Below, in pieces: positions 1 to 64,000 of a DNA stretch of 64,000 nt. The stretch lies in NCBI GenBank assembly GCA_039583875.1, contig CM077166.1, forward strand, positions 91,696,564 through 91,760,563, read 5' to 3'. Origin of the DNA: Platanthera guangdongensis. Taxonomy: Eukaryota; Streptophyta; Magnoliopsida; Asparagales; Orchidaceae. Positions within the stretch are counted from its first letter, which is position 1. Each line of letters opens with the position of its first letter. The translations under genes were made by a program, and so were the position numbers. The notes beneath the pieces were generated by a model. The model was not told where the DNA came from. It saw nothing but the letters and a program-made list of their open reading frames with translations, and made no database searches.

Positions 1-692
1 TCGGGAGAAGAAGAAATCATTACTCGAGTACATGGAGTCAACTACTCGAGTAAATAAGAATTCAAGGAATCAGCTACTCGAGTAATAAGAATGACTTACT
101 CGAGTACTTAAGAACTTACACGAGAGATGGAGTAAATTACTCGAGTACAAGAAATACTACTCGAGTATATAAGAATGAACTACTCGAGACAAACACATAG
201 AAAAATTTTTGGAACAGGAAAACAAAACTACTCGAGTATATAACATGAACTACTCGAGATAGAATGAACTACTCGAGTATATAACCTGAACTACTCGAGT
301 AATTCACTTAAAGAAATTTTCTGGAATAGAATTCTGGATTACACGGTTAAAAGCATGGGACAACTCGAGTAGTAGATGAACTACTCGAGTATATGATTTA
401 GTCTACTTGAGTAAGTAGGAACTACTCGAGAGTCAGAATCCAATTACTCGAGACATAAGATAGAACTACTCGAGTATATATAATACTACTTGAGTATTTC
501 ACTTAGACAAATTTGAGAAGAGAAAAGTCTGAAAACTCGAGAGATAAAAAGAAACTACTCGAGTATACAAGATGAACAACTCGAGAGCCATAATTGGACT
601 ACTCGAGTGTATTTCAACTACTCGAGTAAGTGAATTACTAATCGGGTATAAACTCAGTAACTTACTCGAGTAAGTAAGAGACTACTCGAGTA
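1..692. repeat. Degenerate array of the palindrome TACTCGAGTA inside LTR-L
   Basis: Dozens of copies of the self-complementary core TACTCGAGTA (and ACTCGAGA or ACTCGAGT variants) occur every 15-40 bp, separated by A-rich spacers such as ATATAAGAATGAA. Spacing is irregular, so this is not a classic satellite. The array occupies the position taken by an unrelated palindromic array in the homologous LTR of element D. Confidence 0.9.
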
Positions 693-1018
693 CTTTACTT
701 ATTAGGAAAAGTTTTCTGACAGATTTTCTTCTTCTAGGGGAAATCAGCATCAAGTCTTTTCACATGGTCCTAGAGCTTGAATATGAAGTGTATCCCAATA
801 GAGAGGCTACACATGAGTCAACACTTTGGAACACACAATGAGGGATTATATTTTATGGTCCTGTGTTTAGTGACCCATTGTAGACTGACATTGGTCTACA
901 CTTCCGATTAGAATCCTGCAAACACATAACTCAAACAAAGCATCAAATACAACTTAATTCATCTTATTTCAAGGGTGACTTCATCAAATCTGGATTAGTG
1001 TGGATAGAATACCCAACA
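1..1018 (-). mobile_element. Partial LTR of a Sirevirus-like copia element (LTR-L), inserted in pol of element A
   Basis: Read on the minus strand, the right end begins TGTTGGGTATT, and about 280 bp inward from 1018 is recognisably homologous to the LTR start of element D at 21061. The plus-strand end is CCAACA at 1018. Directly after it element A pol resumes in the GAG-pre-integrase region, so this is an insertion junction. The rest of the LTR and any body lie left of the window, so it could be the 5' LTR of a minus-strand element or a solo LTR. The TSD cannot be checked. The stretch 693-1018 holds no gene. Confidence 0.8.
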
Positions 1019-2162
1019 CTAATATCCATAAGACAATTATTTGATGAAGGTTATCAGGTATCTTTCAATCAGTCTTCTTGTATTATTACTTCTGATAAAA
1101 ACAAAACTATTGTTACTGGAATTAGACAAGGAAACATAAATGTAGTTAATTTAAAATCTACTAATTCAGAAATTTGCTTTTTTAACCAAATCAGTAACTC
1201 TAATGATTTATGGCATAAGAGACTAGGTCATGTAGGAATATTGCTAAATTATCTAGAGATAACTTTGTTAGAGGGCTGCCTTCTCGTTCTTACAAGAAGT
1301 ATGAACTCTGTGGTGCTTTTCAATTAAGCAAACAAACTAAAAATAGTTTCAAATCCATTAATAAAAGTGATTCACCCAGGATTTTGTACTTTCTACATAT
1401 GGACCTATTTGACCATATAGCTCTATAATTTTGGGGAGGAAAGTCATACACTCTAGTTATTGTTGATGACTTCTGTAGATTCACTTGTGTGTTATTTTTG
1501 AGAAACAAGTCAGATAACGTTATAGTTCATAAATATTTTCTTAAGAGCAACCTGAGTACTCTAATCAGGTTACATTGATCAGAAGTGATCATGGAACTGA
1601 GTTTGAATCTCTTCTCATGCAAGAATTTTGTGAGAATGAAGGTAGTAGGCATTGTTTTTCTGCTCCTATAACTCCTCAACAAAATGGGATAACTGAAAGA
1701 AAAAATAGAACCCTTATTGAATCTGCTGCGACATTGCTTGCAGATGCTTATCTGCCCCTATCATTTTGGGCAGAGGCTGTAAGCACAACAAATTATGTTC
1801 TAAACAGAAGTTTAATACATAAACTTAAGGGTAAGACCCCTTATGAGTTACTTAAAGGGAAGCAACCTAAACTAGGTTATTTTAAAGTATTTGGTTGTAA
1901 GTGTTATATTCATAATAATAATAAGAAACACTTAAGAAAATTTGAAGCAAAGGCTGTAGAGGGAATTTTCCTTGGATATTTCGAAGTCAGCAAGGCTTAT
2001 AGGGTATTTAACAAATCAACATTAAAAATGGAACAATTTGTTCATGTATCTTTTGATGAAGCTAACATGTTTTATAAGGAGTAGGATTCTTCTACCAAAG
2101 ACACTTTGCAGGTACCTTATCTGTGTGAGAAGTTGGATGATTTAAACCTTACCCAAGAGGTT
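1019..2162 (+). pseudogene. Element A pol, part 1: GAG-pre-integrase and integrase
   Basis: The frame from about 1019 encodes a GAG-pre-integrase segment with the conserved LWHKRLGH box near 1207-1230. The integrase zinc-binding part and the first half of the core (1320-1570) are shifted and broken by stops. From 1575 a 169-residue open stretch carries the second catalytic Asp in SDHGTEFE and the third catalytic residue, Glu, in the TERKNRTLIE box, followed by the C-terminal VFGCKCY and IFLGY motifs. The product would insert element cDNA into the genome. It is dead here: a stop at about 2082, an LTR inserted at the front and the SINE-derived insertion at the back. Confidence 0.85.
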
Positions 2163-2964
2163 GATGCAGTAGCCCCGAGCTGACCCCTCTCGGTTGGCCT
2201 AGCCAGAGGACCACGTTCTGGCGACCACTGCAGGGCTGCAACCCAAGCACCCCACCCATGACCGCGCCTATTCTCAGCGCGGCGTGATGTTGGGGCGATG
2301 TCTCGAACCCAGCCCCCTTGATAAAGAGCTTTCCTAACAGCTCTCATCACCAACTAAGCTGCAGCTCAGCTAGTGATGAGAGCTGTTAGGAAAGCTCTTT
2401 ATCAAGGGGGCTGGGTTCGAGACCTCGCCCCAACATCCCGCCACGCTGAGAATAGGCGCGGTCATGGGTGGGGTGCTTGGGCTGCAGCCCAGCAGTGGTC
2501 GCTAGAACGTGGTCCTCTGGCTAGGACAACCGAGAGGGTTCGGCTCGGGGCTACTGCATCAAATTTGATGGAGTAGCCCCGAGCCGAACCATCTCGGTTC
2601 GCCTAGCCAGAGGACCACATTTTGGCGACCACTGTCGGGCTGCAACCCAAGCAACCCACCCATGATCGCACCTATTCTCAGCGTGGCGGGATGTTGGGGC
2701 GAGGTCTCGAACCCAGCCCCCTTGATAAAGAGCTTTCCTAACTGCTCTCATCACCAACTGAGCTGTAACTCAATTCGTGATAAGAGCTGTTAGGAAAGCT
2801 CTTTATCAAGGAGGCTGGGTTCGAGACCTCACCCCAACATCCTACCGTGCTAAGAATAGGTGCGGTCATGGGCGGGGTGCTTGGGCTGCAGCCCGGCAGT
2901 GGTCGCCAGAACGTGGTCCTCTGGCTAGGCCAACCGAGAGGGGTCGGCTCGGGGCTACTGCATC
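2163..2964. mobile_element. Four-unit alternating inverted array of tRNA-derived SINE-like units, inserted as one block
   Basis: Four units of about 200 bp alternate in strand: 2163-2361 (-), 2362-2563 (+), 2564-2765 (-), 2766-2964 (+). Heads meet at the palindrome AGCTGCAGCT (2357-2366) and near 2765; tails meet at 2563. Each head resembles a tRNA 5' half (A-box-like AGCTCAGTTGGTGATGAG) followed about 50 bp later by a B box GGTTCGAGACC (2414-2424 and 2818-2828 on +). The block ends are the inverted repeat GATGCAGTAGCCCC and GGGGCTACTGCATC, and the 7-bp TSD AGAGGTT flanks it (2156-2162 and 2965-2971), so it inserted once. No poly-A tail is seen. It may be a SINE-derived foldback or MITE-like element rather than four SINE insertions. 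Confidence 0.75.
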
Positions 2965-4745
2965 AGAGGTTAAATTGCATCCTTCTCCACAGATTGATGA
3001 AGACAGTGAAGAGGAAATTGTTGAAGTAGTTGAACCCATAACAACAAATATAATTACACAAGAGGAATTAATTCCACAAGTTTTCAATGAACAAACTCCA
3101 CCTGCTGATCTTGTCACACTTAGAGATCATCCCATATCTCAAGTGATTGGAGACAAATCAGCTGTGGTACAAAAAAGGCATCAACTCAACCAAGATCTGA
3201 TGCATGCTTGTTTCATTTCTCAAATTTAGCCTCAATCCATAAAGGATTCAGAGCAAGAACCCCACTAGATTATTGCAATTAAAGTGGAACTCAGTCAATT
3301 TGAGAGGTGTAGAGTTTGGGATTTAGTTCCAAGACCCAAAGACAATCCAGTCATTGGAACTAAATGGTTATTCATGAACAAGCTGTATGTAGAAGGATTA
3401 ATTGTGAGATACAAAGCTACGCTGGTAGAACAAGGTTATTCACGGGAAGAAGGCATTGATTATGATCAAACCTTTGCTCCTGTTGCAAGACTTGAAGCCA
3501 TCAGAATTTTTCTTGCATATGCAGCATTCAAGAATTTCAAAGTATATCAAATAGATGTCAAAAGTTCATTTCTAAATGAAGAACTAAAAGAGGAAGTGTA
3601 TGTTGAACAACTACCAGGTTTTATCTTTTTAACTCATCTCACTTATGTTTTCAAGCTTCATAAAGCTCTTTATGGACTAAAGAAAGCTCCAAGAGCTTAG
3701 TCTGAGATACTAGCAAGTTTTCTTTTAGGGAATAAGTTCATTATAGGCATTATAGATAGGACCTTATTTATTAGACATCATAAGTCAAAAATTTTGCTAG
3801 TCCAAATATATGTAGATGATATAATATTTGGCTCTATTGATTCCAAACTTTGCAAAAGATTTTCTGACCCGATGCATTCAAAGTTTGAAATGTGTAGCAT
3901 GGGTGAACTATCCTACTTCCTTGGTCTTCAAGTGAAGCAAACCCCTGAGGGTATCTTTATATCTAAGTCTAAATATGCTAAAGTGCTACTTAAAAGATTT
4001 GTGATGACAGATGCTTCAGCTTAGAAAACACCCATGCCATCCATTGTTGTAGTTGATTTTGATGAATAGGGCAAACCAGTTGATCAAAAAACATATAGGG
4101 GTATTGTTGGATCCTTATTGTATCTTACAGCTAGTAGGCCTGATATTATGTTTGTTACTTGTATTTGTGATAGATTTCAAGTCAACCCTAAAGAATCACA
4201 CCTTATTTTATTAAAAAGGAATTTAAAATATATAAAGGGTTGTCCTAATCTAGGACTCTGGTATCCTACTGAGTCGGAATTTGAATTATTTGGATTCTCA
4301 AATGCAGACTTTGTTGTTTGTAAAGTTGACAAGAAAAGCACATCTGGGACTTGTCAGTTGCATGGTGATAGGCTTGTGTCCTAGTTTTGCAAAAAACAGA
4401 CTTCTCTGTCCACATCAACTGCTGAAGGTGAATACATAACAGCAGGTAGTTCTTGTGCACAAATTTTGTGGATTCAAAATCAGCTCTTGGATTTTGATTT
4501 CAACTTAAATAATCTATCTATTGTGAAAATACCAATGCAATTTCTATTTCACAAAATCCAGTGCATCATACTAGGACAAATCATATAGAGATTAGACATC
4601 ATTTCATTAGAGATTATGTGGACAAAAATAAAATTAAACTTGTCTTTATCTCTACTAATTTACAAAGAGCAGACAATTTCACCAAACCATTAGATGAAAA
4701 AAACATATGTTCTTCCTAAATCAGCTAGGTATGATGAATGAATAA
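2965..4745 (+). pseudogene. Element A pol, part 2: reverse transcriptase and RNase H
   Basis: After an acidic linker (2965-3230) the copia RT starts near 3284 (DLVPRP and GTKWLF boxes) and runs to a stop at about 3700. The catalytic YVDD motif is intact near 3808-3819 within a second open piece (3794-4024). RNase H pieces follow at 4118-4384 and 4400-4740 (TAEGEYI, then HTRTNHIEIRHHF and TKPLDEK boxes). The final stop is at 4743-4745. At least four in-frame stops separate the pieces, so no enzyme can be made. Element B on the minus strand carries a close homologue. Confidence 0.85.
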
Positions 4746-4770
4746 GCTTTAATTTGATTTTTGTATGTGC

Positions 4771-5127
4771 TCGACGAATTGTTCATTTTTCGTCAAACGG
4801 AGATCGAGGAACTATGAACTCTTCATCGAGTGTTCGTCGAACGGAGATCGACGAACCTTCCTTTGCTAAACTTTTCGTCGAACGGAGATCAACTAATTTG
4901 TTTCAAAAAGTTTTTTCGTCGAACGGAGATTGATGAAGTTTGTTTCAGAAAAGTTTTTCGTCGAACGGAGAATGACGAATTGTCTTCCCCCTCTTCATAC
5001 TTAGATCGACACTTTTATTTCTTTATAAGATTTTTCGTCGAACTGATTTCGAAGTTTTTATTTTTCGTCGGTCCCAGTTTGTCTTTTCAACTTCTGAAAA
5101 CTTATAATTAGGTTTTCATCGAACTCC
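4771..5127. repeat. TCGTCGA/TCGACGA inverted-motif array in the pol-env spacer of element A
   Basis: Between the pol stop and the env-like ATG lie about nine copies of TTCGTCGAACGGAGATCGAC-type units, alternating TCGTCGA with its complement TCGACGA, so neighbouring copies can pair as hairpins. The same motif recurs in the 3' LTR of this element (44698-44945). The 93-residue open frame across it (4830-5111) is made of repeats and is not taken as a gene. Confidence 0.85.
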
Positions 5128-5163
5128 ATCATGTGGTTTCCAATTCTTTTGCACTCGAGCTCT

Positions 5164-5177
5164 TATTTTTGCAGGCA
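5164..5177 (+). promoter_or_regulatory. Candidate 3' splice site in front of the env-like gene of element A
   Basis: A T-rich run ends in TTTTTGCAG with AG at 5173-5174, three bases before the ATG at 5178. This is a textbook acceptor layout. Comparable sites precede the env-like genes of B (AG at 31662-31661, minus strand) and D (AG at 25574-25575). No donor has been assigned, so splicing is inferred, not shown. Confidence 0.5.
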
Positions 5178-6612
5178 ATGGCGATTTCGGCGGTGACCAT
5201 TTTCGGAATGAAATATGATGTCGGCTTCGACATTGATATGGATTCATTCAGCCATTCTGATCAAATTTTGAAGAACATCTTACCGTTGTTTGAGACTCAG
5301 CAGTTATGGAAGTTCATGATAACAAGGATAAAGCTTCTAGTGCAGGAGATTAAGGAATAGGTTTATACAACAAAGATTCAGGAAACTCCAGCTATCATTG
5401 GATCTATCTCAGGACATCAGGTTCCTCTTTCACTAGAAATTTTATCTGAAATTTTTGGGTTTGTTAATGGTGAAGAAGATGATATAGAACTGTCTAGTGC
5501 TGAATTTAATGATATGCTAGTTAGAATGGGTCACTCCCTAGGAAACCCTAACAAAATGCTGAAAAAGAACATGTTTGTTGAATATAAGTTCTTAGCAGAT
5601 GTTGATGGAAAGGTACTCTTGGGCATGCACTCTTCCCTTGACTACATAACCATCCACAAATTTCTTCTGATGAGTGCCCTCAAAAATCAAAAATCAATGA
5701 ACTAGGGAGTTATACTATTTGATTCCATCAAGAAGAAGATAAATAAGAAGGATGTTGGATATGGTAGAATTCTTGCGCTCTTCCTGTAAGCCAAACGCCC
5801 ATAATTATTGGTCTCCAAGACCATATTCATTAATACTTCCAAGTGGCTCACATAAGCCTTCTTTGGAAGATGGGAGAGGGTTATCACCAAGCCCACCAGG
5901 GCCTCCTCCTCCAGATCTTTTGAGGACATCAGGGATGTAATAACCACTTCACCTACCCCAGTAGAAGCTCCTGCTTCTCATATTCCCTCTCCTACTTCAT
6001 CTCCAAATCATTATCTATTTCCTTCATCAACTCCACTTATTGATGTTTCTCCACTTCAACAACCATCCACTGACACACCTTCTACTCTTATCCCTCCTGC
6101 CTCACCATCCCGACCACCATCTCTTCCACACTCACCAATCCACATTTCTGAGGAAAAACCATCTCCACCTCCTCAACCACCTCTACCATCACATCTACCA
6201 TCACAAATTGATGTCACACCTTCTACTTCTCTTCATATAGACCTACAACTTTCATCTCCAACTTTTGATTTACTTTCATCTACCTCTCCACAACACACTC
6301 CACCTCTTTCACCTCAAATTCATACATCTCCACCTCATTCTCATATTCAGGAATATACTATCCTCCACGATGTCTCGACCTCCAACATTCCAACACTACC
6401 TCTTCCACTACCAACCAACCTTCCACATCTAATAATCCAAATGATTACATGTATGTTGATTTTTCTTCTATATAAGCTAACATTCTTGAATTCATTAACC
6501 CCACATTGAAAAAGCTGATAGATGAGGCGATTGCTCCACTTGTTGCTTCCATCAATACACTTTCTTCACAACTAGCTTCCTCCACCACTGTCCCTTCTTC
6601 TGGGGTCCTGGG
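5178..6612 (+). pseudogene. Element A env-like (post-pol) gene, 5' half
   Basis: The ATG at 5178 opens a frame for an N-terminal domain (residues about 1-190, with stops at about 5360 and 5705) that aligns by eye with the element B protein at 31652-31130; shared features include the FDxDMDSF-like start, the NPNKxLKK box and the GKVLLG box. A long Ser/Thr/Pro-rich region follows (5940-6430), broken by shifts, and the gene is cut at 6612 by element C. It resumes at 42886. I see no signal peptide or membrane segment, so 'env-like' refers only to position. The N-terminal part may belong to the 'putative plant transposon protein' domain class; that needs a profile search. Confidence 0.65.
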
Positions 6613-6810
6613 TGTTGGAACCCTAGTTCTGATTTGGGCAAGGATCACTATTAGGTTTGTTTAGATTGACCCGTTTACTTTCAGTTTTGCCTCAAAAGGA
6701 CTCTCCAGAATTGCTGAAAGAATTCTGAGAAATGCAGTTAAGTCAAAGTCAGAAAATCAGTTCGACGATAGTCGAACTCAGGTCGATGAATGGTTATCTA
6801 AGGTCGACGA
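6613..6810 (+). repeat. Element C 5' LTR, first part
   Basis: It matches the start of the 3' LTR at 41607 (GGAACCCTA, GGCAAGGATCACTATTAGG and onward). Relative to that copy it lacks a 28-bp piece after GATTGACCC. It is cut at the GACGA target site by G1 and continues at 15645. Confidence 0.9.
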
Positions 6811-8782
6811 TGTAACACCCCCATCTGTCGCATGGCATATAACAGAAGGTCCAGCTGGAACCCGACTCCATATATCACACACAGTCGGAAGGGATACTAA
6901 ATGAATAATCAAACCAACCAATAAAGACTACTCGTCCTAATCACAGAGCATTCTAGCGGAAGATTTTAAAGTTGAAAGAACCCAAAATTAAATCCATCAA
7001 TATGAATGTCCACAGCTACAACAACAGGAATGAAACCCCAAATACACAGAAATGGGTACATGGCCTTATGGCCTTACAAATGTTCACTTAATAAAGAGTG
7101 TTTTACATACATCGGCTCGCAGGCCGGCCACACATGATAAATATAAAAAATAGCTATTCTACGGCCTTCTAGGGCCAGCACAGCAACATGGGCTCCAGCC
7201 CGCTATTTGGCGCTCGGCTCCGCAGCACCTGCAAGCACATACCACCGTACGATGGCAAATAAAGCAACGGTCAGCTAAAAGCCGACCAAATTATAACGAC
7301 CCCGCCCCTTACTCGGGACGGCGGTGCTCTTTCCCTGCATAACATTAGCCCAACAATATATATAGCGCAATATAATTTTGCCACAGGTGTAGGCTCGCAC
7401 TGCCAAACACCCCATGCACTCAGGGCACATTCATGGTGAACCCTGACCCATCAGTGCATTCACCACCACCCCCAGGATGGCAACAACATGTGAGCATTTA
7501 GCCTTTCTGACCACCGTCTAAGGCTCCGACTATGCCAACGGCCAGTCTACGTCTTCGGGTCTCTCGCACCGAACCACATAGCCTAGGTCCAATTCCACTT
7601 GCCCGTTGCTCACGCCGCATGTCCAATTTAAGTCCTTTGCGCGGGCCAAGCTTCTCTCGGATCCCAAATTTTCCAAAACAATCTCATAACCCAGTTATGA
7701 TCAAGGCCGGTTCCCAGACCGCCAAGTTAGCAGAACACGTTTCCGCTCAATTTTCCGGGTGCGCCTTGAAGCTAACCTCCAAGGATCCCTGCTGCAATCT
7801 ACCGCGTAGAAACCCGAAAAAAACCAAAGCACGGAGTCTTCTCCGGCAAAACCACATCAAATGCAACATCACCGATCCAGACAAAACACGTCCGGGTAGG
7901 CTTCACACACAATGCCTATGCCCGTACTTACGATTCCGGGCTCTATATGCAACACAAGGGGGACTATTCACATCAACCCCAAGGAACACCACGCACTCGC
8001 CGCACACTCGTGGGAGCGGGGTTCCCTATGCAAAAGAAAGAGCTTCAAACGCTCAAGTTGAGAATCGTTACCCTTGTAGTCCGTTTTGGCGCCATGGAAA
8101 AACTACGCGGTTAGAACTCTTCGCAACGACCTTCCCTCCACGGATCCGCTCTCTGATTTCGAAACGGTACTCCGATGCTCCGCCGGCGGCCGGAAACCTC
8201 CTTCTTCTTCCTCTTCTCTCTCACTTTGGAAGGGGAGAACTTTGGAGAGAAAATGGGGAATTAACCTCCTATTCCCGGCCTAAAATAGAGCAGGGACTCA
8301 TCTGAGCCGTCAGATCTAAATTAAAGAAAACGAACGGCTCGGATCTGCACAAAATTCTCCAGACCTGGGCCGAACACGGCTTGGCACACGGCCGTGTCCC
8401 AGGCCGTGTGCCTCGATCCAGGCATGATCGTCGAACTGAGAAATGCACACGGGGCAAGACACGCTCGTTTCTGACCTGACACGCCCGTGTCGGGTTCCTC
8501 GACACGCCCGTGTTCGTGGGCGTGTCACGCATAACCACCACGGCAACGGACACGACCCATCAGGATACGGGTTGGGACACGGGTTGGCACACGCCCGTGT
8601 CGGATGACACGCCCGTGTCATCCGGCCGTATTTCTGGCCGTGTCCTTCTCGGGTTGAAAATGGCCAAAAATCACCAGCCAGACACGGCCTTGGACACGCC
8701 CGTGTCCTAGGCCGTGTACCCATACAGGCACCAAAAACCCTTTTTTCGCGACCGACTCGCACACAACTTTCGGGGCGTTACA
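6811..8782 (-). repeat. G1 3' LTR
   Basis: On the plus strand it begins TGTAACACCCCCATC and ends GGGGCGTTACA; on the coding strand it reads TGTAACGCCCC to GGTGTTACA. Its coding-strand 5' third (8383-8722) holds the ACACGGCCGTGT palindrome array. A 257-codon open frame on the plus strand (7532-8305) is not kept in the related G2 LTR. Confidence 0.92.
8383..8722. repeat. ACACGGCCGTGT / GACACGCCCGTGTC palindrome array in G1 3' LTR
   Basis: About 15 copies of GACACGCCCGTGTC, CACACGGCCGTGTCC and half-units GGCCGTGT or ACACGGG are packed in 340 bp. Homologous arrays lie at 15239-15579 (other G1 LTR), 35200-35615 (S1), 59170-59812 (G2) and, in an Athila/Tat-like element, at 46430-46545 and 48370-48695. 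Confidence 0.9.
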
Positions 8783-8800
8783 AATCTCCTCCACTTAAGG
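8783..8800 (-). other. G1 polypurine tract
   Basis: On the coding strand AAGTGGAGGAGATT sits directly before the LTR start TGTAACG. This is the expected plus-strand primer of an LTR retrotransposon. Confidence 0.8.
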
Positions 8801-8836
8801 AATTTCGTCCTGAAATTAAGCAAAGGTACACAAAAG

Positions 8837-11800
8837 CTAAATGATACCTGAGTGGAATAATTCGGGGTATTCCTCCAACATAGCTTGCTCTCGCTCCCAA
8901 GAAAGCTCCTCACGTCCGCAATTATCCCAACGGACTTTTACCATTCAGAACTCCTTGTTGCGGAGTCGTTTGACTGCAACATCTTCAATTCGTACTGGCT
9001 TGACCCTTGTTGTTAACTCATAATCAACCGGTACCTGATTGTCCGTAACGATCTACAAAGGCTCTTGCACTGCCTTACGCAACACCGATACGTGGAATAC
9101 ATCATGCAGCCCACTCAACTCCGTCGACAGCTTCAACCTATACGCCGCCTCGCCAACACGCTCCAGAATTTCAAATGGTCCAAGGTATCTCGGACTCAGC
9201 TTCTTCAAGCGGCGAACCCTCGATACACCCTTGAACGACTTGATCTTTAAATATACCATGTCGCCAACGTTGAACTCCACATTTCTATGTTTGGCATTGT
9301 AATACTTTGATTGTCTATCCTGAGCAATCTTCAGCCTTTCCTGAATTGTCTGTATCATTGAAGTGGCATCTTCCACTGCTTGACGTTTATACAACTTCGA
9401 TTCGCCTGCTTCCAACAAAGACAACGGCGTACGACACTTCCTCCTGTACAAGGCTTCGAAAGGCGCCATTCCAATACTTGCCTGAAAGCTGTTGTTGTAA
9501 GCAAACTCCACCATGTACAGGTGATCCTCCCAATGCTTCCTGAAATCTAGGATGCACATGCGAAGCATGTCCTCCATAGTCCTGTTGACTCTCTCGGTTT
9601 GGCCATCTGTCTGCGGGTGAAAGGCTGTGCTGAACTTTAGCTTAGTACCCAACATACCATGCACCAACCTCCAGTCATTTGACGTGAAGCGTCCATCACG
9701 ATCACTCACAATACTGCGAGGCACACCATGCAATCGTACAATACTATCCACGTAGAGTTTGGCTAACTTTTCCACCGGATCCTCCTTTCTCACTGGGATA
9801 AAGTGCGACACCTTTGTCAACCTATCTACGACCACCCAAATGGCGTTGTTTCCCTTCTGCGACTTCGGCAAACCGTGCACAAAATCCATAGATATGTCGT
9901 CAAACTTCCATTCTGGGATAGGAAGTGATTTCAAGAAACCTCCGGGCTTCTGGCATTCCGCCTTCACTAATGCACAAATACGACACTTGGCCACATAAAG
10001 TGCCACATCCTTCTTCAAACCCGGCAACCAGAATAATTTCTTCATGTCTCTATACATCTTTGTGCTTCCCGGGTGGATTGAGTACTTGGTATGATGAGCC
10101 TCATACATCAATTCCTCCCGAATACTATCCGCACTAGGAACGCATAGTCGACCGTCCTTCCTTAGCAACCCATCTTCAACCACAAACTGGGAATTTGACC
10201 CATCCAAAGCTTCATCCAAGATTTGCTTCATGCTGCTATCCAGAACCAAAGCCCGCCGAACTCTATCCGCTAGATCACACTGCACCTCTGTCCAAAAAAG
10301 TTTCGCCTCGGCACTAGACTGCTTATCGACGCAAGATATCTCCAATGCCTCCAACTCTTGGACCAATCTCTCATCATGTACTGATAACCAATTGGCTTGT
10401 GCGAGAATCTTACGACTCAACGCATCCGCCACCGCATTTCCCTTCCCAGGTACATAGTGTATCTTGAAGGTGTAGTCCCCTAAGAACTCCATCCACCTCC
10501 TCTGCCTCATGTTCAGATCCTTTTGGTCCAATAGGTACTTCAAACTCTTATGATCGGTGTAAATATCGACCTTCACACCGTACATATAGTGCCTCCGAAG
10601 CTTAAGAGCAAATATCACGACCACTAACTCTAAGTCGTGGACTGGATAATTCCTCTCGTGAACCTTCAGTTGTCTTGAACCATAAGCTATCACTCTCCCA
10701 TGTTGTAGCAGAACACAGCACAAACCACTACCCGAAGCATCACTATAGATCTCGAACCCTTCGGTTCCACTTGGCGAACATAAAATGGGCGCCGTGGTCA
10801 ACCGCCTCTTCAATTCTTCAAAAGCCTGTTCGCACTCCGGAGACCACACAAACTTCTGATCCTTTCTTGTCAATGTCGTGAGTGGTAGTGCTATCCACGA
10901 GAAGTTCTCTACGAAGCGCCTGTAGTAGCCAGCAAGCCCCAGAAAACTCCGGACCTCTGCCACTATAGTCAAAGTATGCCACTCCCGTATCGCCACTATC
11001 TTTGCCGGATCCACAACTATTCCTTCTCCACTGACAACATGACCAAGGAACGCTATCGAGGATAACCAGAATTCATACTTGGAGAACTTTGCATACAACT
11101 GATTTTTCCTCAATGTCTCCAACACCATGTGTAAATTCTTATAGTGATCCTCCTCGCACCGTGAATACACCAGGATATCATAGATAAATACTATCACAAA
11201 CTGATCCAAGTATTCTTTGAACGTCCTATTCATCAGATCCATAAACAGGGATGGCGCATTCGTCAACCCAAACGGCATAACCGTGAACTCGTAATGCCCA
11301 AACCGCGTACTGAATGATGTCTTTGGGATGTCGCTCTCCCTTATCCTCAACTGATAGTAACCGGACTTCAAATCTAACTTCGAATATACAGTTGATCCAA
11401 CCAGCTGATCAAATAGAACGTCAATCCTCGGGATTGGATATTTGTTCTTCTCCGTAAGTTTGTTCAATTCCTGATAATCGATACAAAGCCGCAAGCTCCT
11501 ATCTTTCTTCTTAACAAAGAGAACTGGTGCGCTCTAAGGCGACGAACTTGGACGCACATAACCTTGCTCTAGCAACTCTTGCAGTTGCACCTTCAACTCT
11601 GCCATTTCTCTTGGGGCTATCCAATAGGTTGAGCGTGACACCGGTTTGGCACCCGGTACCAGCTCTATAGTAAAGTCTATCTCCCGCTGAGGAGGGGCTC
11701 CTGGGAGATCATCTGGAAACACATCAGGATACTCGGACACAACTGGGATGTTGCCCAAACTAGGTTTAGGCGTCGAAGTCTGCACTAGAGTGACATACAG

Positions 11801-12222
11801 TTCTGCCCCAGACCGAACTGCCTTGAACACCTGAAGGGCCGATATCAGAACTTTCCCTGACCCCTTCATGCCCGCAAAAGTAGTCTCCCGATCAGTGTCC
11901 AGACCCAACTTGACTTCTTTACGGTTGCAATCAATGTATGCACTCTGCTCCGAGAGCCAATCCATACCGAAAATTACATCGAACTCCACCAACGGTAGAA
12001 CCAACGCCCGCAAATCGAACTCCCGGTCTCCAATCTGAATCTTCACAACACAAACCCTATCCGCACGCATTGAGCACCCATTAGGCAACAACACATCCAA
12101 CTTGTTTTCTGCCATCGAGAACGGAACTCCGATGCGCGATATAAACCTTTCAGACAAGAAGGAATGTGATGCTCCCGTATCAAAAAGGGCTCTCGCCAGA
12201 AACCCAAAGATCAACACAAAGC
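8837..12222 (-). pseudogene. G1 pol: protease, reverse transcriptase, RNase H, integrase, chromodomain-like tail
   Basis: One continuous frame runs from the candidate splice acceptor (12222) to the stop at 8839-8837. In order: aspartic protease with DTGA near 12180; RT from about 11560; RNase H with its TDHKSL box near 10540; integrase with an HHCC zinc finger, catalytic Asp boxes MDFVHG and SDRDG and a Glu box QTERVNRT; then a degenerate chromodomain (8850-8980). The first Asp of the RT catalytic box is replaced: the motif reads FIYDIL near 11192-11175, where G2 has FIDDIL. In-frame stops lie at 11536-11534, 9055-9053 and 8947-8945. The enzymes would copy element RNA and insert it; this copy cannot make active RT. 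Confidence 0.9.
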
Positions 12223-12299
12223 CTAGCACTAACAAACGTAAGCTAACAAATACGAAGGTAACAACTATAAAAGTTAAACCACGGTAATTTAACTCATAC
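12223..12299 (-). other. Candidate 77-bp spliceosomal intron between gag and protease of G1
   Basis: On the coding strand the segment starts GTATGAG after ACAG and ends GTGCTAG, is T-rich, and is 77 bp long. Unspliced, the gag frame ends two codons after the split codon (ATG AGT TAA). Removing it joins gag (codon phase with G at 12300) to the protease frame exactly, at the point where homologues in general run straight from gag to protease. G2 has a 76-bp counterpart at the same position (63323-63398). Splicing is inferred; no transcript is available. Confidence 0.65.
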
Positions 12300-13376
12300 C
12301 TGTCACCACGTCCGCTTGCTTTATGGCCTCCTGTAGACCAAGGTTGTAGACTCTAGGCTGGGCTGGAGCATGATGGGACGCGGTTGACTCCACCGCCTTC
12401 CCTTTCTCCTCAAAAGTCGCTCCAGGTCTCCTCTAGGACATTGAACGTCCGCTCCAACACTCCCGAGCAAAATGCCCCGTCTTCCCGCAGTTGTAGCAAG
12501 CTCCGGGGACTCGACTTGTAGTTTCCCCCGATGCATCAGCCGAAGGGGCTGAGTTCGAAGTCCTCCGCTTCTTGTTCCATCTACGGAAACATGTCTTGTT
12601 ACTTGGCACCTTGAACTCGGTCTTCCTTTCTCCTGGGTCCTTCTCCTCTTGAACTTTCTTCGCAACCTTTTCCAACGATCGGGCCGAATTGACCAAGGCT
12701 AGGAAGCCCTGCGCCTTAGGCCCAGCAAGGAGTAACTGTAAATTGCCGCGAAGACCCTCATAGAATCGGTTGGTCTTCCTCTCTTCTTCTGAAAACATAC
12801 ACCAGCATAACGACCCAACCGTGTGAACTCGTGCAGATATTCGTCCACGCTTCTGGATCCCTGAGTCAACCCAAGAAATTGATTCTCCATCTCCAACTTC
12901 TGAGCAGAAGGTACAAATCTGGCTAGGAACAATCTTGAAAATTCCTCCATCGGCACATCCGCAAGTTGCCTTCCCACTAGAATATGAAACTCCAACTCAT
13001 ACCACCACAGCCTCGCTTCACCTTCCAAAAGAAAAGTTGCTATGGTGGTCTTCTGCCACTCCTCGGTCATTGTGGCCGTCAAGACCCTCTGTATGGAAGA
13101 GAACCAGTCCTCAGCTTGAGTTGGCATTCCAACCCCATTAAACCTCGGAGGATTAAAGCCCATCACATACTTCAGCTGCCTTTCCGTAGTTCTTCTCGGC
13201 TCTACCAACTCCACTGCTGCACGTTCCACCACTCTCGGCTCTGTCACCCTAACCGGTTCTTGCTCATTCGCAGGAGGTGCGCGATGCATTTGCCCTGCAG
13301 GTTGGGCATTTATCATTGCGAACACGGTTTCAGCCACCATCCTAATGGTTTCCGCTGAAGGAGGTGTAGCAGGCAC
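12300..13376 (-). pseudogene. G1 gag (capsid and nucleocapsid)
   Basis: The ATG at 13376 opens a retrotrans-gag domain (residues about 60-190; LEGEARLWWYE and SVDEYLHEFTRL boxes). The frame is lost near 12810 by an indel and continues in another frame (12798 onward) through a zinc knuckle CYNCGKTGHFAREC near 12490-12450. One TAG follows at about 12435, after which the frame stays open to the candidate intron donor at 12300. The product would form the virus-like particle and bind RNA. Two lesions make it a pseudogene. Confidence 0.88.
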
Positions 13377-13642
13377 GTCCCTTGGTGCACTACTTTCCGC
13401 TGATTGCGGACGCTTTTACTGACCAGCACCGCTCCTAGCTGCCTAAATTAGCAAAGACACACGATTAGACAACATACAAATTGCTAAAAGCAATCATTGG
13501 AACACTCAGGTTCCACAAAACAAGTGTATTTTTCATTCCTAAGTGGACATTCATGGGTTCTTTTGATGTTATAACGATGACGCACACATGTGCTCACCAC
13601 CCCTTAAAAGAATTCGCCCACGAATTCATTTAAGCTTGACCG

Positions 13643-13665
13643 TAACCAGAAGTCTGATACCAAAT
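13643..13665 (-). other. G1 primer binding site
   Basis: Coding-strand TTTGGTATCAGACTTCTGG follows the 5' LTR directly. TGGTATCAGA matches the initiator tRNA-Met 3' end used by most plant LTR elements; bases beyond that diverge. Confidence 0.75.
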
Positions 13666-15639
13666 TGTAACACCCCCATCTGTCGCATGGCATATAATAG
13701 AAGGTCCAGCTGGAACCCGACGCCATATACGACAGACAGTCGAAAGGGATACTAAATGAATAATCAAACCAACCAATTAAGACTACTCGTCCTAATCACA
13801 GAGCATTCTAGCGGAAGATTTTAAAGTTGAAAGAACCCAAAATTAAATCCATCAATATGAATGTCCACAGCTACAACAACAGGAATGAAACCCCAAATAC
13901 ACAGAAACGAGTACATGGCCTTATGGCCTTACAAATGTTCACTTAATAAAGAGTGTTTTACATACATCGGCTCGCAGGCCGGCCACACATGATAAATATA
14001 AAAAAAACAGCTATTCTACGACCTTCTAGGGCCAGCACAGCAACATGGGCTCCAACCCGCTATTTGGCGCTCGGCTCCGCAGTACCTGCAAGCACATACC
14101 ACCGCACGGTGGCAAATAAAGCAACGGTCAGCTAAAAGCCGACCAAATTATAACGACCCCGCCCCTTACTCGGGACGGCGGTGCTCTTTCCCTGCATAAC
14201 ATTAGCCCAACAACATATATAGCACAATATAATTTCGCCACAGGTGTATGCTCACACGGCCAAACACCCCGTGCACTCAGGGCACATTCATGGTGACCCC
14301 TGACCCATCAGTGCATTCACAACCACCCCCAGGATGGCAACATCATGTGAGCATTTAGCCTTTCTGACCACCGTCTAAGGCTCCGACTATGCCAACGGCC
14401 AGTCCCCATCTTCGGGTCTCTCGCACCGAACCACATAGCCTAGGTCCAATTCCACTTGCCCGTTGCTCACGCCGCATGTCCAATTTAAGTCCTTTGCGCG
14501 GGCCAAGCTTCTCTCGGATTACAAATTTTCCAAAACAATCTCATAACCCAGTTATGATCAAGGCCGGTTCCCAGACCGCCAAGTTAGCAGAACACGTTTC
14601 CGCTCAAATTTCCGGGTGCGCCTTGAAGCTAACCTCCAAGGATCCCTGCTGCAATCTACCGCGTAGAAACCCGAAAAAAACCAAAGCACGGAGTCTTCTC
14701 CGGCAAAACCACATCAAATACAACATCACCGATCCAGACAAAACACGTCCGGGTAGGCTTCACACACAATGCCTATGCCTGTACTTACGATTCCGGGCTC
14801 TATATGCAACACAAGGGGGACTATTCACATCAACCCCAAGGAACACCACGCACTCGCCGCACACTCGTGGGAGCGGGGTTCCCTATGCAAAAGAAAGAGC
14901 TTCAAACGCTCAAGTTGAGAATCGTTACCCTTGTAGTCCGTTTTGGCGCAATGGAAAAACTACGCGGTTAGAACTCTTCGCAATGACCTTCCCTCCACGG
15001 ATCCGCTCTCTGATTTCGAAACGGTGCTCCGATGCTCCGCCGGCAGCCGGAAACCTCCTCCTTCTTCCTCTTCTCTCTCACTTTGGAAGGGGAGAACTTT
15101 GGAGAGAAAATGGGGAATTAACCTCTTATTCCCGGCATAAAATAGAGCAGGGACTCATCTGAGCCGTCGGATCTAAATTAAAGAAAACGAACGGCTCGGA
15201 TCTGCCCAAAATTCTCCAGACCTGGGCCGAACACGGCTTGGCACACGGCCGTGTCCCAGGCCGTGTGCCTCGATCCAGGCACGATCGTCGAACTGAGAAA
15301 TGCACACGGGCCAAGACACGCCCGTGTCTGACCTGACACGCCCGTGTCGGGTTTCTCGACACGCCCGTGTTCGTGGGCGTGTCACGCATAATTGCCACGG
15401 CAACGGACACGACCCATCAGGACACGTGTAGGGACACGGGTTGGCACACGCCCGTGTCGGATGACACGCCCGTGTCATCCGGCCGTGTTTCTGGCTGTGT
15501 GCTTCTCGGGTTGAAAACGGCCAAAAATCACCAGCCAGACACGGCCTTGGACACGCCCGTGTCCTAGGCCGTGTACCCCTACAGGCACCAAAAACCCTTT
15601 TTTCGCGACCGACTCGCACATAACTTTCGGGGCGTTACA
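13666..15639 (-). repeat. G1 5' LTR
   Basis: It is a near copy of 6811-8782, with the same ends and the same palindrome array (15239-15579). Being on the coding-strand 5' side it should hold the promoter; I see no convincing TATA box that I would place. It ends at 15639, followed by the TSD GACGA. Confidence 0.92.
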
Positions 15640-15644
15640 GACGA

Positions 15645-16646
15645 ACTCTGAGTTCCTTCCCTAAACTCAGGTCGACGAACTCTCATCTTAAGCAAGAAGC
15701 CCTGCTCGACGAAATCCAGCTGAGCTCGACGAACTCCAAGTTCAGGTCGACGATCACTGAGAAAGGTTCAAGACAGATTCCCAGCTCGACGAAAATAGAA
15801 GCTAAGCTCGACGATCTGCGAGCTCCGGTGGACGAATTCTGTGCAGTTATTCCAGGCCTATTTATTTACAGTTGCCAGATTGAATTAAGGATTAATTACA
15901 GTCAGAACATTTAGTGCTAAAAATTACCGATGGAAATAGTCGTTCAAAGCGGGCAGTTTTAGAAGATAATTGTGGATTAATTCCCAATGCATCTTCTACT
16001 CTCGGAAATGCCTCAGCCGTTATCAAATAAATGAATCCAAATGTTTGAATCACATATAAGAGATTTATAGAAAGACAGAAACAACAACACAACAAGATAG
16101 AGACATAGTGAAGGCTTTTCCTTTTATAAAGAAGGAGGAACTCTGCATCAATCAACATATTCACAGAGTTCTCCATCTCCTCCAAGCTTTTCAAAAGACA
16201 CACATTCATATCAGTCTAAGAATCTTGCTAGAGACATCATCAATCTGAAGGCCTGGACCCTGAAGCAAAGCTTCCCTCCATCCTTCCACAACCAATCTAT
16301 ATCTCAGGGGGAGCTATGACATCATCAACATCCACTAGTCATCTCTCAGTGATTTGAGATAGAGAAGACAACATCACTTCTTTCCCTTTCCCGTGTACAG
16401 GGTTATAACTCCCTTCAAAAGTTATTCTTGTTTGCAAGTCTCCTGATCAAAAGACTTGGGTTGGTTTTTGAGCACCTAATCAAAAGCTCATTGGTGACAG
16501 TCACTTGATCAAAACCTGCTAGTTGATTCCTACCAGGGTGGTAGAAGAGTGGATGTACATAGTTAGAGGGAACCACTATAATCCTTGTGTCTTCTGGATT
16601 GCTTGCTTTGCCTTCTTTATTTTTGTGCTGTGATTTTCTTTTCTTA

Positions 16647-16724
<78 letters not shown>

Positions 16725-16763
16725 CTCTAACTAGTGCAAGTTACGATCAATCCCTAACTTTCA
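15645..16763 (+). repeat. Element C 5' LTR, second part
   Basis: It continues the C LTR after G1. It contains a TCGACGA motif array (15640-15845), a U5 region with repeated CCTGATCAAAA units (16435-16520), the conserved block GGATGTAC...GGAACCACTATAA (16550-16582) and a long AT run. It ends CCCTAACTTTCA at 16763, followed by the PBS. Confidence 0.9.
16648..16722. repeat. (AT)n microsatellite in C 5' LTR
   Basis: About 37 TA repeats. The 3' LTR of the same element has only about 7 (42831-42846), so the run grew after insertion or shrank in the other copy. Confidence 0.97.
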
Positions 16764-16777
16764 ATTGGTATCAGAGC
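16764..16777 (+). other. Element C primer binding site
   Basis: ATTGGTATCAGAGC directly after the LTR, complementary to the 3' end of initiator tRNA-Met. Confidence 0.85.
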
Positions 16778-16843
16778 GGGTTCTATTGGTTGTACATGCT
16801 AACACCTAAACCATAACGATCTGATAGATCTTAAGAGTTTATT

Positions 16844-18017
16844 ATGGCACAAAATGAAGAGTTTTCAAGAACCAGACCACCTGTGTGCAATCTAGATAAG
16901 CTTTTACTATGAAAGACAAGGATTAGGTTTTATATGAACTCCATTGATGAAAATATTTTTAATTCCATTTTGTCAGGACCAACTCAACCTCAGGAAACAA
17001 CAAGTACCAATGTTATTCCATCATCTCAATGGACAGATGCCAAGAAAAGGCTGAAGATTGCTGATGCACAAGCAATGAACATTCTTTCACAATCAATGTC
17101 TGATGACATTTTTTAGGAAGTTACTGGATGTTCATCTGCAAAAGACATGGGGGACTCCCTCATAGAAATGGTTGCTGGATCAGCTAGAGAACGAAACTGT
17201 GAAGCTGAAACTTGGAGTAACTCTGAAACTTCATCCTGTACAACTGATGATGAAGAAGAGTCAAGAGCAAGAGAATTTTGCCTAATGGCAATAAATGCTT
17301 CCTGCTGCAATCTTGATGAAGAATCTGAGTCTGAAGAAGAATCAGAATGTGAATCAGAAGAAGATCAGGTAATCACTATCCTTTATCTTTCATCAGAAAA
17401 ATTTAAAACTGATTTCAAATTATTATTTAAAGACTTAATTCAATCTGAGAAGGAAATAAAACTTCTAAGAGAGAAATTAAATAAGGTATCTTCTAAAAAC
17501 ATAAAACTCAAAGAAGATTTAAAAAATGCTCTTGAACAAATAAGTCATTTAGAATCAATTAAAGGAAGAGATAAATTAAAGGACAGATAAAATTACTGAA
17601 GAATTATAATAGAATAAATCAAATCAATCTAAAATTCTTCAGAAAATTTTTGTTCAAAATAATTTGTTGAACCGAGCTCGACGAAAACAAAACCAATCGT
17701 CGAACAAAGCTCGACGAACTATGAACCGAGGTCGATGAAAGTGGAACAGAGAACAATTTCCATTATTCTCTAAACAGAGATCGACGAAACCACTACCATT
17801 CGTCTAACTCAGCTCAACGAAAGTATCTTAATTTGTAGAACTCAAGATTCCAAAATAGAAATTTTTATCAAACTAAAAATTTTAAAAATCCTTTCACTGA
17901 GTGGATAATCCCTCCTAGGAAATATCATCCACTTGAAAATCAACCTGGATATTCTTTTATTTCTAATTATTATAAAGGAGAGTCAGGACCCAGGGTAATC
18001 TGGGTCCAGAACTAACC
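16844..18017 (+). pseudogene. Element C gag, internally deleted
   Basis: The ATG at 16844 opens a Sirevirus-type gag closely resembling that of element B (39612 downward): RPPVCNL near the start, a stop, then MNSIDENIFNSI. After the VAGSARER segment (about 17170-17195) the frame jumps straight to the acidic Glu/Ser-rich region (17210-17370), so most of the capsid domain and the zinc knuckle are missing. A coiled-coil-like stretch runs to 17590. The gene ends with GPRVIWVQN at about 18015. It cannot supply normal Gag. Confidence 0.78.
17670..17845. repeat. TCGACGA array in gag linker of element C
   Basis: Six or so GCTCGACGA / TCGTCGAAC copies lie between the coiled-coil-like part and the gag end. 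The same motif is in the LTRs of C (6755-6810 plus 15640-15845, and 41775-42020) and at the equivalent place in element B (37690-37945). Confidence 0.8.
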
Positions 18018-18289
18018 TCTCTTTTCAGTAAAAGACCTATCTTACCACAAAGGAACAGTAGTATGTGATAGTAATCAAAAGATATAAGTCTTAGTCGACA
18101 TAGAGGTTATACCCGTGACTGTAATATGGAAGGCTACAACAGTAGAGAGAGACTGTTTAGTCTACTAAGCTAGAAATTCTTCTCAGATTTGGGCAAGGAA
18201 TTTAGGCAAGGAATTTGTGCAAGGAGAAGTAAATAGGGGAGATTGTTTGTTTTATAAAGAGGAAACTTCTTAGAACTATGAAGCAATAT
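18017..18289. other. Non-coding remnant of element C left of B
   Basis: Follows the gag end; contains AAATAGGGGAGATTG at about 18230, which looks like an extra copy of the C polypurine tract. No gene is seen. It is cut by element B at 18290 and continues at 41466. Confidence 0.6.
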
Positions 18290-20040
18290 TGAAAGTGAGG
18301 GGTTAGATCTGGAATACTCTATAGGGGTGGGGGGAATAGAGTATTTAGTGTTTTTATAAAATTTTCTAACTACTTGAATCTAGTCCAAGTGGTGTAGGAA
18401 TGAAATTAAAGCACAAACACAGCTATCCTAACTATCACAGCCACAGCAAGAAACAAAAGAAAAGAGCAACCAGACAACACATGAAATTTATAGTGGTTCC
18501 CCAACCTGGGTACATCCACTCTACTACCACCCTGGTAGGATTCCACTCAGATTTTTGATCAGGTGCCTGACACCAATGAGCTTTTGATCAGGTTCTCAGA
18601 AACCAAACCTCAATTCTTTTGGTCAGGTGACTTGCAACCAGAAATAACTTTTGCAGGGAGTTAAGAACCCTTTATACAGTGGGGGTGAGAGATTGATTTT
18701 GTCTTCTCTTTCTCAATGTACAACTGAGAAGACTTATGTGGATTTGATGTTAGCAAATGCTCCCCCTGAGATGTAGAATGGTTCAGGGAGATGGGGCTTT
18801 GCTTCAGGGTGATAGGCCTTCAGTCCTTCAGCTTTGACCAGACAGTACATGAACTTCTTGACAGATAGAGGATTTGTTGTCCTTTGAAGTATCCTGAGTG
18901 TAGAAGAAAGAATACTGTTGATTTTGATTTGATGTTCTTTTTCTTCAGATTGTTGATATTTTTCTGGTTTAGATCTTGTATTTTTGTATCAGCTTTCTAT
19001 CTCTTTTTGTTTCAGAGTGTTGTCGAGAGAGAGAGAGAGCAGCAGAAGATTCTTGATTCCTGATTCACAAAAAACTGATTGACTGTCTGTTTTCTTGCTT
19101 GCGTATCTTTCTCAGTCACTATCTAGAGGAGGAAGAAAAATCCCTTTTATATTTTTCAGATTATCTTCCTTTTGAAATTTGAAATCTCTTCTGCATTCAT
19201 TGTTGATGGCCTGGAGAATTTTTTGCATTTAATGATTTCCCCAACTGTCCCATGGAAAAATGGTAAGCAATAATCCTGATGAAGACCGTAATTAATGCTC
19301 CGTCTAACGGTAATATTCAGAGAATATTATAGCATTAATTACTCAAGAATTATTATAGTAGGAAAGGGACAGAAGGATGGAAATAACCAAGTCTAGATTC
19401 GTCGAATAGAAAACAGAAATCGTCGAGCTGAGTCCATAGTTCGTCGAGGTGAGGAGTTATGTTAGTAGACCAGATGGCATTGAATATAATTCTGACTGTA
19501 ATTAATCCTTAATTAATTCTGCCAACTCTAACTGATTACACAGAATTCGTCGAGCTCAGTTTCTTATTTCGTCGAGCTGTCTTGAGTTCAGCGATCGTCG
19601 ACCTGAGCTTGGAATTCGTCGAGCTAAGACAACAGTTCTTCTTTAACTTCTGGTGTCGACACAGCTTCTGTGAAATGTGTCGACACAAGTCCTGTGTGTC
19701 GACACAATGGCTTCTGTTGTCGACACAGTTGGTGTTGACAGATGTTCTGGGTATCAACACAAGTCATGCGTGTCGACACAGTTGATGTCGACAGATGTTC
19801 TGTGTGTCATCACAAGTCCTGTGTGTCGACACAATCTGAGTTCTGGTGTCGACACAGCCTTTCCCAAGTGTCGACACAATTGCTTGAGTCTCTGGCAGTC
19901 TGTTGAAGGTTGTTCTATGTGATGTTGATTCTAAGGACTTGGCCTAGACTCTAGGACACAACCATGACCCTGGCTATACATGATGGGTCATATGATCCTA
20001 ACTTAGTGAACCTAGCTCAAATTAAACTAGGGATCCAACA
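18290..20040 (-). repeat. Element B 3' LTR
   Basis: Plus-strand ends are TGAAAGTGAGG and GGATCCAACA. It carries the conserved U5 block (GGTTCCCC and TACATCC, about 18490-18535), TGATCA-containing repeats (18555-18640), a TCGTCGA array (19397-19628) and a TGTCGACACA array (19655-19885). Confidence 0.9.
19655..19885. repeat. TGTGTCGACACA palindrome array in B 3' LTR
   Basis: Ten or more copies of TGTCGACACA joined by AGTCCTGTG or ATGGCTTCTG spacers. It sits beside the TCGTCGA array but has a different core. The counterpart in the other LTR is at 41075-41308. Confidence 0.9.
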
Positions 20041-20056
20041 ATCTCCCCATATTTGG
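20041..20056 (-). other. Element B polypurine tract
   Basis: Coding-strand AAATATGGGGAGAT directly precedes the LTR start TGTTGGATCCC. Confidence 0.8.
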
Positions 20057-20235
20057 GTAAGGTCACTAATTACAGACTCATAATAAACTTGAAAGTAAAC
20101 AAAGTAAGAAAACATATATCTGGTAGAGAAAATTAACACATGCAGCAGATATATATGTATATAATAAGATTTTTATCAGAAATTAGAAAGCAGTTTTAAG
20201 CAGACTCAGACAGACTAGAGATAGTTTAAAAATCA

Positions 20236-21060
20236 TTTCTTTTGCCTTTTCCCTTTGTGCTTCTCCTCTTTGCTTTTGTCTCCAGGCTTAGTGAATATGA
20301 TTTCCCTGTTGGGATCAGCATCTTGCACCTTTGTCATTGTCATATCAGCAGCCCCAATGATATTTAGAGATGTAGCCCTTGGGACCATTGCTTCTGGGTG
20401 CAGTTTCATATAATCATCAACATTGAAAAATTTTTAGCTTTTTCAAACATGTTCAGCTCTTCCTTCCTATATTTTTGACATGGTAGTATATTATAATGAA
20501 TCTTTCCCTTTAGCTCAGGCTTTGTTAATTAAGGAAAGGCCAACCAGTTCTTGGAGCCTAGCAATCCTAGCTGTTGTTGCTATTTCAAGATCTTCATATG
20601 GTACAGGTGGGGAAGCAGGTCTGTTGGAGCTTTCAGCTTTATGATGTTCTGGGAATTATTGTTGTAGTTGTTGTTGATGCTACTGCTGTTAAGGTTGGTG
20701 CTGCTTTCCTGAAGAGTAGTATCTATGTTGGCTGCTTCCTGGGGATGAGGACCTACCCTGATGCCTTTTATAAGTTTGAAACTGAGTAGTCCTTTGAGAT
20801 ATTATGCCTGAAACACCAGCAGCTGGAGGAGGAGGTGGAGGAGGATCCTTCTTGAATCTTTGTGTAGGAGGAGGTGAATACCTTCTGCTTCTCTTTCTTT
20901 CTTTCTGTTCATTTTTAGATTGCCACATCTAAGCAGGATACCCTTATAAGGAGTGATTTTATGAAGGATATAGTAAGGGGTGTCATTTGCTGGATTGGGC
21001 TTTGGAACAGGAGGTGCAGGTGCTTTCCTCTTTTTAGAAATTTTCTTTTTCTTAGGTTCC
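20236..21060 (-). pseudogene. Element B env-like gene, 3' half
   Basis: Continues the gene interrupted by D at 21061. The coding strand opens with a Lys-rich stretch (KKKKISKKRK) and the NDTPYYILH box, matching the element A piece at 43560-43650, then decays through shifts into Gln/Asn-rich sequence. It ends in a Lys/Arg-rich tail near 20240. No intact frame above 100 codons remains. Confidence 0.6.
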
Positions 21061-21390
21061 TGTTGGGTATTGTATCCACGATTACCTGGATTTGAGGAAG
21101 CCACCCGTCAAGCTAAGATGAATTCACAATGTATTTGATAAACTTCTTCAAGTTGTACTTGCAGTTTCTCCACGCTAAGTGCACACCAATGTCAGGGTGC
21201 AGTAGGTCAATATACACGGGTCTGCACGACGTAATCCCTCGTTGAGCAGATCAGTGTGTTGGCCTATGTGTACTCTCTCTATTGGAGTGCACTTACTTTC
21301 AAGTACAGGGCCGTTCATATGCAAGAAGAGACAAGGAGCATGGAGGATCAAGGAGAGCTCCTAGGGGAAGACGAAAATTCGTCCAAGGCA

Positions 21391-21737
21391 AATTCGACGA
21401 GAATCACCAAGTGATTCTCGCCGATTCGGCGAGAATCACTAGTGATTCTCGCCGAATCGACGAGAATCATCAGTGATTCTCGCCGACTCCTTCTAGCCAT
21501 CTCAAAATGGTGCCAAGTAAGATTCGGCGAGAATCACTTGTAATTCCCGCCGAACCAGTGGCCAAGCAGCCCATGTACACAGTAAAAGTCGTTGAGAATC
21601 AGTAAGTGATTCGACGAGAATCACAAAACGATTCTCGACGAATCGTCGAGAATCACTTGGTGATTCTCGCCGATTCGTCGAGAATCGTCTGCGATTCTCG
21701 CCGATTCGTCGAAAATCGCCTGCGATTCTCGCCGATT
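21391..21737. repeat. GATTCTCGCCGA / TCGGCGAGAATC palindrome array in D 5' LTR
   Basis: About eight hairpin-forming pairs of GATTCTCGCCGA and its complement TCGGCGAGAATC (with TCGTCGAGAATC variants). The copy in the 3' LTR is 28477-28821. It sits upstream of the TATA box, so it should lie in the U3 promoter region and in the 3' end of the transcript. Confidence 0.92.
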
Positions 21738-21858
21738 TTGACTTGGCGTTTTCTCAGAATGCTGCTGGACCGGATTCTGCTTTTGGACTAATTTGAACCG
21801 GAATTTGGGGATTTCTTTTGTGGGTCCCACAATGGTCAAATTTGCTGTATCTACAGGG

Positions 21859-21866
21859 TATAAATA
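21859..21866 (+). promoter_or_regulatory. TATA box of element D
   Basis: TATAAATA about 120 bp after the palindrome array; transcription would begin about 30 bp downstream. The same octamer is at 28943-28950 in the 3' LTR. Confidence 0.7.
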
Positions 21867-22725
21867 CATGGGTATTTTGAACAGTAAACCACGGAGAAAA
21901 AGGAACAGAAACCGAGCCGCAACCTAACCCTAGATCCACGACTCCTCTCCGCCGCCGCCGTCGCGCTCGGGCAAGTACGTCGCCGCCGCTGATCGTTCTT
22001 CTTCGTGATATTCGGCGACAGAAGCTTAGCAAAGCTTGAGTCTCACGTGTCTATCCAGAGATCTCTTGTCTCTCGATTTGTTGACCGGGAAAAACTCCTC
22101 CGTCCGAATCGATAGAGACGACCGATCCTAGAGTGACCGTTGGTAGACCTAGTTTGCTTCGCTACGAAGTTTGGATCTCCAAGTTCAGCAGTCGCTCTTC
22201 ATCGTAGCTGCCGACTCCGAACCAAGCCGCCGCTCGGATTGCCGCCGCCGGTTCCGGGAGATCCTCTCCAAGTGAGACCAAGGTCGTAGACTCTTCATCG
22301 ACCTCGAGAACACGTCGTCGAACGAAGAGGAACACCGTAGTCTCCGAAAGAAGTTTGTATCTCATATACATTCCATATTTACTTTTGTTGTAAGGGAACT
22401 TTTGTTCCATGTTGTAAGGGTTGGGTGCAACCCGTTTTGTGGGAGTGTTGACTCTCACGTGTGGAAGGGCTCCTTCCGTTAGTGAAGGGATTGGATTTCA
22501 ATCCTGTTGGAGAAGTGACCGAGTCGTCCCTTGTTGGGGAGACAGGTCGAAGGGGGAAAGTGGATGTACCCAAGTCGGGGAACCACTATAAATTTGTTGT
22601 GTATTCTGTGTGCTGTGCTTGTTGTTTTTATTGTGCAGGTACATCCGTAAATTCCGCAAAAGAACCACACGTCACCTATTCCCCCCCCCCATAGGTGTAC
22701 ATAGCTGACACTAGGTGGACTTTCA

Positions 22726-22740
22726 AGTGGTATCAGAGGG
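22726..22740 (+). other. Element D primer binding site
   Basis: AGTGGTATCAGAGGG directly after the LTR, matching the initiator tRNA-Met complement with a final mismatch. Confidence 0.8.
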
Positions 22741-22799
22741 AGGTTACTCATCAAAAAGGTTAACACCTTGAGTAGAATCCTGCCACCAGTATCAGAAGC

Positions 22800-24374
22800 A
22801 TGGAGCTTGAGTATGAGATGCCGCCACTCAACCTCCCCGCTTGCACAAAGGATTATTATCCCATCTGGCGAATGAGAGTGTCATGTCACCTTGATGCTAT
22901 CGATCCTCGAGCATCCTTCATCCTGGAAGAGGGTCCGTTTATTCCCATGAAGACCTCCGACTCTGGGATCAAAGTGCCCATGTGCATTGCTGAGATGTCA
23001 GAAATGGAACTCTCACTTTTCCAGCTGGACCAGAGGATTCGACAAATTATCATGGATGTCTGGTCTGGAGCCTCTCGCTCTAGATTGGAAAAATGTAAAA
23101 CAGCTAAATCTCTGTGGATGATGATCTCAGAGCTGATGGGGGGGGGGTCAGAGAAAGCTGAAATATGCTGCTAATCAGAGGATGAAGCGTATGTGGGGGT
23201 CCTCACTTCTGAAGATGAATGCAAGGATCCTTCGGATTGCATCAGAGCTCCAATATCCGTGTCATAGACTGAAGAAGATAGTGAGGAAAGCAGCTCCGAC
23301 GAGGACGAGACATTGGTCATTGATTCTAATGACAATAACTCAGATGAGCAGGTATCATCTTCATCCTGCCCCATATCTTTTGACTTTTCTGAAGACAGAA
23401 ACTGCTCTCCTCCAGAAAATACTGATTCCCTGAAGAGAGCCCTTCAGGAAAGCAATCTACTTGCTGAGGAGCAAGCTCGAGAGATTGCTCGACTGAAGAT
23501 CTTGTTGGTTCTCCAATTGGCATCCAACAAGGTCAAGGACTCTAAGATCTCAGCTCTAGAGAATAGTCTAGATAATGAGAAACGTATAGTATCTAACTTT
23601 TCCAAAGTTGATGCTATAAAGAGAAAACAAGAAACCGGGTGGATCTCCCGGATTATTCAGGGATGGAGAAATGGGGAAACAGTATTCCGACCCCCCACTC
23701 CAAGCAGGAAGGCAACTCATCATGCCTTCAGGTATGACCACAGGAATAATCGTGGTCACTGCAAGGGTGATCTGCCCCCATGTGGAGACACCCGGAGTGC
23801 AAGGGCTTGCATGGGCACCCACGAGAGAATACCTAAGGCTCATTCTGAGCCCTTTGTATTCACGGCCACTGCCACAACAAAGTGTGGATCTGCATGTCCC
23901 AGTTCACAGGAGACTTCTCACCATTCGAGGACACGGGATAAGGAGGATAGAAGTCATGATGTCAGGCTTCATGGGGCCTCAGCAAGAGAGATGCCTGAAA
24001 GAATGGCACCACCTTCTCGGCCTCATAACGCTCACATCATACATTCGTTCCACCCTTCCTCGTGTCACGATGGAAGAGGAATTTGTGTGACAAGAACATG
24101 CCCCATCCCGTTTAGACCTAGGACCGTGACTACGTCAGTCACTAGATCAGGTCAAAAACGGCGATACAACATTCACCCCTGTTGGTGCTGCGGCAAAGTG
24201 GGGCACTTTGCCATTGACTGTTGGCACAACCCCTCTGTGCCCACAGCAAGGGCTTATCCACATTCTAGGGACAGAGGTAGTCTTCCAGACAGGTTTTCGG
24301 AAGGAAGGCAGTTGCGTGCTTATGCTAATAGAGACCTAGGACCCAATATGATTTGGGTTCCTAAGGTAAAGTAA
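22800..24374 (+). pseudogene. Element D gag, shortened
   Basis: The ATG at 22800 opens a UBN2-type Gag N-terminus (YYPIWRMRV and TAKSLWMM boxes). After a run of nine G at about 23141 the capsid part is cut short and followed by an acidic Ser-rich linker, a coiled-coil-like stretch (about 23430-23600), a basic region and a zinc knuckle CWCCGKVGHFAIDC near 24180-24225. It ends GPNMIWVPK at about 24365, the usual Sirevirus Gag end. Two stops (23172-23174 and about 23268) break an otherwise single frame. Much of the capsid is missing. Confidence 0.8.
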
Positions 24375-25582
24375 TTCTGTCTTGCAGGGAAGTCTAGGTC
24401 CCCGTAAATACGATGGGATCTGGACAGTAGGTGGCTCAACGCTATCTTGGAACAAGCGTCTGCAATAACAGATGTGCTACCTGTGGAGCATACTCGCCTT
24501 AAGCTACTAATGTGTTCTACCTGTGGGACTAAGACGATGACTCTCCAAATCCTAGGTAATTTTGATCAGTTCAAGGACTTGTGTCATGATGCATCCTCAT
24601 TCAAATTAAATATATATATTTCTATCCTTGTGTATACGTATACTTATGCTTATCTTGTATGTGTGCACCTTTATGGAGAGATTAACTCGAGGCATGCTAA
24701 CCATTACACATCAATAAAAGGTTAACAAAGATATGTCATTGTAAATTTCGACAAATCACAATTGACATCAAGAAGTGTCTGGAGAAGTCTCGCTCAAATC
24801 TGAATAGATTGTCGTTATAATAAACATGTATTTATTAATCTTATATTAACTTGACAATCGAAGAATTTGAAAATGTTGCAATGCTTCCCAACGTGGTAAA
24901 GAAAAACTCTTCAATTCGAAACCTTTCAATTCCTAGTAAAGAAAACCCTTAAATTACAAGTGGTAAAGAAAAACATCAATATCACTTTATATACTCGGAA
25001 TTCCGCCGAAGGAGCTCACCGACCCTTGGCATTCTCCCGAATCCCGACGACTTAGACAAATCTCGCCGAATCATTGCATATCTCGCCGAATTAGACAAAC
25101 GGTATTAGAGACCAAATTAGACAAATCCCGCCGAAGGAGCTCGCCGACCGTTCGGCTTCCTTAAGTATCCCGCAGCATCAGAAATCGCTCTCTTCACGAA
25201 TCCCGTCTCTCGTCACAGAAATTTCCCGAAAGTGCTCTTCTGCGGATTCGCCGAAACCCGCAGCCCTCCGACGCTCTCGTCGACGCCAATAGAGTTCTCG
25301 TCGAATCGCTGCTGTGTGACCATCTTCTCCCCTTGAGATTCTTGCAAGGCCGAACCCCACAAGGTTCTAGCGAAGTGTCCCTGTGACCGCAAGGTTCTGG
25401 CAAGGCCGAACCCCACAGGATACTCTTCCATCCACCGAAGATCTTCCCGAAGCTCATCAACTCACTTCCGTGTAAGCCCTTAGGTAACCTCCTCCTCAAT
25501 GGCTCCAAGGCCGAACCCCAAGTGATACTTTCTTTTTGAATGTTCACTAATGCTTAGAGTTGGGCTTCTCTCTAGATCTTCA
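24375..25582 (+). other. Element D spacer replacing pol; leader of the env-like gene
   Basis: There is no pol remnant. From 24995 to about 25430 it holds TCGCCGAA / CCGCCGAAGGAGCTC motifs that echo the LTR array core CGCCGA. GGCCGAACCCCA occurs three times (about 25349, 25398, 25510), and ATGGCTCCAAGG occurs twice, at 25499 (a nine-codon frame) and at the env-like start 25583. A pyrimidine tract TTCTCTCTAG ends at 25575. Confidence 0.7.
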
Positions 25583-27889
25583 ATGGCTCCAAGGACGACT
25601 GCAGGCTTGATTTCTGGTTGCGAGCTGGTTCGCACTGGATTTTCTCATGCCTCGGACGAGTTCCGAAATATCATTATAATGCTAGAAGAGGCTGGGCTAA
25701 CCTTCGTCTTGGAGCACCCTTGCAAAGTCCTGGATAAAGAAGTGCTGGAGTTCTTCTCTACCGCAAGACTCCGAGATAGAGACTCCATCATCAAGAGCAA
25801 GGTGGCTGTGACAAAAGTAAAGATGTCTGCCAGTAAGCTAACTCGCTACCTGCAGCTTTCAAGTTCAGAGCAGGAGGACTATCTGGAGGACGAGGACAAA
25901 GCCAGAACTCTCCTGTTCTGCGGTCTTCCAAGAGGCACTCGATCAGTAAAGAGAAAAGAGATGAATGAAGAAGCGAAGCTCCTATCTGACGTTATAGGAA
26001 AAGTGCTCATCTGCAAGCCGGGGTCCCATGATCATATCTCCGGAGATATGTTTAAGATTCTCATAGCTGTGGTCTACCGCAAGAGGTTCAACTGGGGGGA
26101 GTTGTTGTTCCAAAAGATCAAGGACACTCTGGGCACTCCAAGTTTCGGCCGCATCATCAGTCTATATCTCAACCAGCTCAACGGAGACAAGTTCGACATG
26201 AGCAGAGGAGTTCCTCTCCACTACTTGAAAAAGATGGATGCTACTGTGTTTGATCGATGGGAGCGGCGCATCGGGCAGCCTGCTGTGGAAGAGCACGAGG
26301 AAGTATCTCCCGCAGTCTCCCCCGGTGAAATTCCTGATACTGTGACTGCAGGAATCGAGGGGGAGACTCAACCCACTCATATGGATATAATATCTGAAAT
26401 CGCCCAGGTGGCCAAGGATGCGGTAGCCGAAATTCCTGAAGTAAGTGAACCTGAGCTGGAGGATGAGGAGATCCTGAACAAAAATAGTCAAGGAACCGAA
26501 GCTGCAGCACTGGAAACTGATGATCGGGAATTGGAAGAAGCTGCTGATATAGATGAATTCTTGAATGAGGACGGAGAGGACGATGAAAATGAGGGACATG
26601 AAGTACTTGAGACTCCAGATACTATTGAACCTCCTTCTAATAAGTCTGCACCAGTGGAGGGGGAGTTAAATAAATCTACAGAGGCCGCCCACATTCCTCC
26701 TTTGGAGCCTGTGATTGTATCCAGCTCTACCGACACGTCTGCTGAAATGCAAGGTCCACAAGTGCCCCCGGCTATTCCGTTACGCGATGACCTAGCCACT
26801 CACACTGTACACATCATTCAGGGCATCGTAAATGAGCTTAAAGACTCTTTTGATATAGCCCAGAAAACTCTGCTGAAAAGGATTAAGACTTCTGAAAATC
26901 TGATGCTCAAAAATATGGTGGAAATCAACCATAAGCTGGATGTGATGGAGAAGAAATTTGACGAAAAGTATACCGCGGCTGGCACAGCTGTTACACTCCT
27001 AATGGCCGGTTTGAAAAAGAATACAGATACTCTTGCCGTCGTCAATCAGAACGCTCATGTTGTCGCCAACAACATTCAGAAGTTTGATGGTAATATGGTC
27101 ACTCTAAACGCAAATCAGCAGACCTTGGTCAATGAATTCACCAAGACAACGAAGCATATTGATGACTCCCTGCACTCATATGCCAACTGCATAGCTGACG
27201 AAGCCAAAAAGGGGGAGAAAGAGTATATCGCTAAGATGGCCGAGCTCCAAAAAAGCATGGATGCAAACTTCGCACAATCAAGCAAATACGTCTATGAGAG
27301 CTGCTGGTGGATGCTCCAACAGGCGCTAGGTACGTTAGGCGTCGTCCTACCTGACAACCCTGCCGGTATTCATGTCCCTGTGACATCTAAGGCTGCTGAG
27401 GAAGTAAGTGTTGCTGAGGATGTTAGTGCAAGTGTTGCTGCAGATATTCCCACACATGAAGCTGATGCTAGGGCTCTCTCCAAAGCTAAATTGAGGAGCA
27501 TGTTTGACCAAGAGGCCTTAGCAAAAGCCAGGGGAAAGAGAAAAGTTCAGGAAGGGACCTCCAAGGAGACTCCAGCTGAGAAGCGAATCAGAATGAGTGA
27601 GGAGGATGTACGAAACGAAAGGTGGAGTCCAGTTTCAAGGAACATCATCTTAGACACCTTCCGGCTGCACGAAAGAGGAGAGATCAATCAAAATGAAGCA
27701 TATAGCCAGTATGAATGGGAAACGTACAAAGCATTTGAAGCGAAACGCAACATCTTTTTCAGAAACAACAAGGATCCAGACAAAGTTGCTCCTCCTAGGT
27801 ACTACCCGAAGCCCAAGGAATACATGGAAAGGCAAAGCAAAAAGTACTTGGCTCAAACTCTTAAGGGTGACATAGCTAAGGACAAATAG
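25583..27889 (+). CDS. Element D env-like (post-pol) protein, intact 768-codon frame
   Basis: The frame is open throughout. I prefer the ATG at 25583 because ATGGCTCC is the context repeated upstream and follows the candidate splice acceptor by 7 nt; an in-frame ATG at 25550 would give 779 residues. The N-terminal part (about 20-230) is globular and may fit the 'putative plant transposon protein' domain class. Residues about 240-400 are strongly acidic, about 410-570 look alpha-helical with coiled-coil character, and a basic GKRKVQE stretch near 660 could be a nuclear signal. I see no signal peptide or membrane anchor, so a true envelope role is not supported. Function is unknown. Confidence 0.75.
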   Translation: MAPRTTAGLISGCELVRTGFSHASDEFRNIIIMLEEAGLTFVLEHPCKVLDKEVLEFFSTARLRDRDSIIKSKVAVTKVKMSASKLTRYLQLSSSEQEDYLEDEDKARTLLFCGLPRGTRSVKRKEMNEEAKLLSDVIGKVLICKPGSHDHISGDMFKILIAVVYRKRFNWGELLFQKIKDTLGTPSFGRIISLYLNQLNGDKFDMSRGVPLHYLKKMDATVFDRWERRIGQPAVEEHEEVSPAVSPGEIPDTVTAGIEGETQPTHMDIISEIAQVAKDAVAEIPEVSEPELEDEEILNKNSQGTEAAALETDDRELEEAADIDEFLNEDGEDDENEGHEVLETPDTIEPPSNKSAPVEGELNKSTEAAHIPPLEPVIVSSSTDTSAEMQGPQVPPAIPLRDDLATHTVHIIQGIVNELKDSFDIAQKTLLKRIKTSENLMLKNMVEINHKLDVMEKKFDEKYTAAGTAVTLLMAGLKKNTDTLAVVNQNAHVVANNIQKFDGNMVTLNANQQTLVNEFTKTTKHIDDSLHSYANCIADEAKKGEKEYIAKMAELQKSMDANFAQSSKYVYESCWWMLQQALGTLGVVLPDNPAGIHVPVTSKAAEEVSVAEDVSASVAADIPTHEADARALSKAKLRSMFDQEALAKARGKRKVQEGTSKETPAEKRIRMSEEDVRNERWSPVSRNIILDTFRLHERGEINQNEAYSQYEWETYKAFEAKRNIFFRNNKDPDKVAPPRYYPKPKEYMERQSKKYLAQTLKGDIAKDK

Positions 27890-28130
27890 TCATCATTTTA
27901 TAGCTGGTCCCTGTGTCATAAGAACATTTAATGACTATTACTGTCGTATGAACGATTCTGGATTATATGTGAATATATTTCTCTTGGTATATATATATTT
28001 GAATGTGTGAATGACTCAAGTCCTGTTCTGATTGCATATATTCTCTTGTGTTGCATGTTTATTTTTTGAATGTTATGTTTATTATTTGATAGGTGTTATT
28101 CATCTTAGCTAGTAAGGTTTTGGCTTCGTC

Positions 28131-28144
28131 AAATAGGGGGAGAT
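28131..28144 (+). other. Element D polypurine tract
   Basis: AAATAGGGGGAGAT directly before the 3' LTR; identical in layout to that of element C. Confidence 0.85.
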
Positions 28145-29812
28145 TGTTGGGTATTGTATCCACGATTACCTGGATTTGAGGAAGCCACCCGTCAAGCTAA
28201 GATGAATTCACAATGTATTTGATAAACTTCTTCAAGTTGTACTTGCAGTTTCTCCACGCTAAGTGCACACCAATGTCAGGGTGCAGTAGGTCAATATACA
28301 CGGGTCTGTACGACGTAATCCCTCGTTGAGCAGATCAATGTGTTGGCCTATGTGTACTCTCTCTATTGGAGTGCACTTACTTTCAAGTACAGGGCCGTTC
28401 ATATGCAAGAAGAGACAAGGAGCATGGAGGATCAAGGAGAGCTCCTAGGGGAAGACGAAAATTCGTCCAAGGCAAATTCGACGAGAATCACCAAGTGATT
28501 CTCGCCGATTCGGCGAGAATCACTAGTGATTCTCGCCGAATCGACGAGAATCATCAGTGATTCTCGCCGACTCCTTCTGGCCATCTCAAAATGGTGCCAA
28601 GTAAGATTCGGCGAGAATCACTTGTAATTCCCGCCGAACCAGTGGCCAAGCAGCCCATGTACACAGTAAAAGTCGTTGAGAATCAGTAAGTGATTCGACG
28701 AGAATCACAAAACGATTCTCGACGAATCGTCGAGAATCACTTGGTGATTCTCGCCGATTCGTCGAGAATCGCCTGCGATTCTCGCCGATTCGTCGAGAAT
28801 CGCCTGCGATTCTCGCCGATTTTGACTTGGCGTTTTCTCAGAATGCTGCTGGACCGGATTCTGCTTTTGGACTAGTTTGAACCGGAATTTGGGGATTTCT
28901 TTTGTGGGTCCCACAACGGTCAAATTTGCTGTATCTACAGGGTATAAATACATGGGTATTTTGAACAGTAAACCACGGAGAAAAAGGAACAGAAACCGAG
29001 CCGCAACCTAACCCTAGATCCGCGACTCCTCTCCACCGCCGCCGTCGCGCTCGGGCAAGTACGTCGCCGCCGCTGATCGTTCTTCTTCGTGATCTCCGGC
29101 GACAGAAGCTTAGCAAAGCTTGAGTATCACGTGTCTATCCAGAGATCTCTTGTCTCTCGATTTGTTCACCGGGAAAAACTCCTCCGTCCGAATCGATAGA
29201 GACAACCGATCCTAGAGTGACCGTTGGTAGACCTAGTTTGCTTCGCTACGAAGTTTGGATCTCCAAGTTCAGCAGCCGCTCTTCATCGTAGCCGCCGACT
29301 CCGAACCAAGCCGCCGCTCGGATTGCCGCCGCCGGTTCCGGGAGATCCTCTCCAAGTGAGACCAAGGTCGTAGACTCTTCATCGACCTCGAGAACACGTC
29401 GTCGAACGAAGAGGAACACCGTAGTCTCCGAAAGAAGTTTGTATCTCATATACATTCCATATTTACTTTTGTTGTAAGGGAACTTTTGTTCCGTGTTGTA
29501 AGGGTTCGGTGCAACCCGTTTTGTGGGAGTGTTGACTCTCACGTGTGGAAGGGCTCCTTCCGTTAGTGAAGGGATTGGATTTCAATCCCGTTGGAGAAGT
29601 GACCGAGTCGTCCCTTGTTGGGGAGACAGGTCGAAGGGGGAAAGTGGATGTACCCAAGTCGGGGAACCACTATAAATTTGCTGTGTATTCTGTGTGCTGT
29701 GCTTGTTGTTTTTATTGTGCAGGTACATCCGTAAATTCCGCAAAAGAACCACACGTCACCTATTCCCCCCCCCCCCCATAGGTGCACATAGCTGACACTA
29801 GGTGGACTTTCA
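28145..29812 (+). repeat. Element D 3' LTR
   Basis: Nearly identical to 21061-22725, with the palindrome array at 28477-28821 and a longer C run (29766-29777). The TSD GTTCC follows. Confidence 0.95.
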
Positions 29813-29817
29813 GTTCC

Positions 29818-31652
29818 TCATCTGAGTCTTCATCTTCATCATCATCATCATCAAAATTCTGAGGATTGTCATACAGTGAATCCAGTACTTTGAGAGCCTC
29901 TGCAGAAATCAAAGGTTTATCTGCCTGAGAGGGAGGTGGAAGAGGAGCTGCAACTAGAGCTGAAATGGTTTTCGGAGGGGATGAAACACTGACTAAATCA
30001 GCCTTATGTAGAGAGGGAATGGCTGTAGTCTTTGGAGAAGCAAAAATGTCTTTGAGTTGCTTGGCAACTTCAGGACTTATTGGAGAGGAATAAGGAATTA
30101 TAGCCAAAGATGGCTTAGTGTAGTCAGCTGGAGGAAGGCTCAAATAAGTTGTATCAAAAATTCTTAACAGACTTAACAAATCTACTATGGGATTAATTAT
30201 ATAATCACCACCAGTATTGATTTCTTCTATTACTGACTCATCTATGTCCATTTCAGTTTCAATAAAATGAATTAAATCAAACAAATCTTCATCATCTGCT
30301 GTTGTTGCTACTATTTCTGCTGGAAATGTTACTGTTGCATCTTCTTCATCAAGTATCTCCCCCTGCCTATTTTTAGTGCAAACTGGAGCAAGGCCCCTAA
30401 CTGAAGAGGGGGCAGCAGAGAGGGCAGAGATTTGGGCAGCAAGAGATGATGTAGAAGTATCAAGAGGTGAAATTTCCTCTGCTATGATGGTTTTTAGGAG
30501 GGGAATAATGAGGGTAATGAGAGAGGAGATGGTGGAGGGTCCAACGGTGGAGTTGCAGATGGTTTGTCAGAAAAGGTATGAGTGGTTACAGATGGAGGGA
30601 TGGTAGTAGTTGGTGGGGTTGGAGGAGGAGCATCTTACATTAGATCATCTTATGGGGAAGAAGAATTGAGGCGGGATAGCAAGTTGAAGGATGGTATGGA
30701 GGACAAATGTGGTGGAAAAGGAGATGAAGGTGGTGTTGGAAGATGAGTATGAGGTGGAGATGTAAGGATGGGTGATGATGGAGGTGTGGGAGTTTGAATG
30801 ATTGTGTAGGCTGTGGAGGGAAGTTGTGTTTGAGTTGCTGGAAGGGATGGGGGTGAAGGAGTGATCTCTTCAGAAGGGTAGGGAGTGGCTGCATCAGCCC
30901 TTGTACTTTCAGAAGCTTTTGTGGAAGAGGGAGCCTTGGAGTGCTTTGTGATGGTCCTATCCCACTTGCCAAAGAGAGCACATGTTATCCTTTTACTGGC
31001 ATTTATGAATATGGTCTGGGAGACCAGTGATTCAGCAGCCTTCTATTTCAAGACGATCCCCAGGATCCTTCCAAAACTAACTTCCTTTTTATTATTCTTT
31101 TTCTTAATAAGATCAAAAGTGATCTATGCTCAGTTCAATTGTTTCTTGTTTACCACTGCACACATAACCAGAAATTGATGTCTGGTTATATAGTCGTGTG
31201 CGGTGTGCTTGCCCAGCAAGACTTTCCCAAATATGTCTACTAGAAACTTAAATTCTGCCGAGAGATGTTTCTTCAGTAATTTGTTAGGGTTTTCTCCAGA
31301 GTAACTCATTAGACTTAGCATCTCATCATATGCTTCATTATCAATCTCTAATGCATCTTCTCCATTACTTAATCTAAAGATTTTCGTTAAAATGGCGAGA
31401 GAGAGAAACGACATTACCCGCTATTGTACCAGTCAGTGTGTTGTCATCTATTGTAGAGGAAGTATATACCCATTCCCTGATTTCTGATCCAGATATTTTG
31501 ATCCCTGTGAATAGCAGAGTTTTCAATTTCTGGTCGTCAAGAAGTTGCAAGATTTCCAGAAAGACAGGGTCGGAATGTCGGAATGAATCGAAATCCACAT
31601 CGAATCTGGTATAAAACTTCATTGCTGCAAGGGTTCCCGCTGGATTTGCCAT
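29818..31652 (-). pseudogene. Element B env-like gene, 5' half
   Basis: The ATG at 31652 opens an N-terminal domain (31652-31374, then shifted to 31414-31130) homologous to that of element A (5178-5702). A Pro/Ser/Thr-rich region follows (30950-30400), then a segment (30284-29818) with the YIINPIVDLLSLL and SPISPEV boxes also seen in A at 43066-43210, ending in an Asp/Glu run. D interrupts it, and it continues at 21060. A pyrimidine-rich CTCTTGCAG with AG at 31662-31661 lies 8 nt before the ATG. Confidence 0.7.
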
Positions 31653-31660
31653 TTGAGTAC

Positions 31661-31676
31661 CTGCAAGAGAAAAATG
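31661..31676 (-). promoter_or_regulatory. Candidate 3' splice site before element B env-like gene
   Basis: Coding-strand TTTTTCTCTTGCAG ends 8 nt before the ATG at 31652. It matches the acceptor-like sites of A and D in position. The donor is unknown. Confidence 0.5.
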
Positions 31677-31709
31677 ACGATCAAGTGCAACGGAATTGAA
31701 CTCACGGGA

Positions 31710-32010
31710 TGGAGGTCGAAGAAAACCTAGATATGGGATTTTCCAGAATATTAATCGACAAACTCCGTTCCACGAAAATTAAAACAAAATTTGATCTGAG
31801 GTCGACAAAATAATTTAGAGTTAAACAATTCGTCGAGCTCAGTTTGAAGATTTGAAGACATTTCGTCGAGCTCCGTTCGACGAAAGTTTTATGAATCAGA
31901 TTCGTCGATCTCCGGTCGACGAAAATTGGTTCACTCACAGAGAGTTCGTCGATCTCCGTTCGACGAATGTCTCAAGAACGTTTCCCAGATCGTCGAACTC
32001 CGTTTGACGA
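31710..32010. repeat. TCGTCGA array in pol-env spacer of element B
   Basis: Copies of TTCGTCGA with CTCCG and CGACGAA halves alternate between the env-like leader and the pol stop, as in element A at 4771-5127. Confidence 0.85.
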
Positions 32011-32042
32011 ACTGTGAAAAATTCATTGAGTGCAGACAGAAA

Positions 32043-33398
32043 CTAAACTAAGTCTTCTCCATTGATCATTCCAAGCTGATTTATGTAGAACAAGTGATTT
32101 CTCTCATCTAAAGGTTTGGTGAATATATCAGCTCTCTGTAAATCAATGTAGATATAGAGAAGATTAACTTTGTTTTTGTCTATACACTCTCTAATGAAAT
32201 GATGCTTAATATCTATATGCTTCGTCCTACTATGATGAATTGGATTTTGTGTTATGGCTATAACACTTGTGTTATCACAAAATAGAGTTGAATTATTTAA
32301 GTTGAGACCATAGTCCGGTAATTGATTCTGAATCCACAACATCTGTGAACAGCACCTGCCAGTTGCTATATATTCTGCTTCAGCAGTTGAAGTGGACACA
32401 GATGATTGTTTTTTACAGAACTAAGATACTAATCTCATCCCAAGGAACGGGCAAGTTCCTGAGGTGCATTTTCTGTCCACCCAGCATCCTGCAAAGTCAG
32501 CATCAGAATATCCAGTTAAATCAAGTTCTGACTCAGTGGAATACCATAGGCCTAGACTAGGACACCTCCTTATATATCTCAAAATTCTTTTTAAGAAAAT
32601 TAGGTGAGATTCTTTAGGATTCACCTGAAACATAGCACAAAGGCATGTGGCAAACATAATATCAGGTCTTCTTGCTGTAAGGTATAGTAGGGACCCAACA
32701 ATGCCCCTATATAGTTTCCAATCCATAGGTTTCCCATGTGCATCAGAGTCTATTACAGCATTTGTAGCCATGAGTGTTTTCGTTGCTGAGGCATCAGCCA
32801 TCCCAAACTTCTTTATAAGCTCTTTAGCATATTTGTAGCCACTTGGGAGATAAAGATGCCATCAGGGAGCTGCTTCACTTGGAGACCAAGGAAGTAAGAG
32901 AGCTCACCTATACTACTCATTTCAAATTTTGAATGCATGAGGTCAGAGAACCTCTTGCATAATTTGGAATCAGTAGACCCAAATATGATGTCATCCACAT
33001 ATATTTGTACTAACAAGGTTTGATCCTTATGATGTCTAGTGAAAAGTGTTTTATCTACTATGCCTCTAATGAATTTATGCTCTATCAAAAAGCTAGCTAG
33101 GGTGTCATACTAAGCTCTTGGAGCTCGCTTTAGACCATAAAGAGCTTTATGTAATTTAAAAACAAGATAAGGATGAGTTGGAGAGACAAAACCTGGAGGT
33201 TGTTCAACATAAACCTCTTCTTTAAGTACTCCATTCAGGAATGCAATCTTCACATCCATCTGATACACCTTGAATTTCTTGTATGCAGCATAGGCCAGAA
33301 AGATTCTGATGGCCTCTAACCTTGCAACTGGTGCAAAGGTTTGATCATAATCTATCCCTTCTTCTTGTCTGTATCCTTGAGCAACAAGACTAGCCTTG
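32043..33398 (-). pseudogene. Element B pol, 3' part: reverse transcriptase and RNase H
   Basis: After S1 the RT continues from 33394 ([23 protein letters not shown] box), reaches a stop at 33110, then carries an intact YVDD box near 33010-33000. RNase H follows (32801-32421, 32399-32043) with STAEAEYIA and SRTKHIDIKHHFIRE boxes and a natural end at 32043. Three stops or shifts break the chain. It is closely related to element A pol. Confidence 0.88.
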
Positions 33399-35654
33399 TA
33401 TAACAACCCAATCCATTCACATAGTATATAATAGAAGGTCCGACCGGGTCCCCACAGCATAGACCACAAAATAGGCGGTGTAGTTACGATGTGAAACCAG
33501 AGTAGTCAACGCACCCTAACACATTGCATTCTAGCGGAAGCCTATAACACTACACTTGAACTCCACACCTGAATGTCCAACACATAAAAACTACACATTT
33601 TATACATGATAGGAATGTCTTACAGATACAAGTAGTTGGCCTTATGGCCTTACAAGGCTTTCAAAACAGTGGCCTCAAACATTGGCACGCAGGCCGGCCA
33701 CATCAAAAGAAAACATAACACTTCCATTTCTTTTAGCCGTCGAGGGCTAGCAATGGCATCAACAAATGCAGCAGGGACTTCAACCCTTATGCGTCCCGCT
33801 CGGCTCTCCTGCACCTGCACAGGGACATTCCACCCAACGTTGGCAAACAGAGGCAACGGTCAGGACTCAGCTGACCAAATTATACCGACCCTACCCCATT
33901 CCCAGGGCAGTGGTAATCTTCCCTGCAGGCATTGCATTTCACAAGCATATATATATCACAAATATGCTTTTACGCACACATTCCATCACAACCGTCAGCC
34001 ACCCGGCCCGACAATACGTGCACTCATGACACATTCTTGGTGTAACGACGAACCAGTTGCCCACCACCGTATCAGCGTCGCAACCCAACAACAAATCACT
34101 TGAGAATTTACTCCATGGCATGCAGCCGGAGTTTTATAGTCTTAGTGAACCGGGATTGGCTCGTATCCCCTCATTGTATCACGGCGCGCAGGCCAAAGAC
34201 TCTTGCTATGTGCTCCAACAGTCTGCACTTTCAGGTCTCACGTTGGACGAACATAATGCAGGTCGGATCCTCCACCCCCCCCCCCCCCATTGCTCAAATC
34301 GCCTTGCTATCACCGAGCACAGCATACTCGTGGCAAAAGAAAAGGTGCGGGTCGGTTTCACCGATCCTATTTTGGCATTCAATCCTGGGTATGTCTATGA
34401 CACCCATTTCATATCACAACATTTGCGGATCTTTCCTGGGCGCACCAGTACTTCCTGCTACTCCCTTTCACAGGTATGACTCCACAATGTCAAGAGTCTT
34501 TCCTGGCTCACCACAACAGTACTTCCTGTTACTCTCTTCACAGGTACCACCCAGAACATCAAGTATCAAAAGCGTATTTCCTGGACATCCAGTCCAGTAC
34601 TTCCTGCTACATCCTTTTACAGGTCCAACCAGTCGACTCCTAAACCACACGTTTATCACGGAGTCTTCTCCGGTTCGTATGAAACATCACCAATCCAGAC
34701 CAACCTGTCCAGATGGGCTTCACACAGCATGCCTATTCTGTACTCAATTTCCGGATCTATATGTCAACCAATTGGGGATTCCATGAATCAACCCAAGGAA
34801 TCCCATAACAAGCCACCCTCTGGTGGGGAATCATATGCATATGCCAAAACGGAAGCCTCCAGATGGCTAGGAAGAAAGGTCGTTACCCTCGAAGACCGCT
34901 TTGGTGTCATGAGCTCCTAACTGGCTAGGAAGAACCGCAATAGCTTTTCCTCCGCAACGCCGGCATCAGATTTCTCATCGGAAAACCGTAGCACCACCAT
35001 TGACCAGCCCCTTTCATCCTACACCTTCTTCCTCTCCCTTTCTCTCTCTAGGATTTAGAAAGATGAAAGCCAAGTATGAAATGAGTTCTTTCATCTCAAT
35101 CCACGACCTTAAGGAAGTAGGGAGGCAGCTCAGCCCTTGGATCCCAGCTGAAGGAACGTACGACCATGATTTTTGCCACATATATTTTTCCTGACATAGC
35201 CTGTGACACGCCCGTGACTCACGGGCCGTGTTCCCAAAGCGGTGCTCAACCGACTTATCTAGTCCAGTATACGCCCATGTGACACGCCCATATCACGGGC
35301 CGTGTCACCCGACACGCCTTCAGACATGCCCATGTTTGTGGCCGTGTACATCAGGCTGTAGAAAATCGAAATCAACCCGAGACTCACATGACCTATGACA
35401 TGTCTGTGTCTCAGGTCGTGTGCCAATACACGACACCAGACACGCCCTAGCTCACGTTGACATCGTCGACCACACTGACACGTCCTGTGACTCGCCTGTG
35501 TCACAGGCCGTGTCCTAAGCACTCGACGATCGTCGACCAAATTTTGTCGACCACTCGTCGACTGTTTACCCAGGAAGAACACGCCCTGGGACACGACAGT
35601 GTCCCAGGCCGTGTCACCCAATTTTTTCCAATTTCTGTATTTTGGGGTGGTACA
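33399..35654 (-). mobile_element. S1: solo LTR of a Tekay-like gypsy element
   Basis: Plus-strand ends are TATAACAACCC (the first TG mutated to TA) and GGGGTGGTACA; the perfect TSD CCTTG lies at 33394-33398 and 35655-35659. No internal region is present. It shares landmarks with the G1 and G2 LTRs (CATTCTAGCGGAAG at about 33526, GGCCTTATGGCCTTACA, the AGGCCGGCCACA block) and the terminal ACACG...CGTGT array (35200-35615). It lies in the RT frame of element B. Removing it and one TSD copy restores continuity of the B frame. Confidence 0.88.
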
Positions 35655-37482
35655 CCTTGTTCCTTAAAATTGTACCTTGGGCATCCAGTTTATTTCTGTA
35701 TACCCATTTGGTTTCATTGACTAGGTAGTCTTGGGGTCTTGGAACCAAATCTCAAACTCTACATCTCTCAAATTGATTTAGTTCCTCTTATATAGCAATG
35801 ATAATGTGGGGATCGTGCTCAGCATCATGTATAGATTGAGGTTCAACCTGAGAGAGAAAACATGCATGCATCAAGTCTTGGTTGAGTTGATGCCATATCT
35901 GTACACCAGCTGATATTTCTCCAATCACTTGAGATCTAGGGTGATCCCGTAGTGTGACAAGATCATTTGGTGGTGTTGGCTCAGCAACAGCATTTTGAAT
36001 TAATTCTTCTTGTGGAATTATATTTGCTATTGGATGAGGTTCAACTTCAGTTCCTTCTTCTTCACTTTCTTCTTCATCTTGTGGAGAAGGATGTGTTGGA
36101 GCCTCTTGGGTGAGGCTTAGTCCATCCAAATTCTCACACAAGTGAGGTACCTGAAAATTATTGTTGGTAGAAATCTCTTTCTCCTTGCAAGACATGTTAG
36201 CCTCACCAAAAGTAACATGAATAAATTCTTCAATTTTTAAAGATGATTTATTGAATACCCTATAAGCTTTGCTTACTTGGGAATATTCTAGAAAAATTCC
36301 CTCTTCAGCCTTAGGTTCAAACTTTCTAATGTATTTATTGTTGTTATTATGTATATAGCATATACAATCAAATACTTTAAAATAGTTGATTTTAGGTTTC
36401 TTCCATTTAAGTAATTCATAGGGAGTCATATTCTTCAGTTTATGTATCAACCTCCTATCCAGGATATAGTTTGTTGTGCTTACAGTCTCTACCCAAAAGG
36501 TTAGTGGCATGTAAGCATCTGCAAGTAATGTACCTGCAGCTTCAATTAGGGTCCTATTTTTCCTTTCAGCTATCCCATTTTGTTGGGGAGTTCTAGGTGC
36601 TGAGAAATAGTGCCTGATACCTTCCTTCTCAAAGAACTCATGCATAAGAAGAGACTCAAACTCTGTACCATGATCACTTCTAATCAATGCAACATAAGTA
36701 GAGTACTCAATCTGTATGGTCCTGAGAAAATCTATAAGAACTTTAAAGGTATCTAACTTAGATCTCAGAAAAGACACCCAAGTAAACCTTGAGAAGTCAT
36801 CTACAATAACTAAAGTGTAGGATTTCCCTCCTAGGATTTGCACAGCAATGGGTCCAAAGAGATCCATGTGTAGCAAATACAAAATCCTAGGTGAATCACT
36901 TTTATTTACTGATTTAAAGCTACTTTTAGTTTACTTGCATAGTTGACAAACCCTGCAAAGGCCTTCCTTCTTGTAGGGACCAGAAGGTAAGCCTCTTACA
37001 AGACTGTCCTTAGATAATGTAGCAATGTTTTTCATGTTAACATGACCTAGCCTTTTATGCCATAATTCATTCTGAGTACTAGCTATGTTGAGTAGGCCAA
37101 TATCTGAATTTGCAGAATATAAATTAACTAAGTAGATGTTGCCTTGTCTATTTCCAATTAAAACAATTCGTTTTTCTTTATTAGAGATAGTGCAGGAGGT
37201 TGAGTTAAAGTGTACCTGATAACCTTCATCACATAATTGAGTTATGGAGATGAGGTTATGTTAGAGTCCTCTGACATATGTCACTTTCTTGAAGGTGACA
37301 GCTCCAATTTTCACTTCTCCATATCCTTCTGGCTGGCCACACTTTGAATCACCAAAGATTACCTTTGGCCCCATCTTGTACGTATAGTTGATTAGGTTGT
37401 CCTTGCTGTCAGTCATGTGTTTGTAGCATCCACTGTCCAGGTACCATGTTTGATTAATTACTGGACAGCCCTTTTCCTGCAT
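35655..37482 (-). pseudogene. Element B pol, 5' part: protease, GAG-pre-integrase, integrase
   Basis: From 37482 the frame carries the protease active site DSG in WYLDSGCYKHM and stops at 37261. The GAG-pre-integrase LWHKRLGH box lies near 37070 and the zinc-finger CRVCQLCK near 36945. The integrase core is open from 36882 to 35788, with catalytic boxes MDLFGP, SDHGTEFE and AERKNRTLIE, then an acidic linker and the start of RT before S1. Protein order is typical copia. Confidence 0.88.
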
Positions 37483-37622
37483 TAAAATTAGTTAGTTGTT
37501 CTTGACACAGGTTACCTTGAGTCCTTTATATTGCTGGTAAGAAAAACTAGATATTATAGAAAACTCTGGTTGAGATTTGTATCCTAGTGGGTGATATCTT
37601 CTAGGTGGAATCATCCAGTTAG

Positions 37623-39612
37623 CTAATGGATTAAATTATTTCTTAGATTGATTAGAGTTGCTATTGTAGTTATAATTTTTGTTAAGTCTTTATGGGTTCG
37701 GCGAAATATTGTGAGTTCGTCGACCAGAGTTCGACGAATTGGGATGAGATCGTCAATCTCTGCCCAGAGAATGAACATAGTCATTTTCTGTGCCCCACGT
37801 TCGTCGATCTCTGCTTGATGAACCATACAAAGTTCGTCGAACACAGTTAGACGAATAATTATAGTTAAACTTTGCGGTCAGAGTTCGTCGATTAGAGTTC
37901 GACGAACTGTTCATATTTCGTCGATCTGAGTTCGACGAAATCTGCTGAACTTTATTTTTACCTAAGGTCTTCTGATTTTTGTTATTTTGACCTGTTGATT
38001 TGGGAATTCCTTCTACGGTTTGTTTAAAGTTTATTATTTCTTTTCCTTTAGCAAAAACAAACTTGATAGGGGTTGACAAAATATTATTCTTGAGAATGGG
38101 GGGCAAACTTGATGAAGCACCCAAGCCCAGCTTGTCATTTAGTCTGGCATTGACAGTGCTTGTGATGTCCATCAGCTTGAGGCTTCTTCCATTGAGAGTT
38201 TCCTCAAGTTGTTTAGCATCACATAACTCAGTCTTTAACAGGATAATTTGTTCATTAGCTAAATTTAATTCATCCTTTAACCTATTGTTTTCAGATGACA
38301 GGGTTTCTTGATTAGCTAGTTTTTCCGTAAGTGTCTTGATTTCTTTTTCTGAATTTATTAGATCTATGCACATGGTTTTAAATTCAGTTCTAGAAGAATC
38401 AGAACTATAATCAAAAGAAGAAAGTACCTGGTCAGCCTCAGATTCTAAAGCTTCTTCATTATCAGACCCTTCTTCATCTGATTGCCTCTTGGAAGCATCA
38501 ATGGCCATAAGGCAAACATCCTTGGCCATTGCTTCTTCTTCTTCTTCACTGGAGGTGGAGGATGTTGATTCATCTTCAATTTCACTCCAGGATTCAGCTA
38601 AAAATCCTTTCTCCTTCTTCTTGTATCTGCTAGAGGAAGGTCTTGAGCTGTGTTGTCTTCTGGTATCCTTCACTCTTCTCTTATCCTTCTTTTGATTTTT
38701 TGGACACTTTGAGATGAAGTGTCTAGGTTTCCTGCAACCAAAGCAAACCACTTCTTTAGTGGGGGTTTTATCATACCTTGGTTTCTCATCCATCCTGTAT
38801 GACTTTCTTCTGAAGTCTTTCCTTGCCACCTTGTAAAATCTTTTGGCAAGTAGACCCGTCAGCTCTTCATTTATTGTTGGTTCTTATGTCTCCTCAGTAG
38901 CTTTGAATGCAATGTTGTGCTCCTTCCTTGCCGCTGGAGGTGTTCTTTGCTCCGCTACCTCTCTGGATTTGATATGCTATTCATAGGACTTCAGCTTTCC
39001 TAAAAGTGATACAGTGGAAATATCATTCAAGCTCATGTCCTCCTTGATGGGCCAGATCCTTGAATCACATGTTCTTGGGAAGCACATAAGGATTTTATCA
39101 TTCACCTCTATGAGGGTGATGTCTTTGTCCAAAGTTTTCAACTCATTGATGATTGAACTCAACAAATTGTACATCTCTACAACTCATTCAGCTTCTTCTT
39201 TCTTGAAGTTCTCATATTGTGATGTGAGAGCGGATCTTCTATCTTTTCTTTCATCAGTAGACCCAGCCACCATTTGATTGAGGGAATCCCAGATGGCTTT
39301 GGCTGATGCTCATTCAGCCACTTTTTGGAAAATGTCATCTGACATTATTTGGGCCAGAATATTCAGGGTCTTGGCATCAGCAATTTTTGTCTTCTTCTAG
39401 TCATCAGTCCACTGAGGTGGTGGAACTGCATTGTTGCTTGATGTTGCTATAGAGGTGGAGGCAGATGGTTGAGGAGGACATGTCACAATGGAATTAAAAA
39501 TATCCTCATCAATAGAATTCATATATAACTTGATTCTTACCTTCTAAATGGCAAACCTATTTAGGTTGCAAACTGGAGGTCTGGTGATTGCATAGTCTTT
39601 GTTCTGTGTCAT
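37623..39612 (-). pseudogene. Element B gag
   Basis: The ATG at 39612 (M-T-Q-N-K) follows the PBS by about 80 bp. A UBN2-type capsid region runs to about 38880 with several stops. The nucleocapsid zinc knuckle CFGCRKPRHFISKC lies near 38745-38704, in an open 358-codon frame (38829-37753) that continues through a Ser/Glu-rich acidic region and a coiled-coil-like segment into the TCGTCGA motif array. The element C gag is a deletion version of it. Confidence 0.82.
37690..37945. repeat. TCGTCGA array in gag linker of element B
   Basis: AGTTCGTCGA and GTTCGACGAA halves alternate between the coiled-coil-like gag segment and protease. Part is translated in an open frame as Ser/Asn/Arg-rich repeats. 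This is the third site of the same motif in this element. Confidence 0.8.
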
Positions 39613-39693
39613 GCTGTGTGTGAATATCTAATGAAAATGAAAAGACAGATCTAAATCAGGATCTTTGGTTCAAGGGTTAGCTTGTACAACCAA

Positions 39694-39716
39694 GGGAATC
39701 CTGCTCTGATACCAAT
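39694..39716 (-). other. Element B primer binding site
   Basis: Coding-strand ATTGGTATCAGAGCAGG directly after the 5' LTR end CTTTCA; a full match to the initiator tRNA-Met complement core. Confidence 0.88.
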
Positions 39717-41465
39717 TGAAAGTTAGGGGTTAGATCTAGAATACTCTAGAGTAGGGGGGGTGAATAGAGTATTTAGTGTTTTTATAAAATTTTCTAACTA
39801 CTTCAATCTAGTCCTAGTGCTGTAGGAATGAAATTAAAGCACAAACACAACAATCCTAACTATCACAACCACAACAAGAAACAAAAGAAAAGAGCAACCA
39901 GACAACACAAGAAATTTATAGTTGTTCCCCAACCTGTGTACATCCACTCTTCTACCACCCTGGTAGGAATCAAGTCAAATTTTTGATCAGGTGCCTGACA
40001 CCAATGAGCTTTTTATCAGGTGCTCAAAAACCAATTATCAAGACTTTTGGTCAGGTGACTTACAAGCAGGAATAACTTTTGAAGGGAGTTAAGAACCCTT
40101 TATACAGTGGGGGGTGAGAGATTTATTTTGTCTTCTCTTTCTCAATGTACAACTAAGAAGACTTATGTCGATTTTATGTTAGCAAAGGCTCCCCCTGAGA
40201 TGTAGAATGGTTTAGGGAGATGGAGCTTTGCTTCAGAGTGATAGGCCTTCAGTCCTTCAGCTTTGACAAGACAGTACATGATCTTCTTGACAGATAGAGG
40301 ATTTATTGTCCTTTGATGTGTCCTGGAGTGTAGAAGAAAGAAGTCTCTAGATTTTGATTTGATGTTCTTCTTCTTCAAATTGCTGATATTCTTCTAGTCT
40401 AGATCTTGTATTTCTGTATAAGCTTTCTAACTCTGTTTGTTTCAGAGTGTTGTCGAGAGAGAGAGCAGCAGAAGATTCTTGATTCCTGATTCACAAAAAA
40501 CTGACTGATTGTCTCTTTTCTTGCTTGCGTGTCTTTCTCAGTCACTATCTAGAGGAGGAAGAAAAATCCCTTTTATATTTTCCAGATTATCTTCCTTTTG
40601 AAATTTGAAATCTCTTCTGCATTCATTGATGATGGCCTGGAGAATATTTTGCCTTGAATGATTTCCACAACTGTCCCATGGAAAAATGGTAAGCAATAAT
40701 ACCGATGAAGACCGTAATTAATGCTCCGTCTAACGGTAATATTCAGAGAATATTTTAGCATTAATTACTCAGGAATTATTACAGTAGGAAAGGGACAGAA
40801 GGATGGAAATATCCAAGTCTAGATTCGTTGAACAAAAATAGAAATCGTCGAGTTGAGTCCACAGTTCGTCGAGCTGAGGAGTTGTGTTCGTCGACCAGAT
40901 TGCATTGACTGTAATTCTGACTGTAATTAATCCTTAATTAATTCTACAAACTGTAACTGATTACACAAAATTTGTCAAGCTCAGTTTCTTATTTCGTCAA
41001 GCTGTCTTGAGTTCAGCGATCATTGACCTGAGCTTGGAGTTCGTCGAGCTAAGACAACAGTTCTTCTTTAACTTCTGGTGTAGACACAGCTTTTGTGGAA
41101 TGTGTCAACACAAGTCCTGTGTGTCGACACAATGGCTTCTGGTGTCGACATAGTTGGTGTCGACAGATGTTCTGGCTGTCGACACAAGTCCTGTGTGTCG
41201 ACACAGTTGATGTTGACAGATATTCTGTGTGTCGACACAAGTCCTATGTGTTGACACAATCTAGCAACTGGTGTCGACACAGCCTTTCCCAAGTGTCGAC
41301 ACAATTTCTTGAGTCTCTAGCAGTTTGTTGAAGTCTGGTCCATGTGATGTTGATTCTAAGGACTTGGCCTAGACTCTAAGACACAACCATGACCCTAGCT
41401 ATACATGATGGGTCATATGATCCTAACTTAGTGAACCTATCCCAAATCAAACTAGGGATCCAAAA
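39717..41465 (-). repeat. Element B 5' LTR
   Basis: Counterpart of 18290-20040, with visibly more differences than the D or E LTR pairs. It holds the TCGTCGA array (40823-41050) and the TGTCGACACA array (41075-41308). The terminal CA is followed by ATTAT. Confidence 0.9.
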
Positions 41466-41606
41466 ATTATCTTTATTTTATTTAATTTATTTCTCAAAGC
41501 ACTCTTATACATCTGCTGAAAAATTTTATAAATCAGGAAGATTTTTTTAGCTTTGTATTTTATTTGTTATTATGTAAATAGTGTCCTCGTCCAAATAGGG
41601 GGAGAT
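41466..41606 (+). other. Element C interior right of B, with polypurine tract
   Basis: AT-rich non-coding DNA ending in the polypurine tract AAATAGGGGGAGAT (41593-41606) directly before the C 3' LTR. Confidence 0.8.
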
Positions 41607-42885
41607 TGTTGGAACCCTAATTCTGATTTGGGCAAGGATCACTATTAGGTTTGTTTAGATTGACCCACAATGCATAGTCATGGGTCATAGGTTTACTTTC
41701 AGTTTTGCCTGAGAAGGACTCTCCAGAATTGCTGAAAGAATTTGAGAAATGTAGTTAAGTCAAAGTCAGAAAATCAGTTCGACGATAATCGAACTCAGGT
41801 CGGCGAACGGTGATCTAAGGTCGACGAACTCTGAGTTCCTTCCCTGAACTCAGGTCGACGAACTCTGATCTCAAGCAAGAAGCACTGCTAGACGAAATCC
41901 AGCTGAGCTCGACGAACTCCAAGTTCTGGTCGACGATCACTGAGAAAGGTTCAAGACAGATTCCCTACTCGATGAAAATAGAAGCTGAGCTCGACGATCT
42001 GCGAGCTCCGGTCGATGAATTCTGTGCAGTTATTCCATGCCTATTTATTTACAGTTGGGAGATTGAATTAAAAATTAATTACAGTCAGAACATTTAGTGC
42101 TAAACATTACCGATGGAAATAGCCGTTCAAAGTTGGCAGTTTCAGAAGTTAATTGTGGATTAATTCTCAAGGCATCTTCTACTCTCGGAAATGCCTCAGA
42201 CGTTATCAAGATAAATGAATCCAAATGTTTGAATCAGACATAAGAGATTTACAGAAAGACAGAAACAACAACACAACAAGATAGAGACATGGTGAAGGTT
42301 TTTCCTTTTACAAAGAAGGAGGAACTCTGCATCAATGAACATATTCACAGAGTTCTCTATCTGCTCCAGGCTTTTCAAGTGACACACATTCATATCAGTC
42401 TAAGAATCTTGCTGGAGACATCATCAATCTGATGGCCTACACCCTGAAGCAAAGCTTCCCTCCATCCTTCCTGAACAAATCTAGATCTCAGGGGGAGATT
42501 TGACATCATCAACATCCACTAGTCATCTCTCAGTGATTTGAGATAGAGAAGACAACATCACTTCTTTCCCTTTCCCGTGTACGGGGTTATAACTCCCTTC
42601 AAAAGTTATTCTTGGTTGCAAGTATCCTGATCAAAAGACTTGGGTTGGTTTTTCAGCACCTGATCAAAAGCTCATTGGTGGCAGTCACCTGATCAAAACC
42701 TACTACTTCATTCCTATCAGGGTGGTAGAAGAGTGGATGTACCCAGTTAGGCGGAACCACTATAATCCTTGTATCTTCTGGATTACTTGCTTTGCCTTTT
42801 TTATTTTTGTGTTATGATTTTCTTTTCTTAGTATATATATATATAACTCAAACTAGTGCAAGTTAAGATCTATCCCTAACTTTCA
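41607..42885 (+). repeat. Element C 3' LTR
   Basis: Complete LTR of 1279 bp, TGTTGGAACC to CTTTCA, with the TCGACGA array at 41775-42020, TGATCA repeats (42600-42700), the GGAACCACTATAA block (42750-42762) and a short AT run. The TSD CTGGG follows. Confidence 0.92.
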
Positions 42886-44338
42886 CTGGGTTCAGGTATC
42901 TCTGAATCCAGGCAGGGGGAGATGTCCAATAAATAAGCTGCAGCAATCAATGAAGAAACTCCAGCAGTAGTAATTCCAGAGGTTGTAGCAACAGATACAA
43001 AAATGCATTTACTTTCTACAGATGAAGAAGCAATATATTTTTCAACTCCAGAAATCATCACTGTTGGTGATTTTATCATTAATCCCACAGTTGATATTTA
43101 TTCATTACTTCATTCATTTGATATAGTTTCCAACAACAATTTACTAGTTTTTGATAATTATTCTAAAGCTATAGTTTGTTATACATCACCAATAAGTCCT
43201 GTAGTTTTGGAAGAACTAAGGACATGTTTTACTGTCTTTGAGGATATTACAGAACAAGTAATAGATATAGAGCTAATGGCTTTCTCACCTCCAACTTTTG
43301 GCTGGGCTGAATCCCCAATGCCTAATCTTAATGATTTCATGTTTGAAGACATAAATACAGAGAATATAGAGCCACAACCTCAGGCCGAAGAAGAAAATAT
43401 AGTGGTACAAGCACATGCTGAGATAATAGATACAAATATATAGCCACAGGCTCCTCCAACAATTTTTGCTGATATATTAAAATAAATTTACGCTCTCTAT
43501 GATCAGCCTGCTGAGCAATCTGATGATGATGATGATGAAGAGTCAGATGACTCAAAATATTTTGGTTCTAAAAAAAGAAAACTCAAGAAGAAGGTTACCT
43601 CCAGGGCTGCTCCTAAACCTTCTCCTATTACAGACACCCCTTATTATTTTCTGCACAACAATTACTCTCACTCCAGATACTCCTCATTGGATGAGGTGTT
43701 CTAGAAATGAGCAGAAAGCTAGGAAGAAGAGTGGGAGATAATCTCCACCTCCATAATTTAGGAGAGGTCCTCCTCCTTCTCCTATAACAGGATCAACAAG
43801 AAGTATTTCTCAAGTTCAAAGGTCTACAACTTCTTATCATTCCAGTCCATCTCACAGCAGTAGCAGACAGCAACACAGATCCCAAAGTAGTAAACATAAA
43901 CAAAGAAATCAAAGAAGTCAACAACAAACATCTGAAATGAATCATCACGATAAATCAAGCCTAGAAAGGCAACTATCTCCAGTCTATGATCTAAAAATGG
44001 ATACTATTTTTAGGATGGTCAGATTCAAGGAAATTATAGCTCTTTCACAGATAAGGAAAGTTAGGGAAGAAGGAAAAGACACTTCTCAATATTCAATAAT
44101 GTCTTCCTACAGGAAGAAAGAATTAGAAAGGTATGAAATGAAAAAAAATCTTTTTAATTTTGATACTTATATGAGTCTCCATTCAGAAGCAGTAGTGCCT
44201 AGAGCCATATCAGTAAAGATTCTTGGTGCTGAAGACATGAAGATGACTCAAAGAGAAGCAGAGGAACCCAAAAGAATAATGGTTTTCTCAAAACCTGCTT
44301 CAGACCCTTCTTTAGATGATCCAAAGAAAAATTTATGA
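42886..44338 (+). pseudogene. Element A env-like gene, 3' half
   Basis: Resumes after C. The 146-codon piece 43003-43443 has the FIINPTVDIYSLL and SPISPVV boxes shared with element B. An Asp/Glu run (43517-43550), a Lys-rich stretch and the DTPYYF box follow. The C-terminal piece 43937-44338 is Lys/Glu-rich and ends at 44338. Stops and shifts break the chain at about 43443, 43700 and 43910. Confidence 0.65.
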
Positions 44339-44499
44339 TTTTCTGCTTATGCATTTTGAACTTTATTATTGTTATATATATTCACAAGGCACAATTGTTT
44401 ATATCTACTGAAATTGTATAATTCTGTCTGATATTTTTCATGCTTTGTGATTTTCTTTATTTCTATTTTTATAGTGACCTCACCCAAATATGGTGAGAT
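44339..44499 (+). other. Element A 3' non-coding region and polypurine tract
   Basis: AT-rich DNA with AAATATGGTGAGAT (44486-44499), a degraded polypurine tract before the LTR. Confidence 0.7.
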
Positions 44500-46003
44500 T
44501 GGTTTAACCCTACTTGTGATTTGGGCTAGGTTCACTATTAGGATTGTTAAGATGACCTAACATGTATAGTCTAGGGTCATAAGTTAGTTCCATGGTTAAG
44601 GTCAGTCACATGAGGTTAGATAGTTGGATCCTACCTTCTGGAAGATTTCAAAGATAGAAGACTTTAGAGATAAGGCAGTTTAAAGAATGCAAAAAAGGCG
44701 TTCGACGATAGGTGAACTCGGCTCGACGATCGACGATCTCAGATTGAAGAACTCAGAATTCCTTCTCTGAGTTACACTCGACGAAAGTTTAGCTGAGGTC
44801 AATGAACTATGATCTCATATCAGAAGTCAGCTCGACGATAACTGAGCTCTAGTTGATGAACTCCGATCTTTTCTCAGAATCTCAGGACGACGAAAGCCAT
44901 CATCAGTTCGACGAACTCCAGGCTCTGGTCGACGAAATGCAGGCGCTATTCAATGATTTCCAGACAGTGTCTTAGGCAGTTAGCAGAATATTTTCAGGCT
45001 CAATTTCAGGATATTCTGAAGGCAGAATATTTAATGGCTTAATTGCAGGCCGCCATAACTCTGATATTTAATACTCAATATTCATATGAATATAGTTGTT
45101 TAGAGACATCATTAAATATATATTTAATCACAAAGTTCTTATTTCCATTCTAACCATTTTCCAAAGCAGTTACCTTCTTGGGAATTCTCCAGCCGTTTCA
45201 TGATTAATGAATTCAAATATTTGAATTCTTCTCTTGATTAAGATACTGAGGCTCAGAAGGTTTCTGCAATAGTAACAGAAAGAGACTGAGACAAAACATC
45301 TTGTTCATCATCTCCTATTTCATGCTTTTCTTCCAGCAACACATCTTTAATATCATACCAAAAGTTCATTGTCTCAGAAACATTTACTAGAAGAAGAAGT
45401 TCTCAAGAAGGACTACACCCTGAAGCAAAGCTTGCACTCCTGATCAAATTTATACAATACAGGGGGGGCTTTAATAACATCAACAAATCCACTAGTCTTC
45501 TCAGAGATTTGAGACAGAGAAGACGACATCATTTTTATTTTATTTCACTATGTACACGGTTATAAATCCCTTCAAAAGTTAAACCTTTTTATTCACAAGT
45601 CACCTGATCAAAAGACTTGGGTTTGGTTTTTGGGCACCTGATCAAAAGCTCAATGGGTTGCTAGATCTCCCATAGAAAATAGATCTTGTGGTGACAGGGC
45701 ACCTGATCAAAAACCTATGGTGGCAGTGCACCTGAGCAAAAACCTGTAGTGGATTCCAACCAGGGTGGTAGAAGAGTGGATGTACCCAGGTTTATTGTGG
45801 AACCACTATAGATTACTTGTGTCGTCTGGTAGTGCTTTTACTTGTTTATTTTCTATGTTCTGATATTTCTCTTTATATATATATATATATATATATATCT
45901 GTGTGTGTGTATCACCTATTTTAATCCGCTATAAAAATAAAGTAAAAATTTAAAATACTTTATTCACCCCCCTCTAAAGATAGTTAGACCTATCCCTCAC
46001 TTT
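44500..46003 (+). repeat. Element A 3' LTR
   Basis: Begins TGGTTTAACCCTA, a diverged version of the B and C LTR start. It holds a TCGACGA array (44698-44945), five CACCTGATCAAAA-type repeats (45596-45740), GGATGTACCCAGG...GGAACCACTATA (45778-45811), a (TA)n run (45874-45898) and an end CCCTCACTTTT near 46003 where CTTTCA is expected. The end is placed by alignment to B and C. Confidence 0.82.
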
Positions 46004-46545
46004 TGGTGGCTAGGTAATGTAAATACTTACCTAGGGTGTGGAAAGATAGAAAACTTTCTATGTCCACAGGCGTTGAGTTAAGGTCATTCACTCAACGCCA
46101 GATGACTTATAGCATTGTATGAAGCATATACAATCAATGACATGAGGTGGCAAGCTGAGAAAGTGGCCAAGTCCACAGGCGTTGAGTGAAGGTCATTCAC
46201 TCAATGCCATACAGTTCGACGAACTCCGAACCCAGTTCGACGAACTCTGAGCTCAGTGATAGTTTGTTTTGTATTTAAGCTATTAGAGTTTTGTTTAGGT
46301 CTTTATTATGCAAATCTTGTCTTATTAGCTTATATGTCCCCTCCTCTTGTATTTATTTATGCCACTAATATTTTTGTTCTCTTTTGCAGGTTTTCTCAAT
46401 TTTCAGCCAAAATGACCTGACAGGACCACAAACACGGCCGTGTCATGGGGTGTGTCACTTGTTCCCAAAGAATCAACCACCAGTGGAAAGTTTAGAGTTC
46501 ATCCCGACCAGGACACGTCCTCCAACATGGCCGTGTCGCTGGTCG
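46004..46545. repeat. Probable LTR or leader of the Athila/Tat-like element H, left of J
   Basis: No gene. It contains two 31-bp hairpins with arms GGCGTTGAGT and complement (46069-46099, 46178-46208), two TTCGACGAACTC copies (46216-46248) and ACACGGCCGTGTC palindromes (46430-46545). It continues at 48303 after J with the same ACACGG motif. The start of this LTR is not in the window. Confidence 0.5.
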
Positions 46546-47760
46546 GATCCTTCTTGTGGACATACTTCACAACAGGGTAGTGTTGCAGCTCGGATGATCC
46601 GTTGGTTAACGGAGACCTGCAAGTGTTGGCTTCAGAGTAAAGGCGTTCCGAAGGCTCTTTGGGCGGAAGGAATAGCCTGTGCTACTCATGTCATCAACCG
46701 GATGCCTCTTAGTCCGATCATAATGAAGACTCCTTATGAGCTAATGTTCGGAGTGAAGCCCTCAGTGAAGCACCTTCGGGTGTTTGGATCTACCTGCTAT
46801 ATACACTCTCCGGGTGCTCTCAAAACAAAGCTAGTCTTTGTAGGGTATGATGAGCAGAGAAGAAGATGGAGGTGTATGGATCCTGCGACGAAGAAACTCA
46901 TAGTGTCGAGAGACATTGTTTTCGATGAGTTGACGCCGTATTGGGGTAGCTCTTATGTGGAGCTAGAGATAAGCAGGTCAGATGGTGGGCTGAAGGAGGC
47001 TGCTGCTAAGGAAGTGGAGTTGCCTGAGTCACCAGGTGCTCCAGGTTGTTCTAGCTCCGGGGCAAAGGCGTCAGAGTCAGGAAGAAGGGGGAGCGATGCT
47101 CCAGGACCTTCTGGCTCAAAGGCGGAGGCTTCCTGTTCAGTGTTCCAGGCAGTTCATGTTCAAGAGGGAAGTCTTCTGGTTCAGGTAGCAGGGGGAGCGT
47201 TGCTCCAGGTGCTCTTGGTTCCAGTAAGGAGGCGTCTTGTTCAGGAACAAAGGGAGCATTGTTCCGGGTTTGCCCGGGAACGGAGCTGGTTCAAAAGCAG
47301 CGGAGGTGGTTAGCCATGATCAGGTTCTTCGGAGATCGAAGAGGATCAGTAAGCCACCAGCTCGATATAGCGAAGGGAACACGGCGGACTTGGTCCCGTG
47401 TTTCCTTGTTAGCCCTCAGGTCGAGCAAGGGACTTCTGGCTGTGATGACCCCACTAGAATCAAGGAGGTGGTTGACACCAAGTCTGATGAGGTGACTTCT
47501 CTCAGAGGCAACGACGCTTGGGCTTCTGGATCCAAGGAAGTTGGTGATTCTCCTATGATGCATGAGTGGAGGTTGAAGCTAAAGAAGGCAGAGGGAAGCA
47601 TGGCTCCTTTTGGGAGATGCTGGAGGGCTCCCTCATGGTCCATGATATGCAGGGCGAGGACTATGTCTTGGACATTTCTTCGTAGATGCTATCGGAAGGA
47701 CCAGGTGCAAGGTTACGGGAGCTGCTGGAGTTATTCACCACTTCTCACTTCAAGGGGGAG
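46546..47760 (+). pseudogene. Element J pol remnant: integrase C-terminal half
   Basis: The frame from about 46558 reads through the catalytic-Glu end of the integrase core; the usual Glu is replaced (VAARMIRWLTE). It continues with ALWAEGIACATHVINR, TPYELMFG, LRVFGSTCY and VFVGYDE boxes typical of copia integrase. A Gly/Ser-rich linker follows with a frame change at about 47240. Only scraps of the normal RT region are seen before a final LRELLELFTTS-like end and the polypurine tract AAGGGGGAG (47752-47760). Confidence 0.75.
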
Positions 47761-48302
47761 TGTTGAATTCTGTGAAGTGAAAGTGGATGAATGGAAGGCT
47801 TGGGAAACCTATCCGCGCGGACTACGCGGACTGGGTTGGCGGACTGCTAGGTCGGCAGGGATGTTGCAGGCGGTCTTCTCTTTGGCGACTTGGTTCGGGG
47901 TTCAGGAAGTCGCCGGTTTCATGCGGACTGTTCCTTTCGGTGGCGCAGCTTGTGCGGTCTGGCGGCGTGCAGACCGGCGGTGAAGAGCTAAGCATTGGAG
48001 TAAGGGTGAGTCCGCGCGGCTTGGGTTGCGGTCTGGCGACCTGGCGGACTGAGCGGACTCCACAGCAGTAGGTCGGCGGCTTAATTGTTTGAGTCCGCGC
48101 GGCTTGTTTTTTGTTCTTGTCTTTGTAACTGTCTCTGCTCTCCCGGTGTTGGGTTTTGGTGAAGCATGTCTCGCCATGTATGTCTCGCCTTGTAAAGAAG
48201 TTTGCTCTTGATCAATAAAGAAGCTTGTGCTGCATGTGTTGCTGGTTGTTACTGCTTTGTTGAGATAACCACTGTTAACTCCACGATCCGGGACTTTCAA
48301 CA
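47761..48302 (+). repeat. Element J 3' LTR
   Basis: 542 bp from TGTTGAATTC to CTTTCAACA. It repeats TCCGCGCGG (about 47812, 48012, 48092) and GGCGGACTG motifs, and has AATAAA at 48214 as a possible poly(A) signal. Confidence 0.85.
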
Positions 48303-49230
48303 TATAAGTGGGCGTATTCTCCTTCGGTTTGTTGAGTTTTCAGCAGGGTATTCTTTTGTTGAATTTTAACAGTGTCATGCTGGCCGTGTCAACATGAGCC
48401 GTGTCCCCAGGATACGATGACTTTCCAGCGAAGGACACGGCCACCAACACTGTTGTGTCACCAGGCGTGTCACCACCTCATCAATGCATGCAGCCCGCCA
48501 TTAATGCACCCCAGTCAAAGCCCATCAACCACATAGGAAACGACTACTAACACGGTCGTATCGTCGGCTGTGTCAGCATGGGCGTGTCTGCCGATTCCAC
48601 ATTGCAATGATCATTTCTCGCCAGAACCATAGCCCAAAATCAACCAGCATGGGACACGGCCACTAACATGGCCGTGTCACCGTCCATGTCACCTCCTCTT
48701 GAATTTCTGTAAATTCAGACTCCTGCTTGAGTCCAGAGAGTTTTTGTTGAGTGGGGGAGGTGCCGCACTTTTGGTTTCTGAAGTTTTTCATGCTTTTTCT
48801 ATCTCTCTCCCTCTTTCTCATTTTAGTTTTTCCTAATTCTAGTTTAGTTTAAGCTTTTGTACTAGCCTTTGTAATTACTTTAGTTGCTAATGGTAGGGCT
48901 AGAATAGGATTTTACTTTTCATACACTTCTAATCTCTTATTTTCAAGTTCTGAGATCCAACCCTTCAGTGTAATCGTTTCTTTTATGATCTCTTTATTTT
49001 TAGTACAATCACCTCTCTTTTTATTTCCTTTTTTAAGCGCGTTTACTTTTCCCCTTAACCCTAAGATTTCCGTCGATAAAATAATAGCTTTCGTTTGAGT
49101 AAGCTTACTCAACAGTTCCCGGATTTAAATACAACACTTGTGTCCCCTTGCTACAGTTCGATAGGTATACTTGCCTAATTGGATTGCTAGTTTGGCTGTT
49201 CTCTATTCTTAAGCGAAAGGCCGGCCAACC
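48303..49230 (+). repeat. Element H (Athila/Tat-like) 5' LTR, right part
   Basis: No gene. ACACGGCC / GGCCGTGTCA palindromes occur at 48370-48695. Further right it is T-rich and ends CCGGCCAACCA directly before the spacer AGTTTT and the PBS. A 66-codon Lys-rich frame on the minus strand (48912-49112) has no recognisable domain. Confidence 0.6.
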
Positions 49231-49237
49231 AAGTTTT

Positions 49238-49257
49238 TGGCGTCATTGCCGGGGAAC
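49238..49257 (+). other. Element H primer binding site
   Basis: TGGCGTCATTGCCGGGGAAC. Athila/Tat elements are known to use a TGGCGCCGTTGCCGGGGA type site (tRNA-Asp-like); this copy has two mismatches. Confidence 0.8.
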
Positions 49258-49599
49258 AACTTTCGTTGATAAATTGAAAACACGAACCTATTAATTTTTT
49301 CATTTCTCTTTCTCATCCTCCTTTTAAAAAATTTAAAAATCAAAAAAATTTATTACCGCTCATAATAGAAACCCGCTTCACAATTTTTCTACACCACATA
49401 AATCTCTCAAAAAGGGAAAAGCGGTTTTAAGTGCCGGTATCTTCTCTAGTACCTTGCGAACCCATCACCGAGTAGCCCTTCGGAAGTTCGGGAGTTAAAA
49501 CATAAAAAAAATCTATTTCAAAAAATCTTATTAACCCTCTTTTCTAGTTTATTTATTTCTCTTCCTTCTCTTCTCTTCTTTTAGTGCACGACACGCGGG
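49258..49599 (+). other. Element H leader
   Basis: AT-rich untranslated leader between the PBS and gag. I see no gene or clear motif in it. Confidence 0.6.
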
Positions 49600-51097
49600 A
49601 ATCTGAAAGATATTTTAGATCTGGACCACGAAATTGAGCGTACTCTTCGGAGAAGATCGCGGTTTCAAGGCCCTACTTTCCAAATACCGGTTGAGGATTC
49701 CGAGTCATTTTCTACTTTAAGAATGGAAGAACCCCACGTAGTGGAAGTCATGCAATGGCCTATGTCTTATTATGCATGACTGAAACGCGAGGGTCCTGAA
49801 TCTAGCATAGTTCAACCTGCAATAACTAATAATAATTACGAACTGAAGCATAGCATAATTCAAATGGTGCAGTAGTATGTGCAATTTGACGGACTTCAAG
49901 ATGAAGATCCAAACACACATAGAGCAAGCTTTCTTGAGATTTGTGACACCTTCAAGATAAATGGTGTCACAAATGATGCTATTAGGCTAAGATTATTTCC
50001 TTTCTCCCTTAGAACTAAGGCTAAGTAGTGGCTGAACACTCTACCTAAAAATAGCATCACAACCTGGACTCAATTAACTGAAAAATTTTTGGTGAAGTAT
50101 TTTCAGCCAGCTAAAACTGCAAAACTTAGGAACAACATTTCTGCCTTTGGACAAATAGACTCTGAAACCTTATATGAAACCTGGGAAAGATTTAAAGAAT
50201 TATTAAGATGATGCCCACATCACGCGCTACCTATATGGTTGCAGGTGCAGAGGTTTTATAACGGGCTAAATCAAAGTACAAAGCAAATGATAGACGCAGC
50301 TTCCGGTGGTACTTTAAACCACAAAACCCCGGAAGCAGCTCTTGAGATTTCTGAGGACATGACCATGAACACCTACCAATTGAATGTGCCTAGGTCCCGC
50401 CCAAACAAACCTGCAGGTATATTTGAAGTTGACAACGTCTCCCAGCTAGCTCTGCAAGTAAAAATATTAAGCAAAAAAATTACGGAGCTGACTGCTGCCT
50501 CCGCACCTTAGGTATGGGAACCTGCAACTACTGCTCCAGAACAATTAGATTATGTTAATAATAATATGCCTAGAATTGCTTTTAATAATTTTTCTATTGC
50601 GAATTTTCATCCTCTTGATTTTGTTTTTCCAAATATTTATAATCCTGCTTTAAGAAATCACCCGAAATTTTCGCGGAGTAATCCATCAAACGCAATGCGC
50701 CCACCACCAGAAAATGATTTTTCTGCACCACCTCCACCTCTTCAGAACTTTCCAAAACCTCCAAGCTTGGAGGAGTTACTTTCTAAATATATCACCACAA
50801 ATGACGCTACTATAAGAACCTTAATCGGGTCCGTAAAAAGTCTAGAAAATCAAGTAGGACAACTCCTAAAACTAATTTCTGAGCGACCCGCAGGCTCTCT
50901 TCCTTCCATTACCAAGCCTAACCCGAGAGAGCAAGCGAAAGCTATAAGTATTCGGAGTAGGAAGCAAGTTCCAGGTATGGTAAGTGAAGGGCCCGAGGCA
51001 TGCTCCGCTCTCGCTTTAAGAAAATCAAAGCTCCGCTCCCGTTTTAAAAATTCCACCCTCTGCTGAAGAAGAAGTTATCACCCCCGTTTTAGAAAAA
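49600..51097 (+). pseudogene. Element H gag (Athila/Tat type), broken by element E
   Basis: The frame starts near 49600 without a clear ATG. The retrotrans-gag domain spans about 49875-50330 (DPNTHRASFLEICDTFK, IRLRLFPFSLR, WERFKELL and VQRFYNGLNQSTKQMIDAA boxes). A Pro-rich, coiled-coil-like region follows to 51066 (SVKSLENQVGQL). In-frame stops appear near 49780, 49875, 50027, 50210 and 50510. The gene is cut at 51097 by E and continues at 56461. It encoded the capsid protein of an old element. Confidence 0.82.
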
Positions 51098-51469
51098 TGT
51101 TAGAAAGTAGCGAAAAAGAGAGAACAAGCGGATAAACTTTTGAATAATCGAAATTTTATTATCCAAAAAAGATATCATTTACAAAGGTATGGCCTCCCTT
51201 ATATAGAATGGAGGAGATAAGAAAGAGAGTATACAAACAATGTGGGACTAAACATTTACAGTACTGAGCGGCTAGAATAAAGGTGACCGCACAGGCCGCG
51301 CGGTTAGACAGATGGGTTAACCGCTCGGCAACTCCAGCAGGATAGAACAGGCCGCAATGGTAGACCGCCAGACTGCTCGGCCAACAAACCGCTGGATCAG
51401 ACCGCTAAGCCGCCGGGTCAACAAACCACTGGATCAGACCGCTAAGCCGCCCGGTCAAATACTTCAACA
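51098..51469 (-). repeat. Element E 3' LTR
   Basis: Plus-strand ends are TGTTAGAAAG and CTTCAACA. It contains a direct duplication of GCTGGATCAGACCGCTAAGC near its plus-strand right end. Confidence 0.95.
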
Positions 51470-51478
51470 CTCCCCCTC
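51470..51478 (-). other. Element E polypurine tract
   Basis: Coding-strand GAGGGGGAG overlaps the pol stop codon and touches the LTR start TGTTGAAG. Confidence 0.85.
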
Positions 51479-54400
51479 AAGCTGGAGCATAGATATCAAT
51501 CATGCCCAGCTTGTCACAAATGCGGAAGAAGGAAGTAGAAACCGGCTTGGTGAAGATATCTGCCAATTCCTTGTCAGAGGTGACAAAAGGAGTACAAATC
51601 TGTTTCTTCAAAATCTCTTCCCGAATGAAGTGACAGTCAACCTCTATATGCTTTGTTCTCTCATGGAAGACCGGATTTCTGGATATGTGTATAGCGGCCT
51701 TGTTGTCACAGAACATAGGGAGAGGACAGTCATATACCTCGCCCAGGTCAAGCATGAGAGCCCGCAACCACTTTAACTCACATGTGGTTGACGCCATACT
51801 CCGGTATTCGGCTTCGGCACTGGATCTGGAGACAACAGACTGTTTCTTGCTCTTCCAACTCACGATATTACCTCCAACAAAGGTACAAAAACATGATGTG
51901 GATTTACGATCGCCTTTGTCGTCCGCGTAACTTGAATCTGAGTAGGCCTCAACCCTCAGATGACCATTCTTCTGAAAGAGTAACCCTCTGCCTGGTGCTG
52001 CTTTGATATACTCTAAAATCTTCAGGGCGGACTGAAGATGGCACTCCCTGGGAGCTTGCATAAACTGACTGACCTTGCCTACAGCATAGGCGATGTCGGG
52101 TCTAGTCACCGTGAGATAGATGTGTTTGTCTACCAAACGTCTGTACCTTGTGACATCAGATAGAAGAGGAGAGTCATCCGTCCACGTTTTGTCTTCTCCA
52201 ACAGCCATGGCAAAACGAGCTGGTTTGGCACCTGTCAATCCTGCTTCTCGTAGAAGATCAAGGGCATACTTCCGTTGAGAGAGAACCAAGGAGTCAAGTT
52301 TCTGAGAGATTTCTATCCCCAAAAAGTATTTCGGGGAGCCCATATCCTTCGTGACCAAGTGCTGACGGAGGTGCTTCTTCGTCAAGTCCACCCCATCTCG
52401 GTCATCGCCAATAAGGAGAATATCATCCATATATACGGCCAAAACCACCAGTCCCGAGGCCGTTTTGCGAATGAATAAGGAGTGATCGGCCGAACTCCTT
52501 TGAAAGCCGATGGTAGCCACAATACCACTGAATTTGTCGAACCATGCCCGAGGGCTCTGCTTTAGGCCATAAATGGCCTTCTTCAAATGACATACATGTG
52601 TCTCCCCCTGAGCAACATACCCAGGAGGTTGCTCCATATAGACGTCCTCCTGAAGATCGCCATAAAGAAAGGTATTCTTCACATCAAGCTGGGAAATAGC
52701 CCAAGCCCGGTTAACAGCCACAGAAAAGAGAACCCGGTTGGTGCTGAGGCGAGCAACCGGAGAGAAGGTATCAAAGTAATCAATGCCGTAAGTCTGAGTG
52801 AAGCCCTTGGCCACCAGCCGGGCTTTGTAGCGATCCACAGTGCCGTCGGGGCGAAACTTCACAACGAAGACCCAGCGACAGCCAACCATATCAGTGCCCA
52901 CGGGAGGAGGAACCATGGTCCAGGTACCCAGTTCAGTAAGAGTAGCCATCTCCTCATCCATGGCAGACTTCCAATGAGGGAGAGCAAGAGCCTCCTAGTA
53001 GGTACGGGGAGTAGAAGTAGCAGAGATAGCCAAGGCAAAACACCTGCGAGAAGGAGAAAGCTGATCATAGGAAACAACAGATGTGAGCGGGTGTTGAGTA
53101 CACGCCCGCACCCCTTTGCAAAGGGCAATGGGAACATCCAGGTCAACGGGAGCGTCAGCGACGGGAGCGTCAGCGACCGGAGCGTCCGTGGCGGAGAAGG
53201 CTGGCCCGGGACTAGAGAGAGACGACAGCGGAGAGGAGGGTGGAGGGGTGGGTGGGGAGACGGATTGGGAAGGAGTCGGTGGAGGAGGAGACGAAGGTGG
53301 GAAAACGTCGAGAGGTGTGGAAGGAACGGAGATATCAGAAGGAAGAGAAGAGGGAGGAGAGAAATAGGAAGCATTTTCGAAAAAAGACACATCCGCGGAG
53401 ACAAACTGCTTGCGGAGAAGGGGGTCAAAGCAGCAATAGCCTTTTTGAGTGGTAGAGTACCCCAAAAAGACACACTTGGTGGAACGTGGGGAAAGCTTGT
53501 CGCGGGTAGTGGAGGGAGCGTTGACAAAGGCCGTACAGTCAAAGACACGGAGAGGAAGAGGAAAAGGTTCCTGGTGGGTGTAGAGAAGGGAGAAGGGAGT
53601 CTGGCCGTGGAGAACCGTGGAGGGAAGACGATTGATGAGATAGCAGGCGAGGAGCACAGCGTAGCCCCAGTAGGAGCGAGGGACGTGCATCTGCGTCATG
53701 AGAGTACGAGCAACATCAAGCAGGTGACGGTTTTTATGCTCCGCCACCCCATTCTGCTGGGAGGTGTAAACACAAGTCGTTTGATGAAGGAGGCCATGTT
53801 GGTGAAAGAACGCGGAGAACTCATGAGTCAGATATTCCTTGGCATTATCAGAACGTAAGACTTTAATAGAAATAGCAAATTGAGTCTTAATAATAAAGTA
53901 AAATGATTGCCAAACAGAAAATAGTTCAGAGCGATCTTTTAACAGATACACCCAGGTACATCGAGAAAAATCATCGATAAAAGTGACAAAATAGGAACTG
54001 CCCCGACCAACTGTGAGGGTAGGAGCAGGACCCCATACATCAGAATGAATAAGATCAAATATGCGAGAGGAGCCACGGCCTTGCTTCGGTGGGAAGGAGG
54101 AGCGATGATGTTTGCCAAGCTGACACGCATCACAGTTGAGCGGAGAACTGGTAGGAGGTAAGTGGGGCAGAAGCTGGCGAAGAAGCCGAGGAGGAGGATG
54201 TCCAAGATGAAGATGACACTGAAGGAGATCGGTGGAGGAGGAGTAGGCAGATAGAGCGGAAACATCATCGAGGAAGTAGAGGCCGCCGCTCTCAGTCCCA
54301 ATAGCAATCGTCCGCTGGGTCCTCGGGTCCTGAAAAGAACAAGTAGTGGGAGTGAATAAGACGGAGCACTGAAGTTGCCGGCATAAAGTAGTAACTGATA

Positions 54401-55520
54401 ACAAATTGCATGGGAACTTCGGGACATAGAGGGTATCATCCAAGCAAAGCGACGGGGTGAGTTGAACCATGCCCGTCCCATGAACCGGGGACGGGGAACC
54501 ATCCGCCACACGAACCGGGGGTAAGCGGTCATGGGTCTCAAGACGGGAGAAGCAATGAGGGTTGCCCGTCATATGATTTGTGGCACCGGAGTCAATCAGC
54601 CATTTACCTTGGGTAACGACGTGGGCACTACCTGACGTCGTGGCCACAGAGGCAGACGGCCGAGAAGAGGCGGAGGCCGAAGAAGGAGCATCACCGGAAG
54701 GGCGAAGATGAGGATGTATCTGCCAGCAGCGGTCAACAGTATGGCCAGTACGACCACAGTGAGAGCAGAGGAACCGGGATGAACCCCGTCCGCCAGAGGA
54801 GCCGCGGCTACTAGGGCCCCCCCTCTGAGCTTGGTGAGCAAAGGAGTCCTGGGAAGGGGGGGAGGCCAACAGAGGCCGCTGGAGTAGCGAAGTAACAGCG
54901 GCAATGCAAGCCGCAGTGGCATCCAAAGTAGGAGATTCCGCCTCACCCAAGATCTGCTGGCGGATCATATCATAAGAGTCGGGAAGACGAAGAAGATAAC
55001 AAACAACCAGGAGTTCCTGGAAGTATTTGTGCTGGTCGGCCAAGTCCGCGGAGAAGGGGCGATTCTGGAGGATTTCAGCACCAAGAGCCTGAACCTGCTG
55101 ATAAGCCGCAGCCGGGGACATGGAAGGGCGGGCGAAGAGGTCCGCATAGAGAGTATAAATGCGGGACGTCTGGCCCCCCTTAGAATAGAGAGCAGCGAGG
55201 TGAAGCCAGGCGGCCTTGACCGTCTCATCATGGCGAATGACGGGAAGGCACTCATCAGAAAGGCTGTTGGCCAGCCAGGTGCGGACAAGAGCATCACTCG
55301 CATCCCAGTCATCAAACTCAGGAGAGGTGCGAGGAGGAGGGTCATCGGTGAGGTGATGACGCTTGCGTTGAGAACGAAGGAGAAAGGTGAAAGAAACGCT
55401 CCAATCGGGATAGTTGGAGCCAACAAGCTTGGAAAGGGTGCCAAGATTGCCCGAAGGAGGAGGAGGAGAAGGAGCTGCAGGAGTAGTGGTGAGACCGGAG
55501 GTAGTCATAGAACCCGGCAA
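51477..55520 (-). pseudogene. Element E gag-pol polyprotein, one in-frame stop
   Basis: A single frame of about 1347 codons runs from the ATG at 55520 to 51477, interrupted only by TAG at 52997-52995. Order by residue: gag about 30-240; zinc knuckle CSHCGRTGHTVDRC about 252-265; protease DSGA about 310; GAG-pre-integrase HLHLGH about 425; integrase with HSDVWGP, RSDNAKEY and AEHKNR boxes about 490-600; linker; RT with YMDD at residues 177-180 counted from Met 52961; RNase H with SSAEAEYRS. All catalytic boxes look intact. The stop lies between integrase and RT. A point mutation is likelier than programmed readthrough, but both are possible. Confidence 0.93.
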
Positions 55521-56059
55521 GGAGACCGTTGCAGTTAGAAAACAGAAGAAGCCGGGCGAACAGTAGCGGCTAGAAAGAGGTCAAAGGCACAGCGGGGAAG
55601 AGGTCGCGCGGACTGAAAAGGCCGAGCGAACAGAAGAGAGGAGAAGAGCAGGTGACCGCGACCAAGATGCGGGTGAGAAAGGAACAACCCGCACGGTCAG
55701 GCAGATCACAGCAGCAAACCGCGAGTATAGGGACAAGAGGATTGGGAAAAGCAGAAGCGGACAGGGAGAAGAAGTCCGCAGCGGGTAGAGACATGTCACG
55801 CGGACAGAGACAGGCCGCAAAGACTAGGAAGGCGGAGAGGCAAGAAAGAGCAAGGAGCGCGGCGACAAGGAAACAGGTCGCTGCGATGAATAGCAGAAGG
55901 AGAAGAGAACCAAGAAGAAGCAAGCCGCGCGAACAGGGCAGCGGACAGAAACATGCCGCTCGAACAGGGTAGCGGACAGAAGAGAAGGCAAGCCACGAGA
56001 CAGGTCGCAGAAAGCGGAAAACAAGCCGCGAACAACAGAGAGCGCACAGAATCAGGAGG
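55521..56059 (-). other. Element E untranslated leader
   Basis: About 540 bp between PBS and gag ATG. CG-rich, with AAGCCGCGCGAAC-like repeats; short open frames here look accidental. Confidence 0.7.
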
Positions 56060-56083
56060 AAATGACCGTTTGCTCTGATACCA
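56060..56083 (-). other. Element E primer binding site
   Basis: Coding-strand TGGTATCAGAGCAAACGG directly after the 5' LTR; complementary to initiator tRNA-Met. Confidence 0.9.
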
Positions 56084-56455
56084 TGTTAGAAAGTAGTGAA
56101 AAAGAGAGAACAAGCGGATAAACTTTTGAATAATCGAAATTTTATTATCCAAAAAAGATATCATTTACAAAGGTATGACCTCCCTTATATAGAATGGAGG
56201 AGATAAGAAAGAGAGTATACAAACAATGTGGGACTAAACATTTACAGTACTGAGCGGCTAGAATAAAGGTGACCGCACAAGCCGCGCGGTTAGACAGATG
56301 GGTTAACCGCTCGGCAACTCCAGCAGGATAGAACAGGCCGCAATGGTAGACCGCCAGACCGCTCGGTCAACAAACTGCTGGATCAGACCGCTAAGCCGCC
56401 CGGTCAACAAACCGCTGGATCAGACCGCTAAGCCGCCCGGTTAAATACTTCAACA
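56084..56455 (-). repeat. Element E 5' LTR with TATA box
   Basis: Counterpart of 51098-51469. Coding-strand TATATAAG at 56191-56184 is a good TATA box. Confidence 0.95.
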
Positions 56456-56460
56456 AAAAA

Positions 56461-56588
56461 GATCTCACTCCACCACCCATCTTTAAAAATAATCCAACCC
56501 CGACATACCATTCCGAACTTAATATGCAATGTCAGGACGATCCATACTCCTGCTTCTTAGAAATGTTTATACAAATCCACATAAATCT
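56461..56588 (+). pseudogene. Element H gag, continuation after E
   Basis: The frame continues with FLEMFIQIHINL near 56550, which resembles the conserved segment before protease in Athila/Tat polyproteins. It is cut at 56588 by element I. Confidence 0.75.
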
Positions 56589-57573
56589 TGTAAGACCCAC
56601 CCCCCCTTTTTTTTCTTTTTCAACACCGGGGTCTTAGGCCCAGAACCACCGTTTTGCGGTGACTCCTTCATGCCCTGAAGGGTCATCACCACAAAGCGCC
56701 GATTCTGTCGGCTAATTCGATCACAGTAAAGTAGCACAATAAAGTAAATGCAAACTAGCAGTCCACAGAAAATCACATATCATATAGATAATCTCGACGA
56801 AGGGAGTGTCCACAGAATAATATATCAGAGTACTGAAATGAGGGCTTATGCCCGGTACATCATGTCCTCACTACAAATCACTCATGCGGAAGCAAATGCT
56901 ATAAATCTACTCAAGGTCGAGACTCACGGTCCCGACTGTATGAACTCCGGAGCTAGACTGCCCCATCTTCATGCGCACCGGTCTCTGGGGGTGCTCCTCC
57001 ATGCTGGGCTCTACGGTTCCCTAAAATGATGCGGTTCGAAAACAGTTAGTCTAAAAGACTAAGTCCTATCATCCCCCACCCCTTCCCCCATGATCCTAGG
57101 CACCGAGCGGAGAGGAAGAAAGGGGAGGACTTGAAGGTGGAGAATAATCAAAACAGATGTCAGCGGACCTATACTAGCAATACTATAATAGGTATGGACA
57201 ATAAGCTGAAACATGAAAAGTAATCTTCACTTATGTGAGAACACATAAGCCAAGGGGTCTTCTGCAATGCTCCCATCGTATAAAAAGTCTCATACCAATT
57301 TATATGTTGGGGTGTCGGTTATCAAACAGCAGTAAATATATATATCAAAATTGACCTTAATTTATAAACTTGCCCACACAAGCTTATAGACCAAGGGGTC
57401 ATTTTGCATAGCCTAAAGTATAAGCGTCCCATTCCACTTATACTTTAGGTGTCAGGGTTAAATGAATCAATTATGCTATGACATGCAGGTGGGTATGATG
57501 GATCATGCAAGTGCAACACACACACCCGACTCTATGCACACAGACCTTTAGTTCCCCCTTTCTAGAGCCGTAA
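56589..57573 (-). mobile_element. Element I: partial gypsy-type LTR
   Basis: Starts TGTAAGACCCACCCCCC, the same form as the TGTAACACCC starts of G1 and G2, so probably a minus-strand gypsy LTR. No coding similarity is seen in about 985 bp. It is interrupted at 57574 by G2, and its other end lies beyond the window. Confidence 0.55.
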
Positions 57574-59877
57574 TGTAACACTCCCTATCCGTCGCATAGC
57601 ATATAGCAGTAGGTCCGGCCGGGGCCCGACGCTGTATGCCAAAGACAGACCGGGTGGTTACTCATGGAAACCATCCAACCAATCATAACGTCCTACACAG
57701 AGCATTCTAGCGGAAGCAGATTAATAAGAGTTGCAAATAAGAACCCAGCATTAAAGCATGAATGTACACTAATACCAAATAGGAATGTTACAAAATACAT
57801 CAGTACAAACCTTAAGGCCTTACAAAATGTTTCACTTGATATTACATGATTTACAAACCACGGCACGCAGGCCGGTCATACATGAATAAAACAGTAAACA
57901 CTTCCAAAAAGGACTTCTAGGGCCGGCTTCGCATTTGGGCTTTAGCCCGCTATTTACCGCATGGTCCAGCAGCACCTGCAAGCAACAACCCACCGCACGG
58001 TGGCAAAATAAGGCAACGGTCAGCAATGCTGACCAAATTATAACGATCCCGCCCCCAACTCGGGGTGGCGATGCTCCTTCCCTGCATTTCATTAGCATAA
58101 GCGAGCAATATATAACCATAATCATTTCACCACAGACGTTGGCTCGCACGGCCACACGCCCCGTGCTCTCAGGGCACATTCTCGGTGAACCGGTCGATGT
58201 CTCGTCAATTAAAGCCATAGACATTCCGGACTCACCACCGCCACTTTGACGGCCAAACCTATGAGCAATTCGTCTTCCTGGCCTGGGTCACGACAATTTA
58301 AGCCATTGACCGCCGAAGACCCTAATCTATGCCAACGGCAAGTGCCACGTGCCTTTAGGTCTCTTTAACCGAACGACATAGAACGGGTACGGTTCCATCT
58401 AACCCGTGCTCACATCGTAACGACAATTTAAGCCATTTGCGCGGGTCAAACTTCCACCGAGTCCCATTTCCATCACAATTCACATAACCCAGTTATGTTC
58501 AAGTTGGCTCTCAGGCCACCAAGTTGGCAAGATCTCGCATCCGCCCAGTTTTCCGGGTGCACCTTTGGGTTAATCCCCAAGGCTCCCTGCTGCAATCTAC
58601 CGCGTAGAAAACCCGAAAAACAATCAATAGCACGGAGTCTTCTCCGGCATTTATGCAATGCAACATCAATGATCCAGACCAACATGTCCGGGTAGGCTTC
58701 ACACATCATGCCTATGTCCGTTCTCGCTTACGGACTCTAAACAATGGGGACTTCACATATCTACCCGAAGGAACGCCTCTAACTCTCCGCAAACTCGCGA
58801 GAGCGGGATTCCTATGCAAAGAAGGAGAGCTACTCATGCTCAAGAAGAGAATCGGTACCCTAGCGTTCCTCTTTGGCGCCATTGAAAAGTAAGCGGATGA
58901 AAAGCACCACACTAGCTTTGCCTCCGTGGATCCGGAGTCGGCTTGCGATTTGGAGCTTCCAAGCTCCTCCAATGGCCCGATCTAGCTCCTTCTTCCTCCC
59001 TTGGCTCTCCTCTCTCTCTAAGCTTTTAGAAAGATGATAACTTATGAAAAGTATGGGTTTCTAAGTCAAATCCTGGGTATATCCCTTCAAGAACAACCCC
59101 CAGCCGTTGGATCATCAATTAAAGAAATGAACGGCTTTGATTCGGGACTGAAATGCCCAATCTGGACCGAACACGGCCTGGCACACGCCTGTGTCCAGGG
59201 CCGTGTGCCTCATTTGCCGTCAAAATCGGCTCGCCTAGAACCTCACACGGGTATCGAACACGCCCGTGTTCGACCTAACACGCCCGTGTTCCGCCTGACA
59301 CGGCCGTGTGGCCGGCCGTGTACCCCCATCATTTTTCACCGAAAATAACCCAAGCACTGCACGGGTTCTAGGACACGCCCGTGTCCTTGCCAGTGTCACC
59401 TCAACAAGCCTGGGCTCCAGGCCATGTACACGGTCTCGACACTCGATACTTCGTCGAGCGAAGATCGTCGACCTGATGACACGGCCTGGGACACGCCCGT
59501 GTCCGAGGCCGTGTGCCTTATCTCGACATAATGTCGAGACCAAAGTGTCGACTTCCCGGGACGAGTGTCGATACTGGTTGACATGCCCTGCGACACTCCC
59601 GTATCGTAGGCCGTGTGCCATGTCTCGACACTTCATCGAGCGCAGAGTGTCGACTTCGCGGGCTAATTGTCGACACGGGTCGACACGCCCGTGTCGCAGG
59701 CCGTGTGCCCAGTCTCGACACAATGTTGAGACCAAAGTGTCGACTTCCCGGCTCAGTGTCGACACAAGTTTGACACGCCCTGGGACACACCCGTGTCCCA
59801 GGCTGTGTGCCTGCAGCCAGAACTCAAAACTGGCCCAAAACATCCCCCATCGCTCTTTTGAGTTTCGGGGCGTTACA
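57574..59877 (-). repeat. G2 3' LTR
   Basis: Plus-strand ends are TGTAACACTCCC and GGGGCGTTACA, 2304 bp. It shares the CATTCTAGCGGAAG and GGCCTTACA landmarks with G1 and S1. The array 59170-59812 mixes ACACGGCCGTGT palindromes with TGTCGACA and GTGTCGACTT units. No gene seen. Confidence 0.92.
59170..59812. repeat. Mixed ACACGGCCGTGT and TGTCGACA array in G2 LTR
   Basis: GACACGCCCGTGTC-type units alternate with TGTCGAGACC, AGTGTCGACTTC and GTGTCGACAC units. The second core equals that of the copia element B array (19655-19885). Confidence 0.85.
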
Positions 59878-62800
59878 ACTCTCCCCCTCTTAAAAGAATT
59901 TCGTCCTCGAAATTATATAAAGGAAAGACATGTACAAAACCAAAATTTGTACCTGAGCGAAACAACTTCGGATACTCGTCAAGAATAGTCTGCTCTTGAT
60001 CCCAAGAGAGCTCCTCACGACCGCAATTGTCCCACCGGACCTTGACCATCCTGATCTCTTTATTGCGTAGCCGCTTGACCTTCGAGTCCTCAATCCGTAC
60101 GGGCTTGACCTTTGTCGTCAGCCCACTATCCACCGGCACTTGATCAACCGCGATCACTTGTGTAGGCTCTTGCACTGCCTTCCGGAGCACCGAAATATGG
60201 AATACATCATGTAAACCACTAAGCTCCACTGAAAGCTTCAACCGATAGGCCGCTTCACCAACTCGCTCCAGAACCTCAAACGGTCCAAGGTACCTCGGGC
60301 TTAGCTTTTTCAATCGCCGCACCCGCGAGACACCCTTGAACGGCTTAATCTTTAAGTATACATAATCGCCCACAGCGAACTCCACGTTCCTGTGCTTGGA
60401 ATTATAGTACTTCGCTTGCCAGTCCTGAGCGATAAGCAACCTCTCCCGAATGGTTCTCACCAAAGAAGTAGCATCCTCCACTTCCGATCGCTTATACAAC
60501 TTTGACTCACCCGTTTCTAACCAAGACAACGGCGTGCGACATTTTCTACTATATAGGGCCTCGAAAGGCGCCATCTGAATACTCGTTTGGTAGCTATTGT
60601 TGTATGCGAACTCCACCAAATAAAGGTGGTCTTCCCATTGCTTTCCAAAATCCAAGACACACATGCGGAGCATGTCTTCCATGGTTCTATTGACCCTCTC
60701 GGTCTGCCCATCCGTTTGCGGATGGAAGGCTGTGCTGAATTTCAGTTTTGTTCCCAACATTTGCTGCACAAGCCTCCAATCATTGGACGTGAACCGCCCA
60801 TCTCGGTCACTCACGATGCTGCGGGGCACACCATGAAGCCGTACTATGTTATCCACATAAAGCTTTGCCAACTTCTCCACCGGATCATTCTTCCTATGCG
60901 GAATAAAATGCGACACCTTCGTTAACCGATCAACAACCACCCAAATGGCGTCGTTCCCCTTTTGCGACCTTGGCAAACCGTGCACAAAGTCCATAGAGAT
61001 GTCGTCAAATTTCCACTCCGGAATAGGCAAGGACTTAAGAAATCCTCCCGGCTTTTGGCACTCCGCCTTTACCAAGGCGCAAGTTTGGCACTTCGCTACG
61101 TAGAGCGCCACATCCTTCTTCAAACTCGGCCACCAAAACAGTTTCTTCACATCACGGTACATCTTCGTGCTCCCCGGGTGAATCGAGTATTTGGTATGGT
61201 GTGCCTCGTACAACAACTCCACCCGCAAATTACCCACACTTGGGATGCACAGACGACCGTCCTTCCAAAGTAATCCGTCCTCCATGACGAATTTATGAAT
61301 TCGACCCATCCAGAGCCTCTACCATGAACTGCTTCATATGAGCATCCATATCCAAAGCCTGCCGAATACGATCAGCCAGGTCATATTGGACTTCAGTCCA
61401 ATTCAGAACTGCTTCAGCGCTTGATTGCCTATCCACACAAACAATCTCCAACTCCTCCAACTCCCGCACCAAATGCTCATCATGCACCGATAGCCAATTG
61501 GCTTGAGCTGGGGCTCGGTGACTCAACGCGTCCGCAACCGCATTCCCTTTACCAGGCACATAGTGGATCTTGAATGTATAGTCCCCCAGGAACTCCATCC
61601 ATCTACGCTGCCGCATATTCAGATCCTTCTGATCAATAAGATACTTCAGGCTCTTGTGATCGGTGTAGATATCAATCTTCACACCGTACAAATAGTGTCT
61701 CCACAGCTTCAAGGCAAAAATCACGGCCGCTAACTCCAAGTCATGGACTGGATAATTCCTCTCATGCACTTTTAGCTGTCTCGAGCCATAAGCTATTAGA
61801 CTTCCATGTTGCAGTAGCATGCAACCCAAACCGCTGCCAGAAGCATCGCTATAAATCTCAAAGCCTTCGGTCCCATAGGGCGAACTCAGCACAGGCGCCG
61901 TGGTCAACCGACACTTCAACTCCTCAAAAGCTCGCGCACACTCCGGCGTCCAAATGAACTTATGCTCCTTCCTCGTCAAAGTAGAGAGAGGTAACGCTAT
62001 CCGCGAGAAGTTCTCTACAAAGTGCCTATAATAGCCGACAAGCCCCAGAAAACTCCAGACTTCCGCTACCGTAACAAGCTCAGGCCACTCCCGTATCGCA
62101 ACGATCTTTGCCGGATCCACAGCAATACCCTCTCCACTTACTATATGCCCGAGGAACGGCACTGAGGATAGCCAAAACTCGCACTTCGAGAACTTGGCAT
62201 ACAACTGATTTCTCCTTAGCGTCTCCAACACCAAATGAAGATGCTTGAAGTGATCTTCCTAACTTTGTGAGTACACCAAAATATCGTCGATGAAGACGAT
62301 CACGAAATGGTCCAAGTACTCCCTGAAAGTCCTGTTCATCAAATCCATGAACACTAACGGTGCATTAGTCTGCCCAAACGGCATGACCGTAAACTCATAA
62401 TGCTCGTATCTCGTACTAAACGCTGTCTTCGGGATATCCCTCTCCCTTATTCGCAGCTGATAGTACCCAGCCTTGAGATCTAACTTCGAGTACACCGTCG
62501 ACCCGACTAACTGATCAAAAAGATCATCAATTCGGGGGATCGGGTACTTGTTCTTCTCCGTCAACTTGTTGAGCTCCCTATAATCAATACATAGCCTTAA
62601 GCTTCCGTCCTTCTTCTTAACAAAGAGAACCGGTGCACTCCAAGGCGAAGAACTCGGGCGTACATACCCTTGCTCCAACAACTCTTGCAGTTGAACTTTC
62701 AGCTCCGCCATTTCCTTAGGCGCTAGCCGATAAGGAGATCGTGACACAGGCTTTGCACCTGGCACTAGCTCCATCGTAAAATCTATCTCCCGCTGAGGCG

Positions 62801-63322
62801 GGGCTCCAGGAAGATCTGCGGGGAACACATCAGGGTATTCTGATACCACTGAAATACAATCCAACGCGGGCTTCGGCTTTGCAACCTCCACTAGTGTAAA
62901 GAACAGTTCTGCACCGGCACGAACCGCCTTCACCACCTGAAGAGTAGACATCAACGTCTTGCTCGACCCCTTTAAGCCCGTAAAAGTCATCTCACGACTT
63001 GCTCCCAGCATGACTTCCTTGCGACCGCACTCAATATAGGCTTGCTGCTGCGAGAGCCAGTCCATGCCAAATATAACGTCGAACTCCACCAACGAAAGTA
63101 AAGACGCCTGCAGGTCGAACTCCTGATCCCCAATATGAATCTTAACATCGCAGATCCTATCCGCTCGCATCGAACACCCATTGGGCAACAACACATCCAA
63201 CTTATCCTTCGTCATCGAAGAAAGGACTCTGATGCGTGATATAAATCCTTCGGACAAGAAGGGGTGTGAAGCTCCCGTATCGAAGAGTGCTCGTGCCGGA
63301 TTTTCACAAATCAATACAAATC
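59873..63322 (-). pseudogene. G2 pol: protease, RT, RNase H, integrase, chromodomain-like tail
   Basis: From the candidate acceptor (63322) the frame is open through protease (DTGA near 63290) and RT, with an intact FIDDIL box near 62290, to one TAG at 62261-62259. It is open again through RNase H to 61293, where a one-base insertion shifts it. The last frame (61309-59873) carries the integrase HHCC finger, MDFVHG, SDRDG and QTERVNRT boxes and a degenerate chromodomain (about 60090-59960). Its TAA stop uses the first bases of the LTR (TGTAAC). Two lesions only; otherwise it would encode the full replication set. Confidence 0.92.
59878..59896 (-). other. G2 polypurine tract
   Basis: Coding-strand CTTTTAAGAGGGGGAGAGT directly before the LTR start TGTAACG. 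Confidence 0.85.
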
Positions 63323-63398
63323 ATAAACAAGCAGTGGTAAGGTAACATGTGCATAACAAGTATTTAAGGAAATTGACTTGCTATAAATTAAACCGTAC
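63323..63398 (-). other. Candidate 76-bp intron between gag and protease of G2
   Basis: Same position and nearly the same length as in G1. The donor is GTACGG after ACAG; the gag frame would stop three codons in (TAA). By alignment the acceptor dinucleotide is AT instead of AG, so this copy may no longer splice correctly. Removal would join gag to the protease frame exactly. Confidence 0.55.
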
Positions 63399-64000
63399 CT
63401 GTCACCACATCAGCTTGTTTGATGGCCTCCTGTTGGCCAAGATTATAGACCCTCGGTTGGGCCGGAGCATAGTCGGATGCGGTCGACTCCACCGCCTTGC
63501 CCTTCTCTTCATAAGTAGCTCCTGGCCTTCTCTCAGACTTAGGACGTCCGCTCCAACAGTCACGGGCAAAATGCCCCATCTTTCCACAAGTAAAACACAC
63601 ACCCGGGGTCCGACCCGTAGTCACCCCAGAAGCACCAGAAGGAGCTGGGCCCGAAGTCCTATGCTAATTGAAAGACCTCCGATAGCCGGCCTTTGAAGTA
63701 GTCGGCACTTTAAATTCAGATTTCCTATCACCCAAGCTTTTCTTTGCTTGCACAATCTTCATGACCTTCTCCAAGAACCGGGTAGTGTTGACCAAGGTTA
63801 AGAAACCATGCGTCATCGGCCACGAAAGTAGTAATCTCAACTCATCTCTCAAGCCTTCGTAGAAGCGATTAGTCTTGCGCTCCTCATCCATGATGGTGGA
63901 GCTAGCATATCGACTCAAACGAGTGAACTCATGGAGATATTCATCCACGCTCTTCTCACCCTGAATCAACTTCAGAAACTCATTCTCCAACACTATCTTC
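63399..64000 (-). pseudogene. G2 gag, C-terminal part (truncated by window end)
   Basis: It has the retrotrans-gag end (SVDEYLHEFTRL and RKTNRFYEGL boxes, 63993-63664, ending at a stop) and then a zinc knuckle CFTCGKMGHFARDC near 63597-63556 in an open frame that reaches the candidate donor at 63399. The stop at 63664-63666 breaks it. Confidence 0.85.

Follow-up and report, generated by a model that had tools for sequence, protein, structure and literature searches.

Retrotransposons require Gag in excess over Pol, often from a single frame (PMC12786077). Introns are one conceivable source of such an imbalance, yet plant LTR retrotransposons are generally intron-free, with Ogre and EVADE among the exceptions (PMC12786077). 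In Ogre, a member of the Tat lineage of Ty3/gypsy described from pea and Medicago, partial splicing joins two frames into one polyprotein (PMC6317226), and the logic that we propose below is similar. Splicing near the gag/protease border likewise sets Gag against Gag-Pol in two copia elements, BARE1 of barley and EVADE of Arabidopsis (PMC3735527, PMC12786077). For Bianca a 172-bp gap has been reported, the splicing evidence cited in that account being evidence on Ogre (PMC6317226).

Ordinary Tekay/Del chromoviruses have the same Gag, RVP_2, reverse transcriptase (RT), RNase H and integrase as the elements studied here, in a single gag-pol frame that is uninterrupted at the site in question in read-through proteins. 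Another chromovirus is CRR, the centromeric retrotransposon of rice. This gypsy element has spliced transcripts, in which, as its splicing is described there, RT is taken out and two ORFs result, without gag being joined to pol (PMC3735527). Here we analyze a stretch of 64,000 nucleotides from the orchid Platanthera guangdongensis (contig CM077166.1, positions 91,696,564 to 91,760,563; hereafter the window), in which two elements, G1 and G2, are interrupted between gag and protease by a short segment with the features of an intron, and we follow this segment through the 4.25-Gb genome.

Two interrupted elements in one window

Both elements lie on the minus strand. The gag of G1 (exon 1, 12300-13415) encodes a Retrotrans_gag domain and a CCHC zinc knuckle, its reading broken by one change of frame and one premature stop codon; its pol (exon 2, 9053-12222) encodes protease (RVP_2), RT, RNase H, integrase and an SH3 domain (SH3_Tf2-1) and is broken by a stop near 11534. 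Self-comparison places the 5' LTR, of about 1.97 kb, at 13666-15639, 96.9% identical to the 3' LTR at 6811-8782, a divergence of 0.0316 that corresponds to about 1.0 or 1.2 million years under two assumed rates. The 5-bp target-site duplication GACGA can be read on either side (left copy 6806-6810, right copy 15640-15644), and after the 5' LTR, on the minus strand, stands TTTGGTATCAGA, which may be a primer site fitting the initiator Met tRNA. G2 is cut by the window end, so that only the 3' part of its gag is present (63399-64000, with one internal stop), followed by pol in three open pieces (59873-63322; protease/RT, RNase H, and integrase with a weak Chromo match) and by a 3' LTR (57573-59309) that has about 70% similarity to the G1 LTR and whose partner would fall outside the window. 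The two elements are not near copies: they represent two subfamilies that are approximately 75% identical over 4.1 kb.

The domain order of these Ty3/gypsy elements, gag-protease-RT-RNase H-integrase, agrees with Tekay/Del chromoviruses. The initial annotation had called the family Tekay-like, a label that the domain order fits but that the chromodomain backs less well, since the Chromo match at the end of the G2 integrase, although in the expected place, has an E-value of 0.024, weaker than Pfam's cutoff. A chromodomain-like stretch was also noticed downstream of G1 pol, by eye only.

The borders of the interruption can be read directly. On the minus strand the G1 junction is GTGACAG/GTATGAG...GTGCTAG/GCTTTG, with an insert of 77 nt (12223-12299) that has its donor GT at 12299-12298 and its acceptor AG at 12224-12223; the G2 junction begins GTGACAG/GTACGG and encloses 76 nt (63323-63398), the 3' end of which is without AG. 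In both elements the insert divides a Gly codon between gag and protease after its first base. U-richness relative to flanking exons, a trait of plant introns, is seen in both inserts: the T content is 47% in that of G1 versus 19% on the exon 1 side and 33% on the exon 2 side, and 42% in that of G2 versus 21% and 30% in the flanks. Unspliced, the reading runs Gly-Met-Ser-stop in G1, with the Gag stop TAA at 12289-12291 as fourth codon of the retained reading, and Gly-Thr-Val-stop in G2. Direct reading thus agrees with the initial annotation, which had noted T-rich segments starting with GT at the same site in both elements, the AG kept in G1 and lost in G2, and a Gag-only product from the unspliced frame.

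With the insert removed, 11 residues separate the Gly from the LFDTG motif of the protease. A protein search with the protease piece gave 475 matches, and among the best 120, which were listed, 75 have an LFDTG-type motif by pattern; the spacing of 11 residues recurs in 63 of the 66 relatives in this list that are long enough, ordinary Tekay/Del chromoviruses having the same motif spacing (P0009, P0027 and P0063 are the exceptions). Where a copy naturally lacks the intron, the match to the Pfam RVP_2 model crosses the site, starting at profile position 4, whereas in the open pol frame of G1 it begins only at profile position 21; the insert therefore lies within the protease domain, in its N-terminal part.

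The window contains several other repeats. An LTR-like pair, 21061-22725 and 28145-29812 (98.6% identical), encloses a 787-aa open frame on the plus strand (25526-27889) without Pfam match and a 368-aa frame, also on the plus strand (23268-24374), with a weak zinc-knuckle match only; it is perhaps a non-autonomous or unusual retroelement. A Copia-type element occupies 51097-56455, with 373-bp LTRs that are 97.6% identical and a coding frame split by one stop near 52995. Long direct repeats of 92-93% identity pair 18288-20042 with 39715-41467 and 15640-16661 with 41823-42845, beside G1 and elsewhere in the window, and the first 640 nucleotides (1-640) hold diffuse repeats of ACTCGAGTA-like units.

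Conservation of the insert and its exact absence

To count copies across the genome we used an anchored pattern of 10 and 11 fixed letters on either side of the site, which scores only exact anchor letters, in gap classes of 0-30, 31-61, 62-92 and 102-132 nt. The class of 102-132 nt, equivalent to an insert of 61-91 nt, gave 12,828 matches. The letters are known for 21 of these, printed in coordinate order, and the insert starts with GT in 19 and with AT in two; they are also known for 60 loci fetched by similarity. In the 30 best matches to G1, itself included, donor GT and acceptor AG are present in 30/30 and the insert measures 76-77 nt, one locus (L007) reaching only 76 on account of a deletion immediately downstream, with its TAG kept. 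In the 30 best matches to G2, itself included, GT is present in 30/30 and AG at the same place in 28/30, the misses being G2 itself and L048. Such agreement exceeds chance, although taken alone it is biased, since these 60 copies were the best matches to queries containing the insert.

Over the first 100 places in the list, which all lie on contig C1, the insert (gap minus 41) is 70-78 nt long, and its length modulo 3 is 1, 2 and 0 in 55, 31 and 14 of them. The interruption also occurs in well-kept elements, as nine of the 60 fetched copies have both frames open (gag of at least 380 codons, pol as far as the fetched sequence goes). When a G1-type copy is compared with a G2-type copy, differences at codon positions 1, 2 and 3 number 1, 1 and 19 in the last 40 gag codons, and 18, 17 and 50 in the first 113 pol codons, a bias that indicates coding constraint up to the vicinity of either border, with a different frame on each side.

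The inserts themselves are more variable. A full-length alignment of the G1 and G2 introns is no better than shuffles (50 of 85 columns identical; shuffled mean 48.5, maximum 56); restricted to the first 70 nt the two compare better, with 4 of 1000 shuffles scoring as high. Homology between the two leans mainly on intermediate intron types, compared over their first 70 nt only, which form a chain G1-78a-77b-78b-G2; every step of it was equalled by 0 of 1000 shuffles. Two further types, 71 and 74 nt long, are alike, without a clear relationship to the G2 side. The retained reading runs into a stop in all seven intron types, after three codons in five and after five codons in two, and CTTAC or CTTAT, which would fit a branch site, is found inside the first 70 nt of four of the seven.

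If spliced RNA is sometimes reverse-transcribed, copies joined exactly at the intron borders are expected, and other deletion sizes should be rare. The class of 31-61 nt gave 184 matches in the 4.25-Gb genome, and 98 of the 100 listed measure 62 nt in total, a gap of 41 nt. As a control for size, gaps of 0-30 nt gave one match and gaps of 62-92 nt gave 17, while reversed patterns gave none. The 30 short-gap loci that were fetched (L062-L091) all have the gap of 41 nt and are in phase, so that gag and protease form one frame as the initial annotation had predicted for the spliced form; one of them, L084, belongs to another family. The printed joins bear exon letters specific to a subfamily, G1-like or G2-like. 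Copies without the segment, or with an open frame across it, had been named by the initial annotation as evidence against an intron; in those found here the missing piece has exactly the GT/AG borders, the pattern that splicing followed by reverse transcription leaves.

Across the two gap classes, with exact anchors, the intronless share is about 1.4% (184/13,012). The figure of 184 overstates losses somewhat, because by eye 6 of the 100 places in the list are of the L084 type. In L084 itself (1501-1562) and the five others, the same anchors flank an uninterrupted gag-protease junction, VVTGMLYISGHLRKVLFDTGAS, like the protein P0123 of Platanthera zijinensis. The junction of L061 (1501-1550), VVTVSGYPARVLFDTGA, is in phase and 12 nt shorter than the exact join; a small deletion and an alternative acceptor are possible alternatives.

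Trees were built separately for the gag and pol sides. The careful trees comprise 81 rows, 10 of the 91 having been omitted as long-branched or distant; changes were counted on both. Each requires five changes of state, at least four of them forced by strongly supported branches, and a single origin occurs in 0% of bootstrap trees. A quick pol tree of all 91 rows requires eight changes, at least five of them forced. In the trees that were drawn (the careful one for gag, the quick one for pol), intronless copies fall within the intron-bearing G1 clade (L081; L062 with L068) and within the intron-bearing G2 clade (L070 and seven others). The two sides place these eight G2-type copies slightly differently: as one clade for gag, and for pol in an open fork shared with L054 and L056. 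Intronless loci that can be compared with sampled intron-bearing near relatives number three in the G1 clade and eight or nine in the G2 clade, of the 30 fetched, and several of the basal lines without the intron may retain an earlier state instead of having lost it. For intronless copies nested at least three times inside sampled intron-bearing clades, reverse transcription and insertion of spliced RNA is by far the simplest cause.

Annotated proteins of Platanthera zijinensis offer a hint that the same intron may exist outside this genome. P0121, annotated as Gag, ends in DVVTGTV, matching the unspliced G2-type reading; it is 77% identical to the G2-type copy L033 and 79-80% to the intronless copies L063 and L074. 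In P0125 the gag frame is abandoned at DVVT, and what follows looks, by eye, unrelated; a gene model using the same donor (a model, not RNA), a chimeric transcript or a gene-model error may be the cause. P0123 reads through the junction, as the L084 family does. Protein searches yielded relatives, none with genomic DNA from outside this genome, and a scan of viral contigs gave seven pattern stretches and no relative.

Splicing weighed against other explanations

The gag and pol frames might instead be bridged by the ribosome, the segment being a linker across which ribosomes slip from gag into an overlapping pol frame. Such programmed frameshifting can draw on G1, where the open pol frame extends upstream beyond the segment as far as 12352, overlapping the end of gag, and on the G1 set, where 27 of the 30 copies have 33 or 44 open codons ahead of exon 2. 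No single shift would serve, however, for inserts of 70-78 nt that span all three frame classes in the 100 places; a slippery heptamer (X XXY YYZ) lies within 120 nt before the gag stop in just 4 of the 60 intron-bearing copies, and in differing phases; and a loss exactly at the GT/AG borders is left unexplained. The frame classes and the rarity of heptamers lead us to reject frameshifting as a common mechanism, and we hold it to be highly improbable overall. Still harder to credit is plain decay, in which dead copies contain an insertion at random, or a linker that has degenerated, showing GT and AG by chance. Both G1 and G2 are indeed broken elsewhere, and G2 has lost its AG, but so many matches at one site, the fetched copies with both frames open and the codon-position constraint near both borders do not fit such an origin; it is rejected on the 12,828 one-site matches together with the class of exactly joined short gaps.

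The two remaining alternatives accept an intron and dispute its history or its role. The intronless state could be ancestral and the intron gained repeatedly at one site, so that intronless copies would represent old lineages that owe nothing to spliced RNA. In its favour, relatives outside the group are commonly uninterrupted, an uninterrupted family (L084) is present in the same genome, and the sampled G1 and G2 clades sit among basal lines that lack the intron; the position of L081 and of L062 with L068 inside the G1 clade, that of L070 with its seven companions inside the G2 clade, and the subfamily-specific exon letters at the join nevertheless make this history very unlikely. A single gain of the intron before the split of G1 and G2 is compatible with the explanation that we prefer. 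Splicing might also be nearly constitutive and without regulatory role, the Gag excess coming from elsewhere, such as protease, translation or a separate RNA. Efficient splicing is frequent for short, U-rich introns that have a good donor, and an intronless lineage appears to have spread; yet intronless copies should dominate if spliced RNA were the usual genome, which their share by these anchors contradicts, and all seven intron types stop early when retained, at codon 4 or 6. We therefore regard a role-free intron as doubtful, though it deserves more weight than the foregoing alternatives.

The explanation that best accommodates these data is that the segment is very probably a spliceosomal GT-AG intron of 70-78 nt, belonging to a large Ty3/gypsy group of chromovirus type, with retention probably giving Gag and splicing Gag-Pol, and with loss occurring via spliced RNA. 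The intron between gag and protease postulated by the initial annotation is upheld by the intron-sized inserts, the short-gap matches, the nested intronless copies and the free length of the insert. Our confidence is slightly reduced because L084 represents a different family and because most other intronless loci have no sampled intron-bearing sister.

A proposed mechanism and its place among described elements

According to this intron model, transcripts that retain the intron would yield Gag alone, owing to the stop three to five codons into it, and spliced, intron-free transcripts would yield Gag-Pol. The ratio of Gag to Gag-Pol would follow from partial splicing. Unspliced RNA would be the main packaged genome and the source of most new copies, so that the intron is kept in the family, an assumption prompted by the low share of intronless matches in the two gap classes. 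Occasional reverse transcription of spliced RNA would found intronless elements whose frames are fused into one. A lineage of this kind, of eight sampled copies in the gag-side tree, seems to have kept spreading, alone or helped.

With moderate confidence we extend this model to a whole chromovirus clade, with thousands of copies in one plant genome, which would control Gag versus Gag-Pol by retaining or removing a tiny intron inside the protease domain, having evolved apart from Ogre; spliced RNA would re-enter its genome at about the percent level, founding fused-frame intronless lineages able to spread. If this is true, the ratio of intronless to intron-bearing insertions would be a fossil record of how far spliced RNA is packaged. 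One answer to the need for excess Gag, a gag/protease intron with natural intronless revertants, can be read from the genome. An annotator unaware of the intron would presumably take such elements as broken.

In the open-access literature (PMC), subscription journals lying mostly outside its scope, we recognized no earlier report of a chromovirus intron at this place. Plant retroelements whose coding transcripts are spliced are few; chromovirus-type elements would join them, with the intron in a new position. Ogre is a non-chromovirus with its intron between protease and RT (PMC6317226), whereas G1 and G2 are of chromovirus type and their intron of 70-78 nt lies ahead of the protease, at its border with gag; by this position, and by the weak Chromo match at the integrase end, they do not fit the Ogre/Tat type. 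The exactly joined genomic copies show gag joined to pol in phase; partial splicing of the Ogre kind is inferred. BARE1 and EVADE operate in the opposite sense, their unspliced RNA giving Gag-Pol and the removal of a coding stretch giving Gag only (PMC3735527, PMC12786077). The authors of the BARE study present reverse transcription of spliced RNA as something that retrotransposons must avoid, and report that DNA copies of the spliced form could not be amplified (PMC3735527). In the orchid genome, by contrast, exactly joined DNA copies are numerous, an indication that reverse transcription of spliced RNA by retrotransposons can be frequent enough to leave many intronless insertions.
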